Below, piece by piece: positions 1 to 64,000 of a stretch of DNA of 64,000 bases. Where the stretch lies: positions 62,001-126,000 of the forward strand of contig NZ_HE978532.1 in assembly GCF_000311745.1 (NCBI RefSeq), in the 5' to 3' direction. The position numbers and the translations under genes were made by a program. How positions within the stretch are numbered: the first letter of the stretch is position 1; each line of letters begins with the position of its first letter. Origin of the DNA: Anaerococcus obesiensis ph10 (GTDB lineage Bacteria > Bacillota > Clostridia > Tissierellales > Peptoniphilaceae). The notes under the pieces are model-generated. The model was not told the origin of the DNA. It did no database searches and saw only the letters and a program-made list of their open reading frames with translations.

Positions 1-464
1 CATTTATAAATACCCAACAAAGCACAATCACTCTTTCTCCAAATCATATTCTTAGACAAATCATACTTTAAAGCAAGACCTCTAATAGTATCATGCTTAT
101 CACTGTGCTTATCAAAAACCCAAAGCCTAAAAACGATAGACTGTAACATATTATCACTAAGCTTAGCAATAGCATTAGAAATTTCCTCACAATCAAGTAG
201 AATCTTTCTTATCTCATCTTCTAAAAATTTAATTTCATCAAGAATATAAGTTATTTTTTCCTCTTGGCTACTCCCACCACCATTAGTAGGATCAGAATCA
301 GACCAACCACAACGGAGCATATCAAGCCTGTCCCTTTTTTCCACAATTTCAGCCTTGATTTCATCAATTAATTTAAGATTTTTTCCATAATTTGAAAGCC
401 TAATCTTTACAATCTCAATATTTTCCCTATGTTTTCTATTTTCCCTAATCTTTTTATAATTCAT
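1..464 (-). CDS. Partial phage late-gene regulator-like protein (ArpU/RinA type)
   Basis: An open frame starts with ATG at 464 behind an AAAGGAGAAGTG ribosome site and runs off the left edge without a stop (154 codons visible). The N-terminal half is rich in charged helices. The C-terminal visible part has an Arg-Gly-Leu-Ala then Tyr-Asp-Leu-Ser-Lys-Asn segment that resembles the sigma-70 region-4-like helix-turn-helix of the RinA/ArpU regulators, which control late transcription in Firmicutes phages. It is the last early gene before the expected packaging module. The family call is by resemblance and position only; the true C-terminus is unseen. Confidence 0.5.
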   Translation of the reverse strand, partial: MNYKKIRENRKHRENIEIVKIRLSNYGKNLKLIDEIKAEIVEKRDRLDMLRCGWSDSDPTNGGGSSQEEKITYILDEIKFLEDEIRKILLDCEEISNAIAKLSDNMLQSIVFRLWVFDKHSDKHDTIRGLALKYDLSKNMIWRKSDCALLGIYK

Positions 465-490
465 CACTTCTCCTTTGAATTTATAAATCA

Positions 491-895
491 CTACCTACCA
501 GAAGAACCAAAACCATTAACACCTCTGTGAGTATTAGTGTTAATCTCCCAAATTTTTACTAAGGGTACAATACTTTCTTTCCTAAATACCAGTTGACCGA
601 TTCTATCTCCTTTTCTAATCTCATAATCATTACCAGTAAGATTTATAATAGAAGCCTTAATCTCTCCCCTATAAGAAGTATCAATAAGACCAAGATTACA
701 TATTAAACCCTTACTAGTATTACCAGACCTTGGTCTTAAATCAGCATAATATCCATCATCTAATTCCAAGAAAACACCAGTAGAAATAGTAGCAGTTTCC
801 ATTGGCTCTAAAACCCTATCCTCCATTGCTCTTACATCATATCCAATATCTCCATCTTTCTTACTTAATATATAAGGTGCTTTGTACTTAATCAT
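491..895 (-). CDS. dut: dUTPase (deoxyuridine 5'-triphosphate nucleotidohydrolase)
   Basis: Hydrolyses dUTP to dUMP and pyrophosphate, keeping uracil out of replicating phage DNA. All trimeric dUTPase motifs are visible: GYDVRA near the N-terminus, PRSG with the following loop, a GLIDTSYRGEI stretch holding the catalytic Asp-x-x-Tyr-Arg-Gly, KGDRIGQLVF, and a C-terminal RGVNGFGSSGR that closes over the active site. The 134-residue length is normal. I chose the ATG at 895 because GGAGG sits six bases upstream; an in-frame start at 922 would add nine residues overlapping the preceding small gene. Dispensable accessory enzyme in many Firmicutes prophage early operons. Confidence 0.95.
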   Translation of the reverse strand: MIKYKAPYILSKKDGDIGYDVRAMEDRVLEPMETATISTGVFLELDDGYYADLRPRSGNTSKGLICNLGLIDTSYRGEIKASIINLTGNDYEIRKGDRIGQLVFRKESIVPLVKIWEINTNTHRGVNGFGSSGR

Positions 896-1049
896 TAAAA
901 ACCTCCTCAAAATTATCATCAATTTTCATTTCGATTTCAGAAATAAAATTTTCAATATCCTTATCCGAAAAATCAAACTTATTTTTCAAAACATAAACAA
1001 CAATCTCCAAAAATAAAGAACAATCATTAATATTTAAAAACTTACTCAT
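888..1049 (-). CDS. Small acidic phage protein (53 aa), unknown function
   Basis: A 53-residue frame starts with ATG inside the last codons of recU and ends eight bases inside dut, so it fits tightly into the operon by overlapping start and stop codons at both ends. The sequence is acidic with helical potential (Leu-Phe-Leu-Glu-Ile-Val-Val, then Glu/Asp/Lys-rich). I do not recognise a family. The overlaps argue that it is translated by coupling with recU. Confidence 0.6.
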   Translation of the reverse strand: MSKFLNINDCSLFLEIVVYVLKNKFDFSDKDIENFISEIEMKIDDNFEEVFND

Positions 1050-1545
1050 ATTTATAATCCAAAAATCTTACACCTTGCCTAAAAATAACCTCATATCGGG
1101 ATAGGTCATCAGCCTTGACATACTTTCTGCCAAATATTTCTTTCATATTTGTCCAAATATTCCAAGGAATAAAAAAATACCTATCCTTAATCCCAATACA
1201 AACTCCAGCAAGACCACCAAGTTTACTTTTAATCTCCAAAACCTCAGCTTGCTTAGAAGAAACCACGTTTTGTTTCATTCTGTCTGTTGTAGTGTACTTT
1301 GCCTCAAAACAAATCGACCTACCACCATCAAGAGTTCCCTCAAAATCAGGATTAGCATTCTTAGTAAACTGCCCCTCAAAACGACCTGCCTTTTTAAGCC
1401 TAATAACCCTAAAAGGCTCATCAATTTTAGAAATATCAGCCTTGCCCTCATCCCTATAATACTTACAAGCCAAATCAATTAATTTCTCAAAATTTTTACC
1501 AAAACCATTTGACTGCAAAGACTTAAAACTTTGGAGATTAGTCAT
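1042..1545 (-). CDS. recU: RecU-family Holliday junction resolvase
   Basis: Cleaves four-way junctions produced by recombination or replication restart. The 167-residue protein shows the RecU pattern: an N-terminal GFGKNFEKLIDL helix, a nuclease core with Pro-Asp-Phe-Glu-Gly and then CFEAKYT (catalytic Asp, Glu and Lys of the PD-(D/E)xK fold), SSKQAEVLE, and FFIPW near the C-terminus. ATG codons exist at 1557, 1548 and 1545; the GAGG ribosome site is spaced correctly only for 1545. It overlaps the 65-aa gene upstream by a few bases and the 53-aa gene downstream. RecU next to SSB and dUTPase is common in prophage early modules. Confidence 0.88.
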   Translation of the reverse strand: MTNLQSFKSLQSNGFGKNFEKLIDLACKYYRDEGKADISKIDEPFRVIRLKKAGRFEGQFTKNANPDFEGTLDGGRSICFEAKYTTTDRMKQNVVSSKQAEVLEIKSKLGGLAGVCIGIKDRYFFIPWNIWTNMKEIFGRKYVKADDLSRYEVIFRQGVRFLDYKYE

Positions 1546-1735
1546 CATCAACCTCATCTAAATTAATTTCAATTAGCTTATAATCATTAATACAACCTCC
1601 AAGCAATGCATCTTTACCAACTTTAGCAAAAGCTTTTGTCTTATCTTTAGATAATATCTTTATACACTCGTTTGAACAATCATAGACCATATATATTTTT
1701 GACTCATCTTCTAAATTATTTTCTTTAGTTTTCAT
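1538..1735 (-). CDS. Small phage protein (65 aa), unknown function
   Basis: A 65-residue acidic protein. Residues about 15-45 (Lys-Ile-Tyr-Met-Val-Tyr-Asp-Cys then Cys-Ile-Lys-Ile) suggest a small beta-sheet domain, and the C-terminus is rich in Asp and Glu. It overlaps the start of recU, so the two are probably co-translated. No family recognised. Confidence 0.6.
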   Translation of the reverse strand: MKTKENNLEDESKIYMVYDCSNECIKILSKDKTKAFAKVGKDALLGGCINDYKLIEINLDEVDDD

Positions 1736-1792
1736 CCTTCCACCTCTAAATTTTTCTTTTTAAATCTTCGTATATTATGCATAAGGTAACAT

Positions 1793-2206
1793 TTATCCAA
1801 TCATCTTGTATATTAAAGACTTATCAATATTATATATTTCTATACATCTTCTAATTAAGATTGGTATGTCTCTCTTAAAAATCTTTACTTTATGCTCATA
1901 TTCAACATTTTTAATATCACTATGAAAACACAATGTTGCACAGACATCTTGAGAATGAAAATTCAGAAGATCAAATCCTGTATAATTATCTTCGGAATAA
2001 AAATCAATACATGCCAAATAGTAAATTAATTTTTCAATTTTCATTCCATCAGCCCTAATTTCACTTATCATTTTTTTCTTTAAAGGTATTTTGTTGTTGT
2101 CATTATCAACACATCCGACATAATCTGCACTTACATAATATTTCAAAGGAAAATCCTCTTTGAAAACCTCGCAAGGAATTTCGTCATAACTTATTTTTAT
2201 TTTCAT
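1793..2206 (-). CDS. Phage protein (137 aa), unknown function
   Basis: A 137-residue soluble protein with a mixed alpha/beta composition and several cysteines spread through the chain rather than in a metal-binding cluster. It lies in the leftward early operon between two small genes, with about 60 bases of untranslated sequence downstream. No transmembrane segment or helix-turn-helix is visible and I do not recognise the family. Confidence 0.6.
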   Translation of the reverse strand: MKIKISYDEIPCEVFKEDFPLKYYVSADYVGCVDNDNNKIPLKKKMISEIRADGMKIEKLIYYLACIDFYSEDNYTGFDLLNFHSQDVCATLCFHSDIKNVEYEHKVKIFKRDIPILIRRCIEIYNIDKSLIYKMIG

Positions 2207-2215
2207 TTCTCAACC

Positions 2216-2386
2216 TCAATAACTTAGTGTTACAAAAACTGTATCATCTTCATATAAATTATCCGCATCTAATGCGTCTAAAAAGGTGTGAGTTCCGCCG
2301 TTTATTCTTTCTTCAAACAAATCAAATTTCAATTCACTTTCTGGGTGAAAATCTTTAAACCAGTCTAAAAAATCTTTTACTTTCAT
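2216..2386 (-). CDS. Small acidic phage protein (56 aa)
   Basis: The ATG at 2386 is preceded by GGAGATTGCAGA, a better start than the one at 2416. The protein begins MKVKDFLDWFKD and ends in an Asp-Thr-Val-Phe-Val-Thr-Leu-Ser segment. This layout resembles small phage proteins of about 55 residues that start with MTVKELIEKL-like helices. Function unknown. Confidence 0.6.
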   Translation of the reverse strand: MKVKDFLDWFKDFHPESELKFDLFEERINGGTHTFLDALDADNLYEDDTVFVTLSY

Positions 2387-2406
2387 TCTGCAATCTCCAT
2401 TTTCTT

Positions 2407-2535
2407 TTAAAACCAATCATAAAATAATTCTAGTATCTTAACTATCAGCAATGCTGAAATCCATATATACGCCACTAATAATATCGATATTACAAGTATA
2501 AGCATAAGTAAAACCATAATATTAAAACTTGTCAC
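2407..2535 (-). CDS. Small membrane protein (42 aa, GTG start)
   Basis: A 42-residue frame starts with GTG overlapping the stop of the 27-aa gene (GTGA) and has AAGGA seven bases upstream. It is almost entirely hydrophobic: one long transmembrane helix (Met-Val-Leu-Leu-Met-Leu-Ile-Leu-Val) followed by a second shorter hydrophobic stretch. An internal ATG at 2517 is an alternative start. Such tiny membrane proteins are common in phage early operons, but the role is unknown. Confidence 0.5.
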   Translation of the reverse strand: MTSFNIMVLLMLILVISILLVAYIWISALLIVKILELFYDWF

Positions 2536-2615
2536 TTGTTCATCCTTAAACCCTTGTATTTTTTAAATCCATATTTTTCATATTCTTTAACATCTTTAGT
2601 TGGTTTTAGTGTCAT
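2532..2615 (-). CDS. Very short phage protein (27 aa), possibly truncated
   Basis: The frame starts at ATG 2615 in an ATGA overlap with the upstream gene and has a purine-rich ribosome site. Its sequence (MTLKPTKD then EYEKYGFKK) resembles the N-terminus of longer phage proteins of about 50 residues as I remember them, so it may be a shortened relative. The evidence is start/stop coupling on both sides only. Confidence 0.4.
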   Translation of the reverse strand: MTLKPTKDVKEYEKYGFKKYKGLRMNK

Positions 2616-2800
2616 TCTTCCACCTCTACAAACATTAGATATTTAATTTCAGATGTTGATATAAAAGCAACAACTTCATAGTCATTTTTTTCGTGAATAA
2701 TCTCCAAATAACAAAATCCGTTATCTTCAATTCTAAAAACATTTGCATCAAACATACATTGCTTTTCATCTTTAAATACAACTTTAATCATTGTTCTCAT
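2612..2800 (-). CDS. Small phage protein of a repeated family (62 aa)
   Basis: A 62-residue protein with the pattern: short beta strand, charged turn, Met-Phe-Asp-Ala, Phe-Arg-Ile, a Gly-containing hairpin, Leu-Glu-Ile-Ile, then a C-terminal Glu-Ile-Lys-Tyr helix. Two other genes in this operon (2993-3160 and 4437-4625) share this layout, suggesting a small paralogous family. The start at 2800 follows GGAGGTGGAAGA. Function unknown. Confidence 0.65.
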   Translation of the reverse strand: MRTMIKVVFKDEKQCMFDANVFRIEDNGFCYLEIIHEKNDYEVVAFISTSEIKYLMFVEVEE

Positions 2801-2985
2801 TCTTCCACCTCCACAACTTCCACCTTATAATCTTTAATATTTAAGCCTTTCTTTTGACTTCTCATCTTAGAGTAAATAGTCATTTCATGCTTACCAGAAT
2901 CTATAGCTAATTCCTTAATAGTCCTGCCAACAGCAATAGGCCGTTCCAATTCATCTGCCGTAACCATAAAATATAATCTTTCCAT
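2797..2985 (-). CDS. Small helix-turn-helix-like phage protein (62 aa)
   Basis: The ATG at 2985 has AGGTGGG immediately upstream and is preferred over an upstream in-frame start that would overlap the neighbouring gene by about 50 bases. The middle of the protein (Thr-Ile-Lys-Glu-Leu-Ala, then Met-Thr-Ile-Tyr-Ser-Lys-Met) fits a helix-turn-helix, and the tail ends in a beta strand plus acidic residues. Similar small phage proteins are annotated as putative DNA-binding. It overlaps the next gene by four bases (ATGA). Confidence 0.55.
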   Translation of the reverse strand: MERLYFMVTADELERPIAVGRTIKELAIDSGKHEMTIYSKMRSQKKGLNIKDYKVEVVEVEE

Positions 2986-2992
2986 AACCCAC

Positions 2993-3160
2993 CTAAATCT
3001 TATAATATGCAAACCAATATTTAATTTCTGACAACTTTGCAATTCTAATACATGTTAGTCCTTCACAAAATTCTATCGTCCCTTTTTCTATAAAAACCAG
3101 ATAGCTTTCTACCAAAAACATTTCTCTTTTGCCGTCATTGAATACAATAACCAAACACAT
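2993..3160 (-). CDS. Small phage protein of a repeated family (55 aa)
   Basis: A 55-residue frame from ATG 3160 to TAG 2993 fills the gap between ssb and the 62-aa gene. It shares the small beta-sheet pattern of the 2612-2800 and 4437-4625 proteins (Val-Phe-Asn-Asp-Gly-Lys-Arg-Glu-Met-Phe, a hairpin, then Leu-Ser-Glu-Ile-Lys-Tyr-Trp). The Ser-Glu-Ile-Lys-Tyr match to the 62-aa paralogue is the clearest link. Function unknown. Confidence 0.55.
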   Translation of the reverse strand: MCLVIVFNDGKREMFLVESYLVFIEKGTIEFCEGLTCIRIAKLSEIKYWFAYYKI

Positions 3161-3175
3161 ATTAAATCTACTAAA

Positions 3176-3622
3176 CTAAAAAGGAATATTATCATCCTCA
3201 ATCTCCACAAAATCATCATCAAAATAATCATCAATGTTAGTTATATTGTTATAGGCACTAGCCTTATTATTATCTCCACTAGATTTTGTATTTAAAAATC
3301 TTACTCTATCAGCTCTAACATCAGTTGTATAAACCATCTTTCCGTCTTTATCTTTGTATGAACCTGTTTGGATTTTACCAACAATAGCACACAATGAGCC
3401 TTTTTGTAGATACTTTGAACAAACTTCTCCCATCTTGCCCCATACAACTATTCTTGGAAAATCTGCCGTAGGATAATTATTTGCAATAGCTTCTTCTCTT
3501 TTTTCTTTGCTCATTTCCCTATCTACTGCAAGGGTAAAAGAACAGACAGCCATACTAGATTTTGTATATTTAAGTTCAGGAGCTCTTGTAAGCCTACCTA
3601 CTAGAGTTAAATTATTAATCAT
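3176..3622 (-). CDS. ssb: Phage single-stranded DNA-binding protein
   Basis: Coats single-stranded DNA during phage replication and recombination. The 148-residue protein has a complete OB fold (residues about 1-110) starting MINNLTLVGRLTRAPELKYT and containing FTLAVDR, DFPRIVVWG, KGSLCAIVGKIQTGSY and TTDVRADRVRFL. A low-complexity acidic linker follows, ending in DDNIPF, the tail that recruits replication and repair proteins. It is closely related to the chromosomal ssb at 18775-19302, with shorter linker. It lies in the operon ahead of recU and dut and probably works with the Rep protein at 5001-5816. Confidence 0.95.
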   Translation of the reverse strand: MINNLTLVGRLTRAPELKYTKSSMAVCSFTLAVDREMSKEKREEAIANNYPTADFPRIVVWGKMGEVCSKYLQKGSLCAIVGKIQTGSYKDKDGKMVYTTDVRADRVRFLNTKSSGDNNKASAYNNITNIDDYFDDDFVEIEDDNIPF

Positions 3623-3860
3623 CTATTTTTCCCCATTCATAATTTTTTTCCAACTCATCTACAGCCTTATTAAATTTCCCAAGACAAATCTTTCCAACAG
3701 GTTCAATTAATGGTAAATTAATCACACCATCTTTATCTTCACGTATTTCCCTTGCGTTTTCCAAATAAGTATCAATACTAGCTTGAATAAATCCAATTTC
3801 TATAGGATTAAATTCTACACTAACAACCATATCTTTTACATCATTCACTTTCTTTTTCAT
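3615..3860 (-). CDS. Phage protein (81 aa), unknown function
   Basis: Start chosen at ATG 3860, which follows GTGGGGAAAAAAG; the alternative ATG at 3884 has no ribosome site. The protein is helical and charged, with a Pro-Ile-Glu-Ile-Gly-Phe-Ile-Gln segment and a Lys-rich N-terminus. It overlaps the start of ssb by eight bases. No family recognised. Confidence 0.6.
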   Translation of the reverse strand: MKKKVNDVKDMVVSVEFNPIEIGFIQASIDTYLENAREIREDKDGVINLPLIEPVGKICLGKFNKAVDELEKNYEWGKIDD

Positions 3861-3876
3861 CTTTTTTCCCCACTTT

Positions 3877-4074
3877 TCAACCATCTATTAATTTTTTATA
3901 CATTTTTAATATTTCAGTAAGATCTTTTTCTGCATCATCTAATTTGATGTTAAGTTCGATTTTCACTATATCATCATCTGCATTTTCTATTTTCTTTTTC
4001 AATTCTTCGATATATGTTGGTAAAAAAGTTTTTGCCCAATAATACGCCTTTCTATCTAATTGCCATTTTTTCAT
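3877..4074 (-). CDS. Small helical phage protein (65 aa)
   Basis: Starts at ATG 4074 (MKKWQLDRKAYYWAKTF) behind GGAAGAGGA, overlapping the stop of the TTG-started gene upstream as ATGA. The rest is a charged amphipathic helix with heptad-like spacing (Ile-Glu-Glu-Leu-Lys-Lys-Lys-Ile-Glu), suggesting a coiled coil or helical hairpin. Function unknown. Confidence 0.6.
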   Translation of the reverse strand: MKKWQLDRKAYYWAKTFLPTYIEELKKKIENADDDIVKIELNIKLDDAEKDLTEILKMYKKLIDG

Positions 4075-4250
4075 TCCTCTTCCTCCACTTCTTTCAAACA
4101 AATACCAATCTCCCTCAAATCAAACTGATATTCCTTAACACAAATAATAGTTGATTTCTCATCTTGCCTTATACTTACATAAATCTTTTTAGGTCTTCCA
4201 AAACCCTTAAATAAATTATCAAAAAATCTCTTAGTTTTAATCTTTAACAA
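4071..4250 (-). CDS. Small phage protein (59 aa, TTG start)
   Basis: A frame of 59 residues begins with TTG at 4250, five bases behind a GAGGAGA ribosome site, and ends in an ATGA overlap with the next gene. It starts basic (MLKIKTKRFFDNLFKGFGRPKK) and ends acidic (KEVEEEE). The good ribosome site and tight coupling support translation despite the weak start codon. Family unknown. Confidence 0.55.
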   Translation of the reverse strand: MLKIKTKRFFDNLFKGFGRPKKIYVSIRQDEKSTIICVKEYQFDLREIGICLKEVEEEE

Positions 4251-4263
4251 AATATCTCCTCTT

Positions 4264-4437
4264 TCAAAACCTATAAACTATAATTCCAACAAACGCCAAT
4301 GCTGATAATTGCCCAAATACTAATCCAAAATCAAACTTAGAAAAACTTAATTTTATTTTTCCAAGTCTTTTAAAGCCAAAATAGCACAGGTCACAAATAA
4401 CCAGCATAATAATTAATCTTTTAATAAGTAAAGGCAC
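4264..4437 (-). CDS. Small two-helix membrane protein (57 aa, GTG start)
   Basis: The GTG at 4437 lies six bases after GGAGGG, and its first base is shared with the stop codon of the upstream gene. The 57 residues form two hydrophobic helices (Leu-Ile-Ile-Met-Leu-Val-Ile-Cys and Phe-Gly-Leu-Val-Phe-Gly to Ile-Ile-Val-Tyr) joined by a basic loop. Possible roles such as superinfection exclusion or membrane recruitment are guesses. Confidence 0.55.
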   Translation of the reverse strand: MPLLIKRLIIMLVICDLCYFGFKRLGKIKLSFSKFDFGLVFGQLSALAFVGIIVYRF

Positions 4438-4625
4438 TATAAACCCTCCACATAATTTTTAAAATCTCCAGAATATTCAATATCGTCAAACACTTCTTCT
4501 TCCCCATTCCTATTTATAATCTCCAAATGAGCATATCCATCTACTACTTCAACTCTACAAATCCTAAAAAAGTCAGTATTTAAATATGTGGTTGAATCAT
4601 CTAAACTTTTAATTTTTATAAACAT
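4437..4625 (-). CDS. Small phage protein of a repeated family (62 aa)
   Basis: A 62-residue protein sharing the layout of the 2612-2800 gene: a first strand MFIKIKSLDDS, then Asp-Phe-Phe-Arg-Ile, a Gly-Tyr-Ala-His-Leu-Glu-Ile-Ile strand and an acidic C-terminal half. The Phe-Arg-Ile and Leu-Glu-Ile-Ile matches support paralogy. It starts at ATG 4625 after GGGGGAAGAA. Function unknown. Confidence 0.65.
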   Translation of the reverse strand: MFIKIKSLDDSTTYLNTDFFRICRVEVVDGYAHLEIINRNGEEEVFDDIEYSGDFKNYVEGL

Positions 4626-4634
4626 TTCTTCCCC

Positions 4635-4991
4635 CTAATCAAAAAAATCCAATTGCCCATCATCAATCTTGCCAATTTTTATACACTTACCTGAAAGCTC
4701 TATAGCCATATTATCTGTATCACTAGCTCCCTTATCAGAAAAAGACTTTTTAAGGCTTGATTTTACATTAAAAGTAATAACTGGTTTTACAAAAGGTTTT
4801 ATCTCAAAATCATTACCTTCTCTTGGTATCTTTATTTCATCTTCAACAGTAGATAGGGAAATTTTTATATCTATATCTCCAGAATAAAATTCCCCCTTTA
4901 AAATTTTTACCATCACTACATTTAAATGGCTGTCACAGGTTGCAAGAAAGTCCTCAAACAAATTCGGGTTTAAAATACTAAATCTTTCCAT
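4635..4991 (-). CDS. Phage protein (118 aa), possible replication-associated factor
   Basis: A 118-residue beta-rich protein beginning MERFSILNPNLFEDF and ending GKIDDGQLDFFD. The middle carries alternating strands (Val-Val-Met-Val-Lys-Ile, Ile-Asp-Ile-Lys-Ile-Ser-Leu, Val-Ile-Thr-Phe-Asn-Val). It recalls the small phage proteins sometimes annotated as replication terminator proteins, which sit next to replication genes, but the match is weak. It is directly downstream of the Rep gene. Confidence 0.5.
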   Translation of the reverse strand: MERFSILNPNLFEDFLATCDSHLNVVMVKILKGEFYSGDIDIKISLSTVEDEIKIPREGNDFEIKPFVKPVITFNVKSSLKKSFSDKGASDTDNMAIELSGKCIKIGKIDDGQLDFFD

Positions 4992-5000
4992 CTTTTTCTC

Positions 5001-5816
5001 CTAACATAATCTCTTTCTCAATTTTAAATATATTGACCACCCAGTAAAATCATTGTAAGTAGCTACTATTCCATTATCTTTATCGGTAATCTTGTAACCC
5101 TTATATATCTTCTCCCACCTTTTTGTATCATAAGGATCTAGTGCATACTCTATTAATCTTTTCCTGGAATACTTGTGGTCATTAGTTCTTATATATGGTC
5201 TTTCTAAATTTTTACTACAAGACCATCTTCTCCTATAGGTACAATGCCTAGCCAAATAATTTGCCAAGCCCAAAATACCTGTATTCACATCTTCTTGAAT
5301 TCTTTTACTATTAGCATAACCAATAGTATCTCCAATCTTTTCTCCCTTTTTTCTTTTTCTCCTCCATAAATTTTCAATCTCATCTCTACCCAAGGAACTT
5401 TTTATAAGCAAGTGATGATGAAACCTAATTGATTCGTCTTTACTTTTCTTTTCAGAAGTAACTACTATATATTTAAATTCAGGATCTAATCCCAAAGTTT
5501 TTATCCTTCTTCTAATCCTTAGAAAAAAATTAGTCATCTCCTTAGTAGCCTTATCATAAGACTTGGGTAAGTATTTATCCTTATAGGTAAGAGTTAAAAA
5601 TATATCCCCTTCTCCAAAATTTGTTTCAGCAAGCCATATAAATTTTCTTCTAGCATTTTTATCATTAAGCTTATCCTGTTTTGGTAGAGATACTTTTTTC
5701 TTTTTGCTCCTCTTAGATTTTTTCTTGTCAAGTTGATTTTCATTCAAAGAATATAGGTCAACTTCCATATATTTTTTTCCACAAACTATTTTCTTTTCTC
5801 TAATAAAATTTCTCAT
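5001..5816 (-). CDS. HUH-endonuclease rolling-circle replication initiator (Rep)
   Basis: Predicted to nick one DNA strand at an origin and start rolling-circle synthesis. The three HUH Rep motifs are visible: motif 1 FLTLTY near residue 100, the metal-binding motif RFHHHLLI near 160 and a tyrosine-containing helix in the YANSKRI to NYLARHCTY region near 190-220. The N-terminus is very basic (Lys/Arg-rich, residues 30-45). The length of 271 residues fits Reps of inovirus, microvirus and small-plasmid type. I chose ATG 5816 after GAGG; an upstream GTG at 5831 adds five residues. No helicase loader or DNA polymerase is seen nearby, so this may be the element's only initiator. Confidence 0.8.
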   Translation of the reverse strand: MRNFIREKKIVCGKKYMEVDLYSLNENQLDKKKSKRSKKKKVSLPKQDKLNDKNARRKFIWLAETNFGEGDIFLTLTYKDKYLPKSYDKATKEMTNFFLRIRRRIKTLGLDPEFKYIVVTSEKKSKDESIRFHHHLLIKSSLGRDEIENLWRRKRKKGEKIGDTIGYANSKRIQEDVNTGILGLANYLARHCTYRRRWSCSKNLERPYIRTNDHKYSRKRLIEYALDPYDTKRWEKIYKGYKITDKDNGIVATYNDFTGWSIYLKLRKRLC

Positions 5817-5868
5817 ATAATAATTCCTCACGAATGTCGCAAAAGATAATACCCATTACAAGCACCTA

Positions 5869-5888
5869 AAGGAAGTAGAAACTTCCTT
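5869..5888. repeat. Perfect inverted repeat upstream of rep
   Basis: AAGGAAGT-AGAA-ACTTCCTT forms an 8-bp stem with a 4-base loop about 55 bases upstream of the Rep start. Cruciforms of this size are typical of double-strand origins cut by HUH nucleases, so it is a candidate origin element. No nick site consensus was identified. Confidence 0.45.
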
Positions 5889-5907
5889 GAAAAATAGACA
5901 AAATCCC

Positions 5908-5987
5908 TTGCAAAAAGAATTTCCAGAGGTATATTATATATGAGGATATACACACTGGATGAGGTCAATCGACCTCATTCTTTTTTT
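5908..5987 (+). ncRNA. Candidate short antisense RNA in the rep leader
   Basis: On the + strand a TTGCAA (5908-5913), an 18-base spacer and TATTAT (5932-5937) are followed within about 20 bases by a perfect hairpin, ATGAGGTC-AATC-GACCTCAT (5959-5978), and a run of seven T residues. This would give a terminated transcript of roughly 45 bases antisense to the untranslated leader of the Rep mRNA. The arrangement matches counter-transcribed RNAs that limit Rep synthesis in rolling-circle plasmids. Expression is not shown. The hairpin may alternatively belong to the origin. Confidence 0.45.
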
Positions 5988-6021
5988 GCACAAAATCTAC
6001 AACTAATTTTTAAAATATCTT

Positions 6022-6237
6022 TTAAATAAATCTTTCAATGTCTCCCTTAAAGATTCCCCTTCTTTTTAATTCACATAAGACTAAAAAGTGCATATCAAAA
6101 CAATCTTCATTACAACCATTCTTTCTAGGATTAATTCCAGAGCCAACCCCATTTAAATACTCCCCAAGAGAAATAACATCCTCATCATCTACATTTACTA
6201 AATTTTTCATAAACATAACTTGATTTTCTATTTTCAT
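6022..6237 (-). CDS. Small phage protein (71 aa), unknown function
   Basis: Start chosen at ATG 6237 with GGAG seven bases upstream; the in-frame TTG at 6243 is too close to that site. The protein contains a Cys-Asn-Glu-Asp-Cys segment and ends in a Leu-Cys-Glu-Leu-Lys-Arg-Arg-Gly-Ile-Phe-Lys helix that could be a winged-helix or recognition element. Last gene before the rep leader region. Family not recognised. Confidence 0.55.
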   Translation of the reverse strand: MKIENQVMFMKNLVNVDDEDVISLGEYLNGVGSGINPRKNGCNEDCFDMHFLVLCELKRRGIFKGDIERFI

Positions 6238-6251
6238 AAACAATCTCCAAT

Positions 6252-6644
6252 TTATAATTCTTTTATATTTTTTACATACATTTCTATAGTTTTATCAATT
6301 AATTTCTTTAAATTTTCCTGATTGCTCTCCAACATATAATCAAAATTAATTCCATGTATGCCTTTACTTTGTGGATTAAATTCAGTACTAAGGATTCCGT
6401 CTTTATTCCTACGACACGTTGAAATACACATATAATTATTTAAAACTTTTTCAGTCTTGCCATTTTTAAACCACAATTCAGGAATTGTATTTTTTCCATA
6501 AACTTCACAAAAATATACTTCAACAATAAATTCCTTATCATCTCTTACTGGTTCGATGTATATATGGAATCTTCTACCAGCAAATCCCTTTATTTTAATT
6601 ATTTTTTTATTATCTAAACCATCTATCCAATTTTTATATTCCAT
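6252..6644 (-). CDS. Phage protein (130 aa), unknown function
   Basis: A 130-residue protein rich in beta strands (Lys-Ile-Ile-Lys-Ile-Lys-Gly, Phe-His-Ile-Tyr-Ile-Glu-Pro-Val, Phe-Ile-Val-Glu-Val-Tyr-Phe) with a C-terminal helix (residues about 105-130). ATG 6644 is preferred over the GTG at 6650 because of its spacing from AAAGG. No catalytic signature is evident. Confidence 0.55.
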   Translation of the reverse strand: MEYKNWIDGLDNKKIIKIKGFAGRRFHIYIEPVRDDKEFIVEVYFCEVYGKNTIPELWFKNGKTEKVLNNYMCISTCRRNKDGILSTEFNPQSKGIHGINFDYMLESNQENLKKLIDKTIEMYVKNIKEL

Positions 6645-6690
6645 TTTCACAACCTTTAATTAAAACTACATCAAAATCTCAAGAATAGCC

Positions 6691-6780
6691 GAGAAATCTC
6701 TTGCCATTTTTAAAACTATGCCAAAGATTAACCCATTTCGACTAAGTGAGTGAAACGAACGCACGGAGAAATATCTTGCC
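6691..6780. repeat. 15-bp direct repeat in an untranslated region
   Basis: GAGAAATCTCTTGCC at 6691-6705 recurs as GAGAAATATCTTGCC at 6766-6780 (one mismatch), 75 bases apart, and both are followed by A/T-rich tracts. Between them is a locally GC-richer stretch (AGTGAGTGAAACGAACGCA). This 200-base gap in a dense operon has no convincing gene and is probably regulatory or origin-related. Confidence 0.5.
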
Positions 6781-6789
6781 TTTCCAAAA

Positions 6790-6857
6790 AATAAAAACGT
6801 AGTATAATAACCCTATAAATATATTTCTAAAAAGCCGATTGCCGTCGGCTTGTTTTT
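6790..6857 (+). terminator. Hairpin terminator with a possible + strand promoter
   Basis: AAGCCGA-TTGCCG-TCGGCTT (6832-6851) is followed by GTTTTTA on the + strand and by CTTTTTA on the - strand, so it could stop transcripts in either direction. About 35 bases upstream on the + strand lie TTTCCA and a consensus TATAAT with a 16-base spacer. The pair could make another short terminated RNA of about 45 bases, antisense to the phage early mRNA. Only the hairpin is well supported. Confidence 0.5.
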
Positions 6858-7107
6858 ATGCCAAAAACGCAGTCAAAGATGTAATAAACATCAGCACTAT
6901 TCCTACAACCCTAACAACTTCATTAGGACCTGCAAGTGCTAAAGTCATACACAAGCCAACAAGAAAAATACCTAAAACCTTATCTCTTATTCTTTCCTTT
7001 TCTGGTTTAGCACTAAGCTTAATACAAACATCATCAACCTTTCTGCCATCTAGCATTTCAAAGACTTGACTTCTTTTTCTAACTTTTCTATTTTTTTTAT
7101 TTTCCAT
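6856..7107 (-). CDS. Small two-helix membrane protein (83 aa)
   Basis: An N-terminal basic cytoplasmic segment of about 40 residues (MENKKNRKVRKRSQ) is followed by two transmembrane helices (Val-Leu-Gly-Ile-Phe-Leu-Val-Gly-Leu and Val-Gly-Ile-Val-Leu-Met-Phe-Ile) separated by a short loop. It is the second gene of the leftward operon after the excisionase-like gene. Function unknown; membrane proteins here often affect superinfection. Confidence 0.65.
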   Translation of the reverse strand: MENKKNRKVRKRSQVFEMLDGRKVDDVCIKLSAKPEKERIRDKVLGIFLVGLCMTLALAGPNEVVRVVGIVLMFITSLTAFLA

Positions 7108-7116
7108 AATTTCCTC

Positions 7117-7302
7117 CTACAAATTATTTAAAAACTCTCTAATATCACAAGCCCTATATAGCTTTGATTTTTCAGACAACTTAACAACCTTTAAACCTTG
7201 TTTTTCCCACTCTCCAAAAGTCTTTCCATCTTTGAATTGAAAATATTCCTTCATATCGGAAAGTGTCATATATTCTTTTAAAACAGTAAGCCTTTCCTCC
7301 AT
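7117..7302 (-). CDS. Excisionase-like helix-turn-helix protein (61 aa)
   Basis: A 61-residue protein with the layout of small MerR/Xis-type DNA-binding domains: YMTLSDMKEYFQ as first helix-turn, then a Phe-Gly-Glu-Trp-Glu-Lys recognition helix, a short beta wing (Gly-Leu-Lys-Val-Val-Lys-Leu) and the Tyr-Arg-Ala-Cys-Asp-Ile-Arg-Glu-Phe-Leu end typical of excisionases. First gene of the long leftward operon, starting after GAGG. Probably directs excision together with the integrase, or acts as an early regulator. Confidence 0.65.
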   Translation of the reverse strand: MEERLTVLKEYMTLSDMKEYFQFKDGKTFGEWEKQGLKVVKLSEKSKLYRACDIREFLNNL

Positions 7303-7395
7303 AAATCCTCATTCTCCCTCCATCTTCTTTCATAATTATTTAAAACCTATCGATAACTCCAATCTGCTATAATAAAACCAGAGAGGAGGTACAAA

Positions 7396-7899
7396 ATGTT
7401 AGAAATAATACAATCGCTAACTGCTATAATTGCTGTTATAATTTCAGTCTGTACATTAAAACAAAATTCAAAACAAATTGAAGAAAGTACAAGACCGTAT
7501 ATAACCGTCTATCTAAAAACTATAAATTTAGGTACTCCATATAAGATGTTAATTATCAAAAATTTTGGAAAAAGTGCTGGAAAGATTAACGCTTTTAAAT
7601 GTGATTATAATCTAAGCAAAATATCTTACTTAGACGATTTAACACCTTTTAATTCAATACAAGAAAGCACCTTAGCACCAAACCAGTCATATAAATCTTT
7701 AATAAATCCACCTGAAGAAAATTTAATATTAAACTTTCAAATATCTTATACATCTACATCTAACAAAAAATATTCTGAAAATATTAGCGTAAAAGTAGAT
7801 GCCAATAAAGATAATGCATACAACAGATACAACGGAAAAAATAAAGATATAAATGCTCTAATATGTTCAATACAACAATTAGTAGAAGAAACCCTATAA
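7396..7899 (+). CDS. Membrane-anchored accessory protein (167 aa), unknown function
   Basis: One N-terminal transmembrane helix (residues about 5-22, Gln-Ser-Leu-Thr-Ala-Ile-Ile-Ala-Val-Ile) is followed by a 145-residue mainly beta domain. The helix has no cleavage site and ends at a Lys-Gln-Asn-Ser-Lys-Gln coil, so the domain is most likely cytoplasmic. The gene is transcribed against its neighbours from its own promoter: TATAAT at 7368-7373 and GGAGG before the ATG. Placement as a single rightward gene between the early operon and the Cro operon is typical of accessory cargo expressed from the prophage. Confidence 0.65.
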   Translation: MLEIIQSLTAIIAVIISVCTLKQNSKQIEESTRPYITVYLKTINLGTPYKMLIIKNFGKSAGKINAFKCDYNLSKISYLDDLTPFNSIQESTLAPNQSYKSLINPPEENLILNFQISYTSTSNKKYSENISVKVDANKDNAYNRYNGKNKDINALICSIQQLVEETL

Positions 7900-8079
7900 A
7901 TTATTAAAGTTTCTAAATTTTAACCTTTCCAAAACTTCCTCAAGACAATACTCATAACTTGCATAATAATGTTTGTCTTCAGGAAGTTCTTTTAATACAT
8001 CAAAAATTTTGTTAATACAATTTTCATAATCTTTTTTCTCTAACCTTTTATGATCTCCAGAATAAATATAATCTCCCAT
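7894..8079 (-). CDS. Small acidic protein (61 aa) downstream of the Cro-like gene
   Basis: A 61-residue helical protein (Asp-Tyr-Glu-Asn-Cys-Ile-Asn-Lys-Ile-Phe-Asp-Val-Leu-Lys-Glu-Leu) probably co-transcribed with the Cro-like gene, starting after GGGGGAATG-type purines. Its end overlaps the convergent 167-aa gene by six bases. Function unknown; it could be an antirepressor or a partner of the Cro-like protein. Confidence 0.55.
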   Translation of the reverse strand: MGDYIYSGDHKRLEKKDYENCINKIFDVLKELPEDKHYYASYEYCLEEVLERLKFRNFNNL

Positions 8080-8177
8080 TCCCCCTCCTTTCTTTTTCTT
8101 TGTTTTTTTTAATCCACCAAAATAAATCTCTATGATTTTATTTATTAAATTTTTTAAAAATATTTTATCCTTACGCT

Positions 8178-8390
8178 TTAACCGTGATTAGATGTCAAAA
8201 AAATAATAGCATCATAGTTAACACCATATAAATTTTCTATTGAATGAATTTGTTTTGCATTAGGATATGATTTTCCATTTTCCCACCTACTTATTGTATC
8301 TTTAGTAACTCCGAGCTTTTCTCCAGCTTCTTCTTGTGTTAAATTCTCATTTATTCGTAGTGCTTTAAGTGTAAACTTTTTATCTTTCAT
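8178..8390 (-). CDS. Cro-like XRE-family repressor (70 aa)
   Basis: A single XRE helix-turn-helix domain: LKALRINENLTQEEAGEKLG, then VTKDTISRWENGKSYP as recognition helix, and an Ile-Glu-Asn-Leu-Tyr-Gly-Val-Asn-Tyr-Asp closing helix. It is divergent from the CI-like gene and has its own consensus promoter containing an operator, so it is the likely lytic-side switch protein. The stop region contains a further operator-like sequence (ACGCTTTAACCGTGAT at about 8173-8188). Confidence 0.85.
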   Translation of the reverse strand: MKDKKFTLKALRINENLTQEEAGEKLGVTKDTISRWENGKSYPNAKQIHSIENLYGVNYDAIIFLTSNHG

Positions 8391-8419
8391 AATTTTTCTC
8401 TCCTTTCTTTATTATCTAC

Positions 8420-8448
8420 ACTATATCACGCTTTAATCGTGATGTCAA
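8420..8448 (-). promoter_or_regulatory. Promoter of the Cro-like gene with embedded operator
   Basis: On the - strand TTGACA (8448-8443), a 17-base spacer and TATAGT (8425-8420) form a near-perfect promoter. The whole spacer is occupied by the palindrome ATCACG-N7-CGTGAT (8425-8443), so a bound repressor would block RNA polymerase completely. Related half-sites occur at 8480-8492 and 8518-8535. Confidence 0.85.
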
Positions 8449-8508
8449 ATTTTTTTATAACTTTTATTTATTTTTTACATTTAAAGCGTAATTTTTAAAG
8501 ATTTATTC

Positions 8509-8538
8509 TTGACTTTTTTACGATTAAAGTGTTATACT
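8509..8538 (+). promoter_or_regulatory. Promoter of the CI-like repressor with operator-like site
   Basis: TTGACT (8509-8514), an 18-base spacer and TATACT (8533-8538) drive the repressor gene. The spacer holds TTACGATTAAAGTGTTAT, a degenerate form of the 19-bp operator in the Cro promoter, so the repressor probably autoregulates with lower affinity here. This is the classical two-promoter lysogeny switch. Confidence 0.75.
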
Positions 8539-8562
8539 CATTTTAAGAAAGGAAAAAATAAT

Positions 8563-9207
8563 ATGAGTGATTTAGGTAATAAAAAAATTTTTTCAAGAAA
8601 TCTTAGAAATTATATGGACAATAAAAATATAAATACTATGGATTTATCAAAAATTTTGAACATAGCGTATTCAACAGTTTCAGATTGGGTAAAGGGAAAT
8701 TCTTATCCTAGGATTGATAAAATAGAAATGTTGGCAAATTATTTCAATATAGAAAAATCAGACCTTATAGAAGACAAAACCGACCTAACAAATATACCAG
8801 GAGTAATACCAGTAAAAAAAATAATAAAAATTCCTATACTAGGTCACATCCAATGTGGTAAACCAGTAATGTCCGTAGAAAACTACGAGGGATATTTCCC
8901 AGCAGATCCAGAAATAATAAACTCCGACTTCTGCCTCTATGCAGACGGCGATTCGATGGTAGATGCGGGTATTCATGAAGGCGATTTAGTATTTTTTAAA
9001 CAAACCCCACAAGTAGAAAATGGAACAATAGCTGCTGTTTTTGTTGATGATACAACTACCTTAAAGAGATTCTACAGAAAAGAAAACCAAATAATACTTC
9101 AACCAGAAAATAAATCCTATTCCCCTATAATAATAGATTTAGATGAATCTACTAATATTAGAATACTTGGAGAAATGGTTGGAATGTATGTTAAGGGTAG
9201 TAAATAA
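8563..9207 (+). CDS. CI-like phage repressor (XRE domain plus S24 peptidase)
   Basis: Maintains lysogeny by binding the palindromic operators at 8420-8538. Residues about 8-70 form an XRE helix-turn-helix (NLRNYMDNKNINTMDLSKIL, then YSTVSDWVKGNSYP). Residues about 95-214 form a LexA-like S24 peptidase domain: PILGHIQCGKP with the autocleavage-type Cys-Gly, GDSMVDAGIHEGDLVFF holding the Ser nucleophile, and TTLKRFYR holding the general-base Lys. It is therefore probably inactivated by RecA-stimulated self-cleavage after DNA damage. I chose ATG 8563 after AGAAAGGAAA; upstream in-frame codons fall inside the promoter. Confidence 0.92.
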   Translation: MSDLGNKKIFSRNLRNYMDNKNINTMDLSKILNIAYSTVSDWVKGNSYPRIDKIEMLANYFNIEKSDLIEDKTDLTNIPGVIPVKKIIKIPILGHIQCGKPVMSVENYEGYFPADPEIINSDFCLYADGDSMVDAGIHEGDLVFFKQTPQVENGTIAAVFVDDTTTLKRFYRKENQIILQPENKSYSPIIIDLDESTNIRILGEMVGMYVKGSK

Positions 9208-9231
9208 TCTAATAATTGTGGAGAAATAAAG

Positions 9232-9903
9232 ATGAAAAATATAAAAATTAAACACCTAATACTATATTTAATTGGAGGCTTTTTTGTAACAGCTATAATA
9301 AGTGGTATGAGTGAAAATTTAGGAGCAATATTGCTTTTACTATATTTAATATCTATACCTGTACTAATTTTTATATATGTTAAAAATAAACTTTCAGGAA
9401 ATGACAAAAACAAAGATAAAAAAACAAACCTAAATAATTTAAAAAATATACTAAATGATCTAAATAAAAATCAAAAAGTAAATAAAACTACTGAAAAACC
9501 TACTTATAAAAGCGATTATAATTATTTTGAGTTAGTTGGTATTTACTACTATACAGAAAATTTAGAAGATTTTTTAAAAGACCACGAAAATCCATATTGG
9601 AAAAAATTAGATAAAAGTAATTTGAATAGAGTCTATAAATATCATAGATTAAAAGACCAAATAATTAAAATAGAAAGAGAACCAACCAATAAATATGATA
9701 AAAACGCTGTTAGAGCTTCTATCCAAGGAAAAACAATTGGTTATATTGCACATGATGATAAAAAAAGATTTTTAAAACAAGCCAGATTACCATACTTTGT
9801 AAAAGCAGATATATCAGGAGGACCTTGTAAAGACCTTGACCCTTTTACAAATAAATATGGACCTACAGAAAATTATGGCTACCATATAAGATTTTATATT
9901 TAA
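9232..9903 (+). CDS. HIRAN-domain protein with two N-terminal membrane helices
   Basis: Residues about 8-50 form two transmembrane helices (Leu-Ile-Leu-Tyr-Leu-Ile-Gly-Gly-Phe-Phe and Ala-Ile-Leu-Leu-Leu-Leu-Tyr-Leu), then a Lys/Asn-rich linker. The last 130 residues contain a HIRAN-like domain: Glu-Leu-Val-Gly-Ile near 102, IKIEREPTNKYDKNAV near 160 and GKTIGYIAHDDKKRF near 180. HIRAN domains bind DNA 3' ends or stalled structures in helicases and occur alone in many mobile elements. The gene sits between repressor and integrase, a usual site for lysogenic-conversion genes. A membrane-tethered HIRAN could sense incoming DNA, but that is inference. Confidence 0.7.
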   Translation: MKNIKIKHLILYLIGGFFVTAIISGMSENLGAILLLLYLISIPVLIFIYVKNKLSGNDKNKDKKTNLNNLKNILNDLNKNQKVNKTTEKPTYKSDYNYFELVGIYYYTENLEDFLKDHENPYWKKLDKSNLNRVYKYHRLKDQIIKIEREPTNKYDKNAVRASIQGKTIGYIAHDDKKRFLKQARLPYFVKADISGGPCKDLDPFTNKYGPTENYGYHIRFYI

Positions 9904-9904
9904 A

Positions 9905-9973
9905 CAAAAAAAGACTCCCCCACCGACCAAAGTTAGGAAGTCTTTTAACGCAAAGTGCAGATTATCTCTGCAC
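9905..9973 (+). terminator. Terminator-like hairpin and a second inverted repeat before integrase
   Basis: Complementary arms AAAAAGACT and AGTCTTTT (9905-9947) enclose an imperfect inner stem and could terminate the HIRAN transcript. A second perfect repeat, GTGCAGA-TTATC-TCTGCAC (9955-9973), lies just upstream of a TATTATAC box (about 9978-9985). It may be an operator or attenuator for the integrase gene. Confidence 0.5.
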
Positions 9974-10000
9974 TCTTATTATACCAAAATAAGAGAAATT

Positions 10001-11062
10001 ATGAAAATAACAAAATACCAAAAACAGAATAAAAATTTTTACAAATTTCAAATACGATTAGGCGGAAAAGTAACAACAAGATCAGGATTTAAAACAAGAA
10101 ATGAAGCTATATTTGCATACACAAAATTATTAGAAGAATATGAAGAAGAACAAGAAGGAAACATATCCTATCAAAATGTATATAAACAATGGTTAGAAAT
10201 ATACAAAACAAAAGTAAAAGAAACAACCTACGAAGCCTGCACAAGCATATATGAAATTCATATTCTACCAGTATTTGGGCATACAAAAATACAAGAAATT
10301 ACAGTCCAAGATTGCCAAAATTTTGCCCTTTCATTAAAAAATTACGTAAAAGGAAAAGAATACTTTGGATATGCAAAAAGAATAATAGAATTTGCAATAA
10401 AAATGAACTACATAAAAGTAAATCCTTTTGACAATGTAATTTTACCAGAATTTAAAAAGGGTAAAAAGCAAATAAACTTTTTGACTGTAGAAGAAGTAAA
10501 CACACTTTTAGATTATTACAAAAATGACCAATATTGGTACACCTTATTTAGATTAATGATCTATACAGGTTTAAGAAGAGGCGAAACTTTAGCCCTAACA
10601 TGGGATGACATTGACTTTAAAAATAAAACTTTAACTGTAAATAAAACCCTTAGTATAGGTGCACACAAAAAAGTGGTTTTATCAACTCCTAAAACAGAAA
10701 GCTCAATAAGAACAATAGATCTAGATGATAAAACAATCATAGCACTCCAAAAACTAAAAATTCAATCAAAATATAAACTAATTTTCCCAAATAAAAAAGG
10801 AAAATTCTCAAGACTATCCAATATAGCCGACAAACTAAATCAAGCTATAAAAGAAACAAAAATCAAAAAAATAAGAGTCCATGACCTAAGACACACCCAC
10901 GCAAGCCTATTATTCGCAAGTGGAGCAAGTATAAAATATGTTCAAACAAGACTTGGTCATGCAGATGTAAAAACAACCTTAAACATATACACACACGTTA
11001 CAAAAGATTCAAAAGAAAAAGATTTATCCAATTTTGTAAAATACATGGAAAATATAGCATAG
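10001..11062 (+). CDS. int: Tyrosine recombinase/phage integrase
   Basis: Catalyses site-specific integration into and excision from the adjacent tRNA-Leu gene. The 353-residue protein has an N-terminal AP2-like arm-binding domain (residues about 1-50, FQIRLGGKVTTRSGFKTR), a core-binding SAM-like domain (55-150) and a catalytic domain with all key residues: Arg in TGLRRGE, Lys in the beta-hairpin after LSTPKT, HDLRHTHASLL with His and Arg, LGHAD, and the nucleophile Tyr in NIYTHV. It belongs to the Tn916/phage integrase group of Firmicutes. A strong terminator follows, then phased repeats and the tRNA target. Confidence 0.95.
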   Translation: MKITKYQKQNKNFYKFQIRLGGKVTTRSGFKTRNEAIFAYTKLLEEYEEEQEGNISYQNVYKQWLEIYKTKVKETTYEACTSIYEIHILPVFGHTKIQEITVQDCQNFALSLKNYVKGKEYFGYAKRIIEFAIKMNYIKVNPFDNVILPEFKKGKKQINFLTVEEVNTLLDYYKNDQYWYTLFRLMIYTGLRRGETLALTWDDIDFKNKTLTVNKTLSIGAHKKVVLSTPKTESSIRTIDLDDKTIIALQKLKIQSKYKLIFPNKKGKFSRLSNIADKLNQAIKETKIKKIRVHDLRHTHASLLFASGASIKYVQTRLGHADVKTTLNIYTHVTKDSKEKDLSNFVKYMENIA

Positions 11063-11064
11063 AA

Positions 11065-11094
11065 AAAAGGACAGATTCAACAACTGTCCTTTTT
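11065..11094 (+). terminator. Terminator of the integrase gene
   Basis: AAAAGGACAG-N9-CTGTCCTTTT followed by further T residues directly after the integrase stop codon: a standard intrinsic terminator. Confidence 0.85.
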
Positions 11095-11140
11095 ATATAT
11101 AAATCATAAGTAACTACAAAAAAACTACAAACACGTCTTT

Positions 11141-11228
11141 TTATATCCCTTTATATCCCTTTATATCCAATAAATTTAATAATTATAAAAGGACATCAGC
11201 TTATATCCGCCAATATCCTTTTATATCC
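11141..11228 (+). repeat. Helically phased TTATATCC repeats (candidate integrase arm sites)
   Basis: TTATATCC occurs at 11141, 11151 and 11161 with exact 10-bp spacing, again at 11201 and 11221, plus a partial ATATCC at 11213. They lie between the integrase gene and tRNA-Leu, where arm-type sites bound by the integrase N-terminal domain are expected. Repeats on one face of the helix fit cooperative binding. Confidence 0.65.
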
Positions 11229-11244
11229 TTGTATAATTTTTCTA

Positions 11245-11334
11245 TGGTGCAGGATAGAAGATTTGAACTTCCACGTCCTAAAATCGGACACAAGATCCTT
11301 AGTCTTGCGCGTCTGCCAATTCCGCCAATCCTGC
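11245..11334 (-). tRNA. tRNA-Leu (anticodon AAG)
   Basis: The reverse strand folds as a class II tRNA. The acceptor arm GCAGGAT pairs with ATCCTGC, followed by discriminator A and an encoded CCA. The anticodon stem CAAGA/TCTTG encloses loop CTAAGGA with anticodon AAG. A variable arm of serine/leucine type and a T arm with GTTCAAATC are present. The gene is intact. Its 3' end faces the integrase, which marks it as the attachment site. Confidence 0.92.
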
Positions 11335-11418
11335 AAGTACTTAAATATAATACCAAGTTCTAAATGTCTTGTCAAATATTTATATTTTTATTTTGGGTAT
11401 AAATTACTAGGAGGTTTT

Positions 11419-12171
11419 ATGAAAATTATTGCGCACAGGGGATTTTCTTCCCTTTATCCAGAAAATACTATGCTTGCTTTTAAAAAAGCTTATGAAATGG
11501 GAGTTTATGCTATTGAGCTTGATGTTCATTTATCAAAAAATAAGGAATTAATTATAATTCACGATGAAAAAATTGACAGAACAAGTGATGGTTCTGGTTT
11601 TATAAAAGATCATAGCTTAGAAGAATTACAAAAATATTCTTTTTCTTACGACAAGGATTTTGAAAATATAAAAATTTCTGATATTGATGAATATTTTTCT
11701 TATTTTAAAGACAAGGATATTATTACAAATATTGAAGTAAAAACAAATGTAATTGAATACAAAAATATTGAAAAGCTTTTGATGGGAAAAATTTATGCTT
11801 ATGGCTTGGTCGATAAAATTATTATTTCTTCTTTTAATTTAAATTCTTTAAAGAAAATTAGAGAAATTGACACTGAAATTCCCCTTGCCTATTTGACTAG
11901 CAAAAGAGTTGATAATATTAAAAATCTTTGCAAGGATTTAAATTTGCAATATTATCATCCAAAAAATACTGCCGTTAGTCAAAAAGAAATTATTGATTTA
12001 AAAAATATGGGAGTTTTGACTAATATTTGGTTTTCAAATAAGAAGGAAGATTATGAAAAATTAGAAATTTTAAATCCAAATGGAATTATTACAAATCATG
12101 TTGAAAAAATTTATAAAAAAAAATCTAGCAAAATGCTAGATTTTTTTTATGCTTTTTACATTTTCTTTTAG
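11419..12171 (+). CDS. Glycerophosphodiester phosphodiesterase (GDPD family)
   Basis: Hydrolyses glycerophosphodiesters to glycerol-3-phosphate and an alcohol. The 250-residue protein begins MKIIAHRGFSSLYPENT, with catalytic His and Arg, followed by ELDVHLSKN (metal-binding Glu and Asp) and IIHDEKIDRTSDGSG (second catalytic His). No signal peptide, so probably cytoplasmic. I chose ATG 11419 with AGGAGG in front; upstream codons run into the tRNA gene. The last residues (Lys-Lys-Ser-Ser-Lys-Met-Leu-Asp-Phe-Phe) are encoded by the terminator hairpin itself, and the gene overlaps the convergent dehydratase-activase gene by 36 bases. Confidence 0.9.
   Translation: MKIIAHRGFSSLYPENTMLAFKKAYEMGVYAIELDVHLSKNKELIIIHDEKIDRTSDGSGFIKDHSLEELQKYSFSYDKDFENIKISDIDEYFSYFKDKDIITNIEVKTNVIEYKNIEKLLMGKIYAYGLVDKIIISSFNLNSLKKIREIDTEIPLAYLTSKRVDNIKNLCKDLNLQYYHPKNTAVSQKEIIDLKNMGVLTNIWFSNKKEDYEKLEILNPNGIITNHVEKIYKKKSSKMLDFFYAFYIFF
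12119..12148. terminator. Bidirectional terminator inside two overlapping gene ends
   Basis: AAAATCTAGCA-N3-TGCTAGATTTT with T runs on both strands. The hairpin codes for the C-terminus of the phosphodiesterase on the + strand and contains the stop codon of the large - strand gene, so one palindrome ends both transcripts and both proteins. Confidence 0.8.
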
Positions 12172-15100
12172 ATTTTCTCTTGCTTGACTCATCATTAGTT
12201 TTACTCTATTTATTTGATTTACTTCACTTGCACCTGGGTCGTAGTCTATTGCTACTACGTTTGCTTGTGGATAAATTTCTCTGATTTTTTTCATTACTCC
12301 CTTGCCTGTGATGTGGTTTGGTAAGCAACCAAATGGTTGTATGCAAACTATGTTTGGTGCATCTTGATGAATTAATTCTATCATTTCGCCTGCAAGAAGC
12401 CATCCTTCTCCTGCTTGATTGCCAAGACTTGTCACTTCTTTTGCAAAGTCTTTTACGTCATTTATATAGACTGGCTCATCAAATCTTTTTGAATTTTTTA
12501 AAGCCTTTCTTATTGGCTTTCTATAAAATTCTATTGTATTTATGGCTGTTTTTCCAAAAAATGCTGTCATTGGACTTTTGCCATATAAATCTTTTTTTAT
12601 TTGTGTGTTTGCAAGACAATACATAAAGAAATCTATCAAATCTGGAACTATTACTTCTGCTCCTTCAGCTTCTAGGGTATCTTGCAGATGGTTGTTTGCT
12701 TCTTTTAAATATTTTACAAGAATTTCTCCAACAATTCCTGCTTTTGGTTTTTTAATATCTAAAACTTCAATCTCATCAAAATCTTCTACAATATCGTTTA
12801 TAATTTTTCTGTAAGATTTTGAACTCATTTTTACAATATTATCTCTACAAATTTCAATCCATTTTTCTTTCAATTTATCTACAGAGCCTTTTTCTTTTTC
12901 ATAAGGTCTTGTAGCGTTTGAAACTCTATTTATTAAATCTCCTAATAACAAGGCTCTTAGTGAATTTACTAGTAAAGGAATATTTGAAACTTTTTTTAAA
13001 TCAAAACCTGAGTGTGATTCTATTCCTTGAGCTGATAAGGCAATAACTGGAATTTGTGGATAGCCAGCATCTTTTAGGGCCTTTCTAATATAGCCTACAT
13101 AATTTGATGCACGACAAGCTCCTCCTGTTTGAGTCATAAGAAGTGCTAACTTGTTTGGATCATATCTTCCAGAATTTACAGCTTCCATAAATTGACCTAC
13201 AACTGTAATTGAAGGATAACATGAATCATTGTTTACATATTTTAATCCATTATCTATTACTTTCTCGTCAACTTTATTTAAAAATTCTATCTTGTATCCA
13301 TTTCCATTAAAAAGTTTTTCCAAAATTTGGAAATGCTCTCTTGCCATTTGTGGGGCAAGAATTGTATAGCCTTCTTCCTTCATTGCTTTTGTAAATTCAT
13401 GATTTTCATAAGAAATTTTATCTTTTCTTTTTCTTAAATGAAGCTCCTTGTCATCTTGTTGGTCTAGAGCTTGAATTAATGATCTAATTCTAATTTTTAC
13501 AGCTCCAAGATTTGAAACCTCATCAATTTTTAACAAAGTATAAATTTTTCCGTTTGCCTCTAAAATATCTTGAACTTGGTCGGTTGTAACAGCATCAAGA
13601 CCACAACCAAATGAATTTAATTGAACTAATTGAAGGCAAGGATCTTTGCCTACAAATTCTGCCGCCCTATATAATCTTGCATGATAAGACCATTGATCCA
13701 AAACTCTTGTCTCTTTTTCCAAATCTTCTGTTGAATAAGCAAGGGCATCTTCTGATAAAACTGGAATTCTCATTGATTCAATTAATTCTGGAATTCCATG
13801 ATTTATTTCTGGATCTATATGATAAGGACGACCTGCAAGCACTATGGCTTTTTCTTTATTTACATGAACATATTCTAAAATTTCTCTTCCTTTTTTTCTT
13901 ATATCTTCATGATAATCAGCTTGTTTTTGCCAAGCATTTTTTACAGCATTTATTATTTGATTTTTCTTCAAAACATATCCATCATGTTCGTAGCCTTCAA
14001 AAATTTCGACTAGCCTATCTCCAATAATTTTTTCAGATTCAAATGAAAGATATGGTGCTAAATATTTTACATTTTTAAGTCCATCAACATTATTTTCAAT
14101 TACATCAGGATAACCTGACACAACTGGACAATTCATGTGATTTTGTGCCTTATCAAATTGCTTGTACTCATAAAAAATTGCAGGATAAAAAATCATATCT
14201 ATATTTTTTTCTAGCAAATTTTCTATATGGCCGTGGGCAATTTTTGCAGGATAGCAAGCAGTTTCTGATGAAATTGTTGCAATCCCTTTTTCATAAATTT
14301 TTCTATTTGATTCATCCGATAAAATAACATCAAAACCTAAGGAAGTGAAAAATTCATGCCAGAAAGGATAATCTTCATACATATTTAAAACTCTTGGTAG
14401 TCCAACTTTTCCAAAAATATTTTTTTCTCCCAAAGTCTTCCTATCAAACAAAAGTTTATTTTTAAATTTGTACATATTAAGATCTGCCAAAGTTTCTTCT
14501 TGTTTTACTCCAGCTCCTCTTTCGCACCTATTTCCTGTTATAAATCTTGATCCATCTGGGAAAATATTTATTTGTAGGGAACAATTATTTGTACATCTTC
14601 CACACCTTGCAGATTTTTGTGTATAGGTAAAATTATCTATTTCACTTTCCGATAAAATTTTGGAATGGTCTGTTGATTTTTCTTTGGAAATCAAAGCCAT
14701 ACCCATAGCTCCCATAAGGCCAGAAATTTCTGGTCTTGTTACACTTCTTGATGATAATTTCTCAAAGGCTCTAAGGATTGCATCTCCATAAAAAGTTCCA
14801 CCTTGGACAACTATATTTTTTCCTAGAGATTTTGGATCACGAACTTTTATAACTTTTTGGATGGCATTTTTTATTACAGAATAACAAAGTCCTGCCGCTA
14901 TATCAGAAACGTCTGATCCTTCTTTTTGGGCTTGTTTTACCTTTGAATTCATAAAAACTGTACATCTTGAACCCAAATCTGCTGGCTCTTTTGCAAAAAG
15001 GGCTTTTTGTTGAAATTCTTCTACAGAAAGACCAACACTTGCTGCAAAAGTTGACAAAAATGATCCACAACCTGATGAGCATGATTCGTTTAATTGGATT

Positions 15101-16407
15101 GAATCTATAATTCCATCACGAATATGCATAGCTTTCATATCTTGGCCTCCAATATCCAAAATAAAATCTACATCTGGATTGAAAAATTTGGCCGCAGAAT
15201 AATGAGCTATAGTTTCAACTTCGCCGTTATCAATGTGGAGAGCATTTCTAATAAATTCTTCCCCATAGCCACAAATTCCTGATGAGACAATTTTTGCTTT
15301 TGCAGGCATTTTTTTATAGGCATCTTTTAACATAGAAATTACAACTTCGAGAGGTCTTCCCAGATTCATCCTATAATCATCATAAAGAATTTCATTATCT
15401 TCACTTATAAGAACTATTTTTGAAGTTGTTGATCCTGCATCAATTCCAAGAAAAATTTCTCCTTCATAATCTTCTATTTTTCTATATTTTACAAGATTTG
15501 TCTTGTGATTTATTTTAAAATTTTTATAATCTTTTTCATCTTCAAATAGCCTATCCATTTTCTTAGTCATTTCCATATCAACTTTTTTATCTTCTTCCAA
15601 AGATTTTATAAGAGATTTGTAAGAAATTGGCTTTTCATTTTCAGATAAAATTGCAGCACCCTTTGCCACATAAAGTTCTGCATCTTCTGGGATATAAAAA
15701 TTATTTTCTTCCTCACCCAAAGTTTCAATAAACCTATCTCTTAAAGCCTTCAAAAAATGAAGTGGTCCTCCCAAGAAAGTTACATTTCCTTTTATTGGTC
15801 TTCCACATGCAAGATTTGAAATTGTTTGATTTACAACTGATTGAAAAACAGAAATTGCTATATCTTCCCTGCTTGCCCCCTGATTCATAAGAGCTTGTAT
15901 GTCAGTTTTTGCAAAAACCCCACAACGACTTGCAATTGGATAAATTTTTTTATAATTTTTACTTAATTCATTTAAACCTTTAGCATCTGTATCAAGAAGG
16001 GCTGCCATTTGATCAATAAAAGCGCCCGTTCCACCAGCACAAATAGAATTCATTCTTTGCTCAACAGAGCCTTTGAGATAAGTTATTTTTGAATCCTCGC
16101 CCCCAAGTTCTATTACAACATCAGTTTGAGGAATAAATTTTTTTATAGCTTTTGTTTCAGCAATAACTTCTTGCACAAAATTAATGCCCAAATATTTTTC
16201 AACAAACATTCCACCAGAGCCTGTAACATTTACGGTAAGATAATCATCTTTAAACCTGTCATAGGCCTCCATCAAAACATTTGTAACTGTTTGTTTTACA
16301 TCTGATTTATGTCGTCTATAAACTGAATAAAGAGTGTTAAAATTTTCATCAGTTATAACAATCTTTACAGTCGTAGATCCGACATCAAGTCCCATATGTA
16401 AATTCAT
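12136..16407 (-). CDS. Large acyl-CoA dehydratase activase-related protein (two ASKHA domains plus DUF2229)
   Basis: A 1423-residue protein of the family that fuses two BadF/HgdC-type ATPase domains to reductase-like regions. Domain 1 (about 1-265) has GLDVGSTTVKI, CAGGTGAFIDQ and RCGVFAKTD. Domain 2 (about 320-590) has GIDAGSTTSKI, CSSGCGSFLS and RCTVFMNSK. In HgdC such paired cysteines bridge a 4Fe-4S cluster between subunits. A CGRCTNNC motif (near 615) may hold another cluster, followed by a DUF2229-like region (about 660-900) and an HgdB-like C-terminal half. These proteins probably deliver low-potential electrons by ATP hydrolysis, but the substrate is unknown. ATG 16407 follows AAAGGAAA; monocistronic with its own promoter. 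Confidence 0.85.
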   Translation of the reverse strand: MNLHMGLDVGSTTVKIVITDENFNTLYSVYRRHKSDVKQTVTNVLMEAYDRFKDDYLTVNVTGSGGMFVEKYLGINFVQEVIAETKAIKKFIPQTDVVIELGGEDSKITYLKGSVEQRMNSICAGGTGAFIDQMAALLDTDAKGLNELSKNYKKIYPIASRCGVFAKTDIQALMNQGASREDIAISVFQSVVNQTISNLACGRPIKGNVTFLGGPLHFLKALRDRFIETLGEEENNFYIPEDAELYVAKGAAILSENEKPISYKSLIKSLEEDKKVDMEMTKKMDRLFEDEKDYKNFKINHKTNLVKYRKIEDYEGEIFLGIDAGSTTSKIVLISEDNEILYDDYRMNLGRPLEVVISMLKDAYKKMPAKAKIVSSGICGYGEEFIRNALHIDNGEVETIAHYSAAKFFNPDVDFILDIGGQDMKAMHIRDGIIDSIQLNESCSSGCGSFLSTFAASVGLSVEEFQQKALFAKEPADLGSRCTVFMNSKVKQAQKEGSDVSDIAAGLCYSVIKNAIQKVIKVRDPKSLGKNIVVQGGTFYGDAILRAFEKLSSRSVTRPEISGLMGAMGMALISKEKSTDHSKILSESEIDNFTYTQKSARCGRCTNNCSLQINIFPDGSRFITGNRCERGAGVKQEETLADLNMYKFKNKLLFDRKTLGEKNIFGKVGLPRVLNMYEDYPFWHEFFTSLGFDVILSDESNRKIYEKGIATISSETACYPAKIAHGHIENLLEKNIDMIFYPAIFYEYKQFDKAQNHMNCPVVSGYPDVIENNVDGLKNVKYLAPYLSFESEKIIGDRLVEIFEGYEHDGYVLKKNQIINAVKNAWQKQADYHEDIRKKGREILEYVHVNKEKAIVLAGRPYHIDPEINHGIPELIESMRIPVLSEDALAYSTEDLEKETRVLDQWSYHARLYRAAEFVGKDPCLQLVQLNSFGCGLDAVTTDQVQDILEANGKIYTLLKIDEVSNLGAVKIRIRSLIQALDQQDDKELHLRKRKDKISYENHEFTKAMKEEGYTILAPQMAREHFQILEKLFNGNGYKIEFLNKVDEKVIDNGLKYVNNDSCYPSITVVGQFMEAVNSGRYDPNKLALLMTQTGGACRASNYVGYIRKALKDAGYPQIPVIALSAQGIESHSGFDLKKVSNIPLLVNSLRALLLGDLINRVSNATRPYEKEKGSVDKLKEKWIEICRDNIVKMSSKSYRKIINDIVEDFDEIEVLDIKKPKAGIVGEILVKYLKEANNHLQDTLEAEGAEVIVPDLIDFFMYCLANTQIKKDLYGKSPMTAFFGKTAINTIEFYRKPIRKALKNSKRFDEPVYINDVKDFAKEVTSLGNQAGEGWLLAGEMIELIHQDAPNIVCIQPFGCLPNHITGKGVMKKIREIYPQANVVAIDYDPGASEVNQINRVKLMMSQARENLKENVKSIKKI

Positions 16408-16465
16408 ACATTTTCCTTTCCTATATATCAAAATATTTAAATACAAATAGAATAAAAATATCTAC

Positions 16466-16494
16466 CTTATATATTTTATTATAAATAAAGTCAA
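16466..16494 (-). promoter_or_regulatory. Promoter of the large activase gene
   Basis: TTGACT (16494-16489), a 17-base spacer and TATAAG (16471-16466) on the - strand, about 60 bases before the chosen start. Confidence 0.65.
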
Positions 16495-16698
16495 ATACAA
16501 GCAAATAAGTCGGTTTTATCAATTAAATTATATAAAATATTTTTTGTAAACTTATTGCAAATTTACCTAATATTTTTAACAATTTTAAAACACAAAAAAC
16601 CAAACTTGTATCAATATATAATAAGATAAAAAGAAAAATTCATCAAGGATTATTTAGAAATTATTTATTATAAAAAAAATAAAAATAAGCACAAAAAT

Positions 16699-16933
16699 AG
16701 CCTTCATAAGAAGGCTTAGACTGTTGAAATGTATACAAATCCTCATGCTAAGAATATCATACGTAAAAAATTGATTTGATTTCAAATTTAAAAATTTGTC
16801 AAAAATCGCACTGTATGAGAGCGTAGCTTGAGTTTGCGATTTTAGAATTTTGAAATTTAGAAATCAACAATTTTTGGAGTCAGATATTCGTGCTTGAGGG
16901 TTTGTCTACGTTCTGCGCCTTCATAAGAAGGCT
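16699..16933. repeat. MITE-like 200-bp imperfect hairpin flanked by duplicated terminator
   Basis: The 17-bp sequence GCCTTCATAAGAAGGCT occurs at 16700-16716 and 16917-16933. The 200 bp between them form one long imperfect inverted repeat: the left end GTATACAAATCCTCATGC pairs with the right end, whose complement reads GTAGACAAACCCTCAAGC, and inner arms AAAATCGCA/TGCGATTTT surround a loop. There is no gene inside. On the - strand only the distal copy at 16699-16716 is followed by T residues (ATTTTTG), so this looks like the terminator of the isochorismatase-like gene split by an insertion. The 16500-16698 stretch to its left holds only A/T-rich promoter DNA. Confidence 0.65.
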
Positions 16934-16936
16934 AAA

Positions 16937-17542
16937 TTATTTTCTTAAATTTTTTACCATTTTAGAAATTTCTTTAAAATTTTCATCTTTTGCATCACTT
17001 GCCAAATCGAACATCAGCATTTCTGTATTTACAAGGCTTGCTCCCATATCAGACATAGATTTTAAGCCCAAATCTTTTTGCTCTTTATTAAAACTTGATA
17101 CAGCATCTTCAACCACAAAAACCTTATATCCTTCAAACAACAATCTTCTTACTGTTTGATAAACACAAATATGAGTTTCTGCTCCTGTTATTATTACATT
17201 TGTGATTTTATTTTCTTTTAAATAAGAAGAAACTTCATCTGTGATTGCATCAAAGCTAGTTTTTGAAAAAATATTCTCATCATCAAGATTTTCTTTTATT
17301 TCATCTACACTTTGTCCAAGTCCTTTTGGATATTGTTCTGTTGCAATTTTTTTAATTCCGTACATTTCAAAAACTTTTAATAGACAAGCTGAATTTTTAA
17401 TTATTTTATCAGATTCATAAATTGCTGGCATCAATTTTTCTTGCAAATCAATTACCAATAAAAGTGTATTATCCTTGTTATCATAAGTTTTTGTGTCAAA
17501 ATTATAGCCTTCTATAAAAAAACTTCCTATTTCTCTTTCCAT
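16937..17542 (-). CDS. Isochorismatase-family cysteine hydrolase
   Basis: Member of the isochorismatase/nicotinamidase fold. The catalytic triad positions are visible: Asp in LLVIDLQEKLMP (near 33), Lys in FSKTSFDAI (near 93) and Cys in GAETHICVYQTV (near 128, with the typical cis-peptide context). The 201-residue length is normal, and there is a 25-residue N-terminal extension (MEREIGSFFIEGYNFDTKTY). Substrate cannot be told; YcaC-like hydrolase is an alternative. It starts 16 bases inside the end of the radical-SAM gene, so the two are probably co-transcribed. Confidence 0.85.
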   Translation of the reverse strand: MEREIGSFFIEGYNFDTKTYDNKDNTLLLVIDLQEKLMPAIYESDKIIKNSACLLKVFEMYGIKKIATEQYPKGLGQSVDEIKENLDDENIFSKTSFDAITDEVSSYLKENKITNVIITGAETHICVYQTVRRLLFEGYKVFVVEDAVSSFNKEQKDLGLKSMSDMGASLVNTEMLMFDLASDAKDENFKEISKMVKNLRK

Positions 17543-18450
17543 AAATCCCCCTGATTTTTATTTCTATCCTTTAATTTTTTATCAATTGTAGATAAAACTT
17601 TTGCCTTATTTTTTGACCAAATCGGCCAAATAATTCTATCACGGCGTCCATCTCCGGTTAGTCTTTGGACAATTATGTTTGGATTTAAATTCTCCAAAAT
17701 AAGTATAACATAATCGACAAACTGATCCAAAGTCATAGTAAATTCATTTTGATTTTCCAAATAATAATCATAAATTCTAGAGCCTTTTTCTATATAAAGA
17801 TTGTGAATTTTAATTGCCCAAAATTCTCTTTCGTTTATATAAGAAATTGCTCTAAGATAATCATTCAAATTTTCGTTTGGAAGTCCAATTATAAGATGAG
17901 CCAAGCATTTTATATTTTTTTCTTTTAATTTTAAAAGTCCCTTATCAAATTCCTTGTGAGAATATCCTCTATTTATAAATTCTATAGATTTTTCATTTAC
18001 AGATTGAAGACCAAGCTCAACAATTAGAAAAGTTTTTTTATTCAAATCATCAAGTAAGTCAATTACTTCATCTGAAAGACAATCCGCACGAGTTGCAATA
18101 GATAAGCCCATAATATTTGGATTATTTATAGCCTTATAAAATAATTTTTTAATTTTTTCAAAATCTCCATAGGTTGAAGTGAAATTTTGAAAATATGCCA
18201 TGTAGCCTTCTTTTCTATTTGGTTTTTTTAATCTATTAATTTGAAAATCTATTTGCTTATCCAAATCATCATTTCTTGTAAAATCACCCGCCCCATTTTC
18301 TGAACAATAAATACAACCTAATTTTGAAATTTTTCCGTCCCTATTTGGACAAGTAAATCCACCATCAAGAGGAATTTTTATTATTTTTTTATTAAATTTT
18401 CTTTTAAAATAGGAATCCACATCCCTATATCTTTTTTTATTTATTTCCAT
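17527..18450 (-). CDS. Radical SAM protein, TIGR01212/YhcC family
   Basis: The 307-residue protein opens with the family signature KIPLDGGFTCPNRDG, then CIYCSENGAGDF supplying the CxxxCxxC-type iron-sulfur ligands, and continues through a radical-SAM barrel with MGLSIATRADCLSDEV, VELGLQS and CLAHLIIGLPNE. The C-terminal VQRLTGDGRRDRIIWPIWSKNK is also characteristic. The reaction of this family is not established; structural similarity to ELP3-like enzymes suggests tRNA or small-molecule modification. The ribosome site is weak. Confidence 0.85.
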   Translation of the reverse strand: MEINKKRYRDVDSYFKRKFNKKIIKIPLDGGFTCPNRDGKISKLGCIYCSENGAGDFTRNDDLDKQIDFQINRLKKPNRKEGYMAYFQNFTSTYGDFEKIKKLFYKAINNPNIMGLSIATRADCLSDEVIDLLDDLNKKTFLIVELGLQSVNEKSIEFINRGYSHKEFDKGLLKLKEKNIKCLAHLIIGLPNENLNDYLRAISYINEREFWAIKIHNLYIEKGSRIYDYYLENQNEFTMTLDQFVDYVILILENLNPNIIVQRLTGDGRRDRIIWPIWSKNKAKVLSTIDKKLKDRNKNQGDLWKEK

Positions 18451-18472
18451 AATTTTATTTTACTTTTATATA

Positions 18473-18500
18473 AAAAAAGACACCCTTAGGCGTCTTTTGC
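18473..18500 (-). terminator. Terminator of the rpsF-ssb-rpsR operon
   Basis: On the - strand AAAAGACGCC-TAA-GGGTGTCTTTT with a run of T residues, about 35 bases after the rpsR stop codon. Slightly imperfect stem. Confidence 0.8.
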
Positions 18501-18533
18501 TTGCTTATTGAAAGTTTATATTTTTATTTATCT

Positions 18534-18758
18534 TTAATTATCTTCGTATGGCAATAAAGCTACTTGTCTAGCTCTTTTGATTGCTCTTGTAATTTCTCTT
18601 TGATGTTTCGCATTTAGTCCTGTAACTCTTCTTGGAAGGATCTTTCCTCTATCAGAAATAAATCTTTTTAGAGTATCAATATCCTTATAATCTATTACTT
18701 TTGAAGGGTCTTTGACAAATGGATCGACTTTTTTTCTTGGTCTGAAATTTCTACGCAT
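18534..18758 (-). CDS. rpsR: 30S ribosomal protein S18
   Basis: A 74-residue basic protein with S18 signatures: [44 protein letters not shown] split across residues about 24-65, and ALLPYED at the end. Binds 16S rRNA with S6 in the platform of the small subunit. It is the last gene of the conserved rpsF-ssb-rpsR operon. No zinc-binding cysteines. Confidence 0.98.
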
Positions 18759-18774
18759 TTTATCCTCCTAAAAT

Positions 18775-19302
18775 CTAGAAAGGAATTCTTCCGTCGTCTT
18801 CAATTTCTGTAAAGTCATCGTCAAAAAAGTCATCATTATTATTCATGTTTTGATTGTTGTTTTGTTGGAAATTATTTGAATTATTGTAAGAATTATCTTG
18901 GTTCATATTTCCAAAACCATTATCTTGGTTCATTGGATTGTTATAATTTTGATATTGACCATCTGATCTTGATTCTAAAAATTCAACTCTGTCTGCTACA
19001 ACATCAGTTGTGTAGACTGTTTTTCCATCTTTATCTTGGTAAGAACCTGTTTGGATTCTACCATCTATCGCACATTGATTTCCTTTTTTTAGATACCTTG
19101 ATACATTTTCAGCTTGAACTCCCCACACTGTAATTCGTGGAAAATCGGCTGTTGGACGATTCATTGATTCCATTTCTTGTCGTTTTTGTTTACTTAAACC
19201 TCTATCAACTGCTAAAGAAAAACTAACAACTGCTTGTCCTTGTTGAGTGTATCTCAAATCTGGATCTTTTGTTAATCTTCCTATAAGAAAAACTTTATTC
19301 AT
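18775..19302 (-). CDS. ssb: Chromosomal single-stranded DNA-binding protein
   Basis: A 175-residue SSB: OB fold over residues about 1-110 (MNKVFLIGRLTKDPDLRYT, FSLAVDR, DFPRITVWG, KGNQCAIDGRIQTGSY, TTDVVADRVEFLE), an Asn/Gln-rich linker with repeated Asn-Asn, and the DDGRIPF tail. Essential for replication, recombination and repair. It sits in the conserved place between rpsF and rpsR with one base separating it from rpsF. The prophage carries a close paralogue at 3176-3622. Confidence 0.98.
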   Translation of the reverse strand: MNKVFLIGRLTKDPDLRYTQQGQAVVSFSLAVDRGLSKQKRQEMESMNRPTADFPRITVWGVQAENVSRYLKKGNQCAIDGRIQTGSYQDKDGKTVYTTDVVADRVEFLESRSDGQYQNYNNPMNQDNGFGNMNQDNSYNNSNNFQQNNNQNMNNNDDFFDDDFTEIEDDGRIPF

Positions 19303-19587
19303 TTAGTCCTCTTTTCTGATTACCATATATCTAAGAATTAAATCAGATATTCTAAGTCTTCTTTCAAATTCTTTGATGTGGTCACCACTAGCTTTGAAAT
19401 CAACGATATAATAATATCCTTCTTTGATGTAGTTGATTTCGTATGCAAGTTTTCTTTTTCCCCAGTCATCTACAGATTCTACTTCTCCACTTTCAGCTAT
19501 AATACCTTTGAAGATTTCTAAAGATTTATTTCTTTCTTCATCTGAAATTTCTGGTTTGTAAATCAATACTGCTTCGTAGTTATTCAT
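19303..19587 (-). CDS. rpsF: 30S ribosomal protein S6
   Basis: A 94-residue S6: MNNYEAVLIYKPEISDEER, VESVDDWGKRKLAYEINYIKEGYYY and FERRLRISDLILRYMVIR in order. Start at ATG 19587 behind GGGAGGTGAATAAG; the 30 codons upstream in the same frame are untranslated leader. First gene of the operon. Confidence 0.97.
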   Translation of the reverse strand: MNNYEAVLIYKPEISDEERNKSLEIFKGIIAESGEVESVDDWGKRKLAYEINYIKEGYYYIVDFKASGDHIKEFERRLRISDLILRYMVIRKED

Positions 19588-19677
19588 CTTATTCACCTCC
19601 CTTTGGTCTTTGACCCCGATCTTTTGTCGGAGTAGAGAATTCTTATCTATGTTACTATAATTAGTTTTAAAAGTCAA
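19588..19677 (-). promoter_or_regulatory. rpsF promoter and structured leader
   Basis: TTGACT (19677-19672), a 17-base spacer and TAACAT (19654-19649) form the promoter. The leader of about 55 bases can fold CTCC against the GGGAGG ribosome site and contains CTCCGA/TCGGGG and GGTC-AAA-GACC hairpins. Bacterial rpsF leaders often carry an S6:S18-binding motif with an exposed CCG; the CCGA here is compatible. The autoregulatory role is inference. Confidence 0.45.
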
Positions 19678-19685
19678 TAATTTTA

Positions 19686-20621
19686 TTAAATAAATTCGGA
19701 AGAATTTTCTATATTAGAAAAATAAATTGCATTTGCAATTGCACGAGCCATAACTTTTGCCCCAAGGCTTCCTACTAGATTTAAATCTGCCTTTATTTTA
19801 TTTGTAGCAAGAGAAAAAATTGTATCTCCATCCATCATTGTGTGAACTGGTCTAATTGCTCTGGCATAGCCGTTGTGAGTCATTGAGGCGATTTTTCTAA
19901 GCTCAGTTTTATTAAATTTTCCATTTGTTGCAACAATTCCAATTGTTGTGTTCAAAGAATTTTTTTCAGAAATTTTTTCTAAAACATCAAGGGTTGGAAT
20001 GAATTTATTATTTTTTAAAATTCCTGCAATTTGTTTATTTTTTTCATCATCAAAAATATCTCCCATGGCATTTACTGCAACAATAGCAGAAACTTTTAAA
20101 TCGCCAACGCTTATCGTAGCAGAGCCAAGTCCTGATTTCATCAAAAATTCTTTTCCCAAGGCCTTTCCAACTGTAGCTCCAGTCCCTGCCCCAATTATTC
20201 CTTGACGATTTTCATCAAAACTTGCATTTTTGTAAGCATCGCTTCCCATTTTTTTATCCGGTCTAATTTTGTAAGATTTATAATCCAAATCGTATAAAAT
20301 TGCTTGGGGAACTATGGGAACAATTCCACTTGGAACTTCAAATCCTCTTCCATCTTTTTCTAATTCTTCAACGACTCCAATTGAACCTGCAAGGCCATAA
20401 GAAGAACCTCCAGATAAAACTATAGCTGAAACTTCGCTTACAGTATTTACAGGATTTAAAAGATCAGTTTCGCGAGTTCCTGGCCCTCCTCCTCCTCTTA
20501 CATCAACACTTGCTGTATTTCCTTTTGGAGGAATCAAAACCGTAAGACCAGTTCCCGCATCAAAATTTTGAGCATGACCTACTTTTATTCCTTCAATATC
20601 TGTTATGTAGCCCTTATACAT
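19686..20621 (-). CDS. P1-family peptidase (DmpA/aminopeptidase-esterase fold)
   Basis: A 311-residue member of the self-processing P1 family related to L-aminopeptidase D-Ala-esterase DmpA. Visible signatures are DIEGIKVGHAQNFDAGTG at the N-terminus, the glycine-rich VDVRGGGGPGTRETDLL, AIVLSGGSSYGLAGS, GAGTGATVGKALG and VNAMGDI, with a Thr/Ser-containing MMDGDTIFSLATN late in the chain. No signal peptide. Natural substrates are unknown; small peptides or amides are usual. It heads no obvious pathway but is followed on the same strand by rpsF and preceded by the TIM-barrel gene. Confidence 0.85.
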   Translation of the reverse strand: MYKGYITDIEGIKVGHAQNFDAGTGLTVLIPPKGNTASVDVRGGGGPGTRETDLLNPVNTVSEVSAIVLSGGSSYGLAGSIGVVEELEKDGRGFEVPSGIVPIVPQAILYDLDYKSYKIRPDKKMGSDAYKNASFDENRQGIIGAGTGATVGKALGKEFLMKSGLGSATISVGDLKVSAIVAVNAMGDIFDDEKNKQIAGILKNNKFIPTLDVLEKISEKNSLNTTIGIVATNGKFNKTELRKIASMTHNGYARAIRPVHTMMDGDTIFSLATNKIKADLNLVGSLGAKVMARAIANAIYFSNIENSSEFI

Positions 20622-20657
20622 TTTTTCTCCTTATTAAAATTTTAAAAAATATAAATC

Positions 20658-21332
20658 CTACTTCCTATACCTATCCATCATTTCTCCAAAAACTTCTGCT
20701 GATGATGGTGCTGTGTAGGAAATTGCATTTGCTCCTGCGTCAATTGTTTTTTTAATTGATTCAGCTTTACTTCCACCAGTTGCTATAATCGGAAATTTAT
20801 GCCCAATTATTTTTCTAATTTCAGCGACAAGCTCTGGAGTTTTTGGACCACCAGATACATTTAAAATTTCTGCACCTGCTTCTATTTTTCCCAAAACATC
20901 ATCTTTAAAGCCAGTTACAGTTGCAATCACTGGTATGTCTACAAATTCTGAGATTGCTTTAATATCTTCATTTGGAATCGGAGAATTTACAACAACACCA
21001 TAAGCTCCTTCAAGCTCTGCATCAAAAGCAATATATTTTGATCTTGCTCCTTGAGTTGTACCTCCACCAACACCAATAAAACAAGGAACTGATGCAGTTG
21101 AAATTATTGATTGAGCAATTGTATTTTGTGGAGTGTAGGGATAAACTGCCATAATAGAATCCGCATTAGAATTTCTTATTATTGCAAGATCTGTTGTAAA
21201 AAGTAAAGATTTTATTCTTTTTTCATAAATTTTTATTCCACTTGCCTTGTAAATTTCTTCAGGCATTGTTATAAAAGATTTTCTAAGTTTTGAATGTACT
21301 TCTGGTACAAATTTATTATTTTTTTCAACCAT
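20658..21332 (-). CDS. TIM-barrel protein of unknown function (224 aa)
   Basis: A compact beta/alpha barrel with phosphate-binding style loops: VPCFIGVGGGTTQG, GAEILNVSGGPKTPELV and FPIIATGGSKAESIKKTIDAGANAISYTAPSS. The latter resembles the C-terminal phosphate-binding half-barrel of HisA/HisF, ThiG and related enzymes. Similar proteins in anaerobic cocci are annotated only as hydrolase or barrel-domain protein. The starting ATG follows AGGAGATAAGA. It is probably co-transcribed with the degenerate GH13 gene upstream (20-base gap). Substrate not predictable. Confidence 0.6.
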   Translation of the reverse strand: MVEKNNKFVPEVHSKLRKSFITMPEEIYKASGIKIYEKRIKSLLFTTDLAIIRNSNADSIMAVYPYTPQNTIAQSIISTASVPCFIGVGGGTTQGARSKYIAFDAELEGAYGVVVNSPIPNEDIKAISEFVDIPVIATVTGFKDDVLGKIEAGAEILNVSGGPKTPELVAEIRKIIGHKFPIIATGGSKAESIKKTIDAGANAISYTAPSSAEVFGEMMDRYRK

Positions 21333-21351
21333 TCTTATCTCCTTTTATAAA

Positions 21352-22404
21352 TTATTTTATGTAAGTTTCAAATACAAAAGATTCATAAGCTCTCAAATTG
21401 ATATTTTTTACAATAGTTCTTTTGGAAATATTTCCAATTACAAAAGTTGATTTTCTTATATCAATAAATTTTGGCAAATCTACTATTATATCTTTTTGAC
21501 AAAGATTATTTAAAATCACAAGAGCTTTTTTCCCATTGTAAAACATATAGGAAAGAACATCTTTATCCTTTAATTTTATGGGAAAATATCCCCCTCTAAT
21601 TATATCAAGATAATCATATCTTACCAAAAAAATCTCCCTATAAAAATCAAATATTTCCTTTCTAATCCTAGAATCAATTTTATCTAAATAATATAAAGTT
21701 TCTTCCCCTTCTTTAATAAAAATATCATTTTGCCTTATTAGTGTAATAATAGCTATAAGTTTTGCTGATATTGTGTAAAAATGTTTAAAATCCAAAAAAT
21801 TAAGACAAGAAAAATCAAAATCATTATTTAAAGAAAATATATTTGAATTTTTATTTTCATTTAAAATAAATTCTTTCAAATTTTCATTTTCCATACTTTT
21901 ATAAGATAAATCTACAATTTTACAAATATTTTTATATTCTTCCCCATTTTTTGTATTTACAATTAAAATCAGATTTTTGTAAGTTTTTTTCAAATATAAA
22001 AGGACTTCCCTAAAATTTATTTTAGAATTTTTACAATCATCAAATAAAAATCCATCAATCCCCTTATCAATCCAGAAATTTAAAATTGCCAAAATATTTT
22101 TCGCTTCCATTTGCCCATTTATTTTATTTATATCAATCCTTAAAATTATAGACAAAGACATCTCATGGCACAATAAGATTTCTCCTACAAAATCTCTAGT
22201 TTGACCCAAATTTTTATCAACTTGCGCGTAATCAAAAAAATTATTTTTATCCTTTTTGAAAATATCTTCTATTATCAAACAATCAGCCCCAAGAATTTTT
22301 GCAAGCATAAATCTTTTATCAAGATCATAAATATCCACAAAACCCAAATCTGATTTATCTTTATTCAATTTTTTTGGATAAGTTCTATAAAAAATTTCAG
22401 CCAT
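21352..22404 (-). CDS. Shortened, degenerate GH13 (alpha-amylase-like) protein
   Basis: A 350-residue protein that follows the oligo-1,6-glucosidase plan but is about 200 residues shorter. The N-terminus MAEIFYRTYPKKLNKD matches the family's first strand. DLGFVDIYDLDKRFMLAKILGADCLIIEDIFK matches the Gly-Asp-Leu... segment. DKGIDGFLFDDCKN aligns with GFRMD, so the nucleophile Asp may persist. The conserved NHTS/H motif and catalytic Glu are not recognisable, and the C-terminal beta domain is partly present (ALVILNN). Probably non-catalytic or of changed activity; not signal-bearing. Confidence 0.55.
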   Translation of the reverse strand: MAEIFYRTYPKKLNKDKSDLGFVDIYDLDKRFMLAKILGADCLIIEDIFKKDKNNFFDYAQVDKNLGQTRDFVGEILLCHEMSLSIILRIDINKINGQMEAKNILAILNFWIDKGIDGFLFDDCKNSKINFREVLLYLKKTYKNLILIVNTKNGEEYKNICKIVDLSYKSMENENLKEFILNENKNSNIFSLNNDFDFSCLNFLDFKHFYTISAKLIAIITLIRQNDIFIKEGEETLYYLDKIDSRIRKEIFDFYREIFLVRYDYLDIIRGGYFPIKLKDKDVLSYMFYNGKKALVILNNLCQKDIIVDLPKFIDIRKSTFVIGNISKRTIVKNINLRAYESFVFETYIK

Positions 22405-22551
22405 AATTCTCCTTATTTCTATATTATTATATTTACAATACTAAAATATTCAAAAAGTCTAGTGATTAGTGTAATTGTCATTGAAATAATTTTAATGAAA
22501 TAAAAAATTCTTGGACCTTTCAAAAATTTTAAAATATTTAAAAATAATTAT

Positions 22552-22615
22552 AAGTCAAATCTATTTAGATATTTTTCGAAATAGATTTGACTTTTTTAAT
22601 TTTACATTCTATAAT
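22552..22615 (+). promoter_or_regulatory. sdpR-sdpI promoter with 15-bp perfect operator
   Basis: AAGTCAAATCTATTT (22552-22566) is repeated in inverted form as AAATAGATTTGACTT (22579-22593). The right arm contains the -35 TTGACT (22587-22592), which with a 17-base spacer and TATAAT (22610-22615) forms a near-consensus promoter. A related weaker repeat, CTATTT-N11-AAATAG, lies at about 22624-22647 between promoter and gene. Autorepression by the ArsR-type product is likely. Confidence 0.8.
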
Positions 22616-22666
22616 AAAGATAACTATTTAGATAATTATCAAAATAGATTGAAAGGGAGTGATAAA

Positions 22667-22942
22667 TTGTTTTCTGATACTTTTAAAGCTTTATCTGATC
22701 CAGTAAGAATTGAAATTTTAAATTTATTGAGAAAAAAAGGATCTATGAATGCGGGAGAAATTGCTGAAAATTTTGACTTATCAAAGGCAACCATCTCCCA
22801 CCATTTAAAATTATTAAAAAATGAAGATTTAATTTATGAAACAAAAAAGAAAAATTTTATTTATTACGAGCTAAACACAAGTATTTTTGAGGATATAATG
22901 ACTTGGTTTGTGAAATTTAAAGGAGTAGAAAATGAAAAATAA
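22667..22942 (+). CDS. sdpR: ArsR-family autorepressor (SdpR-like, TTG start)
   Basis: A 91-residue winged-helix repressor: MFSDTFKALSDPVRIEILNLL, then AGEIAENFDLSKATISHHLKLLKNEDLI as the helix-turn-helix, a YETKKKNFIYYELN wing and a C-terminal dimer helix. It lacks the metal-binding cysteines of ArsR/SmtB and matches SdpR, the autorepressor of the Bacillus sdp immunity operon. The start is TTG at 22667, preceded by GGGAGTGATAAA; the longer in-frame extension overlaps the promoter. Overlaps sdpI by 11 bases. Confidence 0.85.
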   Translation: MFSDTFKALSDPVRIEILNLLRKKGSMNAGEIAENFDLSKATISHHLKLLKNEDLIYETKKKNFIYYELNTSIFEDIMTWFVKFKGVENEK

Positions 22943-23573
22943 AATTAAATTTAAAAAAGAAAGTGTGATTTCTGTAATTTTTTCTATCTTGTTATTTGCC
23001 CTTGTAAATTTATTATTTTACAAAAAAATGCCAGAAACTTTGCCTACTCATTGGGGATTCAATAACAAAATCGATGGCTATTCAAGTAAATTTACAACCC
23101 TAATAACAACACCCTTGCTTTTGATTTTTTTAAATATTTTTTCTTGCTTTATGCTTGATAACGACCCAAAAAACAAAGACAAAAATAATTTTGTAATAAC
23201 AATCGGCAAGGCAACAATTCCTTTGGTTATGCTCATAACTTTTGTAATCAGCGTTTTTTATGGGCTTGGGAAAAAGATCAATGTTATGGTAATAATTTCT
23301 ATATTCGTAGGTTTTCTTTTAATTTTAATTGGAAATTATTTGCCAAAAACAAAAAGAAATTATACAGTTGGAATCAAACTTCCTTGGACTTTAAATAGTG
23401 ACGAAAATTGGAATAAAACTCACAGACTTGCAGGATATTTTTTTATACTTGGAGGAATATTTTTCTTATTGACTCCCTTTATAGGAAATGAATATTTGAT
23501 TTTTTTAACATTTATGATAATAGGAATAATTCCTGCGATCTATTCTTTTTATCTTTATAAAAATGGAGTGTAA
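22932..23573 (+). CDS. sdpI: SdpI-family immunity membrane protein
   Basis: A 213-residue membrane protein with about six helices. The N-terminal DUF1648 part has LPTHWGFNNKIDGYSSK between helices 1 and 2. The C-terminal SdpI part has GNYLPKTKRNYTVGIKLPWTLNSDENW followed by two helices. In Bacillus subtilis SdpI gives immunity to the SdpC killing factor and signals to SdpR. No SdpC-like toxin gene is visible here, so the pair may defend against toxins of neighbours. Translationally coupled to sdpR. Confidence 0.85.
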   Translation: MKNKIKFKKESVISVIFSILLFALVNLLFYKKMPETLPTHWGFNNKIDGYSSKFTTLITTPLLLIFLNIFSCFMLDNDPKNKDKNNFVITIGKATIPLVMLITFVISVFYGLGKKINVMVIISIFVGFLLILIGNYLPKTKRNYTVGIKLPWTLNSDENWNKTHRLAGYFFILGGIFFLLTPFIGNEYLIFLTFMIIGIIPAIYSFYLYKNGV

Positions 23574-23598
23574 AATATAAAAATATAAGTAAAACACA

Positions 23599-23635
23599 AA
23601 AAAAGCATTGAACATAAAAGTCCAATGCTTTTTCT
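23599..23635. terminator. Bidirectional terminator between sdpI and the holin-like gene
   Basis: AAAAAGCATTG-N12-CAATGCTTTTT, perfect stem with T runs on both strands, serving the two convergent genes. Confidence 0.85.
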
Positions 23636-23642
23636 AAATCTT

Positions 23643-24068
23643 TTATTTTTCTTCTTTGAATTGTTCAAGAAGTATTTTTAATTTTTTAGGAATTGGCAAA
23701 TCCATAGCAAGGGCATTTTCAAGAATTGAAAGTCCCTCATTTGCAATATAAAAAAATATTATCGAACTTCTTATCATAGCTTGGTTCTTAATCAAATTTT
23801 TATCGCAAATATTTGCAATTCCTACTATTATAAAAATCATAATTTTTTTCAAAATCCCCTTAAAACCTATTTTTGATGATAATTTTCTCTCAAATCCTGC
23901 CCTTATAATTCCAGAAATATAATCGCAAATCACAAAGACTACAAGACTATAGATAAAAATATCCAAATCTCCAAGAAAAAATCCTAGCCAAGAGCCAAAA
24001 ATAGTAAAAAATATTTTTACTAAGTCCTTAAATTTATCCATATTTTCTCCTTTAAAAATTTTTTCCAT
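23643..24068 (-). CDS. Phage holin-family membrane protein
   Basis: A 141-residue protein resembling holins of the toxin-secretion/lysis type (Pfam Phage_holin_4_1): helices at about 20-60 (FFTIFGSWLGFFLG, FIYSLVVFVICDYISGI), the GFERKLSSKIGFKGILKK loop and two more helices including IANEGLSILENA. Both ATG 24068 (after GGAGGTGA) and ATG 24041 (after AAAGGAGAAAA) have good ribosome sites; dual starts are known for some holins. No endolysin or other phage genes adjoin it, so this is a lone chromosomal copy, perhaps used for protein release. Confidence 0.8.
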   Translation of the reverse strand: MEKIFKGENMDKFKDLVKIFFTIFGSWLGFFLGDLDIFIYSLVVFVICDYISGIIRAGFERKLSSKIGFKGILKKIMIFIIVGIANICDKNLIKNQAMIRSSIIFFYIANEGLSILENALAMDLPIPKKLKILLEQFKEEK

Positions 24069-24124
24069 AAAAAAATCACCTCCTACTTATAAATAAGTAA
24101 AAAGGTGATATTATCCCAAAATAT

Positions 24125-24610
24125 TTAATTTTCAAAAGATTTAAGTTCAATATCTTTTTTGATTTTATTTATTTCCTTAGATTTTTCCTTAGAAAGTTTT
24201 TTTATAAGAGTGATAAGTTTTTTTTCAGATTTTTGAATATCCAATTTCTTTTTTCTCATATCAATCCTTAATTTCATATCAGAAAGAGCATTTCTAGGTC
24301 TTGAAAATTCACTAAGTTTATAAGGAAGATCTAGAATACTTGCAAGATTTGGATCAAAAATCAATAAATCAGCATGAAGTTTTAATAAAACATCTTGACT
24401 TCTATCAATCGATTTATTAATTACATTATTTTTATTTGATCTTAAAAAATCTCCAACAATATTTCGTCCAACAAGACCTGTAATAGAATAATCAGACGCC
24501 TTTCCCACTCTTATACTTGCTCTTTGCAAAACTCCAAGGGCTTCTCTTGCCTCATCAAGCAATTTATTAATTTCTTTTATTCTAGTATTTTCATAATTAT
24601 AATCTTTCAT
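24125..24610 (-). CDS. Conserved helical protein (161 aa), unknown function
   Basis: Starts at ATG 24610 behind GGGGAGAGA. A 161-residue all-helical protein: residues 1-45 (Arg-Ile-Lys-Glu-Ile-Asn-Lys-Leu-Leu-Asp-Glu-Ala), a Gly-rich turn GLVGRNIVGDFLRS near 45-60, and a C-terminal Lys/Glu-rich coiled coil from about 110. No transmembrane segment. It is divergent from the DUF3783 gene and shares with it an inverted-repeat promoter region, suggesting linked control. Family not recognised. Confidence 0.6.
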   Translation of the reverse strand: MKDYNYENTRIKEINKLLDEAREALGVLQRASIRVGKASDYSITGLVGRNIVGDFLRSNKNNVINKSIDRSQDVLLKLHADLLIFDPNLASILDLPYKLSEFSRPRNALSDMKLRIDMRKKKLDIQKSEKKLITLIKKLSKEKSKEINKIKKDIELKSFEN

Positions 24611-24643
24611 AAATCTCTCCCCAAATTTTTCTCTTATTATATT

Positions 24644-24678
24644 ATACCCAAAAGTGAGTAAAATAACTTTTTGGGTAT
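24644..24678. promoter_or_regulatory. Inverted repeat in a divergent promoter region
   Basis: ATACCCAAAA (24644-24653) and TTTTTGGGTAT (24668-24678) face each other between two divergent genes. The symmetry fits an operator controlling both genes. Confidence 0.45.
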
Positions 24679-24710
24679 AGTAATAATAATTAAAAATAAA
24701 AGGAGATTGT

Positions 24711-25265
24711 ATGGCTTTAATAATTTTATTTAACGCTAATGATATAGAAAAAGAAAAATTAAGAATTTTATGCAAAAAAGAAAATGTAAAATTAAAAATA
24801 ATTGGCATGGAAGATGTTGAACAAAAAGTAGGCTACCTTGCAGAAATTGATGGTTTTGAAAAAATAGAATCCGAAGGAGAATATATAAAAGAATTTGATT
24901 TTACCTTTGCGTTTTTTAAAGATTTTGAAGAAAATGATTTGTTTCCATTTATAGATAAAATGAGAGAAAACGGCATTGTGATAGAACACAAAGCAACAAT
25001 CACTCCAACAAATATAAAATGGACACTTAGATATTTACTAGAAGAAAACGACCAAGAACACAAAACAATGCAAATTGTAGAAGAAATAAATACCTACTTA
25101 GAAAAAGCAAGCAAAATAAAAGAAGAAAGTGGCAAAGAAAATCCAGAAATAGCAAAATCAGTAAAAGAATTAAACCACTACTTCCAAACAGCCGGCGAAA
25201 ATTTCGATATAAAAATCGCAAAAGAATTTAGAGATAAAATTAAAAATTTGGTAGAAAATTTATAG
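24711..25265 (+). CDS. DUF3783-containing protein (184 aa)
   Basis: Residues about 1-105 match the DUF3783 pattern: ALIILFNANDIEKEKLRIL, IGMEDVEQKVGYLAEIDGFE, FAFFKDFEENDLFPFIDKMRENGIVIEHKATITPTNIKWTL. That last stretch spans residues about 65-102. The C-terminal 80 residues are charged helices. Function unknown; the fold resembles small alpha/beta regulatory domains. ATG 24711 follows AAAGGAGATTGT. A strong terminator follows, so it is monocistronic. Confidence 0.7.
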   Translation: MALIILFNANDIEKEKLRILCKKENVKLKIIGMEDVEQKVGYLAEIDGFEKIESEGEYIKEFDFTFAFFKDFEENDLFPFIDKMRENGIVIEHKATITPTNIKWTLRYLLEENDQEHKTMQIVEEINTYLEKASKIKEESGKENPEIAKSVKELNHYFQTAGENFDIKIAKEFRDKIKNLVENL

Positions 25266-25269
25266 GTAG

Positions 25270-25299
25270 AACTCTTACATTAATTTGTAAGAGTTTTTA
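25270..25299 (+). terminator. Terminator of the DUF3783 gene
   Basis: AACTCTTACA-N6-TGTAAGAGTT followed by TTT, five bases after the stop codon. Confidence 0.85.
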
Positions 25300-25385
25300 A
25301 TTTTAAAAATTCAATTATTTTTATAAAAATCAAAAAATCTTTGCTGCACTCTAAAAGTGAAATATTAAAATATTTATAAATATAT

Positions 25386-25643
25386 TTGACAAAGTTTAAA
25401 AAGCATGGTATTATCTTATCAATACTAAGAAGAGTTAAGTAAATTAAAAAATATTAATCGCAGAGAGGTTTCGTTTGCTGAAAGAAACTATGATATTTTT
25501 AATTGAATAGAGGCTTGGAGTTGGAAGTATAATACATAAGCTTCCCGTTGACTGCGTTTTAGTCTTACTAATGAGGCAAAATTTATTTTGCGAATTAGGG
25601 TGGCAACACGTTTATATCGTCCCTTTATCGGGGCGTTTTTTTT
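25386..25643 (+). ncRNA. T-box leader with its own promoter and terminator, no downstream gene
   Basis: A consensus promoter, TTGACA-N17-TATTAT (25386-25414), starts an RNA of about 220 bases. It shows T-box features in order: a stem I base pairing AATTAAAAA with TTTTTAATT, the AGAGAG element with a GCTG apical loop (25464-25488), GAATAGAGGCTTGGAG, a GGAAG/CTTCC hairpin, the T-box sequence AGGGTGGCAACACG (25597-25610), and the terminator CGTCCC-N5-CGGGGCG followed by eight T residues. These RNAs sense uncharged tRNA. The specifier is ambiguous; AGA (Arg) fits spacing best. No + strand gene follows before the convergent surface-protein gene; 25644-25760 is empty A/T-rich DNA. Confidence 0.85.
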
Positions 25644-25759
25644 ATAGAAAAATATTAAATTTTTTTTAAAAAATTCAACTGACTACAGATTACATAAATA
25701 AATAAATATAAACTGTTATAAAACGCTTAATTTACCTAAAATATATATAAATAAAAAAT

Positions 25760-25790
25760 AAAACTACCAGTTTTTTGCTGGTAGTTTTAT
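25760..25790. terminator. Terminator of the surface-protein gene
   Basis: AAAACTACCAG-N7-CTGGTAGTTTT, perfect 11-bp stem; A/T tails on both sides allow function in both directions. Confidence 0.85.
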
Positions 25791-25802
25791 TTTATCAATT
25801 TT

Positions 25803-28800
25803 TTATTTTCTTTTTCTTAATAAAGCATACAATAATCCGCTTAGTGAGCTTGTTAGAATTATGGATATTTTATTTCCTACTCCTGTTTTTGGATTATTTG
25901 TTGATGGACTTTCAATTTTTATTTTGCTTTGATTATCCTTTGTTTTTATTTTTTGTTTAGGTCTTTGTGTTTTTTCTTTGCCTTCTTTTAATTCTTGCCA
26001 ATAAGCTTTTAAATTAATATTATCTTTTAAATAAATTTCAGAATTTGGATAATAAATTATATCTCCATCTTTCCAATACAAAAATTTAAATCCTTTTTTC
26101 ATTGGTTTTGGTAGTTTATATTTTGTATTTCTTTGTCCTTTTATTGCTACATTTCCCAAAACTCCATTTAAATCTCCTCCGTCAAGATCAAGATTTATAT
26201 TTACAGACATAAATCTTTCCAAATCTTTTTGAGCAAAATTGAAATCTGCAAGAGCCATAGCGTATCTTTTTTTAGCTTCGTCAAATTCATCTTTTAATTT
26301 ATTTGTTTTTTCTTTTTGTCTATCAAGATTTTCTTTTGCCTTATCCAAAGCAATTTGAGCATTTTCTTTTGCCTTTACCTTTTTATTTATTTCTTCAATA
26401 TTTTCATAACTTTGTGGATTATTTACATCAATATTTTGAGCAATTTCAAAATCAGCCTCATCCTTTGCTAAATTTTCATTTTTCAATTTTAAATTATTTT
26501 CGGCATCTTCTTTTGATTTTTTTAAATCTTCAAAAACTTTTTTCATAGCTTTTACTTTTCTATTTGCCTTAGCTAGATTTTCTTTTGCCGTAGAATAACT
26601 TTCAAATTCTTGATTTTTTTGTTCTAATAATTCATTTGCTAATTTTAATTCTTCGCTAGCCTCTGCAAGAGCCTTTGCCGCTTCATCTTTTTTAGTTTTT
26701 AAATCACTTATATTTTTATTTATATTTTCTATATTTTGATTTAGCTTATTAGTTTCTTCATTTAATTTATTTATTTCTTCATTTTTAGAATTTTCTTCTG
26801 ATTTTTTGTCTTCTAATTCTTTTTCTTTAGCTTTCAAATTATTTTCTAAAGTTTTTCTTTTCTCATTTAAGTTTAAAATTTGATTTTGAAGATTATTTTT
26901 TTCTTCTTCTGCTTTTGTTTTTGCATCTTCTAGTGTTTTTATTTCCTTATTTTTTTCTTCAAGCTCTTTATTTGTACTAGCTAAATCACTTTCTAATGCC
27001 TTTAATTTTTCTCCGTATTCCTTATTAGAAGCTATGTGATTTGCAATTTCAGCATCAAGCTCATTAATTTCAGCTGTTAAATTATTTATTTCACTTTCTA
27101 AGGCTTTCTTTTCTTCTTCTAATTTTTGAATTTCCTCTTTATTTGCTTCAAGTATATTAATTTTTTCTTGATTTTCATTTTTCTTATTTTCTATATCTTG
27201 ATTTATAGCTTGTAGGTCTTCATTTTCTTTTGCAATCTCAGAATCTTTAGCTGCAATTTGTTTTTCTAAAGCATCAATTTCTTTTTTAACTCTTCGATTT
27301 TTTGCTAGTTCTTCTTTACTAGGAGTCTTTATTCCCTTCATTAAATTTTGAAGATTTTCACAATAATCGTTGAATTTTTTTTCGTATTCTTCTATAGAAT
27401 AAGCTTTAGAATAAGCTTTATTTTCATCTGTATTATTTAATACAAGTGATTGAACAGATCCGTATTGATTACTTTTAGTTATTGCATAACCTGAACTTTT
27501 AGAATCAGCACCAGAAAACCATTCTCCATACATTAAATCATCAACTAAATTTGTATAGTGCCCTACTTGGGTCCCAAAACCTAGTTTATTGATTTCATCA
27601 GGATTCTTTGCTATATATTCATCCATTTGGTTTCTAGTAGAAATACCCTTACCTCTCAAATAATCAAATAATTTCTTTTCTCTATCCCACCATCTAGATA
27701 AGGCAGACTCAGCTGTAGGTGGTCCCCAAGCCAAATTTTCATAAGGTGGATTATAAATACCAGCGTGACCAATTATATCTGCTGAATAATTCGCATTTGC
27801 TTGGGCAACTGCCATATCAAAATCGCTGATTTTTAGAATACTTAATTTTCTTCCATCAATTCCACCATCGGTTTGTCTTTTTTCATTAACAACTTTTAAA
27901 GCTTCAATAGCTTTTTTCATATTTTCAAGACTTCTAGAATCATCAGGTGACATATTTTTATTTGCAGCCAAATACTCTTGACCAATTTTTTTAGCCCTAT
28001 CATTGTTTGGAAGTTTTGTAAATACCTCAACAGCCTTTGTTGAACCATTTTTTTCAAAAAATCCTACTGAGCCTTTGTCCCATTGCTCTTTTGCTTTTTG
28101 TTTTTCTTCTTCGCTTACAGTCTTCAAAGATTCTTCTAATCTTTTCAATTCTTCTTTTTTGCTGTTAAGAGTTTTTTCAAGCTCTGTTTTTTCGTCAGTT
28201 TTTCCCTTAATAGAATTTTCTTTTTCAGTTTTTTCATTATTAAGATTTTCTATATTTTCCTTTTCTTCGTCTATAGTTTTTTGTGAATTTTCATTTTCTT
28301 TGCTAAGATTTTCCGCCTTAGTCTTATCTTCATCTAACTTATCTTGTTTTTCTTTTTTAGTTTCTTCTTTTTGTGATTTTTCCTTATTTAAATCATCAAG
28401 TTTTTTGCTAAATTCTTCATTTTCTTTTTTTAGATTTTCAATATCATTTTGAAGTTTTGATAATTTATCTTCAATAGATTTTCTATCTGATTCTGATGTT
28501 TCAAGATTTTCTTTAATTTTTTCAAGTTCTTGTTCTTTTTCTCCTAACTTATTTTGTAAATCTTTATAGCTTTGGCTATCTTCGCTTACTTCTCCAATAG
28601 ATTTTTTTATTTCATCTATTTCGTTTGATAGATTCTTTTCTTCATCTTTTATCTTAGCCAATTCTTCATTTGCTTTATCAAGGTCATTTTTCAAATTTTC
28701 TTGGTCTTTATTCAGTGAAGCTAATTTTTCTTCTTCTTGTTTTAGGCTTTCACTTTTTTCATCCAAATCTTTTTGAGCTTGGCTTTCTTTTTCTTCTGCT

Positions 28801-29366
28801 TCTTTTTTCTTATTTTCGGCATCTTTTAAACTTTTTTCAGCATCCGGATTTTTTTCTTTCTCTTTTTCAAAGTCAGCACTAGCCTTCTTTTCTTCTTCAT
28901 CTGCCTTATCAAGCTCTTCCTTTGCCTTATTTGTTTTTTCTTCTTTTTCTTTTAAATCTTTTTCGGCACTTTCTTTTTCATTTTTTGCATTTTCTAAATC
29001 TTTTTCTTTTTGGGATTTATAATCTTCTACTGTTGAATCCAAATCTTCTTTTGCTTTTTTATTTTCTTCTTCCAAATTTTTATTTTCTTTTTCAAGATTT
29101 TTTTCTTCTTCTTTGGAATTTTCATAATCTTTTTGGCTTTGTTCTAGATTTTTTTCTTCTTTGTCAAGATTATCTTTTGCCTTATCGTAATTTTCTTTTG
29201 CTTGTTCGTAAGTTTTTGCCTTTGTGTCTTTTTCTCCAGAAGGATTTTCAATTGTAGAATCTTTATAAACGCTTTCATCAGCTATAGCCTTATTTGCTCC
29301 ATTAATTATAAATGTGCTTGAAAGAGCCATTATCAAAGCTATTTTTTGTATATTTTTCTTTTTCAT
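25803..29366 (-). CDS. Wall-anchored coiled-coil surface protein with a central CAP domain
   Basis: A 1187-residue secreted protein. It has a signal peptide (residues 1-30, basic start then Ala-Leu-Ile-Met-Ala-Leu-Ser), a first Lys/Glu-rich coiled coil (about 45-430), a globular insert (about 435-665) and a second coiled coil (about 670-1035). The insert shows CAP/SCP features: an IIGHAGIYNPPYENLAWGPP segment, a Trp-rich helix and VGHYTNLVDD. Then comes an InlB-type beta repeat (about 1065-1130) and a sorting signal NPKTG with hydrophobic helix and RKRK tail, so sortase should anchor it to peptidoglycan. Probable rod-like adhesin or wall-associated protein; the CAP ligand is unknown. Confidence 0.85.
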   Translation of the reverse strand: MKKKNIQKIALIMALSSTFIINGANKAIADESVYKDSTIENPSGEKDTKAKTYEQAKENYDKAKDNLDKEEKNLEQSQKDYENSKEEEKNLEKENKNLEEENKKAKEDLDSTVEDYKSQKEKDLENAKNEKESAEKDLKEKEEKTNKAKEELDKADEEEKKASADFEKEKEKNPDAEKSLKDAENKKKEAEEKESQAQKDLDEKSESLKQEEEKLASLNKDQENLKNDLDKANEELAKIKDEEKNLSNEIDEIKKSIGEVSEDSQSYKDLQNKLGEKEQELEKIKENLETSESDRKSIEDKLSKLQNDIENLKKENEEFSKKLDDLNKEKSQKEETKKEKQDKLDEDKTKAENLSKENENSQKTIDEEKENIENLNNEKTEKENSIKGKTDEKTELEKTLNSKKEELKRLEESLKTVSEEEKQKAKEQWDKGSVGFFEKNGSTKAVEVFTKLPNNDRAKKIGQEYLAANKNMSPDDSRSLENMKKAIEALKVVNEKRQTDGGIDGRKLSILKISDFDMAVAQANANYSADIIGHAGIYNPPYENLAWGPPTAESALSRWWDREKKLFDYLRGKGISTRNQMDEYIAKNPDEINKLGFGTQVGHYTNLVDDLMYGEWFSGADSKSSGYAITKSNQYGSVQSLVLNNTDENKAYSKAYSIEEYEKKFNDYCENLQNLMKGIKTPSKEELAKNRRVKKEIDALEKQIAAKDSEIAKENEDLQAINQDIENKKNENQEKINILEANKEEIQKLEEEKKALESEINNLTAEINELDAEIANHIASNKEYGEKLKALESDLASTNKELEEKNKEIKTLEDAKTKAEEEKNNLQNQILNLNEKRKTLENNLKAKEKELEDKKSEENSKNEEINKLNEETNKLNQNIENINKNISDLKTKKDEAAKALAEASEELKLANELLEQKNQEFESYSTAKENLAKANRKVKAMKKVFEDLKKSKEDAENNLKLKNENLAKDEADFEIAQNIDVNNPQSYENIEEINKKVKAKENAQIALDKAKENLDRQKEKTNKLKDEFDEAKKRYAMALADFNFAQKDLERFMSVNINLDLDGGDLNGVLGNVAIKGQRNTKYKLPKPMKKGFKFLYWKDGDIIYYPNSEIYLKDNINLKAYWQELKEGKEKTQRPKQKIKTKDNQSKIKIESPSTNNPKTGVGNKISIILTSSLSGLLYALLRKRK

Positions 29367-29475
29367 TTTACTTGCGAAAAAATCGCAGACCTCCTTTTAT
29401 ATATTTTTTAATTTCTTTTATTATTATATCAGATTACAGCAACAAAATAAATTATTTTGTATAAAAATAAACTTT

Positions 29476-30123
29476 TTACAATAAATTTTTCAACAAGTCC
29501 TTGTCCAAAATATAAATTTCTCTTCCCTTTATTTTTATTATATTTTCATCTGCCATATTTGATAATTCTCTCGAAAGTGATGGTCGTGTTGTTGCTAGAA
29601 AATCTGCTAGTTCTTCTCTAGTTTGGTCTAAAATAATTTTTCCATCATTTTCTTCTATCAATAAATAATTTCCTATTTTTTGTCTTAGGGTAAATTGATT
29701 TGTTATTTGATTTTTTTGGCTTAAAACAAGACATTTTTTGCTAATTAAATCTATATAATTTAGCAAAAATGATTTTGGCATGGTTTCATTTATCAATTTT
29801 CTAAATTCTTTTATTACTATTAATTTTGATTTTTTTTGAACATAGGCTGAAAAATCGTAAGGTTCTTTTAGGTAAGCATAAACTTCCCCAAAAATTGCTT
29901 TTTGATTGAATGTTTGAATTATTGATCTTTTCCCATTTGCGTCAAATTTCGCGACTAAAATTGAGCCTTCTATTAAAAAATATAAATCTTCTTTTATATC
30001 GCCTTGTTTAAAAATATATGAGCCTTTTTCATAAATTTTTTCTTCGATTTTTATTTTTTCTTGTAAAAATTTCAAATCTTTTTCTGATAAATTTTTAAAA
30101 ATTGGTATTTGTCTTAAATTCAT
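29476..30123 (-). CDS. Crp/Fnr-family transcription regulator
   Basis: A 215-residue regulator with a cyclic-nucleotide-type beta barrel (residues about 10-115: IFKQGDIKEDLYFLIEGSI, GEVYAYL) and a C-terminal winged helix (about 145-215: LRQKIGNYLL, LADFLATTRPSLSRELSNM). It lacks the N-terminal cysteine cluster of Fnr, so it is not an iron-sulfur oxygen sensor; a haem or small-ligand mode as in HcpR is possible. The closest candidate target is hcp, which has a GTAAC-N4-GTTAC site. Monocistronic between a terminator and the surface-protein gene. Confidence 0.85.
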   Translation of the reverse strand: MNLRQIPIFKNLSEKDLKFLQEKIKIEEKIYEKGSYIFKQGDIKEDLYFLIEGSILVAKFDANGKRSIIQTFNQKAIFGEVYAYLKEPYDFSAYVQKKSKLIVIKEFRKLINETMPKSFLLNYIDLISKKCLVLSQKNQITNQFTLRQKIGNYLLIEENDGKIILDQTREELADFLATTRPSLSRELSNMADENIIKIKGREIYILDKDLLKNLL

Positions 30124-30170
30124 TTTCCACCTCTATTAAAATTATATCTTTTATTAAATTTTTTCAAATT

Positions 30171-30204
30171 AAAAAGCGATGAAGTTTTTTCTCCATCGCT
30201 TTTT
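30171..30204. terminator. Terminator after the DCCP operon
   Basis: AAAAAGCGATG-N12-CATCGCTTTTT just after the DUF3343 gene, with good T runs on both strands. Confidence 0.85.
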
Positions 30205-30206
30205 GC

Positions 30207-30461
30207 TTATAAAAATTTATTTCTTTTTGTATTAAAATCTAAATTTGATTCAAAAATTTCATCAATTTTTATCTTATTTTCTTTTGCCAATGGCTCAATT
30301 TTTTCTAAATCTTCCTTATTGTATAGATAAACTGATACTCCACAAGCATGGCTAGCCTGTCTTGGTGTTGGCGCAAGGCTTGCTTTTATTTTTTCTTTTC
30401 TTAAAATTTCTAAAAGCTCTGTCGCAATCATTGCATTTTCTACTAGAATAAAATATTTCAT
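30207..30461 (-). CDS. DUF3343 small protein
   Basis: An 84-residue protein with the DUF3343 layout: MKYFILVENAMIATELLEIL, then APTPRQASHACGVSVYLY carrying the single conserved Cys, and a C-terminal Glu/Lys-rich helix. The family is proposed to carry sulfur or selenium on that Cys and is repeatedly found beside HgdB-like proteins and activases, as here. It overlaps the end of the DCCP gene by one base, indicating translational coupling. Role in the pathway is inference. Confidence 0.8.
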   Translation of the reverse strand: MKYFILVENAMIATELLEILRKEKIKASLAPTPRQASHACGVSVYLYNKEDLEKIEPLAKENKIKIDEIFESNLDFNTKRNKFL

Positions 30462-31736
30462 TAGTCAAGCATTTCTATAAATGCACCAATTCTTGTTTTT
30501 AATTGTTCTGCATCTTCGTCTGTGTAGTCTGTTTCTATTCCAATGCAAGGAATATTTTCTTCTTTTAATCTTTTTTCTACAAAATATCCTTCTGTATCGT
30601 AAATATTACAGAATTTAAGGTTGATGTCGATTACTCCATCGGCATTGTATTCGTGATATAGTCTTATTATATCATCAATTCTTGATGTATTTGGTGTAAA
30701 GCAAGCACAATTTATACTTCCCAAGTATCTTTGTGCAAGATTTTTAACTTCTGTATCCAAATCGCCCTTTGTTTCGTCTACTGGATTTTCTATATATCTA
30801 ATTCCTGTACACAATTCTTCTCCAACAACTGCTCCACCGTTTGTTTCAATTATTTGGTGTAATTTCCAGTTTGGAATTGAAAGTGGAGTTCCTGTAAGAA
30901 GAATTCTTTTTGTTCCTTTTTTAAATACTGATACATTTTCTTTAACTCTTTTGTCAAGTTCATCGCAAAGTTCATTTACTTTTTGGGTAAATCTTACTGG
31001 ATCATCGAAAAATGAAATTTGTGTAATTAAAAGTGTATCTCTTCCTGAAATTGGAACATTATCTAATTTTCTAAAATCGTATAGTCTTTGCATTGCACGT
31101 CTTTTGTTATTTATCATTACAATTGCATCGTGCAAGCTTTCTGCTGTTACTTTATTTCCTGTTAATTCTTCTAATTTATCAATATATAATTTGATTTCTT
31201 TTTCCCATTTTTGGAAATCTTCGTCCCTTTTCATTTGTGGAATATCCATTATATACATTGGGGCATCTTCTGCCAAAATTTCCCAAGCTTTTTTCTTGCC
31301 ATCGCAAGTTGTTTCTCCAACAAATAAATCTGCTATTCTAAAAAATGGACAAGTTCTATCAAATCTTGCACCAAGTGATGCTTTTATCAAAGGGCAAGTT
31401 GCTGTTGGCAATTTTTTCTCTCCACCTGGAACCCAAAATTGTGAGCCTGAGCAAAGTCCTGTAGAAATTCCATTTGCTGCCCAAACAACTTCTTCTGGAA
31501 CATGGATACAAAAACTTCCTATAACTTTTTGTCCATTTTTTTTGAGCCTCAATCAATTCAGCAGGTCTTACTCCGTGAATATCTGCTGTAACTGCATTAA
31601 AATAATCCATTTTTTCTGGTCTGTTTTCTTGTGATAAAAAAACATCCCCAAAAGCTTGTGGTAAAACTTCACACAATAAATCGTGCTTATCAAGATCCAT
31701 ACTCAAATCGTCCCACATTTTATGATTTTTATCCAT
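30461..31736 (-). pseudogene. Double-cubane-cluster protein/HgdB-like reductase, frameshifted
   Basis: Two frames join into one HgdB/YjiM-like protein of about 424 residues. The N-terminal frame (from ATG 31736, MDKNHKMWDDLSMDLDK to ADIHGVRPAELIEA) and the main frame (GQKVIGSFCIHVPEEVVWAANG onward) meet at a run of eight A residues (- strand; 31536-31543). Seven A would keep one frame (Glu-Ala-Gln-Lys-Asn-Gly). Cluster-type cysteines follow: CSGSQFW, TATCPLIKASLG, RTCPFF, TTCDGKKKAWE and CACFTPN. The DCCP family performs ATP-driven low-potential reductions with its activase partner. Either inactive, rescued by slippage at the A run, or a sequencing error. Confidence 0.85.
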
Positions 31737-31737
31737 T

Positions 31738-32475
31738 TTATATCTCCTCATAAGTTAAAATTTTATCCGCCTTATAGATACAATTTTTGAAAGTAAAATC
31801 TGGTTTTTTTGATTTACTTATTTTATAATTTTCGTAAACTTTTTTGTCGATAATATCGCTTATAGCAAATGGACAAGTTGCTTTTATAATTTTTCTTTTT
31901 ATGTTTTTCTTTTTATATTTGGATTTTATCTCTAATAAAAAAGAAATTCTATCATCTAAGTTTTTAATAAATCTTATGTAAAATTCTAATTTATAAAGCA
32001 AAGTCCCACTAATATCACTTTCTTGTAAATCTTTTAATATCTGATTAATTTTTTCGATTTTTCCAAGACTTTCAAAATATATTTTTTCATCAAAATTTCT
32101 ATTGTCCAATTTTTCAAGAAATTTTTTTAAATCTTTCTCATAAACAATTTTTTTGTTAGTATTTTTTTCCAAATACTCATTAAATTTCTTGCAATAATCA
32201 TCAAGAACAAAAAATTTTGAAGAATATATCAAGGGGCATTTTTTAGTTTTTAGATAGGCAATTGTAGAATTAATTGGATCACATACATTTTCTAATTTGT
32301 AGTAATCAAATATATAGCTATCAAGTCCAATAATTGGGTAAACAATAAAACCATAAGAGATTAAGAGAGCATCAAACTTATCTGAAAAAACTCCAACTAC
32401 ATTGTCATTTTCCATTTTTGCATATATTGCATCCACATAGGCTTCTCTTCTCAAATCTTCTAGTTTTATGTTCAT
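31738..32475 (-). CDS. Divergent HgdB-like protein (245 aa)
   Basis: Lies between the activase and the DCCP gene with a few bases of overlap or spacing on each side. The middle resembles the cluster-binding half of HgdB-type subunits: Cys-Asp-Pro-Ile-Asn-Ser-Thr-Ile, then KKCPLIYSSKFFVLDDYC near residues 70-95, and ATCPFAISDII near 200 matching a third ligand region. Overall it is shorter and very Lys-rich, so it may be a reduced second subunit. The position makes a role in the same complex likely; substrate unknown. Confidence 0.55.
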   Translation of the reverse strand: MNIKLEDLRREAYVDAIYAKMENDNVVGVFSDKFDALLISYGFIVYPIIGLDSYIFDYYKLENVCDPINSTIAYLKTKKCPLIYSSKFFVLDDYCKKFNEYLEKNTNKKIVYEKDLKKFLEKLDNRNFDEKIYFESLGKIEKINQILKDLQESDISGTLLYKLEFYIRFIKNLDDRISFLLEIKSKYKKKNIKRKIIKATCPFAISDIIDKKVYENYKISKSKKPDFTFKNCIYKADKILTYEEI

Positions 32476-33221
32476 AAAATAGCAGCTCCAATCGCTCCCG
32501 CAAATCTGCCATCGGGATGACTTTTAACACTACTGTTAAGTTTTTCTTCCAAAGCTTTCATTATGTATTCATTATTTGAAAAACCACCAGTAAGAAAATA
32601 TCCATCAGTATCAGATTTTTTTTGAGCAAGTTTTGAAACTTTTGACACAATAGAATTTATAACCCCGCTTGCAATATCTTCTCTTTTTGTTCCTTTGCCC
32701 ATCAAAGAAACAACTTCAGATTCTGCAAAAACTGTGCAAGTTGAAGAAAGTTCTATGTCCTTGCCTTTCTTTGCCATTTGAAAAAATTCTTTCAAATCAA
32801 GACCAAGCCTGTTTGCCATTACTTCCAAAAATTTCCCAGTTCCAGCCGAACATTTATCATTCATCAAAAAATCCACAACCCTATCTTCGTTTTGGACAAT
32901 TATTTTTGTATCTTGTCCGCCAATGTCGATTATAGTTCTATCTTTTGAGCCCAAAAAATGTGCGCCCTTGCCGTGGGCAGTAATTTCTGTAATAATTTTA
33001 TCAGCAAAATCTACGGCAATTCTTCCATAACCTGTAGCTGTGATATGACTTTCTTTTCTATCATATCCCAACTCTTCTAGCTTTTTGATTATTTTTCTGC
33101 CAGTTTCTTTGCTATTCCATCCGCTGCTTATAACTTCTTTATAAAGTATTTCATTTTTTTCATTATTTAGGACAACATACTTACTAGCAGTTGATCCAAT
33201 ATCTATACCAATATAATACAT
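32472..33221 (-). CDS. Acyl-CoA dehydratase/DCCP activase (HgdC/YjiL-like ATPase)
   Basis: A 249-residue ASKHA ATPase. Phosphate loop MYYIGIDIGSTASKYVV at the start, IDIGGQDTKII near 105, KCSAGTGKFLEVMANRLG near 130 and SSTCTVFAESEVVSL near 165; the two Cys bind a 4Fe-4S cluster across a homodimer. GGFSNNEYI and GAIGAAIL complete the fold. It couples ATP hydrolysis to electron transfer into the partner HgdB-like/DCCP protein. First gene of a four-gene operon overlapping the next by four bases. Confidence 0.92.
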   Translation of the reverse strand: MYYIGIDIGSTASKYVVLNNEKNEILYKEVISSGWNSKETGRKIIKKLEELGYDRKESHITATGYGRIAVDFADKIITEITAHGKGAHFLGSKDRTIIDIGGQDTKIIVQNEDRVVDFLMNDKCSAGTGKFLEVMANRLGLDLKEFFQMAKKGKDIELSSTCTVFAESEVVSLMGKGTKREDIASGVINSIVSKVSKLAQKKSDTDGYFLTGGFSNNEYIMKALEEKLNSSVKSHPDGRFAGAIGAAIL

Positions 33222-33324
33222 ATTACCTCTCTACGTTTATGATAACATACAAGAAAACTTTTTCCAAATTTGATTTAAAAAATTTTCCAAAATATTTAAT
33301 TAAATTTTAATTTCAAAATAAAAA

Positions 33325-33362
33325 ATTCCCCAAAAAAATTTTTAAATTTTGGGGAAGTATTT
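33325..33362 (-). terminator. Terminator of hcp
   Basis: TTCCCCAAAA-N-TTTTGGGGAA palindrome with an A/T-rich loop and A/T tails, about 35 bases downstream of the hcp stop codon. Confidence 0.75.
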
Positions 33363-33391
33363 TTAAATGTATATAAATTTATTTTTTCTTT

Positions 33392-35008
33392 TTATGCAGT
33401 AATTATTTCCAAATCTTTTTCTACATTTGTAATTGGTGAAATATTAAAATTTTCTACCAAGAAATTCACAACTGTTTTTGACAAAAATGCTGGGAGAGTT
33501 GGTCCAAGATGAATATTTTTCACTCCTAGACTTAACAAAGCCAATAAAACTATTACAGCTTTTTGCTCGTACCATGCTATATTAAATTCAAGTGGCAAAT
33601 CATTTACTGATTCAAGTCCAAAGGCATCTTGTAATAAGAGTGCAGTTTTTACCAAAGAATATGAATCATTACATTGACCAGCATCTAAAACTCTTGGAAT
33701 TCCATTTATATGACCAAGATTTAATTTGTTGTACCTATATTTTGCACAGCCTGCTGTCAAAATCACATAATCTTTTGGTAATTTTTCGGCAAATTCTGTG
33801 TAATATGATCTGCCCTTGTGTCTTCCATCACAGCCTGCCATTACAACAAATTTTTTAATATTTCCAGCCTTAATTTCTTTTACTACATCTTCTGCAAGTG
33901 CTTCAACTTGATTGTGAGCAAAGCCTCCAACAATTTTTGTATTTTCTAAATTTTCTGGAGCCTTGCAAGATTTTGCCATCTCAATAATTTGAGAGAAATC
34001 TTTTTTGCCATTTTCATCCGCTTCTATGTGTTTTGCACCAGGGTATCCTGCATTTCCTGTTGTAAATAACCTATCAAGATAGTCATTATCTTTTTTAAGT
34101 GGAACTATACAATTTGTTGTCATCAAAATTGGTCCATTGAATTTTTGGAATTCTTCATTTTGACTCCACCAAGAATTTCCATAATTTCCATGGAAGTGGT
34201 CATATTTTTTGAATTTTGGATAGTAGTTTGCAGGTAACATTTCTGAGTGAGTATAAACATCTACACCAGTACCCTTTGTTTGTTCAAGCAACATTTCCAT
34301 ATCGTTAAGGTCGTGACCTGAAATTAAAATCGCAGGATTATCTCCAGCAGAAAAATCTACTTCAGTGATTTCTGGATTTCCAAATTTTTCTGTGTTTGCC
34401 TTATCCAAAAGCTCCATTGCCATAAGGCCATGTTTTCCAGTTTCCATTGTTAAATTTATTAAATCATTAATATCTTTATCATCTTTTAAAGTTTTTTCCA
34501 AAGTTTGGGCGATAAATTTATCAACTTCTTCATTTCTATAGCCCAAAACATTTGCGTGATGATTATAAGCAGCCATTCCTTTTAAACCATAAGTTACAAG
34601 TTCAACCAAAGACCTTTCATCTTCGTTAATTATATTTAAAACTCCAACTTCAATAGCTTTTCTTTTTAGCTCATCCCTATCATCACTTGTATATTTTGCT
34701 GCATCAGATAAATTTTCAAGTTTATTTTCTTCAATTAATTTATCCTTAGCCTTTAAAGTTTTTTCTACTTTATCTAAAATATCTTCCTCATCAAAATTTG
34801 CATTTGTAATTGTTACAAACATATTATTTGAAATTAAATCATAATATTTAGAATCAACTTCTCCAATTTTATTTACAACCTCACTAAGTCCTTTTGTAAC
34901 ATAAATTAATAAATCTTGGCTGTTGGCAGTATTTTCATTTTTCCCGCAAACACCAACTCTAGTACAGCCCTTGTTGCCGGCTGTTTCTTGACATTGAAAA
35001 CAAAACAT
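33392..35008 (-). CDS. hcp: Hybrid-cluster protein (hydroxylamine reductase)
   Basis: Reduces hydroxylamine or nitric oxide in anaerobes, protecting against nitrosative stress. The 538-residue protein begins [15 protein letters not shown], then CTRVGVCGK, providing the four N-terminal cysteines of the first cluster. Hybrid-cluster ligands appear later: His-Asp-Leu-Asn-Asp near 240, [29 protein letters not shown] and [13 protein letters not shown] 35008 follows AAAGGATTTTATT; 16 upstream in-frame codons are untranslated. It is monocistronic, with its own terminator and an upstream Crp/Fnr-type palindrome. Confidence 0.96.
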
Positions 35009-35047
35009 AATAAAATCCTTTCTTTTTTTTATCTTACTTACATTCTT

Positions 35048-35089
35048 ATAATACAAAATAAAAAATATTTAATCGGTAACTTATGTTAC
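35048..35089 (-). promoter_or_regulatory. hcp promoter with Crp/Fnr-type palindrome at about -41.5
   Basis: TATTAT (35053-35048, - strand) is the -10 box. There is no good -35; instead GTAAC-TTAT-GTTAC (35076-35089) is centred about 41.5 bases before the expected start site, the normal class II position for Crp/Fnr activators. The regulator at 29476-30123 is the obvious candidate to bind it. Confidence 0.65.
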
Positions 35090-35201
35090 AAGAAGTTAAA
35101 ATCTGGTTTCTATTTTCAATTTTTATCATTAAAAAATTTTTAATTCCTAAATAGTTTTGATTGGTATGTGAAAAATTACAGTACAAAAACTTAATAAAAA
35201 A

Positions 35202-35225
35202 GATACTACCAATTAAGGTAGCATC
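35202..35225 (-). terminator. Terminator of the PTS operon
   Basis: GATACTACC-N6-GGTAGCATC with one mismatch, followed on the - strand by a run of T residues, 15 bases after the GH1 stop. Confidence 0.7.
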
Positions 35226-35239
35226 TCATAAAAGGTTTT

Positions 35240-36595
35240 TTATTTTAATAGAAATTTTTTAACCATAATTTTCAATGAAATTTTTGTACCAATATCCGCT
35301 TTTTTTATTTTTCTTTCGAATGTATCAAAGTCTACGCCTATTAGTCCATATCTTTTTTGATACCCATTTGTCCATGATAGTAAATCAATTGCAGACCATA
35401 CGTAATAAGCACTTATCTTTATATCTTTTTTTGCTTTTAAGTACTCTATTATTTCTATATGCCTTTTTATATAATAAATTCTTTCATCATCTTCAAAATT
35501 GCCATATTTATCAGGCTGATCATCAAATCCCATTCCATTTTCAGCGATTATAATTTCCATATCTTTATAGTCATTTTTAATGTGAAGTAAAAGATCTGAT
35601 AAGCCTTTAGGATAAATTTCCCAATCCCATTTAGTATACTGCCCTCCTGGAACTTTTATAAAATTAAATTTATCTTCAATAAGTTTTGAATCCAAATTTT
35701 TTGCTTCTATCACTCTTCTCATATAGTAATTTATGCCTAAATAATCGCCTATATTTTCTTTCATTAATTTTTTATCTTCTTCTGTTATTTGTGGTGAATT
35801 AAAATTACTCTTACAATATTCTAGCATATTTTTTGGATATTCCCCTGTTGTCGCTGGAGAAATATACCAATCGCATAAATAATCTTTTGCAAAATTTAAA
35901 GCTTCAATATTTTTTTCATTTTTTTCTAACAAATAACATGGCATCGGGTTTAATACTATTCCAATTTTTCCACTTAATTTCATTTGTCTAAATAGTTTTA
36001 TAACTCTTGCACTTGCAACATTAAAATTATGAGATACTTGAAGAGCTTCCTTATAAGAATTTTTCATTTGTGGTGGATGGCTAGCTTGAACATATCCTTC
36101 TATAACTTCTGACATAGGTTCGTTTATTGTTGCCCAAAGTGGAACCTTATCTCCAAATTCTTCGAATAAAATCTTCGAATAACTAACAAAGTTATCTATA
36201 ACTTCTTTATTTAACCATCCACCTTTATCCATAAGAGCTTGTGGCAAGTCCCAATGATATATTGTTACAAATGGAACAATATTATATTTTAATAGTTCAT
36301 TAATTAAATTCCTATAATAATTTAATCCTTTTTCATTTATTTTACCACTTCCATTAGGTAATATGCGTGCCCAAGAAATAGAAAATCTATAAGTTTCAAG
36401 CCCAATTTCATGAAATAATTTTACATCTTCTTTCATACGATTATAATGGTCTACTGCAATATTTCCATCATAACCCAAGTCATTTTTTTCATAAAAAACA
36501 TCCCAACTTGTTAGACCTTTTCCATCTTCTCTAACAGCTCCTTCAACTTGATAAGCAGCTGTTGCAGCTCCCCATAAAGTTTTATTCTTTACCAA
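35240..36595 (-). CDS. GH1 6-phospho-beta-glycosidase (TTG start)
   Basis: A 451-residue family 1 glycosidase cleaving 6-phosphorylated beta-galactosides or beta-glucosides inside the cell. Catalytic acid Glu in ATINEPM and nucleophile Glu in IIAENGMG are present. The loop SWTNGYQKRYG has Ser, Lys and Tyr at the spacing that binds the 6-phosphate in LacG/BglA enzymes, which fits its place behind a lactose/cellobiose-type PTS. No signal peptide. The start is TTG at 36595 with AAAGGAGG upstream, lying inside the original C-terminal coding sequence of EIIC. Galactosidase versus glucosidase cannot be told. Confidence 0.88.
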   Translation of the reverse strand: MVKNKTLWGAATAAYQVEGAVREDGKGLTSWDVFYEKNDLGYDGNIAVDHYNRMKEDVKLFHEIGLETYRFSISWARILPNGSGKINEKGLNYYRNLINELLKYNIVPFVTIYHWDLPQALMDKGGWLNKEVIDNFVSYSKILFEEFGDKVPLWATINEPMSEVIEGYVQASHPPQMKNSYKEALQVSHNFNVASARVIKLFRQMKLSGKIGIVLNPMPCYLLEKNEKNIEALNFAKDYLCDWYISPATTGEYPKNMLEYCKSNFNSPQITEEDKKLMKENIGDYLGINYYMRRVIEAKNLDSKLIEDKFNFIKVPGGQYTKWDWEIYPKGLSDLLLHIKNDYKDMEIIIAENGMGFDDQPDKYGNFEDDERIYYIKRHIEIIEYLKAKKDIKISAYYVWSAIDLLSWTNGYQKRYGLIGVDFDTFERKIKKADIGTKISLKIMVKKFLLK

Positions 36596-37954
36596 CTTCT
36601 TTTTCCTCCTTTAGTAATTGTTTCTCGTATGTTTTGAAAAATGGATACCACATCAAAATATCTAAAACAATTAAAAAATTATCCAAAAGAAAGCTATGAT
36701 ACTCATAGTTGCTATAGCTGCACCTATAGGTGCTGGTGTTGTCCAAGGAACATAAGTATAAGTTTTTCCTAAAATATCTAATTTCATCACAATATATGTT
36801 AAAATTCCATTAACAGTTTGAACTCCAATAAATGGTATCGCTAATACTGGATTTAAAACAATAGGAACACCAAAAATAATTGGTTCGTTAATGTTAAATA
36901 TAGATGGTAAAATTGCTAACTTACCTAATGTTCTCATTTGTTTATCTTTACTTCTTAGCATTAAAATATTTAATCCTATAGTAGCACCTGCCCCACCTAA
37001 TATCATAAAAAATGCACGGAATGGTTCAGTGTAAATAAATTCTGGTGCTAAACCTTTTGTTACAGCTTCTGCATTTGCTGCTAAATTTCCTAATTCAAAA
37101 GCTCCAACTAAACCACTTACAATTGATGAACCATGAAGACCAACTACCCATAATAATTGAGTTACAATTGAAATCAAAAATATTCCTACTACTGAATCGA
37201 CAGCAAATACAAAAGGTGAGAATAATTTCTTTATTAAATCTGGAATTAATAATCCACCAGTTAAAGATTGTACTAATAAACTAATCAAAAAAATACCAAC
37301 AACATTAACTACCAAAGGAATAATTGACGCAAATGATGCTTTAACTGGTTCTGGAACAGCATCTGGCATTTTTATAAGAAGTCCCCTATCTTGTAAAAAT
37401 CTTGTTGACTCCGTTACTAACAGTCCTATAATTATTGCTGTAAAAATTCCTTCTGCTCCCAAATAATTCATTGGTAAAGCCATACTTTGTCCTTCAAGAG
37501 CTTTTTCAATAGTTTTTGATTTGTTTAATATATCTGAAAATACAACAAGATTTGAAGGTGCTGATGTTATAAGAAATGAAACTGCTGCAATAATCATTGT
37601 ATTCATTGATTGCATTTTATAATGTTTAGCAAGTGAGTTTGAAATTGCCATACATACAAATAGAGCCATTAAACCCATTGATGATCTAAACAAAAGTTCT
37701 ATTCCTAAACCATGCTGTATTGCCCATTGCTTCCATGCAATTAAAAATTTAAAAAATATATTTGTAGGTTTCATAGTTTCCAAATTTACAGGAGGTGATG
37801 TTACAATTAATGTCATTCCACCCAATAATGCCACAGGTGTAGCAGCTACCATTCCATCACGAATAGCTTTTAAGTGAGGTTGATTTGAAATTTTTGCACC
37901 TAAAGGAACTAATTTATCGTTTAAAAACTTATTAAATTTGTTATTGCTTTCCAT
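36582..37954 (-). pseudogene. PTS lactose/cellobiose-family EIIC, C-terminal frameshift
   Basis: A membrane permease of the Lac/Cel PTS family: MESNNKFNKFLNDKLVPLGAK start, about ten helices, and the conserved NEPIIFG motif near residue 355. The current frame stops at 36671 after SIIAFFWIIF. The expected last helix and tail (Phe-Leu-Ile-Val-Leu-Asp-Ile-Leu-Met-Trp-Tyr-Pro-Phe-Phe-Lys, ending Lys-Glu-Val-Gly-Lys) are encoded in the next frame down to 36582. One missing T in the run at 36685-36688 would explain it. The truncated form loses about 30 residues; it could be impaired or the indel could be an error. Confidence 0.85.
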
Positions 37955-37957
37955 TTT

Positions 37958-39283
37958 TTACTCCTTTTTATTTTTTCTTAAAACTATTACATCATAATTA
38001 ATAATTTGATTATAATATTCATACTTATTATTTATTAAAAGTTTTCCATCACTAATTTTGCAATTATTTTCTACTCCCAATACATCTACATTATTTCCTA
38101 TTTCTTTCAAAAATTTATTTTCAATTTTAAATTCATTTTCTTTTTGCGGATTTATGAAATAATAATTAAATTCTTCATTTGTAGTACTATTAATAAATTT
38201 AAAATTTGCTCTAGTATTAAATATGGCTTCTCCACAAAATTCTAGCCATCTTCCTACTTCTTTTAGCCTTTCGACCTGTAATGTTGGTATTTGTCCATCT
38301 GCTCTTGGTCCAATATTTAATAAAAAATTTCCACCTTTAGAAACAGTTTTATATAATTTTTTAATTATTTCTTGACTTGTTAAATAGTCTTCTAGTTTTT
38401 CTAATCTATTATATCCGTATGATTTTCCTATCCCCCTACTTTCTTCAAATATATGATAACCTTCTAAAACCTTATCATTGTATTCGGTTGAAAAATAATC
38501 ACCGTGCTTTCCTTCCATCCCTTTATAAAATCGATCATTAACTACTACTTCGTCTTTTACTGGAGATTTGTTGTACAACCAGTATAAAAATTCTCTAATT
38601 TTAACTTCATCTTCCGTTAAATCCCATTCTCCACCATCGGCAAATATTAAACTAGGCTTAAATTTATTTACAATTTCATATAATTGTTTTTGCAGTACTT
38701 CTTTTAAATAAACTTCCTTAGATAATCCATATTTTTTTACATCTTTCATTGGTATGAAATATCTTCCATCACATCTGTGAGATGGTACACTCTCCCAATC
38801 AATAATTGAATAATAAAGCCCAAATTTTATGCCTTTTTTTCTAATAGACTCTGACAATTCTTTTACTAAATCTCTATGAGGACCTATGTCTGCACTATTC
38901 CAATTGACTTTGTGAACATTATCTGTTTTCCATAAACAAAATCCATCATGATGTTTTGATGTGAGTACAGCATATCTGGCTCCTGAATTTTTTATTATTT
39001 CAGCAAAAGAATCAGGATCAAATAATTCAGCTTTAAAATCATATCCAAATTCCCTATACTCTTTATTTCCATAAACTTTTTTATGAAATGAATCTTTATT
39101 ATCGCCATAATTTCCATAAACTGTGGCATAATACCATTCTGCATAAGAACCAAATTGTTTATCAACTACAGTTTTATATGAAGGAACGCTATATGGACCC
39201 CAGTGGATAAAAATTCCGAATTTTGCATTTGTGTACCAATCAGGCAAAGAACGATTATCTAAATAATCCCATGAATTTTTCAT
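37958..39283 (-). CDS. GH29 alpha-L-fucosidase (PTS operon copy)
   Basis: Removes alpha-linked L-fucose. The 441-residue protein begins MKNSWDYLDNRSLPDWY and shows GH29 motifs: FGIFIHWGPYSVPS, SYAEWYY, LTSKHHDGFCLW, FGLYYSIIDW, and LIFADGGEWDL with the Asp nucleophile. No signal peptide, so it acts in the cytoplasm on imported sugars. ATG 39283 follows GAGGATAGA and is preferred over TTG 39301, which overlaps EIIB. It is about half identical by eye to the second GH29 at 53959-55323. Lying between EIIB and EIIC, it points to import of a fucosylated disaccharide or trisaccharide. Confidence 0.92.
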   Translation of the reverse strand: MKNSWDYLDNRSLPDWYTNAKFGIFIHWGPYSVPSYKTVVDKQFGSYAEWYYATVYGNYGDNKDSFHKKVYGNKEYREFGYDFKAELFDPDSFAEIIKNSGARYAVLTSKHHDGFCLWKTDNVHKVNWNSADIGPHRDLVKELSESIRKKGIKFGLYYSIIDWESVPSHRCDGRYFIPMKDVKKYGLSKEVYLKEVLQKQLYEIVNKFKPSLIFADGGEWDLTEDEVKIREFLYWLYNKSPVKDEVVVNDRFYKGMEGKHGDYFSTEYNDKVLEGYHIFEESRGIGKSYGYNRLEKLEDYLTSQEIIKKLYKTVSKGGNFLLNIGPRADGQIPTLQVERLKEVGRWLEFCGEAIFNTRANFKFINSTTNEEFNYYFINPQKENEFKIENKFLKEIGNNVDVLGVENNCKISDGKLLINNKYEYYNQIINYDVIVLRKNKKE

Positions 39284-39290
39284 TCTATCC

Positions 39291-39611
39291 TCATTTATCA
39301 ATATTTTCTAGGATAATATTTTCCATATTTTTGACACCCATAGGTGTTGGGGCATAAGCATTAAAAGGTGTTTGAGCTATAATTTTTCCAAATTCGTCTG
39401 CATTTTTCTTATATTCATCAAAATACATTCTAATTTGTGGGCTCAATAGTATCATAGAATACTCATCAGATTTAAAAATATTTTCACTATTTGAAATTGT
39501 AGTTGCTTCTACATATATTTCATGTCCATCCTTTTGCAATTGCTTAGTTACTTCTTTTGCCATTAAAGAACTAGATAAACCTGCATTACATACAAGAATT
39601 ACTTTTTTCAT
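39291..39611 (-). CDS. PTS lactose/cellobiose-family EIIB
   Basis: A 106-residue phosphocarrier with the P-loop MKKVILVCNAGLSSSLMAKEV; Cys8 receives the phosphate from EIIA and passes it to the sugar at EIIC. PQIRMYF and PTPMGVKNM match the family. It begins 26 bases inside the end of the EIIA gene with GGAGGGGGAAT ahead of its ATG, so the two are coupled. Confidence 0.93.
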   Translation of the reverse strand: MKKVILVCNAGLSSSLMAKEVTKQLQKDGHEIYVEATTISNSENIFKSDEYSMILLSPQIRMYFDEYKKNADEFGKIIAQTPFNAYAPTPMGVKNMENIILENIDK

Positions 39612-39942
39612 ATTCCCCCTCCATTTTTTGTAATTTTTTATTTAATTTTATCCACCTTTTTGCATTTTCCATTGCCATGGTAGCCATTGTAAGATGATCT
39701 TGTGCATGGACTAATATAATGTTTATTTTATTTTTTTCTCCATTTGCTTCTTCTGTGAGCATATTTGTTTGAATTTCATGGCATTTTATAAATTCATCGT
39801 TAGCCTTTTTTAATAAAGATTTAGCCTCATCAAACTTATATAATTCTGCAGCATCCATAGCTTCTGATGATAAGCTTCTACTTTCTCCAGCATGGACAAT
39901 TATATTAAAGACTAACTCGTATACTTTTTGATTTTCATCCAT
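39586..39942 (-). CDS. PTS lactose/cellobiose-family EIIA
   Basis: A 118-residue helical-bundle protein: VFNIIVHAGESRSLSSEAMDAA, CHEIQTNML, and ILVHAQDHLTMATMAM with the phospho-accepting His. It transfers phosphate from HPr to EIIB. The ATG at 39942 is 13 bases after GGAGG in the last codons of the regulator gene, a rather long spacing. Second gene of the operon. Confidence 0.93.
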   Translation of the reverse strand: MDENQKVYELVFNIIVHAGESRSLSSEAMDAAELYKFDEAKSLLKKANDEFIKCHEIQTNMLTEEANGEKNKINIILVHAQDHLTMATMAMENAKRWIKLNKKLQKMEGEYEKSNSCM

Positions 39943-39950
39943 AAAACTAC

Positions 39951-41831
39951 TTATTCCTCCTTTAAAAATATCTTCATAAATTTTATTTTATCGTCAGCTG
40001 TTAGCGATTCTGATATAAGATTTCTATTTGATAAAAAATTTCCGAGTTTCTCATAGTAAAATTTCATATCTCCTATATCTTTTCCGATTACCAAGCTATA
40101 AATAAGCCTAATTTTTCTACCGTTCCAATCTATCGGTTTTTTTAAGATTATAATTATTGAATATGACTTTCCATCAACCTGGTCAAATATGTGTGGTATA
40201 GCAATATTATCAAAAGATGTTTGACCCATCTTTTCTCTGTCTATCAACTGTTTTAAAGCTTTATCATTTGGAAAATTTGATTTTGTAGAAATTTTTTCTG
40301 CTATATATTTTAGAACTTCATCCTTGTTTTTAAATAATCTATCTTTAACAAATATTGAGTTTGAAAATATATTGTATATCTCATCTAGATTAGAATTCTC
40401 AAATGCTAATTTCAATTTATTTAAATCACTTTTTGAAAAAATAACATCTACATATATTACTGACCTATCAAATTTATCGCTAATATTTACTGATGATATG
40501 ATCAAATCATATCTATCAATATCAAATTTTTTTAAATTTCTAACATCTGTTGTTGCTATGTTCTCAATATTTCCTTTAAATTGTTTCATAAGTTGTGATT
40601 TCATTATTTGAGCAGAAGAATTGCCTGATCCACATACTATAAGAATATTTTTCTTATTAGATGAATTATTACCGATTGCAGCCATTATATGTAATGCAAT
40701 ATATCCTATTTCGTCATCTGATAATTTTGTCATATATTTATCATTTATTATGTTTGAGCCGATTGTCGCTAACATAAAAGAAATCTTATCTTTTTTTATA
40801 TCTTCAAGTATAGGATTTTTCATATTAAATCCATATTTTATCCTATATATTAAAGGTCCAAGATGTGTTGCTAAAGCAAAATAAAATTCTATGTTTGATC
40901 TGAAATCATATTTTGATACCTTATATATCTCATCTATTATATCTTGAGATAACTTTAAGATTTCTGAAGATAATTTTTCTTGATCCCTAATCGTGTTTTT
41001 TGCAATTAGGTGCATGGTTATATATACTAATTCTTGATTTGGAATTTCTATTTCTAGTTTAGCTTTTAAGCTATCAACAATTTTATTTGCAATTTTGAAT
41101 TCTTCGTATGAAACAAGCTTTTTTTCTACTGATTTTGGCAATTTTACATATTCTTTTTGCTTAATTCTTAATATAGAAATATAGATATGGATAACTAAAT
41201 TTTTAAAATTAACATAAGGCATATAGTAATCTTCACCAAAATCTATATTATCTATTATTTCTTGAATTTTATTAAAAAGCTCTTTATTTTCATCACCATC
41301 AAAAAGTTTTGGATCTACTCCTATTTCATTTTTTATTGCAAGTCTTATATTTTTCTCGCTACCTTCAATTTTCATTCCATAATATGGTTTTGAAATTAAA
41401 TCTAGCTTGTAATTATTCAAAGTTTTTTTTATTATTGGTAAATCTTTATTTATTTGTGACTCACTTACATGAAAACTTTCAGCTAATTCATATTGCTTAA
41501 TATATGAACTAGAAAATAAAAACATTCTCAAAATATTTTCGTATCTGCTATCTTTATCACCTCCATCTTGTTGAAAGTAAGCATATTTATACCAATCATT
41601 TTTTAGGAAACTTTTAAATTTATCTTGATCCTTAATTTTGAATTTAAATCCCTTCCCTGTTTTAGACTCTATTATCGCTCCCTTATCTTTAATTACTAAG
41701 TTCAATAGATCTATCTCTTTTCTTATAGTTTTTGAAGATAATTCCATTTCTTTTCCTATATCTTTAGAGGTGTGATAATCATAGTCTAAAGTTAAGTAGT
41801 CGAATATTTGTTTCATTCTTGTTTCAATCAT
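39951..41831 (-). CDS. BglG/MtlR-type PTS-regulated transcription activator
   Basis: A 626-residue multidomain regulator. It has an N-terminal helix-turn-helix (residues 1-65, DIGKEMELSSKTIRKEIDLL), a second Mga-like helix-turn-helix (about 100-165, ELAESFHVSESQINKDL), PRD1 (about 185-285, with HIYISILRI and HLIAKNT), PRD2 (about 300-395, HLGPLIYRI and HIMAAIG), an EIIB-like domain (about 400-485, ILIVCGSGNSSAQ) and an EIIA-like domain (about 495-626, IAIPHIFDQ). Phosphorylation by the PTS should tune its activity. It is the first gene of the PTS/fucosidase operon and most likely activates it in response to the imported sugar. Confidence 0.9.
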   Translation of the reverse strand: MIETRMKQIFDYLTLDYDYHTSKDIGKEMELSSKTIRKEIDLLNLVIKDKGAIIESKTGKGFKFKIKDQDKFKSFLKNDWYKYAYFQQDGGDKDSRYENILRMFLFSSSYIKQYELAESFHVSESQINKDLPIIKKTLNNYKLDLISKPYYGMKIEGSEKNIRLAIKNEIGVDPKLFDGDENKELFNKIQEIIDNIDFGEDYYMPYVNFKNLVIHIYISILRIKQKEYVKLPKSVEKKLVSYEEFKIANKIVDSLKAKLEIEIPNQELVYITMHLIAKNTIRDQEKLSSEILKLSQDIIDEIYKVSKYDFRSNIEFYFALATHLGPLIYRIKYGFNMKNPILEDIKKDKISFMLATIGSNIINDKYMTKLSDDEIGYIALHIMAAIGNNSSNKKNILIVCGSGNSSAQIMKSQLMKQFKGNIENIATTDVRNLKKFDIDRYDLIISSVNISDKFDRSVIYVDVIFSKSDLNKLKLAFENSNLDEIYNIFSNSIFVKDRLFKNKDEVLKYIAEKISTKSNFPNDKALKQLIDREKMGQTSFDNIAIPHIFDQVDGKSYSIIIILKKPIDWNGRKIRLIYSLVIGKDIGDMKFYYEKLGNFLSNRNLISESLTADDKIKFMKIFLKEE

Positions 41832-41972
41832 TTAACCACCTCGTATAAATATTATAATAATTAAAAAAACAAATCTCCACACAAACATTTTCCTCATACT
41901 TATGGAAGTTTGATTTTTGAATTATATAATTTCTCTAATATAATTATAAGATAAGAGAATAAAGGAGTAATT

Positions 41973-42788
41973 ATGAAAAAAATTATTGCAGTTGATATAG
42001 ATGGTACTTTGTTAAATTCGAAAAGGCAGATTACTGAAAAAACTAAAAATGCTTTGATTAAGGCGCAAGAGCTTGGTCATATTGTTGTTATTGCATCTGG
42101 GCGTGATCCTCTTGGGGTTTATCCTTTTGCGGATATTTTGGAATTTGAAAAATATGGTGGGCTTATTTCTAATTTTAATGGTGGAAGAATTACTAATTAT
42201 AAAACAAAGGATGTGATTATTAATCATCCTATGGATTTTGACCTTGCAAAAGAAATTTTGCAATTTAGCGAAAAAAATCTTTTTATGCACTATATTATTT
42301 ACACTGAGGATAAAATTATTACAAGCTCTTCTAAAACTTACAAGCTTGAGGAAATTTGTCAAAAAGCCTTTACTCATTATGAAGTCATTGATGATTTAGC
42401 TTATAGTTTGGATTTCGCTCCTAATAAAATTTTATTTTCTCAAGATCCTAACTTGATTGATGATGATGCAAAAAAATTAATGGATAAATTTTCTAATAAA
42501 ACTACTCAGGTAAAATCTACTCCTTATTTTTATGAAATTATGCCAAAGGGAATTGGCAAGGGAGAAAGTCTTGTTGAAATTGCTAAATATTTTGATATGG
42601 ATATGAAAGATGTGATTGCTTTTGGCGATGAGGAGAACGATCAAACCATGATTGAGATGGCAGGCCTTGGTGTAGTTATGGAAAATGGTGCTAATTTTAT
42701 GAAAGAAAAAGCTGATTTTATTACAAAATCAAATGATGATGATGGAATTGCTTACTATTTGGAAAAATTTGTTTTTAATGAAAAATAA
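41973..42788 (+). CDS. Cof-type HAD-IIB phosphatase
   Basis: A 271-residue HAD hydrolase: IIAVDIDGTLLNSKRQI (motif I, nucleophile Asp), VVIASGRDP (motif II), a C2 cap (about 85-190), KGIGKGESL with the motif III Lys and VIAFGDEENDQTMIEMAG (motif IV). Such enzymes dephosphorylate sugar phosphates or FMN-type metabolites; the substrate is not predictable. Divergent from the PTS regulator, with its own ribosome site AAAGGAG. Confidence 0.9.
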   Translation: MKKIIAVDIDGTLLNSKRQITEKTKNALIKAQELGHIVVIASGRDPLGVYPFADILEFEKYGGLISNFNGGRITNYKTKDVIINHPMDFDLAKEILQFSEKNLFMHYIIYTEDKIITSSSKTYKLEEICQKAFTHYEVIDDLAYSLDFAPNKILFSQDPNLIDDDAKKLMDKFSNKTTQVKSTPYFYEIMPKGIGKGESLVEIAKYFDMDMKDVIAFGDEENDQTMIEMAGLGVVMENGANFMKEKADFITKSNDDDGIAYYLEKFVFNEK

Positions 42789-42834
42789 TTAAAATTTTTG
42801 ATTTTTTATTTGATTTGGGTATATTTTAATTGAG

Positions 42835-42848
42835 ATATTTCGAAATAT
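42835..42848 (+). promoter_or_regulatory. Palindrome before ald
   Basis: ATATTTCGAAATAT is a perfect 14-bp palindrome ending a few bases before the ribosome site of alanine dehydrogenase. It may be an operator; alternatively a chance A/T palindrome. Confidence 0.35.
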
Positions 42849-42861
42849 ATAAGGAGGAAAT

Positions 42862-43974
42862 ATGATAATAGGAATACCAAAAGAGATTAAGGACCAAGAA
42901 TCTAGAGTTGCAACTGTGCCTGGCGCTGTTGCGGAATTAGTTAAAGCTGGTCATGAAGTTTTAATTGAAAATAATGCTGGTTTAAATTCTGGTATTACAA
43001 ATAAAGATTATGAAGATGTTGGCGCAAAAATTGTCGATTCAGCAAAAGATGTTTGGGAAAAATCTGATATTGTTTACAAGGTAAAAGAGCCTTTAAAAGA
43101 AGAATATAAATATTTAAGAGAAGGTTTGATTTTATATACTTATCTCCACCTTGCAAGTAATGAAGAATTAACAAAAGAATTAGTCGATAAAAAAGTTACA
43201 GGCATAGCTTATGAAACTTTAAAACTTGATAACAAATTACCACTTCTAGCTCCTATGAGTGAAATTGCTGGAAGAATGGCTGTTCAAGAAGGTGCAAGAT
43301 ATTTAACAAAGCCCGAAGGCGGAAGAGGAATTTTACTTCAAGGAGTTCCAGGAGTAAGACCTGCTCACGTTGTAATTGTTGGAGCTGGTACTGTTGGAGC
43401 TGGAGCTGTAAGAATTGCTGTAGGAATGGGCGCAAGAGTTACAGTTTTGGATGTAAATATTGACGCTTTGAGCAGATTACAAGATATTTTCCCAGATAAA
43501 ATAGAAACACTCTATTCAAATCCTATAAATATTGAAGATTCTGTTAAAGATGCAGATTTAGTAATCTCAACAGTTTTAATTCCAGGAAGACGTGCTCCAC
43601 AACTTATCAAAGAAGATATGGTAAAACAAATGAAAGATGGCTCAGTAATAGTTGACGTTGCAATCGACCAAGGTGGTTCAACAGATATTACAAAAGGACA
43701 TCCAACAAGCCACACCGATCCAGTTTTTGTAAAACACGGAGTAATTCATTATGCTGTTGCTAATATTCCAGGAGCAGTTGCTATGACATCAACTTATGCC
43801 CTATCAAATGCAACAACGAAATATATAAAAACAATAGCAAATCTTGGACTAAAAAATGCCTGCGAAAAATCTCCTGAAATAATTTCTGCAGTTAATACTT
43901 ACGATGGATATGTTACAAACGAAGGAATAGCAGAAGATAACGGCTACGAATATAAAGAATTAAATATAAAATAG
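42862..43974 (+). CDS. ald: Alanine dehydrogenase
   Basis: Interconverts L-alanine and pyruvate plus ammonia with NAD. The 370-residue protein has MIIGIPKEIKDQESRVATVPG, the catalytic Lys in VYKVKEPLKEE, the catalytic His in LYTYLHLAS, the NAD-binding VVIVGAGTVGAGAVRIA and the IPGAVAMTSTYAL segment. Full length. Starts after AAGGAGGAAAT. Monocistronic with a strong terminator; it may support alanine fermentation or nitrogen balance. Confidence 0.97.
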   Translation: MIIGIPKEIKDQESRVATVPGAVAELVKAGHEVLIENNAGLNSGITNKDYEDVGAKIVDSAKDVWEKSDIVYKVKEPLKEEYKYLREGLILYTYLHLASNEELTKELVDKKVTGIAYETLKLDNKLPLLAPMSEIAGRMAVQEGARYLTKPEGGRGILLQGVPGVRPAHVVIVGAGTVGAGAVRIAVGMGARVTVLDVNIDALSRLQDIFPDKIETLYSNPINIEDSVKDADLVISTVLIPGRRAPQLIKEDMVKQMKDGSVIVDVAIDQGGSTDITKGHPTSHTDPVFVKHGVIHYAVANIPGAVAMTSTYALSNATTKYIKTIANLGLKNACEKSPEIISAVNTYDGYVTNEGIAEDNGYEYKELNIK

Positions 43975-43979
43975 AAATT

Positions 43980-44030
43980 AAAAAGGGACTGTTTGAAAAT
44001 GAAATAATCATTTCAAACAGTCCCTTTCTT
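43980..44030. terminator. Bidirectional terminator between ald and the SdpI-like gene
   Basis: AAAAGGGACTGTTTGAAA and its exact complement enclose a 12-base loop: an 18-bp stem. The right arm encodes the last residues (Lys-Gly-Thr-Val) and stop codon of the convergent gene. Confidence 0.85.
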
Positions 44031-44369
44031 ATTCACAAAATATAATTTTATTTCACTAAGCACACTAATCAAAATCAAAAAAACAATTTGAATTCCAATT
44101 AAAATCAAAACAATTTTATCATTCAAATCATATTTGTAAAAAACAAACAAGGTCATAACCATACTAATTATCCCAAAAATCAAAGACAATTTGCTAGCAT
44201 AAAGATTTCCAATTTCCCAATTTTTTTCATTTTTCATAGAAAGCCTAGTTCTAAAACCAGACCACTTAGAAATTTTTTTATAAGCCTTGTTCTTTAAGAA
44301 AAAATACATAAAAAAGAAAGAAATAGGAATAATCAAACATACAAAAAATAAAAACATACCACCCTCCAA
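44013..44369 (-). CDS. SdpI-like small membrane protein (118 aa)
   Basis: Three transmembrane helices (about 5-25, 58-78, 85-105) with the loop KWSGFRTRLSMKNEKNWEIGNLYA. This matches the SdpI domain signature (Gly-x-Arg-Thr...Ser...Trp) seen in the full-length SdpI at 22932-23573 as YTVGIKLPWTLNSDENW. It corresponds to the C-terminal half of SdpI only. No ArsR partner adjoins it. A role in immunity or membrane stress is a guess. Confidence 0.65.
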   Translation of the reverse strand: MEGGMFLFFVCLIIPISFFFMYFFLKNKAYKKISKWSGFRTRLSMKNEKNWEIGNLYASKLSLIFGIISMVMTLFVFYKYDLNDKIVLILIGIQIVFLILISVLSEIKLYFVNKKGTV

Positions 44370-44439
44370 GTTTTATTACTTTACTTATACCCAAACTTAA
44401 AAAATATGATTTTAAATTTTTTCAAAAATTTCATTCAAA

Positions 44440-44476
44440 AAAAATCTATATGCCGAATAAGACATATAGATTTTTA
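44440..44476 (-). terminator. Terminator of the fucose operon
   Basis: AAAATCTATATG-N10-CATATAGATTTT with T/A tails, about ten bases after the kinase stop codon. Confidence 0.85.
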
Positions 44477-44486
44477 AATTTATTTT

Positions 44487-46090
44487 TTACCTAATATTAT
44501 CATCAGCAAATCTTTGAATAGGCAAATATTTTTTGTAATCATTTAAAAATTTGTCAAAGCTTTTTATTATTTTATCATCAGCAAGCTCGGTATATTTTGA
44601 TTGATTTGCAAACAAAAACTTTTCCAAAAAATCATCCAATGATTTGTAATCATCTTTTTTATCCATATACATAGCTAAGCAAGCCATTCCCCAACAACCG
44701 CCTTCACTTGCTGATTTGTATATAGAAACATTTGTATTTAAAGCTGATGCAACAATTTTTTGCATAACTTTTTTTGTTTTAAAAACGCCTCCATGAGCAT
44801 ACATTTGTTTTATTTGTATATTTTCTTTTTCCGTCAGTATATCTTGACCAATTCTAATACTTGCCATAATGGAGTAAAGATTTGCCAATATAAATTTTGA
44901 AAGGCTTGGAGTATTAGACTTATCTCTAATTATCATTGGTAAGCCATCAAGCACCTTATTAATAGGCTCTCCTGATAAATAATTAAAAATAGTAAAACCA
45001 CATTCATCATCAACTGCTTCCAAGGCTTTATTGAATAAATAGGAATATATTCCTCCTTTTTCAGAAAAATCAATTTTTAAATCTAAAGCAAATTCTTTAA
45101 AAATATTTAACCACGCATCAAAATCAGCCGTACCATTATTACAATGAACCATAGCAACTGGTTTGCCATCAGGTGTTGTAACCAAGTCTATTTCTTTATA
45201 ATATTTTTCTAATTGATGATCCAAAACTATCATAGAAAATATAGACGTACCAATAGAAATATTTCCTGTATTTTCTCTAATAGTATTTGTTGCAATCATA
45301 CCAGTCCCTGCGTCGCCTTCTGGTGGACAAAAATTTATTGACGCCTTTAACTCTCCATCAATATCTAATATTTTCGCTCCTTTTTCTGTAAGCTTTCCTG
45401 CACACTCCCCTGCAACCATAACTTTTGGCAAAATATCTTGCAATTTTATTCCAAGATTTTTAATCTCATCTAAATCATTTGTTTTTTCAAAAAATCTTTA
45501 TTATAATTTAAGCTATCATCCACAGGAAATATTCCAGAAGCATCTCCTATGCCTACAACTTTTTTGCCTGTTAGCAAATAATGTATATATGATGATAGGG
45601 TACAAATATAATCAACATCTTTTACAAAATTTTCTTTATTCAATATAGCCTCATAAAAATGGGCAAAAGACCATCTATGAGGAATGTTATATTCATAAAG
45701 TTCACTCAAAAACAAACTTGCCTTATCAGTATTAGTATTTCTCCACGTTCTAAAAGGAGTAAGTAAATTCATATTTTTGTCAAAAGCCAAAAGTCCATGC
45801 ATCATCGCAGAAATTCCAATGGCTTTAAAATTTGAAATTTTATAGCCATAATCTTTAAAAATATTTTCCTTTAAATTTTTAAATGAACTTTGAAGCCCCT
45901 TTGTCAATAAATCAAAATCATAAGTCCAATAGCCATTTTCAAATTTACTTTTCCATTCATATATTCCATTAGAAATTATTTTTGCTCTATTATCAATCGC
46001 TATAGCTTTTATCCTAGTAGATCCAAGCTCAATTCCTAAATAAATATTATTTTCTTTGACTTTTTCCAAAAATAAATCTTTATCGTACAT
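44487..46090 (-). pseudogene. FGGY-family carbohydrate kinase, frameshifted
   Basis: Two frames together make one sugar kinase of about 535 residues. The first (ATG 46090, MYDKDLFLEKV; IYLGIELGSTRIKAIAID; GISAMMHGLLAFD; TPFRTWRNTNT) ends with a stop at 45470 after Lys-Gln-Met-Ile. The second continues from Thr-Asn-Asp-Leu-Asp-Glu through MVAGECAGKLT, NISIGTSIFSMIV and MYAHGGVFKTK to a stop at 44487. The shift lies in T6/A6 runs at 45482-45494, where one extra base restores the frame. Sugar specificity is unclear; being last in the fucose operon it may act on a related ketose. Probably inactive unless the indel is an artefact. Confidence 0.85.
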
Positions 46091-46109
46091 TTTCCCTCCA
46101 CAAATAAAA

Positions 46110-46148
46110 GCTGTTGCCAATAAAATTAAAATTTTATATAGCAACAGC
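46110..46148 (-). terminator. Hairpin between fucA and the kinase gene
   Basis: GCTGTTGC and GCAACAGC enclose a 22-base A/T loop, followed on the - strand by TTTTATTTG. It could terminate or attenuate the operon before the damaged kinase. Confidence 0.65.
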
Positions 46149-46156
46149 TAATTTAA

Positions 46157-46804
46157 TTATTCTTTTACTTGTCCATATTCTTTAAATTTAACAAGCATTT
46201 TTGTCATTTCATCGTCATCTAAAATAACAGGTTTTCCAATAGATTTTGCCATGTAATATATTTTTGCACAATACTCAACTTCATCAATTATATTAAAGGC
46301 ATTCGCAAGCGAATAAGAGCCAGATAATATTCCGTGATTTGCAAGTAAAACTGCATATCTATCTTTCATAGCTTCATAAGCATTTTCTGCTAATTCTTTT
46401 GTACCAAATGTTGCATACTCTGCACACTTTACATCAACTCCTGCAACAGCTATCATATAATGAGCAGGTGGCAAAGTTTCTCTTAAAGTTGCTACAACGG
46501 TACTATAAGTTGTATGTGCATGAATAACTGCTGTTATATCATCTCTATTTTTATATTGGATTGCATGCATATACCATTCGCTTGAAGGTTTTTTATCCCC
46601 TTCTAAAATAGTACCATCTAGTTTCATAGTTACTATATCTTCTACTTTAATATCAAAAAAATCAATTCCTGAAGGAGTAATCAACATTTTTTCTTCTGAT
46701 GGAATATATACACTTAAATTTCCACCTGTTCCTTTAGTTAATCCTACTTCTACTAATTTTTTTCCATATTCAATTAACTCTTGTTTTAAATTTTCATGTG
46801 ACAT
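46157..46804 (-). CDS. fucA: L-fuculose-1-phosphate aldolase
   Basis: Splits L-fuculose-1-phosphate into DHAP and L-lactaldehyde. The 215-residue class II aldolase has TKGTGGNLSVYI, ITPSGIDF, PSSEWYMHAIQY with the catalytic Glu, VIHAHTTYSTVVAT with two zinc His, and LLANHGILSGS with the third. Normal length. Next gene after the RbsA::RbsB chimera in the fucose operon; its product feeds FucO at 56433-57581. Confidence 0.92.
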   Translation of the reverse strand: MSHENLKQELIEYGKKLVEVGLTKGTGGNLSVYIPSEEKMLITPSGIDFFDIKVEDIVTMKLDGTILEGDKKPSSEWYMHAIQYKNRDDITAVIHAHTTYSTVVATLRETLPPAHYMIAVAGVDVKCAEYATFGTKELAENAYEAMKDRYAVLLANHGILSGSYSLANAFNIIDEVEYCAKIYYMAKSIGKPVILDDDEMTKMLVKFKEYGQVKE

Positions 46805-46817
46805 TTTTTTTCCTATT

Positions 46818-48581
46818 TTATTCGTATAGTAGTGATTTTACTTCTTTACTATCAATATTTTCAGCGTTATACCAAACTGCTCCTGTATCAATATCTTCTA
46901 CTTTTTCACCTTTTGAAGCTTTAACTGCAAGCTCAACTGCTTTGTATCCTATAGAAATTGGATCTTGTGTAATTGAACCAAATAAAACACCTTTTTTGAT
47001 TGCGTCGATTTGGATTGCACCAGAGTCAAAACCAACTCCTATAATTTTATCTTTTCCAAGTTTTCCACCAACAGCATTGTCAGCATTTATAATAGATTTT
47101 GCTGCAAATTCGTTAGAACCGTAAATTGCTATTAAGTCTTCTTTGTTTAATAAAGTTTGTGCTTGAGTTTGTCCTTCTGCATCAGTTACGTTAGCTGGAA
47201 CTGCTAAATCTATTACTAAAGCAGCATCTTTTTCTTTTACATCATTTGCAAATTTATCATTACCTACAACAGCGATTTTATCTTTTAAATTGTCAAGTTT
47301 TGAAGCTTGTTCAACCATTTTATCTATAAAACCTTTTGTTCTATCACTGATTGATGCTGAGTTTACTTCTTGAGAAACAACTCCAACTCTTACTTTTTTA
47401 TCAACTGAAGCTTTTTTCAATTTTGCTTCTATTTCTGGATATAATTTATCAGCTGCCATGGCTGAAGCTGCTATATTATCTGTAGCTGCTGTAGCTTTAA
47501 TTGTTCCTTCTGGAGCATTTGGAACACCAGAATCAAATCCAACTACTGGAATTTTATCATCTTTTGCTTGTTTTAATAAATCAATTGATGCTTTTGTATC
47601 TAAAGCTGCGTATGCTATAGCTGCTGGTTTTTTGTTATATAATAAAATTTCTCCTGAGTCTAATTTATCTGCACCAAATATAGCTCTTGCAACTTCTGTT
47701 CTTCCAGAGCCCATTAAGCCTGCCATTCCAAGAATTTCTCCTTTTTTTAGAACAAAACTTACATCTCTAATTTTTTTGCCTCTGTTAAGATTTTTTACTT
47801 CAAGAACAACTGCCGCATTATCTGCAATACTTGATTTTGTTTTTGGTTCAACATAAGAAACTCTACCAACCATCATATTGATAAGTTCATCTCTACTTGT
47901 TTCTTTTGTATTTACAGTTCCTACATATCCACCATCTCTTAGAACAGTAATTCTATTAGATATTTTTCCTATTTCATCCATCCTGTGTGAAATATAAATT
48001 ATTCCAACGCCCTTTTTTTGTAAGCGATCAATAACTTTAAATAAATGTCCAATTTCTTCTTCTGTTAATGATGATGTAGGTTCATCAAATACAATAACAT
48101 TTGCATTTAAAGATATAGCTTTGGCAATTTCTGTCATTTGTTGGATGCCAACTGGCAACTCTCCAACTACAGTTCTAGGATCTACGTCAACTTCAAGAAT
48201 TTTGAAAAGCTCTTTTGATTTTTCAATCATCTCTTTGTCGTTTATAATCTTACCATTCATAGATTCTCTTCCAATAAATATATTTTGTGCTACTGTAAGA
48301 TCATTTAGCATATTTAATTCTTGATGAACTATCGCAATTCCTACTTCTTGTGCTTGTTTAGTATTGTCAAATTTAACATCTTTTCCTAGATAAGTCACTG
48401 TTCCACTTTCAAGTGAATAAACACCTGTAAGTATTTTCATTAAAGTTGATTTTCCAGCTCCATTTTCTCCCATCAAGGCATGAACTTCGCCAGATTTCAA
48501 CTCTAAGTTTACATTATTTAAAGCCTTAACATTTCCAAAAGTTTTGGTAATATTTTGCATTTTTAATAAAACTTGTTCCAT
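46818..48581 (-). CDS. Chimeric RbsA::RbsB protein (ABC ATPase fused to sugar-binding protein)
   Basis: One 587-residue frame joins two proteins that are normally separate. Residues 1-318 are the first part of an RbsA/MglA-type ATPase: Walker A GENGAGKST, signature PVGIQQMTEIAKA, Walker B VIVFDEPTSS, then the start of the second nucleotide domain (GLMGSGRTEVARAIFG). From about residue 320 the sequence is RbsB-like: AYAALDTKASIDLLKQAKDDKIPVVGFDSGV, ATAATDN, IIGVGFDSGA. The rest of RbsA, the RbsC permease and the RbsB signal and first lobe are missing, as expected from an in-frame deletion near 47627. Without permease or signal peptide it cannot transport; ABC uptake here is probably lost. Confidence 0.88.
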   Translation of the reverse strand: MEQVLLKMQNITKTFGNVKALNNVNLELKSGEVHALMGENGAGKSTLMKILTGVYSLESGTVTYLGKDVKFDNTKQAQEVGIAIVHQELNMLNDLTVAQNIFIGRESMNGKIINDKEMIEKSKELFKILEVDVDPRTVVGELPVGIQQMTEIAKAISLNANVIVFDEPTSSLTEEEIGHLFKVIDRLQKKGVGIIYISHRMDEIGKISNRITVLRDGGYVGTVNTKETSRDELINMMVGRVSYVEPKTKSSIADNAAVVLEVKNLNRGKKIRDVSFVLKKGEILGMAGLMGSGRTEVARAIFGADKLDSGEILLYNKKPAAIAYAALDTKASIDLLKQAKDDKIPVVGFDSGVPNAPEGTIKATAATDNIAASAMAADKLYPEIEAKLKKASVDKKVRVGVVSQEVNSASISDRTKGFIDKMVEQASKLDNLKDKIAVVGNDKFANDVKEKDAALVIDLAVPANVTDAEGQTQAQTLLNKEDLIAIYGSNEFAAKSIINADNAVGGKLGKDKIIGVGFDSGAIQIDAIKKGVLFGSITQDPISIGYKAVELAVKASKGEKVEDIDTGAVWYNAENIDSKEVKSLLYE

Positions 48582-48599
48582 AAATCCTCCGAATTTATT

Positions 48600-49028
48600 T
48601 TATTTTACTACACCTTTTTTGAGGATTATGTTAGCATAAAGAGCTGTTTCGCCAGTGTGAACTACTGCAAAAGCCTCTTTTGCTCTTTCGTAGAATTTAA
48701 ATCTTTCTATATTTCCTATAGTATAATTTTCTTTAGATTCATCTAATACTTTTTTATAATCTTCCCATATTTCAGGCTTATAAGTATCGCCCGGAGTTAC
48801 TTCCATTAAGAAAACTTGTTCGTCTGAATAATCAGTATCAAGAGGGAAAAGAACTAATATAGATTTTAATAAATCCGTAACTCCGGTACTATCACATCTA
48901 ACAACTTTATCGTTAATTCTTTCAGATGGAAAATTTCCATCTGAAAGAACTATTTCATCACCATGTCCCATTTCATCTAGAACTTTTAAAAGCTCTGGTG
49001 AAATATTTTTTGGAATATTTTTTAGCAT
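48600..49028 (-). CDS. fucU: L-fucose mutarotase
   Basis: Interconverts alpha- and beta-L-fucose. The 142-residue FucU/RbsD-fold protein shows MLKNIPKNISPELLKVLDEMGHGDEIVLSDGNFP in its first 35 residues, the catalytic His in GHGDEI, and FAVVHTGETALYANIILKKGV at the end. Lies between fucI and the chimeric gene, ten bases after fucI. It speeds delivery of the right anomer to FucI after glycosidase release. Confidence 0.95.
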   Translation of the reverse strand: MLKNIPKNISPELLKVLDEMGHGDEIVLSDGNFPSERINDKVVRCDSTGVTDLLKSILVLFPLDTDYSDEQVFLMEVTPGDTYKPEIWEDYKKVLDESKENYTIGNIERFKFYERAKEAFAVVHTGETALYANIILKKGVVK

Positions 49029-49037
49029 TGCTTGCTC

Positions 49038-50822
49038 CTAACCTTTGTATAGTGGTCCAAAATATTCACAAGCTCTATAATCTACACTTTCAAGATCTTT
49101 TGTACCAAATCCATTAAATGTTTGTGGTCTAAATACATCTTTATCTTCAACGTTGTGTAATGAAACTGGAATTCTTAACATACTTGCTAAAGTTATGAAG
49201 TCTGCTCCTACGTGTCCATAAACTGTTGCCCCGTGATTTGCTCCCCAGTTTGCCATTACTTTATATACTGATTCAAATCCTTCCATGCCTAAACGTGGTG
49301 CAAACCATGTAGTTGGCCAGGTTCTATCTGTTCTATCTTCTAGAATTTGTGATTCTTTATCTGGAAGATTTACTGTATATCCTTCAGCAATTTGAATTGT
49401 TGGACCAACGCCTTCTACCATATTAACTCTTACCATAGTAACTGGCATTTCTGCATTTGTTCTAAAGTGTGATGAGAATCCGCCGCCTCTAAAATATTGG
49501 TGGTTTGCTTGACACCAATCTGTGTTATCAAGCATTGCTTTTATATCTTCATCTTTTAAATCCCAGAAATGTTTCATTATAGAATTTCCGTCATCATCTT
49601 TTGCAGCTCCTGTTGCATCTAAGCAAGTAGCTCCTGAATTTATTAAGTGGATAATTCCATCTTGACCTTTTCCTTCTAATTGATAGCCTGTAACTCTTTT
49701 AACAGAATCTTTTGACCAATATGTTCTAACATCTGAGAATATTGGAGCTCTGTTTGTTAAAAGTGTTCCAAACAACATTGCAACTCCATTTAATGTATCA
49801 TTTTCTGTTGCGAATGCTGTTGGAGCTTTTGGTCCATTCCAATCAAAAGTTGATGCCATAATTGATTCTGTAAAGTCAGCATTTGGTAACCAATCTGTCC
49901 ATTGTCTTTGACCTTGGAATCCTCCTGCTATAGCATTTTTACCTAGTGCTTCTTCTGACCAACCAATTTCTGCAAGCTTTGGATTTCCAAATAAAATATC
50001 TCTTACTATTAGGGCATGTTTTAAACAGAAATCCCATTCTTCTTCGTAAGGTACAACTTTTGATCTCATTAGATTTTCTTGTAACTCTAATGTTTCATTT
50101 ATATTAAATCCTTCTTTAATATATTCTTTTTGCCATTTTTTAGCTTTTTCAAATTCTTCATGATCATAAATTCCTAGTTTCATTCTTCTAAGAATTTCTG
50201 TCATGTCTACCCATTCAGTTCTCATTCCCAAATAATTTTGGAAGAAAAGTGCGTTTGCGTCAGAACCTGCTATACCCATAGAGATTGCACCAATATTTAC
50301 ATAAGCCTTATCTCTCATTTGTCCAACAGCGATAGCAGCTCTTGCAAATCTTAGAATTTTTTCTTTTACATCATCTGTAATTGAATTATCATCTGCTTCT
50401 TGAACTTCTGAGCCATAAATTGAAAATGCAGGAAGTCCTCTTTGTGCATAAGCTGACATTACAGCTGCAAGATAAACAGCTCCTGGTCTTTCAGTTGCGT
50501 TTAATCCCCAAACAGCTTTAAGTGTTTTTGGATCTAAATCCATTGTTTCTGTACCATAGCACCAGCAAGGTGTAACGCTTAAAGTTGCTACAACATTTTC
50601 TGTTGAAAATTGCTCAGCACATTGTTTACTTTCTGCAGAACCTCCTATTGTTGTATTTGAAATTACACATTCTACAGGTTCTCCATCAGCATATCTTAAA
50701 TTAGATTCGATTAATTCTTTTGCAAGATGTGCCATGTTCATTGTTTGTTCTTCAAGGCTTTCTCTAACTCCGCCCCATCTTCCGTCAATTATAGGTCTAA
50801 TACCAATTCTTGGATGTGTCAT
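49038..50822 (-). CDS. fucI: L-fucose isomerase
   Basis: Converts L-fucose to L-fuculose using manganese. A 594-residue full-length enzyme starting MTHPRIGIRPIIDGRWGGVRESLE. Metal-ligand regions are visible: AISMGIAGSDAN, FATENDTLNGV, FSDVRTYWS with the ligand Asp, and GATVYGHVGADFITLASML with the ligand His. Second gene of the fuc operon, 20 bases after fucK. L-fucose isomerases also accept D-arabinose. Confidence 0.97.
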   Translation of the reverse strand: MTHPRIGIRPIIDGRWGGVRESLEEQTMNMAHLAKELIESNLRYADGEPVECVISNTTIGGSAESKQCAEQFSTENVVATLSVTPCWCYGTETMDLDPKTLKAVWGLNATERPGAVYLAAVMSAYAQRGLPAFSIYGSEVQEADDNSITDDVKEKILRFARAAIAVGQMRDKAYVNIGAISMGIAGSDANALFFQNYLGMRTEWVDMTEILRRMKLGIYDHEEFEKAKKWQKEYIKEGFNINETLELQENLMRSKVVPYEEEWDFCLKHALIVRDILFGNPKLAEIGWSEEALGKNAIAGGFQGQRQWTDWLPNADFTESIMASTFDWNGPKAPTAFATENDTLNGVAMLFGTLLTNRAPIFSDVRTYWSKDSVKRVTGYQLEGKGQDGIIHLINSGATCLDATGAAKDDDGNSIMKHFWDLKDEDIKAMLDNTDWCQANHQYFRGGGFSSHFRTNAEMPVTMVRVNMVEGVGPTIQIAEGYTVNLPDKESQILEDRTDRTWPTTWFAPRLGMEGFESVYKVMANWGANHGATVYGHVGADFITLASMLRIPVSLHNVEDKDVFRPQTFNGFGTKDLESVDYRACEYFGPLYKG

Positions 50823-50842
50823 ATTATTTCCTTTCTTAATTT

Positions 50843-52258
50843 TTATTTTATAATAGGTAAATATTCAACCGTTTTAAAACCGTCAGTTACTATTTGCCTA
50901 ATATTTTCTTTTTCATTCATGTATTCTAATTGAGCTAAAATGTTTCCAACAGCCGTAGCTTCCTTTGGTCCTGCTATAACTTTAATTTTAAGTTTGTCGG
51001 CTATCATTTGACATAATACCTTGGATTGAGAGCCCCCACCCATTACATGAATTTTTGTAAATTTTTCACCTAAACAGCTTTCAATATTTTCAACAACTGA
51101 TTTGTAATTTTCAACTATGCTTTGATATATTATTTTGAAATAATCTGTTTTTTCTTTTATGACTTTATTTTCTTTTTCCTCAAAATACTTATCTAAATCA
51201 TAAATAAAATTATTAGATTCCTTAGTGAAAACTTCATAATCGACATCAATTATATATTCATCACTAATAGTGGAATTTTCTACAAGATTTGTTATTTCAT
51301 CAAAAGAAAACTTACTTTTATCTTTTTTTACTAGGTGATCTCTAAGCTTTTCTATTAAATATAAACCTGTTACATTTTTGAAAAACATATTTTTATTATC
51401 ATAACCGGTTTCATTTGTGAGCGAATAATTATAAGCTTGGTCTGTTAAAATCGGCTTATCATTACAACAACCAATCAAAGACCATGTTCCACTTGATAAA
51501 AACAAGCAATCCTCATTTGTATAAGATTCGGTAACATAAACAGCACTTGCTGTATCATGACTTGCAACAGAAATTACCTTTATGTCCAAATCTCTAAGAG
51601 AATCTATCAAGGAGTTTTTTGTACTTCCAATAACAATTTTATTATTAATTATCTCTGGCAATAAGTCCTCATTAAGACCTAAATCCTTAACTAATTTCCT
51701 ATTCCAATCACCAGCTTTTAGGTCAAACATTTGACTTGTTGAACAAATAGTTATCTCACCATATTTTTTGCCTGTAAGCAAATAATTTATAAGATCAGGT
51801 GTCATCAATAATTTATCTGCTTTTTCATAGAAATCATTATTTTCTATTTTTACAGTTTCTAATTGAAATAAGGTGTTAATACTCATTATTTGATTGCCAG
51901 TTTTTTTGAACAAGTCGCTGAAATCGATTTTCTCTTTCATTGATTTAAAGCCTATTTCACAAGATTCATCCCTATAAGATGTAGGGTTATAAATAAGAGA
52001 ACCAGCCTTATCAATTAATCCAAAATCTACTCCCCAAGTATCAACTCCAATAGTTTCAATTTCATCTTTGTATTCTAAAATTGTATTTTCTATTTTAGAA
52101 AGCATCCCTTCTAAATCCCACTGTTTTCTTCCATCAATATCTTTAATAACATGGTTAAATCTAATTACTTCTTCAGTTACAAGTTCTCCCATATCTATGT
52201 AGCCAAGAATTGCTCTAATAGAAGTAGCTCCCATATCTATGGCTAAAGATTTTTTCAT
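50843..52258 (-). CDS. fucK: L-fuculokinase (RhaB-like FGGY kinase)
   Basis: Phosphorylates L-fuculose to L-fuculose-1-phosphate. A 471-residue FGGY kinase: LAIDMGATSIRAILGYI, TIGVDTWGVDFGLID, SYRDESCE, SVASHDTASAVY, SSGTWSLIG and HVMGGGSQSKVLCQM. Its sequence is of rhamnulokinase type, as in many Firmicutes fucose operons, and the fucI/fucU/fucA context decides the substrate. First gene of the operon, ATG after GAGGAGGTGTAA, with its own operator-rich promoter. Confidence 0.88.
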   Translation of the reverse strand: MKKSLAIDMGATSIRAILGYIDMGELVTEEVIRFNHVIKDIDGRKQWDLEGMLSKIENTILEYKDEIETIGVDTWGVDFGLIDKAGSLIYNPTSYRDESCEIGFKSMKEKIDFSDLFKKTGNQIMSINTLFQLETVKIENNDFYEKADKLLMTPDLINYLLTGKKYGEITICSTSQMFDLKAGDWNRKLVKDLGLNEDLLPEIINNKIVIGSTKNSLIDSLRDLDIKVISVASHDTASAVYVTESYTNEDCLFLSSGTWSLIGCCNDKPILTDQAYNYSLTNETGYDNKNMFFKNVTGLYLIEKLRDHLVKKDKSKFSFDEITNLVENSTISDEYIIDVDYEVFTKESNNFIYDLDKYFEEKENKVIKEKTDYFKIIYQSIVENYKSVVENIESCLGEKFTKIHVMGGGSQSKVLCQMIADKLKIKVIAGPKEATAVGNILAQLEYMNEKENIRQIVTDGFKTVEYLPIIK

Positions 52259-52295
52259 TTACACCTCCTCATGATAATGTTTTCTTATCGCATGT

Positions 52296-52343
52296 ATGAT
52301 ATCATTTATATCAGCTTTTGTAAATATTGAAACAAATATTTAC
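52296..52343 (-). promoter_or_regulatory. fucK promoter with two inverted repeats
   Basis: TTTACA (52324-52319), a 17-base spacer and TATCAT (52301-52296) on the - strand. One inverted repeat, TGATAT-N5-ATATCA (52297-52313), covers the -10 box. A second, GTAAATATT-N6-AATATTTAC (52320-52343), covers the -35. They are candidate operators for the fucose regulator or catabolite control. The rest of 52344-52482 shows only A/T-rich DNA. Confidence 0.6.
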
Positions 52344-52482
52344 ATTAATTCAAAATAATTCAAATTAAATTTCAAAACCATTCATTGTTCCCACAATTAT
52401 AATTGCCTTTGCAACTATAAAATCATAATTTTTTCTAATTTAAAATATACCAAGCTTTCAGCACATGGAAATAAAGAACAAT

Positions 52483-52518
52483 AAAATGCCAGAGCTTATT
52501 CTTAAAGTTCTGGCATTT
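52483..52518 (-). terminator. Terminator of the GH29-NhaC operon
   Basis: AAATGCCAGA-N-TCTGGCATTT with a long loop and TTTTATT tail on the - strand, 35 bases after the transporter stop codon. Confidence 0.75.
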
Positions 52519-52550
52519 ATACAATAATATATTTTACTTAATTTTTTATA

Positions 52551-53972
52551 TTATATATTTTCAATTTCATCATAGAAACAATTCTTTCCTGTAATAGCCC
52601 ATATAATAGCAATAACAAAGTTTATAAAATGCATAAACATAAATGGAACATACTCAGCATATGGCACCCCTAATGTTGTTGACATGTAAATCCCTGTTGT
52701 TGTCCATGGTAAAAGTGGTTCAATCATAGTTCCAAAGTCTTCTATTGATCTACTCAAAACTTTTAATGGAATTTTCTGATCTCTATATTTTTGTTTAAAG
52801 GCATTTCCAACAATCATAGCTGTTGCGTACTGATTAGATGTTGTTCCATTAATAATCGCTGAAGAAATTTGGGATGCGATTATTGTTTTTGACCTTGTAT
52901 TTATATTTGTAAAGATTGAATCCATCAACACTTCCATTGTGTTAAGAACATTTATAGCACCTATAAAAATAAATACCCATATTGTGATCGTTACTGCATT
53001 AGTCATGCTGGCCATGCCGCCTCTGGTAAGTATCACTGATACGCTTTCCGGTATGTTATTTGACCAAGTTATCATGTCTATATTGAATCCATTGGTTAAG
53101 GTTTCATACATATTATCAAATGTAAAGTTTTGAACTGCTAGTCCTAATATACACGCAACAACTACTGATGATAGTGTCGCAACTAATGAAGGTTTTCTCA
53201 TTATAGAACCAACTAAGATTATTATAGGTGGTAGTAGTAATAGAATATTAAAATTAAATATGCTATCTAATGATAAAAGTATAGGTTCAACAAATGAAGA
53301 TGTATCCACGGACTTAACAGGATATACTATACCAATAATTAAATATATAATCGCTGATATAATTATTGAAGGGCCTGTAGTTCTCAACATAGAGCTAACA
53401 TGATCCCTAACATCTACACCTGCACCCATAGCAGCCATAATAGTTGTATCTGATATTGGTGACTGTTTATCTCCAAAATAACAACCACTTATTATTGCTG
53501 AAGCTAGTATGGCTTGATTGGCATTTATAGCACTTCCGATTGCTATCAAAACTATTCCTATTGTTCCAGCAGAGCCCCATGAGGTTCCTGTCAGTATAGA
53601 GAATAACGCACATAGGAATAAAGCAATAACATAAATTAAATTTGGATTTATTATTTTCAATCCATAATAAACTAACATAGGTATTGTTCCAGAAAACACC
53701 CAAGCGCCAACTAATAAACCGATAGCTAAAAGCATGTGTATAGCAGGTAATGCTTCTAGAGTTTTTTCTCCTACACTTTTTTGAATCTCCTCCCAACTAA
53801 TACCATTTATAAGCATAAAAAATATGGTTATAATGGAAGCAAATACGAATATCAATTCTAATGGCATAGAGGACTTATCTAGTGCTTGAGGTCTAATCAC
53901 CATACCATAAAGTATTAGTAACATTAATACAAAAAAAGGAAAAAGCGATTTAGATTTACTATTTTTTGTCAT
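52551..53972 (-). CDS. NhaC-family transporter
   Basis: A 473-residue membrane protein with about 11-12 helices of the NhaC/MleN type. Family features are LTGTSWGSAGTIGIVLIAIG (re-entrant region), SGCYFGDKQSPISDTTIMAA with its charged residues, and INGTTSNQYATAMIVGNAF. NhaC proteins exchange Na+ for H+, and relatives such as MleN couple Na+/H+ to malate/lactate. The gene starts 14 bases inside the GH29 gene, so they are translationally coupled. A role in sugar or fermentation-product exchange is therefore plausible; simple sodium export is the alternative. Confidence 0.88.
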   Translation of the reverse strand: MTKNSKSKSLFPFFVLMLLILYGMVIRPQALDKSSMPLELIFVFASIITIFFMLINGISWEEIQKSVGEKTLEALPAIHMLLAIGLLVGAWVFSGTIPMLVYYGLKIINPNLIYVIALFLCALFSILTGTSWGSAGTIGIVLIAIGSAINANQAILASAIISGCYFGDKQSPISDTTIMAAMGAGVDVRDHVSSMLRTTGPSIIISAIIYLIIGIVYPVKSVDTSSFVEPILLSLDSIFNFNILLLLPPIIILVGSIMRKPSLVATLSSVVVACILGLAVQNFTFDNMYETLTNGFNIDMITWSNNIPESVSVILTRGGMASMTNAVTITIWVFIFIGAINVLNTMEVLMDSIFTNINTRSKTIIASQISSAIINGTTSNQYATAMIVGNAFKQKYRDQKIPLKVLSRSIEDFGTMIEPLLPWTTTGIYMSTTLGVPYAEYVPFMFMHFINFVIAIIWAITGKNCFYDEIENI

Positions 53973-55323
53973 TTTCTACCTCCAATTTTAATACATACGT
54001 TTCAAAATCTATATTTTTTAGTAACAAGTTTTTATAAACATCTTCGGATGGAATATCTATACCTAACTCTTTTCCATGTTGTTCGAATTTAATTTCTTTA
54101 TCTAACCCTAAAATTTTAATGCTTTTAACTTTATAATCTTCTCCTAGTTTCACATTTATATGGTTATCAACATCAAATACGAACACATATATATTATTCT
54201 CTTTTACAGTTGAATCATAGTTTTTCACATAATCAAGACCTGATTTTGTTGAATATATACTCTCAGAATTTATATCCATCCATTTTCCAATTTGTTGTAA
54301 TCTCTCTTCTTGAATCTCAGGAATACGCCCATCTGCAGTAGGTCCAACATTCAAAAGAAAATTTCCACCTTTACTTATAACATCTACTAATATCTTTATT
54401 AAAGATTCAAAAGTGTTGTAACTGCTAGCATCTTCAGCCCTATTGTAGCCATAAGATTGACCTATACCCCTACTTTCCTCCCATGGATGATTAATAAATC
54501 CATCTACATCGTTATACTCAGTAGAATAATAGTCCCCATGGTTGCCAGGCATACCTTTAAAAAATCTGTCGTTTACAACAACTTCATCTTTGACTGGACT
54601 TTCATTATAAAGCCACGCTAAAAAATCTTTTGTCTGTGTATATTCCTCACTTAAATCCCATTCTCCTCCATCAGAAAAAATTAAAGTCGGGTGATAATTG
54701 TTTACTAATTCTTTTAATTGAGGTATAAGAATTTCATTCGGATAATCACCTTCATTAATGCCGTATTTATCAACATCTTTCTGAGGTATGAAATGTTCTC
54801 CATTTACCCTATGACTTCTATTTGTTTCCCATTCAATTATTGAATAATAAAGACCCATCTTGAGATTCTCTTTATCAAAAGAATTTTTCAAACTACCTAA
54901 TAAATCAATTTTAGGGCCAATGTCTGTTACTCTCCAATTTTTCTTATGTTGATTTTCTGTAGGCCACAAACAATAACCATCATGATGTTTACTAGTTACT
55001 ACAACATATCTGGCTCCTGCTGAGCGGAATAACTTAGCCCATTTGTCTGAATCAAATAGTTCAGCATTGAAACTTTTAGCAAAATCTCTATACTCGAAGT
55101 CTTCACCATAATGCTCTTTATGGAAATTTTTGTCATGATTTCTATATTTCCCATATACACTTGCATAATACCATTCGGCATATGATCCAAACAACGCATT
55201 CTCTAATCCCCTCCAACTAGGCACAGAATACACGCCCCAGTGAATAAAGATACCAAACTTATCATCACCAAACCATTTGGGTATTGGCCTTGAATCTAAG
55301 CTTTTCCATGAATTTTCATACAT
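53959..55323 (-). CDS. GH29 alpha-L-fucosidase (second copy, NhaC operon)
   Basis: A 454-residue cytoplasmic fucosidase without signal peptide, starting MYENSWKSLDSRPIPKWF. Motifs in order: FGIFIHWGVYSVPSW, SYAEWYYASVYG, VTSKHHDGYCLWP, MGLYYSIIEW, and LIFSDGGEWDL with the Asp nucleophile, then SKGGNFLLNVGPTADG. A 100-residue beta-sandwich tail follows. It is clearly paralogous to the PTS-operon copy. Its role would be to free L-fucose for FucI/FucK. Start at ATG 55323 after AAAGG. Confidence 0.92.
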   Translation of the reverse strand: MYENSWKSLDSRPIPKWFGDDKFGIFIHWGVYSVPSWRGLENALFGSYAEWYYASVYGKYRNHDKNFHKEHYGEDFEYRDFAKSFNAELFDSDKWAKLFRSAGARYVVVTSKHHDGYCLWPTENQHKKNWRVTDIGPKIDLLGSLKNSFDKENLKMGLYYSIIEWETNRSHRVNGEHFIPQKDVDKYGINEGDYPNEILIPQLKELVNNYHPTLIFSDGGEWDLSEEYTQTKDFLAWLYNESPVKDEVVVNDRFFKGMPGNHGDYYSTEYNDVDGFINHPWEESRGIGQSYGYNRAEDASSYNTFESLIKILVDVISKGGNFLLNVGPTADGRIPEIQEERLQQIGKWMDINSESIYSTKSGLDYVKNYDSTVKENNIYVFVFDVDNHINVKLGEDYKVKSIKILGLDKEIKFEQHGKELGIDIPSEDVYKNLLLKNIDFETYVLKLEVENDKK

Positions 55324-55375
55324 AATTATTAACCTTTCTAATCATTTAGTTATACAACATTATTTAAAGTAAATG

Positions 55376-55395
55376 GATTTTATTTAAATAAAATC
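55376..55395. promoter_or_regulatory. 20-bp perfect palindrome upstream of the GH29-NhaC operon
   Basis: GATTTTATTTAAATAAAATC is a perfect palindrome about 55 bases upstream of the GH29 start, in the 284-base region between the divergent fucosidase operon and regulator gene. Also in this region are several TTC-containing half-sites (ATCATTCG, ATCGTTCATG) and, for the regulator, TTGTGT-N18-TATAAT ending near 55583. Candidate operator; binder unknown. Confidence 0.45.
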
Positions 55396-55607
55396 TCTCA
55401 ATTATTAAAACTTTTATCAATCTCCTATAAAATATCCCTCCTTTATCTAGATATCGATTTCCTTGTATTTAAAATGATAACATACAAATGTAGATTTGTG
55501 AACATTGAATCCAATTTTGGTAATCATTCGTAAAAACCATTCAATTATTTCATTTGTGTTTAATATCGTTCATGTGTTATAATAAATTATACTTAAAAGG
55601 AGAAATT

Positions 55608-56367
55608 ATGATTCCAGACGAAAGAATGTATGAAATTCTTGGGATACTTAAAAAAAAGAATTTGTTAGTATACAAGAAATCTCAGAAAAATTATTTATTT
55701 CAATATCTACAGTTAGAAGAGATTTAATAAACTTAGAAAAATCCGGTGCCATATGTAGAGTCAGAGGCGGGGCATCTATTGTTAAAGAAAAAACCAAATT
55801 CAACCCAGCCATGTCAGGAGTAAGATTAACACTGTTGAAAAAAGAATCATAGCTGATTTGGCTGTTGATTTTATCAAAGAAGACATGTCGATTTTTATGG
55901 ATGCTTCGTCCACAGTTCAATCTTTGTGCCCAAAATTAGATAGGTTTAATAGACTTATAATCATTACAAACTCAGCCTTAATACCTTACACACTCAAGGA
56001 TAACAAGAACATTAACTTATATTGTTCAGGTGGGTTTTTAAACCCTAATTCACTTTATTTTATAGGCAGTGCTTCATCTAGGTTTATATCAGAGTTTTCC
56101 ACTGACCTTTATTTCCTATCATGTAAGTCTATTGATTTTGACAATATCTATGATGCTGACTATGAACAAATCCAGATAAAGAAAATTATGATAAAGAATT
56201 CAAAGAAGACTATTCTTTTGGTTGATTCTTCTAAGTTTGATGAAAGCTCGTTCATAAAGCTCTCTAGTTTGGGGGAAATTGATCATATTATTACCGATAA
56301 AAAACCTAATAATTTTGAAAAGTTTGATATGTATATTAGAGAAAAATTTATTTGGCCTGAAAATTAA
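55608..56367 (+). pseudogene. DeoR-family regulator, two frameshifts
   Basis: Three consecutive frames spell one DeoR-type repressor of about 255 residues. MIPDERMYEILGILKKK is followed in the second frame by Phe-Val-Ser-Ile-Gln-Glu-Ile-Ser then TVRRDLINLEKSGAICRVRGGA (winged helix). After a second shift come EKRIIADLAVDFIKEDMSIFMDASSTV and the sugar-phosphate-sensing domain to a stop at 56367. The first shift is at eight A residues (55650-55657, nine expected); the second is near 55815-55830. Both are single-base losses. It probably controlled the fuc genes and fucO. As written it makes only a 39-residue fragment, so fucose control may be lost. Confidence 0.85.
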
Positions 56368-56370
56368 AAA

Positions 56371-56399
56371 TTGACAAAAACGATATCCTAAATTATAAT
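56371..56399 (+). promoter_or_regulatory. fucO promoter
   Basis: TTGACA (56371-56376), 17-base spacer and TATAAT (56394-56399): a full consensus promoter. The spacer contains ACGATATCC, similar to the GATATC-containing sites near fucK and upstream of the DeoR gene, possibly a shared operator core. Confidence 0.8.
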
Positions 56400-56432
56400 G
56401 AACTAAAATAAACTATTTTAAAGGAGAAAATT

Positions 56433-57581
56433 ATGGGTTACAAATTTGTTTTGAACGAAACTAGCTATCATGGATACGGAGCTCTTGATGGCATAATAGA
56501 AGTTATTAATGACAAGGGATTTAAAAAAATAGCAATTTTTGTTGATTCTTTCTTAAAAGAAAACAATATCGCTAAAAAAGTTACCGACAAAATTGATGCA
56601 CTTGATGTAGAATATACTTTCTACACAGACATCAAACCAAATCCAACAATCAAAAATGTTCTTGGCGGACTTAAAGTTTTAAAAGATTTTGGTGCTGATG
56701 CAGTTATAGCTATTGGTGGCGGTTCTGTAATTGATTGTTCAAAAGCTGCTGCGATTATAAATACAAATCCTGAATTTGAAGATGTTAAAAGCCTTGAAGG
56801 TCTTGCTGAAACTAAAAATTCTGCAACTCCAATAATCGCTGTTCCTACTACAGCTGGTACAGCTGCTGAGGTTACAATTAATTATGTAATAACTGATGAA
56901 GAACTTGAAAGAAAAATGGTTTGCGTTGATCCTCATGACATTCCAATAGTTGCAGTAGTTGCTCCTGAAATGATGGAATCAATGCCAAAATCTCTTACAG
57001 CAGCAACAGGAATGGATGCATTAACTCACGCTATCGAAGGTTATATTACAAAAGGCGCAAATGATCTTTCAGATATGTTCCATATCAAAGCCATTGAATT
57101 AATAGCAAAATATCTTCCATTAGCTGTTAACAATGATAAAGAAGGAAGAGAAAAAATGGCTCTTGGTCAATACGTTGCTGGAATGGGATTCTCAAATGTT
57201 GGACTAGGTTTAGTTCACTCTATGGCTCACCCTCTTGGAGCAGTTTATGATACACCTCACGGAGTTGCAAATGCAATTATTCTTCCAAAAGTTATGGAAT
57301 TTAATGCTGAAGCAACTGGAGAAAGATACAAAGAAATTGCAAAAGCTATGGGTGTTAATGATGTTGACTCAATGAGCCAAGATGAATATAGAAAAGCTGC
57401 TGTAAAAGCTGTAAAAGATCTTGCAAAAGAAGTTGGTATACCTGAAAATCTAAAAGAAATCGTTGATGAAAAAGATTTAGATTTCTTAGCAAAATCTGCT
57501 TTTGAAGATGCTTGCTTGCCAGGAAATCCAAGAGATACAAATCAAGAAGAAATCAAAAACCTTTATAAAGAATTATTATAA
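56433..57581 (+). CDS. fucO: Lactaldehyde reductase/1,2-propanediol oxidoreductase
   Basis: Reduces L-lactaldehyde from FucA to (S)-1,2-propanediol, regenerating NAD during anaerobic fucose use. The 382-residue iron-dependent alcohol dehydrogenase shows AIGGGSVIDCSKAAA, VPTTAGTAAEVT, GMDALTHAIEGYITKGANDLSD with ligand Asp and His, and HSMAHPLGAVYDTPHGVANA with two ligand His. Full length, strong promoter and ribosome site (AAAGGAG). Divergent from the fuc operon but part of the same pathway. Confidence 0.93.
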   Translation: MGYKFVLNETSYHGYGALDGIIEVINDKGFKKIAIFVDSFLKENNIAKKVTDKIDALDVEYTFYTDIKPNPTIKNVLGGLKVLKDFGADAVIAIGGGSVIDCSKAAAIINTNPEFEDVKSLEGLAETKNSATPIIAVPTTAGTAAEVTINYVITDEELERKMVCVDPHDIPIVAVVAPEMMESMPKSLTAATGMDALTHAIEGYITKGANDLSDMFHIKAIELIAKYLPLAVNNDKEGREKMALGQYVAGMGFSNVGLGLVHSMAHPLGAVYDTPHGVANAIILPKVMEFNAEATGERYKEIAKAMGVNDVDSMSQDEYRKAAVKAVKDLAKEVGIPENLKEIVDEKDLDFLAKSAFEDACLPGNPRDTNQEEIKNLYKELL

Positions 57582-57601
57582 ATCCACATTTAAATAGTGC
57601 A

Positions 57602-57639
57602 AAAAATACCAAATTTACGAAACTAAATTTGGTATTTTT
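57602..57639 (+). terminator. Terminator of fucO
   Basis: AAAATACCAAATTTA-N6-TAAATTTGGTATTTTT, a 15-bp stem 20 bases after the stop codon. Confidence 0.88.
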
Positions 57640-57710
57640 ATTACTTATTAAATTTCTATTAACATAACATATAAAATTTTTACAAAATTCCTTAAATCAA
57701 AAATCAAACT

Positions 57711-57741
57711 AAAAAACACCAAAAATTATTTTGGTGTTTTT
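57711..57741 (-). terminator. Terminator of the lacto-N-biose operon
   Basis: AAAACACCAAAA and TTTTGGTGTTTT around a short loop directly downstream of the nucleotidyltransferase gene. Confidence 0.85.
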
Positions 57742-57745
57742 AAAT

Positions 57746-58666
57746 TTATTTTTCCCAAATATTATCTGGGTATAATCCTTGGTCGAACATTTTTTGGAAG
57801 GATTTTTGTGCTGGGACCAGGTCTTCTTTGTAAGTTATTCCTATCCACTTGTCATTTGTTGGAAGAATTGTTACATCTGCTTTATTTTCTTTTATTAGCT
57901 CTCCTATCATTTCTGGAAGAACGTATTCGCATGAATCTAAATTTTCTTTATTTTTTTCTAGATATTTTATAAAATAATCTTCACTCATATCAATAAATTC
58001 TGGGAATGATGCCCAAAGGTTCATTGATACTGTTGTTTCTAGATTAAGTATATCGCTATCTAAATTCTCTTTACTTGATATTTTTCCATCTTTTTCTAAT
58101 TTTATTTCGTGAGTTTCTATTATGTCTACTAGTTTATTTTCTTCGTTTCCTATAGATACTCCTCTTGTAACAGCTCCCTTATCTGATAGGGTGTTTTTTA
58201 ATTTATATCCTGCCATAGCTATTTGTAACTTGTCGTCGATTTTTTTATCGCTTGTTACAAGAAATTCGTGTAGGGAATCAAACACGCCTTTTCCATAATA
58301 ATCGTCTGCGTTTATTATTAAAAATGGTTCTTTTACTATATTTTTTGTAGATAGTAAAGCATCAACTGTTCCCCATGGTTTTTTTCTGTCTTTTGGACTT
58401 TCAAATCCTTTTGGCAAATCCATATCTTGGTAAGCGTATTCTACTTCTACTATTTTTTCAATTCTATTTCCAATTATTTCTTTAAAGTCTTCTTCTATAT
58501 CTTTTCTAATTATAAAAACAACCTTATTAAATCCAGCTTTTATTGCATCATAAATTGAATAATCTATTATGGTATAACCGTTGTCATCCATTTTTGCAAG
58601 CTGTTTTATTCCTTGTCCATATCTTGAGCCAATTCCTGCAGCAAGAACTACTAATGTTGTATTCAT
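57746..58666 (-). CDS. Sugar-phosphate nucleotidyltransferase (lacto-N-biose pathway)
   Basis: A 306-residue GT-A-fold transferase: VVLAAGIGSRYGQGIKQLAK (nucleotide-binding signature), DYSIYDAIKAGFNKVVFII, PWGTVDALLS and INADDYYGKGVF with the metal-binding Asp pair. In GH112 loci this enzyme probably uses UTP to activate galactose-1-phosphate or N-acetylhexosamine-1-phosphate. No GalT is seen here, so it may replace that step; substrate is inference. ATG 58666 after AAAGGAGTAATA is preferred over the 63-base-longer frame that overlaps galE. Last gene of the operon. Confidence 0.8.
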   Translation of the reverse strand: MNTTLVVLAAGIGSRYGQGIKQLAKMDDNGYTIIDYSIYDAIKAGFNKVVFIIRKDIEEDFKEIIGNRIEKIVEVEYAYQDMDLPKGFESPKDRKKPWGTVDALLSTKNIVKEPFLIINADDYYGKGVFDSLHEFLVTSDKKIDDKLQIAMAGYKLKNTLSDKGAVTRGVSIGNEENKLVDIIETHEIKLEKDGKISSKENLDSDILNLETTVSMNLWASFPEFIDMSEDYFIKYLEKNKENLDSCEYVLPEMIGELIKENKADVTILPTNDKWIGITYKEDLVPAQKSFQKMFDQGLYPDNIWEK

Positions 58667-58668
58667 TA

Positions 58669-59694
58669 TTACTCCTTTTCTTCGTAACCGTTTGGATTTT
58701 GTGATTGCCATCTCCATGAATCCTCGCACATCTCATCAATGCCTTTTTCTGCTTTCCATCCTAATACTTCGTAAGCTTTGCTTGCATCTGCAAAACATTT
58801 TGCTATATCTCCTTCTCGTCTTTCTACAATTTTATAGGAAATTTTCTTGCCACAGGCTTTTTCAAATGCTTTTAAAACTTCAAGTACAGAATAACCATTG
58901 CCTGTTGCAAGATTTATAATTGAAACTCCTTCTAGCTTATCAATTTTATCTACAGAAAGCACATGGCCTTTTGCAAGATCTACTACATGAATGTAATCTC
59001 TAACTCCTGTTCCATCAACTGTATCATAATCATCTCCAAAAACTCTCAAATAGTCAAGTTTTCCTACAGCAACTTGGGCGATGTATGGTAAAAGATTGTT
59101 TGGAATTCCTTGTGGATCTTCTCCAATTTTTCCTGATTCATGTGCTCCTATCGGATTAAAATATCTCAAAAGAACAACTTTCCATTCGGGATCTGATTTT
59201 TGTAAATCTGTCATAATTTGTTCCATCATGGATTTTGTCCAACCATACGGATTTGTGCAAATTCCTTTTGGAAAATCTTCAGTAATTGGAACTTTTTCTG
59301 GATCTCCATAAACTGTTGCAGATGATGAAAAAATTATATTTTTGCAAGAATATTTTCTCATAATCTTTAATAAGGATAAGGTTCCACTTATATTGTTATG
59401 ATAATATTCTAGAGGTTTTTTCACTGATTCTCCTACAGCTTTCAAAGCTGCGCAGTGGATTACTACATCTATATTTTCTTTTTCAAAAACTTCGCTTAAT
59501 TTTTTTTCATCAAGTATATCAGCTTCATAAAAAATTATATTTTTGCCAGTAATTTCCTCTACTCTTTTTACAGAAATTTTTGATGAGTTTGTTAAATTAT
59601 CATATACTATAACCTTGTAATTTTTATTTAATAATTCAACTGCTACATGGCTTCCAATATAACCTGCTCCACCGGTTATCAATACATTTTTCAT
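58669..59694 (-). CDS. galE: UDP-glucose/UDP-hexosamine 4-epimerase
   Basis: Interconverts UDP-galactose and UDP-glucose (possibly also the N-acetyl forms). The 341-residue extended SDR starts with MKNVLITGGAGYIGSHVAVELL (NAD site). It has VIHCAALKAVGESV, the catalytic Ser/Thr in FSSSATVYGDP and Tyr-Gly-Trp-Thr-Lys, then YFNPIGAHESG. Next to the nucleotidyltransferase it completes conversion of galactose-1-phosphate to glucose-1-phosphate. Two bases separate the genes. Confidence 0.95.
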   Translation of the reverse strand: MKNVLITGGAGYIGSHVAVELLNKNYKVIVYDNLTNSSKISVKRVEEITGKNIIFYEADILDEKKLSEVFEKENIDVVIHCAALKAVGESVKKPLEYYHNNISGTLSLLKIMRKYSCKNIIFSSSATVYGDPEKVPITEDFPKGICTNPYGWTKSMMEQIMTDLQKSDPEWKVVLLRYFNPIGAHESGKIGEDPQGIPNNLLPYIAQVAVGKLDYLRVFGDDYDTVDGTGVRDYIHVVDLAKGHVLSVDKIDKLEGVSIINLATGNGYSVLEVLKAFEKACGKKISYKIVERREGDIAKCFADASKAYEVLGWKAEKGIDEMCEDSWRWQSQNPNGYEEKE

Positions 59695-59705
59695 TTAAAA
59701 TCTCC

Positions 59706-60806
59706 TTATAGAAGAATATTTTTTTGACTTTCTTTATCAAAGAAATGCATTTTTTCTTCGTCTAGGTATATTTTTATTTCCTTATTCTTTTCCAATAAAT
59801 TTTCAACGCTCAAAGCGCAAGTAATTTTTTCTTCTTTGCACTTAATATAAGCATATTGTTGAGCTCCTAATAATTCTACAAAATCAACTTGTCCTATTAA
59901 TGTTGAATTAGTTTTTCTAAATCCATCATATATATGCTCAGGTCTAATTCCACAAACAATATCTTTTGATAAATATCCTAAATCTTGAAGTTTTAATGCT
60001 TTTTCTTGACTAATATGGAATTTTACATTTTCATTTTCCATATAATAATCGTCATCTTCTTTTATTATTTTACCACTTATTAAATTCATTTGTGGAGAAC
60101 CAATGAAAGTTGCTACAAATAGATTTTCTGGTTTTGAATAAACGTTTATAGGAGTATCTACTTGTTGGATAACTCCGTTATTCATAATAACAATTCTATC
60201 TGCCATAGTCATTGCTTCTGTTTGATCGTGGGTTACATATATAAATGTTGTTGCAAGTTGCTCGTGAAGTTTTGATATTTCTGCTCTAGTTTGCACTCTA
60301 AGTTTTGCATCCAAGTTACTAAGAGGCTCGTCCATCAAAAATACTTGAGGATTTCTTACAATCGCACGACCTAAGGCTACTCTTTGTCTTTGACCACCAG
60401 AAAGAGCTGCAGGCTTTCTATCAAGATATTGTTCTAGTCCCAAAACTTCTGCTGCCGCTTTTACTTTTCTATTTATATCTTCTTTTGGAACTTTTGCAAT
60501 TTTTAAAGCGTAGCTCATATTATCTTTTACAGTCATTTGTGGATAAAGAGCATAATTTTGAAATACCATTGCTATATCTCTATCTTTTGGTTCAATATCA
60601 TTTACTAACCTATCTCCAATATATAGCTTTCCTTTTGATATTTCTTCAAGTCCTGCAACCATTCTAAGAGTTGTAGATTTTCCACAACCAGATGGCCCAA
60701 CAAAAACAATAAACTCTTCATCTTTTATTTCTAAATTAAAGTCATTTACAGCAGTAAATTTATTATCATATATTTTATAAATATGCTCGAATTTTAATCC
60801 AGCCAT
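59706..60806 (-). CDS. Sugar ABC transporter ATPase (MsmK/UgpC type)
   Basis: A 366-residue ATPase of the CUT1 family: Walker [11 protein letters not shown] near 40, signature [15 protein letters not shown] near 135, Walker [15 protein letters not shown], switch His in [13 protein letters not shown], and a C-terminal OB-type regulatory domain (about 235-366). It powers the permease encoded at 63156 and beyond, probably for lacto-N-biose and galacto-N-biose uptake; such ATPases often serve several sugar porters. Start after AGGAGGTTTGAT. Confidence 0.93.
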
Positions 60807-60817
60807 ATCAAACCTCC

Positions 60818-60997
60818 TTAAACATGTCTTCTATTATATAAAAACAAAACTAAAAGCATAAGCGCTAGTGAAACAAATTGAATTAAAAGTGGGCCATAGC
60901 CTGCTTTTCTATGTCCTACAAATTGCAAAATAACTCCAAGAACAAATATTATAAAAAGTACAATATTATTTAATTTTTCTTTTTTGTAATAATCCAT
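60818..60997 (-). CDS. Small two-helix membrane protein (59 aa, DUF6903-like)
   Basis: A 59-residue frame between the ATPase gene and the GH112 gene, overlapping neither. Helix 1 is [13 protein letters not shown], then a conserved-looking [15 protein letters not shown] segment, helix 2 and a YNRRHV tail. Small proteins of this layout recur in GH112 operons as I remember them (DUF6903). Function unknown; association with the transporter is inferred from position. Start at ATG 60997 after AGGAGTAAAT. Confidence 0.7.
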
Positions 60998-60999
60998 AT

Positions 61000-63159
61000 T
61001 TACTCCTCAAACCAGATAATTTCGCCTGCATCAATTTCTATTTCGTGCGCATTTTTATCTCCATCATAAACAATAGATTTTACTTTTTCATTTGAATTGT
61101 TTATTACACAATATTTAGAAATTTCAGGATAAGCAGTTACTTCTAGCCTAATGTCTTTAGCAAAATATTTTTCTAAAATATCTTCCTTATGAGAAACATA
61201 GTGAATAGCTCTTTTTAACAATCTTGTATTTTCTAAACTATAGGAAAGGCCCATAGCATAAAAACTTCTTCCTTTACCATAATCATTTGCTGCCATATAG
61301 ACTTCATTATTTTCATATTTTAATATTTGAGTCTTTTCATTTATCGCATAAACATTTGGTTTTTCTTCACCATATTTATATTCTTTTAAATCTTTTGTTA
61401 TAAAATGATCTTTAGTTTCTTGTGTAAAATATCTATCAAATCCTTGTGAAAATCCTTTTTCAACATCAACTCCCAATACATCTGCAAGTTGGAAAAATCT
61501 TCCTTGATGTTGGTAAGCACTTGGCTCTCCTATTCCAATAAAACCTCCGCCTTCATAAACAAATTTTCTAATATTTGCAAGAACTTCTGGATCTAAGAAA
61601 TTTTCTCCACCAGAAAATGCAGTATAAGCATCTCCAGCATTAATTATTACATCAATGTCCTTATCAATTCCTTTTTTTACATCTTCAAAATTAATAAATT
61701 TAACATCCATGTCCATACCAGAAAGTGCTTCAATTATTCCACTGTATGAATAAGCTAATTTAAACCATTTTCCATGAGCTACAACATAAGCTCCCCAAGT
61801 TCTTATAGAGCCCCAAGAATTTAAAATTGCAACTTTACAAGCCTTATAAGGTTTTGCCTTTGATGAAATATCATAAATTTCTCTAAATTCATCTGCAACT
61901 TTTGTTATATAATCAATAAATTTTGGAAATTTGTAAGCAAGAGATAAGTATCCGCCATATCCAATCCTATCAAGAGGATTTCTCAATAAAGCACGTCTTG
62001 CCTTTACCCAATTATCTTTTGCTTCAATTGATGGGTCATTTCCTTCATAAAATTCATCTGGGAAAAAGTATGGTAAAAATCTCCCCTCTGTCATAGGAAC
62101 ATCTATATCTGAAATTATTCTTAAAGTTGCTCCATCTCCAACTGAACCAACAACTCCATCAAGTCCTATATTTTTAAAATATTTTCCATAAGGCTCTGTT
62201 CCAATCCAATGATCTCCCAAAAACATTATTGCTTTTTTGCCATATTTATGAACAAGATCAACTAATTTTTTTGCCTTATTAGAAACAAATCTTTGTTGAA
62301 AATCAATGTAATCTAAATATTTTTTGCTTGGTATTCTGTAATTACTATTATAAAAACCTTGGTCAACAAAATCTTCACTTGTTAATCTATAACCATATTC
62401 TTTTTCAAAAGCAATCATAGCCTCTGGGGAAACGCTGTTTGAATATCCAAACCAATCTACATATTTTTCCTTAGCATCTTCATTAAAGAAAAGCGAAAAT
62501 TGATAGAAGAAAGTTGTAAATCTTACTACATTTGTTTTTGGATTTTCTTGTAACCATTTTTCTAAATTTTTTTCTACAAATTCGCTAGATTTTTCATATC
62601 TAACATCAAAAGGAATATGATGAGCAACTTCATCTCCCCAATCATTTGTTATGTGATTGTACATTTGAACTGGATCCCAAATTCCATAAGCCAAAAAGTT
62701 TACTGTATAAACATGATAAGGAATTGTTTTTACACTAACTATATCTTTTTCTTTATCAATTTCCCAATTTGAAGGATCAACTACTTCGCCTGTGCTTCTA
62801 TCATAAACTTGCCACCATTTTTTTGGATCATAATCATAATCAGCTATTAATTGTTTTTTGTAATAGCCTTTTAGAAAATCTATTTTTGTAATATTGCTAG
62901 TTGCTGTTACAAAATCACTTATCAAGAAAAATCTAGATCTTTCAAAAGGAACAGTTTCTGCAAATTCGTTGTGACCACGAGTTGGAAAGAAGTTTGTATA
63001 TATGTCAACTCCTTCTATATCTTTAATCTCATCTGGAAGATATGTTCCATCAGAATCTCTTATTGCATCTGCTCCAAGCTTTTCAAGCATCTCGCAAGTT
63101 TCATCATAAAAATTAGCTTCACTTGGAAGAGTCAATCTTCCTCTTTTTTTATCTATCAT
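61000..63159 (-). CDS. lnpA: 1,3-beta-galactosyl-N-acetylhexosamine phosphorylase (GH112)
   Basis: Phosphorolyses lacto-N-biose or galacto-N-biose to galactose-1-phosphate and GlcNAc or GalNAc in the cytoplasm. The 719-residue protein has the GH112 N-terminus GRLTLPSEANFYDETCEML, DYDPKKWWQVYDRSTGEVV, RFTTFFYQFSLFFNE, IMFLGDHWIGTEPYG and GGGFIGIGEPSAYQHQGRFFQL, and the small C-terminal beta domain. Full length for the family. It starts four bases inside the permease gene. Substrates are core structures of mucin O-glycans and milk oligosaccharides. Confidence 0.95.
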   Translation of the reverse strand: MIDKKRGRLTLPSEANFYDETCEMLEKLGADAIRDSDGTYLPDEIKDIEGVDIYTNFFPTRGHNEFAETVPFERSRFFLISDFVTATSNITKIDFLKGYYKKQLIADYDYDPKKWWQVYDRSTGEVVDPSNWEIDKEKDIVSVKTIPYHVYTVNFLAYGIWDPVQMYNHITNDWGDEVAHHIPFDVRYEKSSEFVEKNLEKWLQENPKTNVVRFTTFFYQFSLFFNEDAKEKYVDWFGYSNSVSPEAMIAFEKEYGYRLTSEDFVDQGFYNSNYRIPSKKYLDYIDFQQRFVSNKAKKLVDLVHKYGKKAIMFLGDHWIGTEPYGKYFKNIGLDGVVGSVGDGATLRIISDIDVPMTEGRFLPYFFPDEFYEGNDPSIEAKDNWVKARRALLRNPLDRIGYGGYLSLAYKFPKFIDYITKVADEFREIYDISSKAKPYKACKVAILNSWGSIRTWGAYVVAHGKWFKLAYSYSGIIEALSGMDMDVKFINFEDVKKGIDKDIDVIINAGDAYTAFSGGENFLDPEVLANIRKFVYEGGGFIGIGEPSAYQHQGRFFQLADVLGVDVEKGFSQGFDRYFTQETKDHFITKDLKEYKYGEEKPNVYAINEKTQILKYENNEVYMAANDYGKGRSFYAMGLSYSLENTRLLKRAIHYVSHKEDILEKYFAKDIRLEVTAYPEISKYCVINNSNEKVKSIVYDGDKNAHEIEIDAGEIIWFEE

Positions 63160-64000
63160 CCCTTATCTCCTCCTACCATCATTCCTTCAGTAAGTTGTTT
63201 TTGAACTAAAATATAAATTATTAATGTTGGTATCATTACAATTACTAGACCTGCGTAAAGTCTTCCATAATTTGCTGCTCCTCTTGCTGCTTGTTGAAGA
63301 TTTATTAATCCAACTGGCAAGGTTCTTTTTGATGGATCAGTCATAAGAGTTAGGGCTAAAATATATTCATTCCAAAACATCAAAAAATTAAACAAAATAA
63401 CTGTAATAACTGCTGGTCTTGCCATAGGTATCATTATGTCCATCATAGTTCTATAATAACCAGCCCCATCAATATAAGCTGCCTCTTCATAAGATTTAGA
63501 AATTGATGAGAAAAAGTTTGTCAAAAGATAAACTGTAAATGGAACTGCTGTTGACGCATATATTAATGCAAGGACAAATCTATTATTTAATAAAGCTAAT
63601 GGAATAGATTTTGAAACATCTCTTAACATCAAAAATATTGGTATAACGATGTATGACAAGTTTATAAATAAACCTGCTTTTATATATGAAGTTACGAATC
63701 TTCTTCCTTTAAATTGCATTCTTGCCAAAATATATGAAAATGGAAGTGATATAAGCAAAAGCAAAGCCAAAGCAATTGCTGTAACTATCAAAGAATTTAA
63801 AAAATAATCTCCCATATTAGCAGCGGCCCATGCATCTTTAAAGTTATTTAAGTAAAAACTCATAGGCAAGGCCCAAGGGTTGCCATAAAATTCTGGATTT
63901 GTTTTTATTGATGCCATAAAAACCCAAAAAACTGGGACTAAAATTGATAAGGCAAAAATAACCAAACACAAATAAATAAATATATTAAAAAGTTTTGATT
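63156..64000 (-). CDS. Sugar ABC transporter permease (MalG/MsmG type), 5' end outside window
   Basis: The frame is open to the right edge (reading Ser-Lys-Leu-Phe-Asn-Ile-Phe-Ile-Tyr-Leu upstream of the first possible start), so the N-terminus lies outside. About 280 residues are visible with six transmembrane helices. The EAA loop YEEAAYIDGAGYYRTMMDIMIPMARPA that docks the ATPase is near the middle, and the C-terminus ends KQLTEGMMVGGDKG. It overlaps the GH112 gene by four bases. The second permease and solute-binding protein are expected to the right. Confidence 0.92.
   Translation of the reverse strand, partial: SKLFNIFIYLCLVIFALSILVPVFWVFMASIKTNPEFYGNPWALPMSFYLNNFKDAWAAANMGDYFLNSLIVTAIALALLLLISLPFSYILARMQFKGRRFVTSYIKAGLFINLSYIVIPIFLMLRDVSKSIPLALLNNRFVLALIYASTAVPFTVYLLTNFFSSISKSYEEAAYIDGAGYYRTMMDIMIPMARPAVITVILFNFLMFWNEYILALTLMTDPSKRTLPVGLINLQQAARGAANYGRLYAGLVIVMIPTLIIYILVQKQLTEGMMVGGDKG

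Follow-up and report, generated by a model that had tools for sequence, protein, structure and literature searches.

Fucosylated sugars pose a puzzle for phosphotransferase systems (PTSs), as fucose has no 6-hydroxyl group. The alf operon of L. casei (alfB, alfR, alfEFG), in which a cytoplasmic GH29 fucosidase is tied genetically to a fucosyl-sugar PTS, bypasses this puzzle by not phosphorylating; the fucose is reportedly excreted. This PTS is of the mannose class and carries fucosyl-GlcNAc without coupling to phosphorylation, and the available text on it names no phospho-glycosidase (PMC6109692). In S. pneumoniae, fucose genes occur with a PTS or, in another allele, with an ABC transporter and a fucosidase; according to the accessible part of the source, that PTS is also mannose-class with an unproved substrate, and the fucosidase belongs to the ABC allele (PMC3302838). 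The gnb operon of L. casei couples a phosphorylating PTS to a phospho-beta-galactosidase for host-type disaccharides, yet its PTS is mannose-class, its enzyme belongs to GH35 and the excerpts at hand mention no fucosidase (PMC6109692, PMC10629584). The lac operons of L. casei and L. lactis (LacFE, LacG) combine a Lac-class PTS with a GH1 6-phospho-beta-galactosidase, and the L. casei system imports lactose and LacNAc (PMC5940811); as far as the available descriptions go, they hold no fucosidase, and the L. lactis type carries lacABCD. In the accessible text of the literature surveyed, all fucoside-linked PTSs are of the mannose class, and a literature search, with most subscription papers outside its reach, found no Lac-class PTS operon containing both GH29 and a 6-phospho-GH1.

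The window analyzed here, a stretch of 64,000 nucleotides, comes from an Anaerococcus, an anaerobic coccus of the vaginal type, close to A. vaginalis. Reading its open frames between 35240 and 41831 gives six tightly packed genes on the minus strand, in the order PRD regulator, IIA, IIB, GH29, IIC and GH1. These genes are as the preliminary description had listed them, with families above curated cut-offs:

35095..41905, no strand assigned, operon block, absent from the same-species genome G036 (34 bases there)
41851..41879, minus strand, promoter-like hexamers just 5' of the regulator gene (10/12 matches)
39951..41831, minus strand, PRD-domain transcriptional regulator (HTH, Mga-type HTH, two PRD, IIB-like and EIIA-2; PF00874)
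39586..39942, minus strand, PTS Lac-class EIIA (PF02255 above cut-off; TIGR00823 under cut-off)
39291..39611, minus strand, PTS Lac-class EIIB (PF02302; PRK09590 above cut-off)
37958..39301, minus strand, GH29 alpha-L-fucosidase (PF01120; D222/E273 by alignment)
36671..37954, minus strand, PTS Lac-class EIIC (PF02378; TIGR00410, lacE subfamily, above cut-off)
35240..36595, minus strand, predicted GH1 6-phospho-beta-glycosidase (PF00232; site residues)
35200..35227, minus strand, terminator-like hairpin 3' of GH1, the sole one detected in 35000-42100

The GH29 gene is placed between those of IIB and IIC, overlapping the former by 11 bases and lying 3 bases from the latter. The six genes are probably transcribed together, and the PRD protein presumably regulates them. 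The upstream hexamers are weak evidence, as such sites are frequent in this DNA (65 found vs 49.5 expected), and the hairpin argues by its position and not by number (1 found in 35000-42100 vs 1.7 expected in shuffles). A divergent HAD phosphatase gene (41973-42788) was considered as a further member and rejected, because it belongs to a core stretch that is kept in the operon-less G036.

All three transport components assign the PTS to the Lac class (which we take to be TC 4.A.3). IIC scores 292 bits against the TIGR00410 cut-off of 236 and carries NEP at 356 and LHG at 273, presumably Lac-class motifs; IIB has a VCNAG motif with Cys near its N-terminus, and IIA an HAQDH motif from His79 (HAEDQ in the counterpart from genome G951), the Cys and the His being the residues that we assume to be phosphorylated. 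An Enzyme I gene above cut-off was present in each of the three genomes tested. The operon PTS is thus unlike the mannose-class alf type. A difference from the L. casei fucosyl-GlcNAc system had been claimed before, and the contrast is stronger than was stated then, since the latter is both mannose-class and non-phosphorylating according to the part of the source available (PMC6109692). That precedent for operation without phosphorylation favors the idea that transport is uncoupled here too, with GH1 acting on something else, but a Lac-class PTS sharing its operon with a phosphate-site enzyme makes this very unlikely. An operon that unites a fucosidase, a Lac-class PTS and a phospho-glycosidase instead predicts phosphate on the hexose neighboring fucose.

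The operon GH29 matches PF01120 at 338 bits and, by inspection, has no signal peptide. Alignment to TmFuc, with the residue numbers of that enzyme as we assume them, places the nucleophile at D222 and the acid/base at E273; both are kept in the A. vaginalis protein, the window's second GH29 and the proteins from genomes G951 and G932. Its top PDB matches are 7pls and TmFuc, far above 3ues and 3mo4; we take the first pair to be A-type and the second to be B-type, alpha-1,3/4-specific enzymes. AlphaFold models of GH29 (mean pLDDT 47.4, alignment of 3 sequences) and GH1 (mean pLDDT 40.5, alignment of 2 sequences) were too poor for use.

The GH1 enzyme has its catalytic Glu pair at E159 and E352, and S407, K414 and Y416 align with the phosphate site of LacG, presumably S428, K435 and Y437. 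The phosphate-binding Ser/Lys/Tyr loop noticed in the preliminary description is therefore real. Assignment of a 6-phospho substrate follows from these site residues and not from whole-sequence similarity: the top-scoring solved relatives are mostly non-phospho beta-glucosidases, identity to an enterococcal LacG is 38%, and no NCBIfam equivalog cut-off is passed (325.5 bits vs 561.2 for the LacG model TIGR01233). N289 and W408 are the equivalents of LacG Asn297 and Trp429, markers that, in the accessible text, set 6P-galactosidases and one dual group apart from 6P-glucosidases (PMC10360150); E. coli BglA has Ser and Phe. The long lid loop of LacG is missing: 32 residues separate the Asn from the T-x-W motif, vs 46 in LacG (the loop is equated with the lid by position only), and alignment likens this short loop to that of BglA, a 6P-glucosidase. 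The dual 6P-glycosidases Gan1D and BlBglC share the Asn/Trp markers and the phosphate site, and Gan1D is among the PDB matches of the operon enzyme, yet a lid motif is reported for them in the available text (PMC10360150), and the loop here is shorter.

These features pair known parts and point to a hitherto uncharacterized route for the use of host sugars. We put at roughly two in three the probability that the operon serves specifically to import and break down a small fucosylated beta-glycoside; the substrate, its phosphorylation and the order of the two hydrolases are what we infer. IIC would import the fucosylated sugar while IIB phosphorylated the 6-hydroxyl of the non-fucose hexose, fucose itself having none. 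The cytoplasmic GH29 would take off L-fucose, and GH1 would then split the 6-phospho-beta-glycoside, probably of galactose and possibly of glucose. Candidates of the galactose type would be fucosylated lactose, LacNAc, or an H/Lewis-type di- or trisaccharide; 2'-fucosyllactose, H-type sugars and fucosyl-GlcNAc are unproved as substrates and indistinguishable from sequence.

A galactoside would yield galactose 6-phosphate, for which no isomerase is obvious, a point of tension for this version of the route. The lacB profile gave no match above cut-off in three genomes (G000, the strain's own and 92% complete, G036 and G037), and G000 had one RpiB-like match of 87 bits. As a control, the profile exceeded its cut-off in 1 of 14 genomes, presumably L. 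lactis; enterococcal LacA was compared only with retrieved loci. Elsewhere in G000, LacC- and LacD-like genes adjoin a sugar isomerase/deaminase-like gene, a neighborhood that, judged by eye only, suggests GalNAc use. A complete tagatose-6-phosphate pathway was rejected, as lacAB were not recognized. Fucose in common host sugars sits beside galactose or GlcNAc, which speaks against the alternative of a fucosylated beta-glucoside as the sugar taken up, as does the galacto-type N289/W408 pair that BglA lacks. Such a sugar would give glucose 6-phosphate and need no galactose-6-phosphate isomerase, in line with the failure to recognize one and with the BglA-like loop, and enzymes with the Asn and Trp may be dual for Gal and Glc on the portion of text available (PMC10360150); we regard this alternative as possible but rather unlikely. 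Nor is the missing isomerase fatal to the galactoside reading, because lacAB mutants of L. casei retain slow growth on both lactose and LacNAc, as the available text reports (PMC5940811).

The fucose released by the proposed route would pass through FucI, the kinase, FucA and FucO, all of which are encoded in the window:

44408..57745, no strand assigned, fucose-catabolism block, absent from G036 (167 bases there)
46157..46804, minus strand, L-fuculose-phosphate aldolase FucA (PRK06833 above cut-off)
48600..49028, minus strand, L-fucose mutarotase FucU (NCBIfam above cut-off)
49038..50822, minus strand, L-fucose isomerase FucI (NCBIfam above cut-off)
50843..52258, minus strand, FGGY kinase, presumed fuculokinase (best model rhamnulokinase, under cut-off)
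53959..55323, minus strand, second GH29, 52% identical to the operon GH29
56433..57581, plus strand, lactaldehyde reductase FucO (NCBIfam above cut-off)

The block contains other sugar-transporter genes as well. The earlier remark that fuc genes lie near the operon holds for FucI, FucU, FucA, FucO and the FGGY kinase in this window, but the two are not always close together: fucI of A. vaginalis PH9 (G037) lies on a different contig from the operon. G036, of the same species, lacks both the operon and the fucose-catabolism cluster. Across 31 genomes of the genus, two have an orthologous IIC, and the same two an orthologous GH29; fucI occurs in four, namely both operon carriers and 2 of the 29 non-carriers. 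This co-occurrence is weak and not independent, because the carriers are close kin and two fucI genomes are without the operon.

The A. vaginalis PH9 copy is closely related (regulator 92% identical; IIC 98%, G037/L030), and a more distant one occurs in G951, from another family of the same order. There the genes run PRD-IIB-IIA-IIC-GH1-GH29 on one strand, an order unlike that of the window. Identity remains at 61% for IIC, 57% for GH1 and 58% for GH29, whereas IIA (32%), IIB (33%) and the PRD protein (only 27%) have diverged, which suggests that the three substrate-facing proteins move together as one unit. On these sequences, the operon may be movable among genomes. The IICs of the window, L030 and G951 group together in a single clade (support 100/99), and the window IIC is at most 40% identical to other IICs of the genus. 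Recurrence is sparse: of five further genomes that gave a strong GH29 match, only two had the PTS set, a genome-contig scan with GH29 alone gave one locus, in A. vaginalis PH9, and an IIC search of 391 genomes of the class, with E-values up to 1e-80, returned no match beyond the own genome. Relatives in plasmid and phage collections were all below 60% identity. Three plasmid neighborhoods were opened, all GH1 matches and enterococcal; each had a Lac-class PTS beside GH1, and GH29 was absent from all three.

These plasmid loci, the placement of IIC in the lactose/cellobiose subfamily and the transporter genes of the fuc block would suit an ordinary Lac/Cel system for unfucosylated beta-glucosides or lactose, with GH29 coupled by regulation only and fucosylated sugars entering by another transporter. 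We consider this unlikely, given that the GH29 gene is flanked by those of IIB and IIC in the window and adjoins GH1 in G951, that IIC, GH1 and GH29 recur together while the carriers and regulator differ, and that the operon IIC belongs to a distinct clade. The central proposal of the preliminary description, that GH29, a Lac-class PTS and a 6-phospho-GH1 are coupled, is instead supported by the operon structure, the catalytic residues, the G951 copy and, over the small number of genomes at hand, the joint presence or absence with the fuc genes.

At T and A runs, the window differs by single bases from the A. vaginalis PH9 copy, and this alters the C-termini of IIC and GH1. The window IIC has 427 aa vs 457 aa in A. 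vaginalis PH9 (L030), ending 30 aa early, and the GH1 tail differs. These differences look like homopolymer sequencing errors, although they could be real. Were they real, the operon might be a decaying remnant, broken at IIC and GH1 and non-functional in this strain. Another gene of the window, for an FGGY kinase, is likewise split. Both differences, however, fall in homopolymer runs and leave the catalytic parts intact, and dN/dS of 0.04-0.12 across all six operon genes indicates purifying selection. Indel-rich long-read assemblies often score low on completeness, and this 5-contig genome is only 92.3% complete by score; decay is accordingly highly improbable.

A functional route of this kind could explain why strains of anaerobic cocci differ in how they use fucosylated glycans of the host. 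We tentatively raise a broader version, which the present evidence leaves somewhat doubtful: the operon may be the first recognized phosphorylating PTS type devoted to fucosylated oligosaccharides. In it, a Lac-class IIC with room for the fucose branch would act on 2'-fucosyllactose, H- or Lewis-type sugars and phosphorylate their inner galactose, and the lid-less GH1 and cytoplasmic GH29 would finish the breakdown. The cassette might then spread with fucose catabolism among Tissierellales and open secretor-type glycans to certain strains of vaginal cocci. Apart from the genes discussed, the window also holds coiled-coil, prophage and LNB-phosphorylase genes.

From its gene content, the operon is best explained as a route in which a fucosylated sugar would be imported with phosphorylation, then defucosylated by the alpha-L-fucosidase GH29 and cleaved by GH1, a putative 6-phospho-beta-glycosidase. 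Its features are as follows:

41831 to 35240, minus strand: six genes, in the order PRD regulator, IIA, IIB, GH29, IIC, GH1
35227 to 35200, minus strand: terminator-like hairpin 3' of GH1, the only one found in the region

The genes are tightly packed, with gaps of 8 bases (PRD/IIA) and 3 bases (GH29/IIC), and overlaps of 26 bases (IIA/IIB) and 11 bases (IIB/GH29). IIC and GH1 lie 75 bases apart in the window, whereas they overlap by 14 bases in the copy of Anaerococcus vaginalis PH9. One hairpin against 1.7 expected is not above chance by number alone, and promoter-like sites (65 vs. 49.5 expected) are ubiquitous in the AT-rich DNA here. Gene families were assigned with Pfam and NCBIfam: IIC passes the lactose/cellobiose subfamily model (292 bits; cut-off 236) and IIB is over the PRK09590 cut-off, while GH1 passes no equivalog cut-off, its best NCBIfam model being GH1 beta-glucosidase (441.6 vs. 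478.5 bits). The genome containing the window comprises 2.04 Mb in 5 contigs, with a completeness of 92.3%.

GH1 was aligned to an annotated enterococcal LacG, E. casseliflavus BglC, another enterococcal GH1 and E. coli BglA, and E159 and E352 form the catalytic pair in this alignment. The Ser/Lys/Tyr phosphate site claimed in the preliminary description is borne out as S407, K414 and Y416; the non-phospho glucosidases 4hz6 and 3cmj carry Glu and Phe at the Ser and Tyr positions. By whole sequence, the top PDB matches are mostly non-phospho glucosidases, with the 6P-glycosidase Gan1D ranked lower. N289 and W408 correspond to LacG Asn297 and Trp429 (Ser and Phe in BglA), a pair described in a passage of PMC10360150 as typical of 6P-galactosidases and one dual-enzyme group. 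The loop following N289 spans 32 residues, compared with 46–50 in LacG and the two other enterococcal enzymes, and is about as short in BglA; this is taken to mean that the lid, ascribed to 6P-galactosidases in the same source, is absent (PMC10360150). The GH1 of G951, a genome from another family of the order, has the same residues and the same short loop.

For the operon GH29, the closest solved structures are 7pls and the Thermotoga maritima fucosidase (TmFuc). D222 aligns with the nucleophile of TmFuc, and E273 with its acid/base residue. Both residues are conserved in the homologue from A. vaginalis, the second GH29 of the window, and the proteins of G951 and G932 (the latter a genome of another family). 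Judged by eye, the N-terminus of GH29 has no hydrophobic signal.

GH29 was searched in overlapping sets of 130 family, 249 order, 391 class and 398 phylum genomes. In the family search, with the E threshold at 0.001, 14 of the 130 genomes had a match. Outside the own genome the only strong one, at 94% identity, was in A. vaginalis PH9 (G037; NZ_HE978617, locus L030), which is also the nearest named genome found; the others were either short fragments or covered most of the domain with no more than 33% identity. Tightening the threshold to 1e-60 left five genomes besides the own one across all sets (G037, G951, G932, G198 and G185), and the neighbourhoods of all five were inspected. The gene set is present in two of the five: G037 has the same operon, and G951 has PRD-IIB-IIA-IIC-GH1-GH29 on a single strand. 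It is absent from two, with no PTS in the 20 kb read for G198, whose GH29 adjoins a FucU-like gene, or on the 11.8 kb contig of G185 (both by eye). The fifth, G932, has its GH29 matches on short contigs (3.1 and 4.3 kb), neither with a PTS, and is counted neither way.

Between G951 and the window, IIC (61%), GH1 (57%) and GH29 (58%) are far more alike than IIA (32%), IIB (33% over 61 residues) and PRD (27%). In a tree of 15 IICs, with long branches elsewhere, the window, L030 and G951 proteins cluster with 100/99 support. Thus, the substrate-seeing parts stay together while carriers and regulator differ. The remaining IICs of the genus are at most 40% identical to that of the window, and the G951 GH29 is slightly nearer the second window GH29 (59%) than the operon GH29. 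In G951 (L082, 14358-17800), the operon regulator adjoins an RpoN-like gene, and a glycolysis gene cluster lies at the operon end (both by eye).

Within the species, G036 lacks window 35095-41905 (34 bases in its place) and 44408-57745 (167 bases), with 96–99% identity beyond both blocks. DNA identity to G037 is 92.6% across the operon and 86.9% in the hcp-side flank. dS is 0.19–0.33 for GH1, IIC, GH29, IIB and IIA, compared with 0.545 for PRD and 0.51–0.66 for three flanking genes, and dN/dS is 0.04–0.12 in all six operon genes. This pattern suggests that the distal part was exchanged between the lineages after their split, and that the operon is functional. Five indels separate the window and G037 copies: single-base indels in runs of T or A close to where IIC and GH1 end, which are probably homopolymer errors; one at the IIA-IIB junction, where a one-base difference yields a fused IIA+IIB ORF in G037 (L030, 9361-10011); and two short ones 5' of the regulator. 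In about 14 kb shared with G036 (three blocks), there are three single-base indels, one in a T run.

The second block missing from G036 concerns fucose catabolism:

within 44408 to 57745: FucI, FucU, FucA, FucO, two kinases (one split), an ABC remnant, the second GH29 and an NhaC-type antiporter

Among 31 genus genomes, an orthologous IIC occurs in two and fucI in four, including both IIC carriers; such an IIC is missing from the other two with fucI. By simple count, both carriers would fall among the four by chance about 1 time in 78, although the two are closely related. The fuc genes of G037 sit on a different contig and the operon GH29 is its single GH29 match; the link is therefore not mere adjacency. 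An FGGY kinase gene is broken into two ORFs (44487-46144), and a DeoR-type regulator retains only its C-terminal sensor domain (55858-56367). A single ORF (46818-48581) joins an MglA-type ABC ATPase front to an MglB-type sugar-binding back; G037 carries about 1.9 kb extra at the fusion point, which points to either a deletion that kept the frame or an error of assembly. The fuc kinase (50843-52258) has a dS to G037 of 0.015, compared with 0.27–1.08 in five other genes of the block, indicating very recent exchange. Both here (52551-55323) and in G932 (L083, 135-3003), a gene of the NhaC-type Na+/H+ antiporter family accompanies one for a cytoplasmic GH29; the two antiporters are 33% identical and the two GH29s about 60%. 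The antiporter may transport fucosides, which would be unexpected for its family.

Enzyme I is over cut-off in all three genomes tested. No lacB match over cut-off was found in the window's genome, G036 or G037; one of 14 control genomes, presumably L. lactis, was over it. The window's genome and G036 each have one RpiB-like match in this search, and G037 has a second (134.5 bits). LacD-like proteins in the three genomes score 368–381 bits, below the cut-off of 432, each encoded beside a LacC-like kinase; the window genome's neighbourhood also has a sugar isomerase/deaminase-like gene (by eye). With no isomerase recognised by the lacB search, Gal-6-P, if formed, would lack an evident first step. 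Were the imported sugar a glucoside, this problem would be removed. A fucosylated galactoside would still supply usable fucose and aglycone. According to a passage of PMC5940811, slow growth persists in an L. casei lacAB mutant and is credited by its authors to the other sugar.

Known systems differ from the operon. The L. casei alf operon links GH29 with a PTS of the mannose class that works without phosphorylation (passages of PMC6109692), and pneumococcal fucose operons are described in part of PMC3302838 as having either a mannose-class PTS whose substrate is unproved or an ABC transporter and fucosidase. The lac and gnb systems do phosphorylate, with no fucosidase mentioned alongside in the relevant passages (PMC6109692, PMC10629584, PMC5940811). 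In the corresponding passages of a survey of gut genomes for mucin-glycan pathways, Aga and Gnb PTSs are named and no fucoside PTS (PMC5583593). The literature searched, mostly at title or passage level, yielded no operon that combines a Lac-class PTS with GH29 and 6-phospho-GH1. The enzyme families are familiar, and their combination predicts a distinct chemistry.

Elsewhere in the window, 57746-64000 holds a lacto-N-biose phosphorylase cluster (GH112 over cut-off, GalE, a nucleotidyltransferase and ABC parts), also found in G036. A long ORF (1187 aa) that resembles a coiled-coil surface protein and has no Pfam match lies at 25803-29366, and phage-like genes occupy 1-11334, the last an integrase adjoining tRNA-Leu (by eye).
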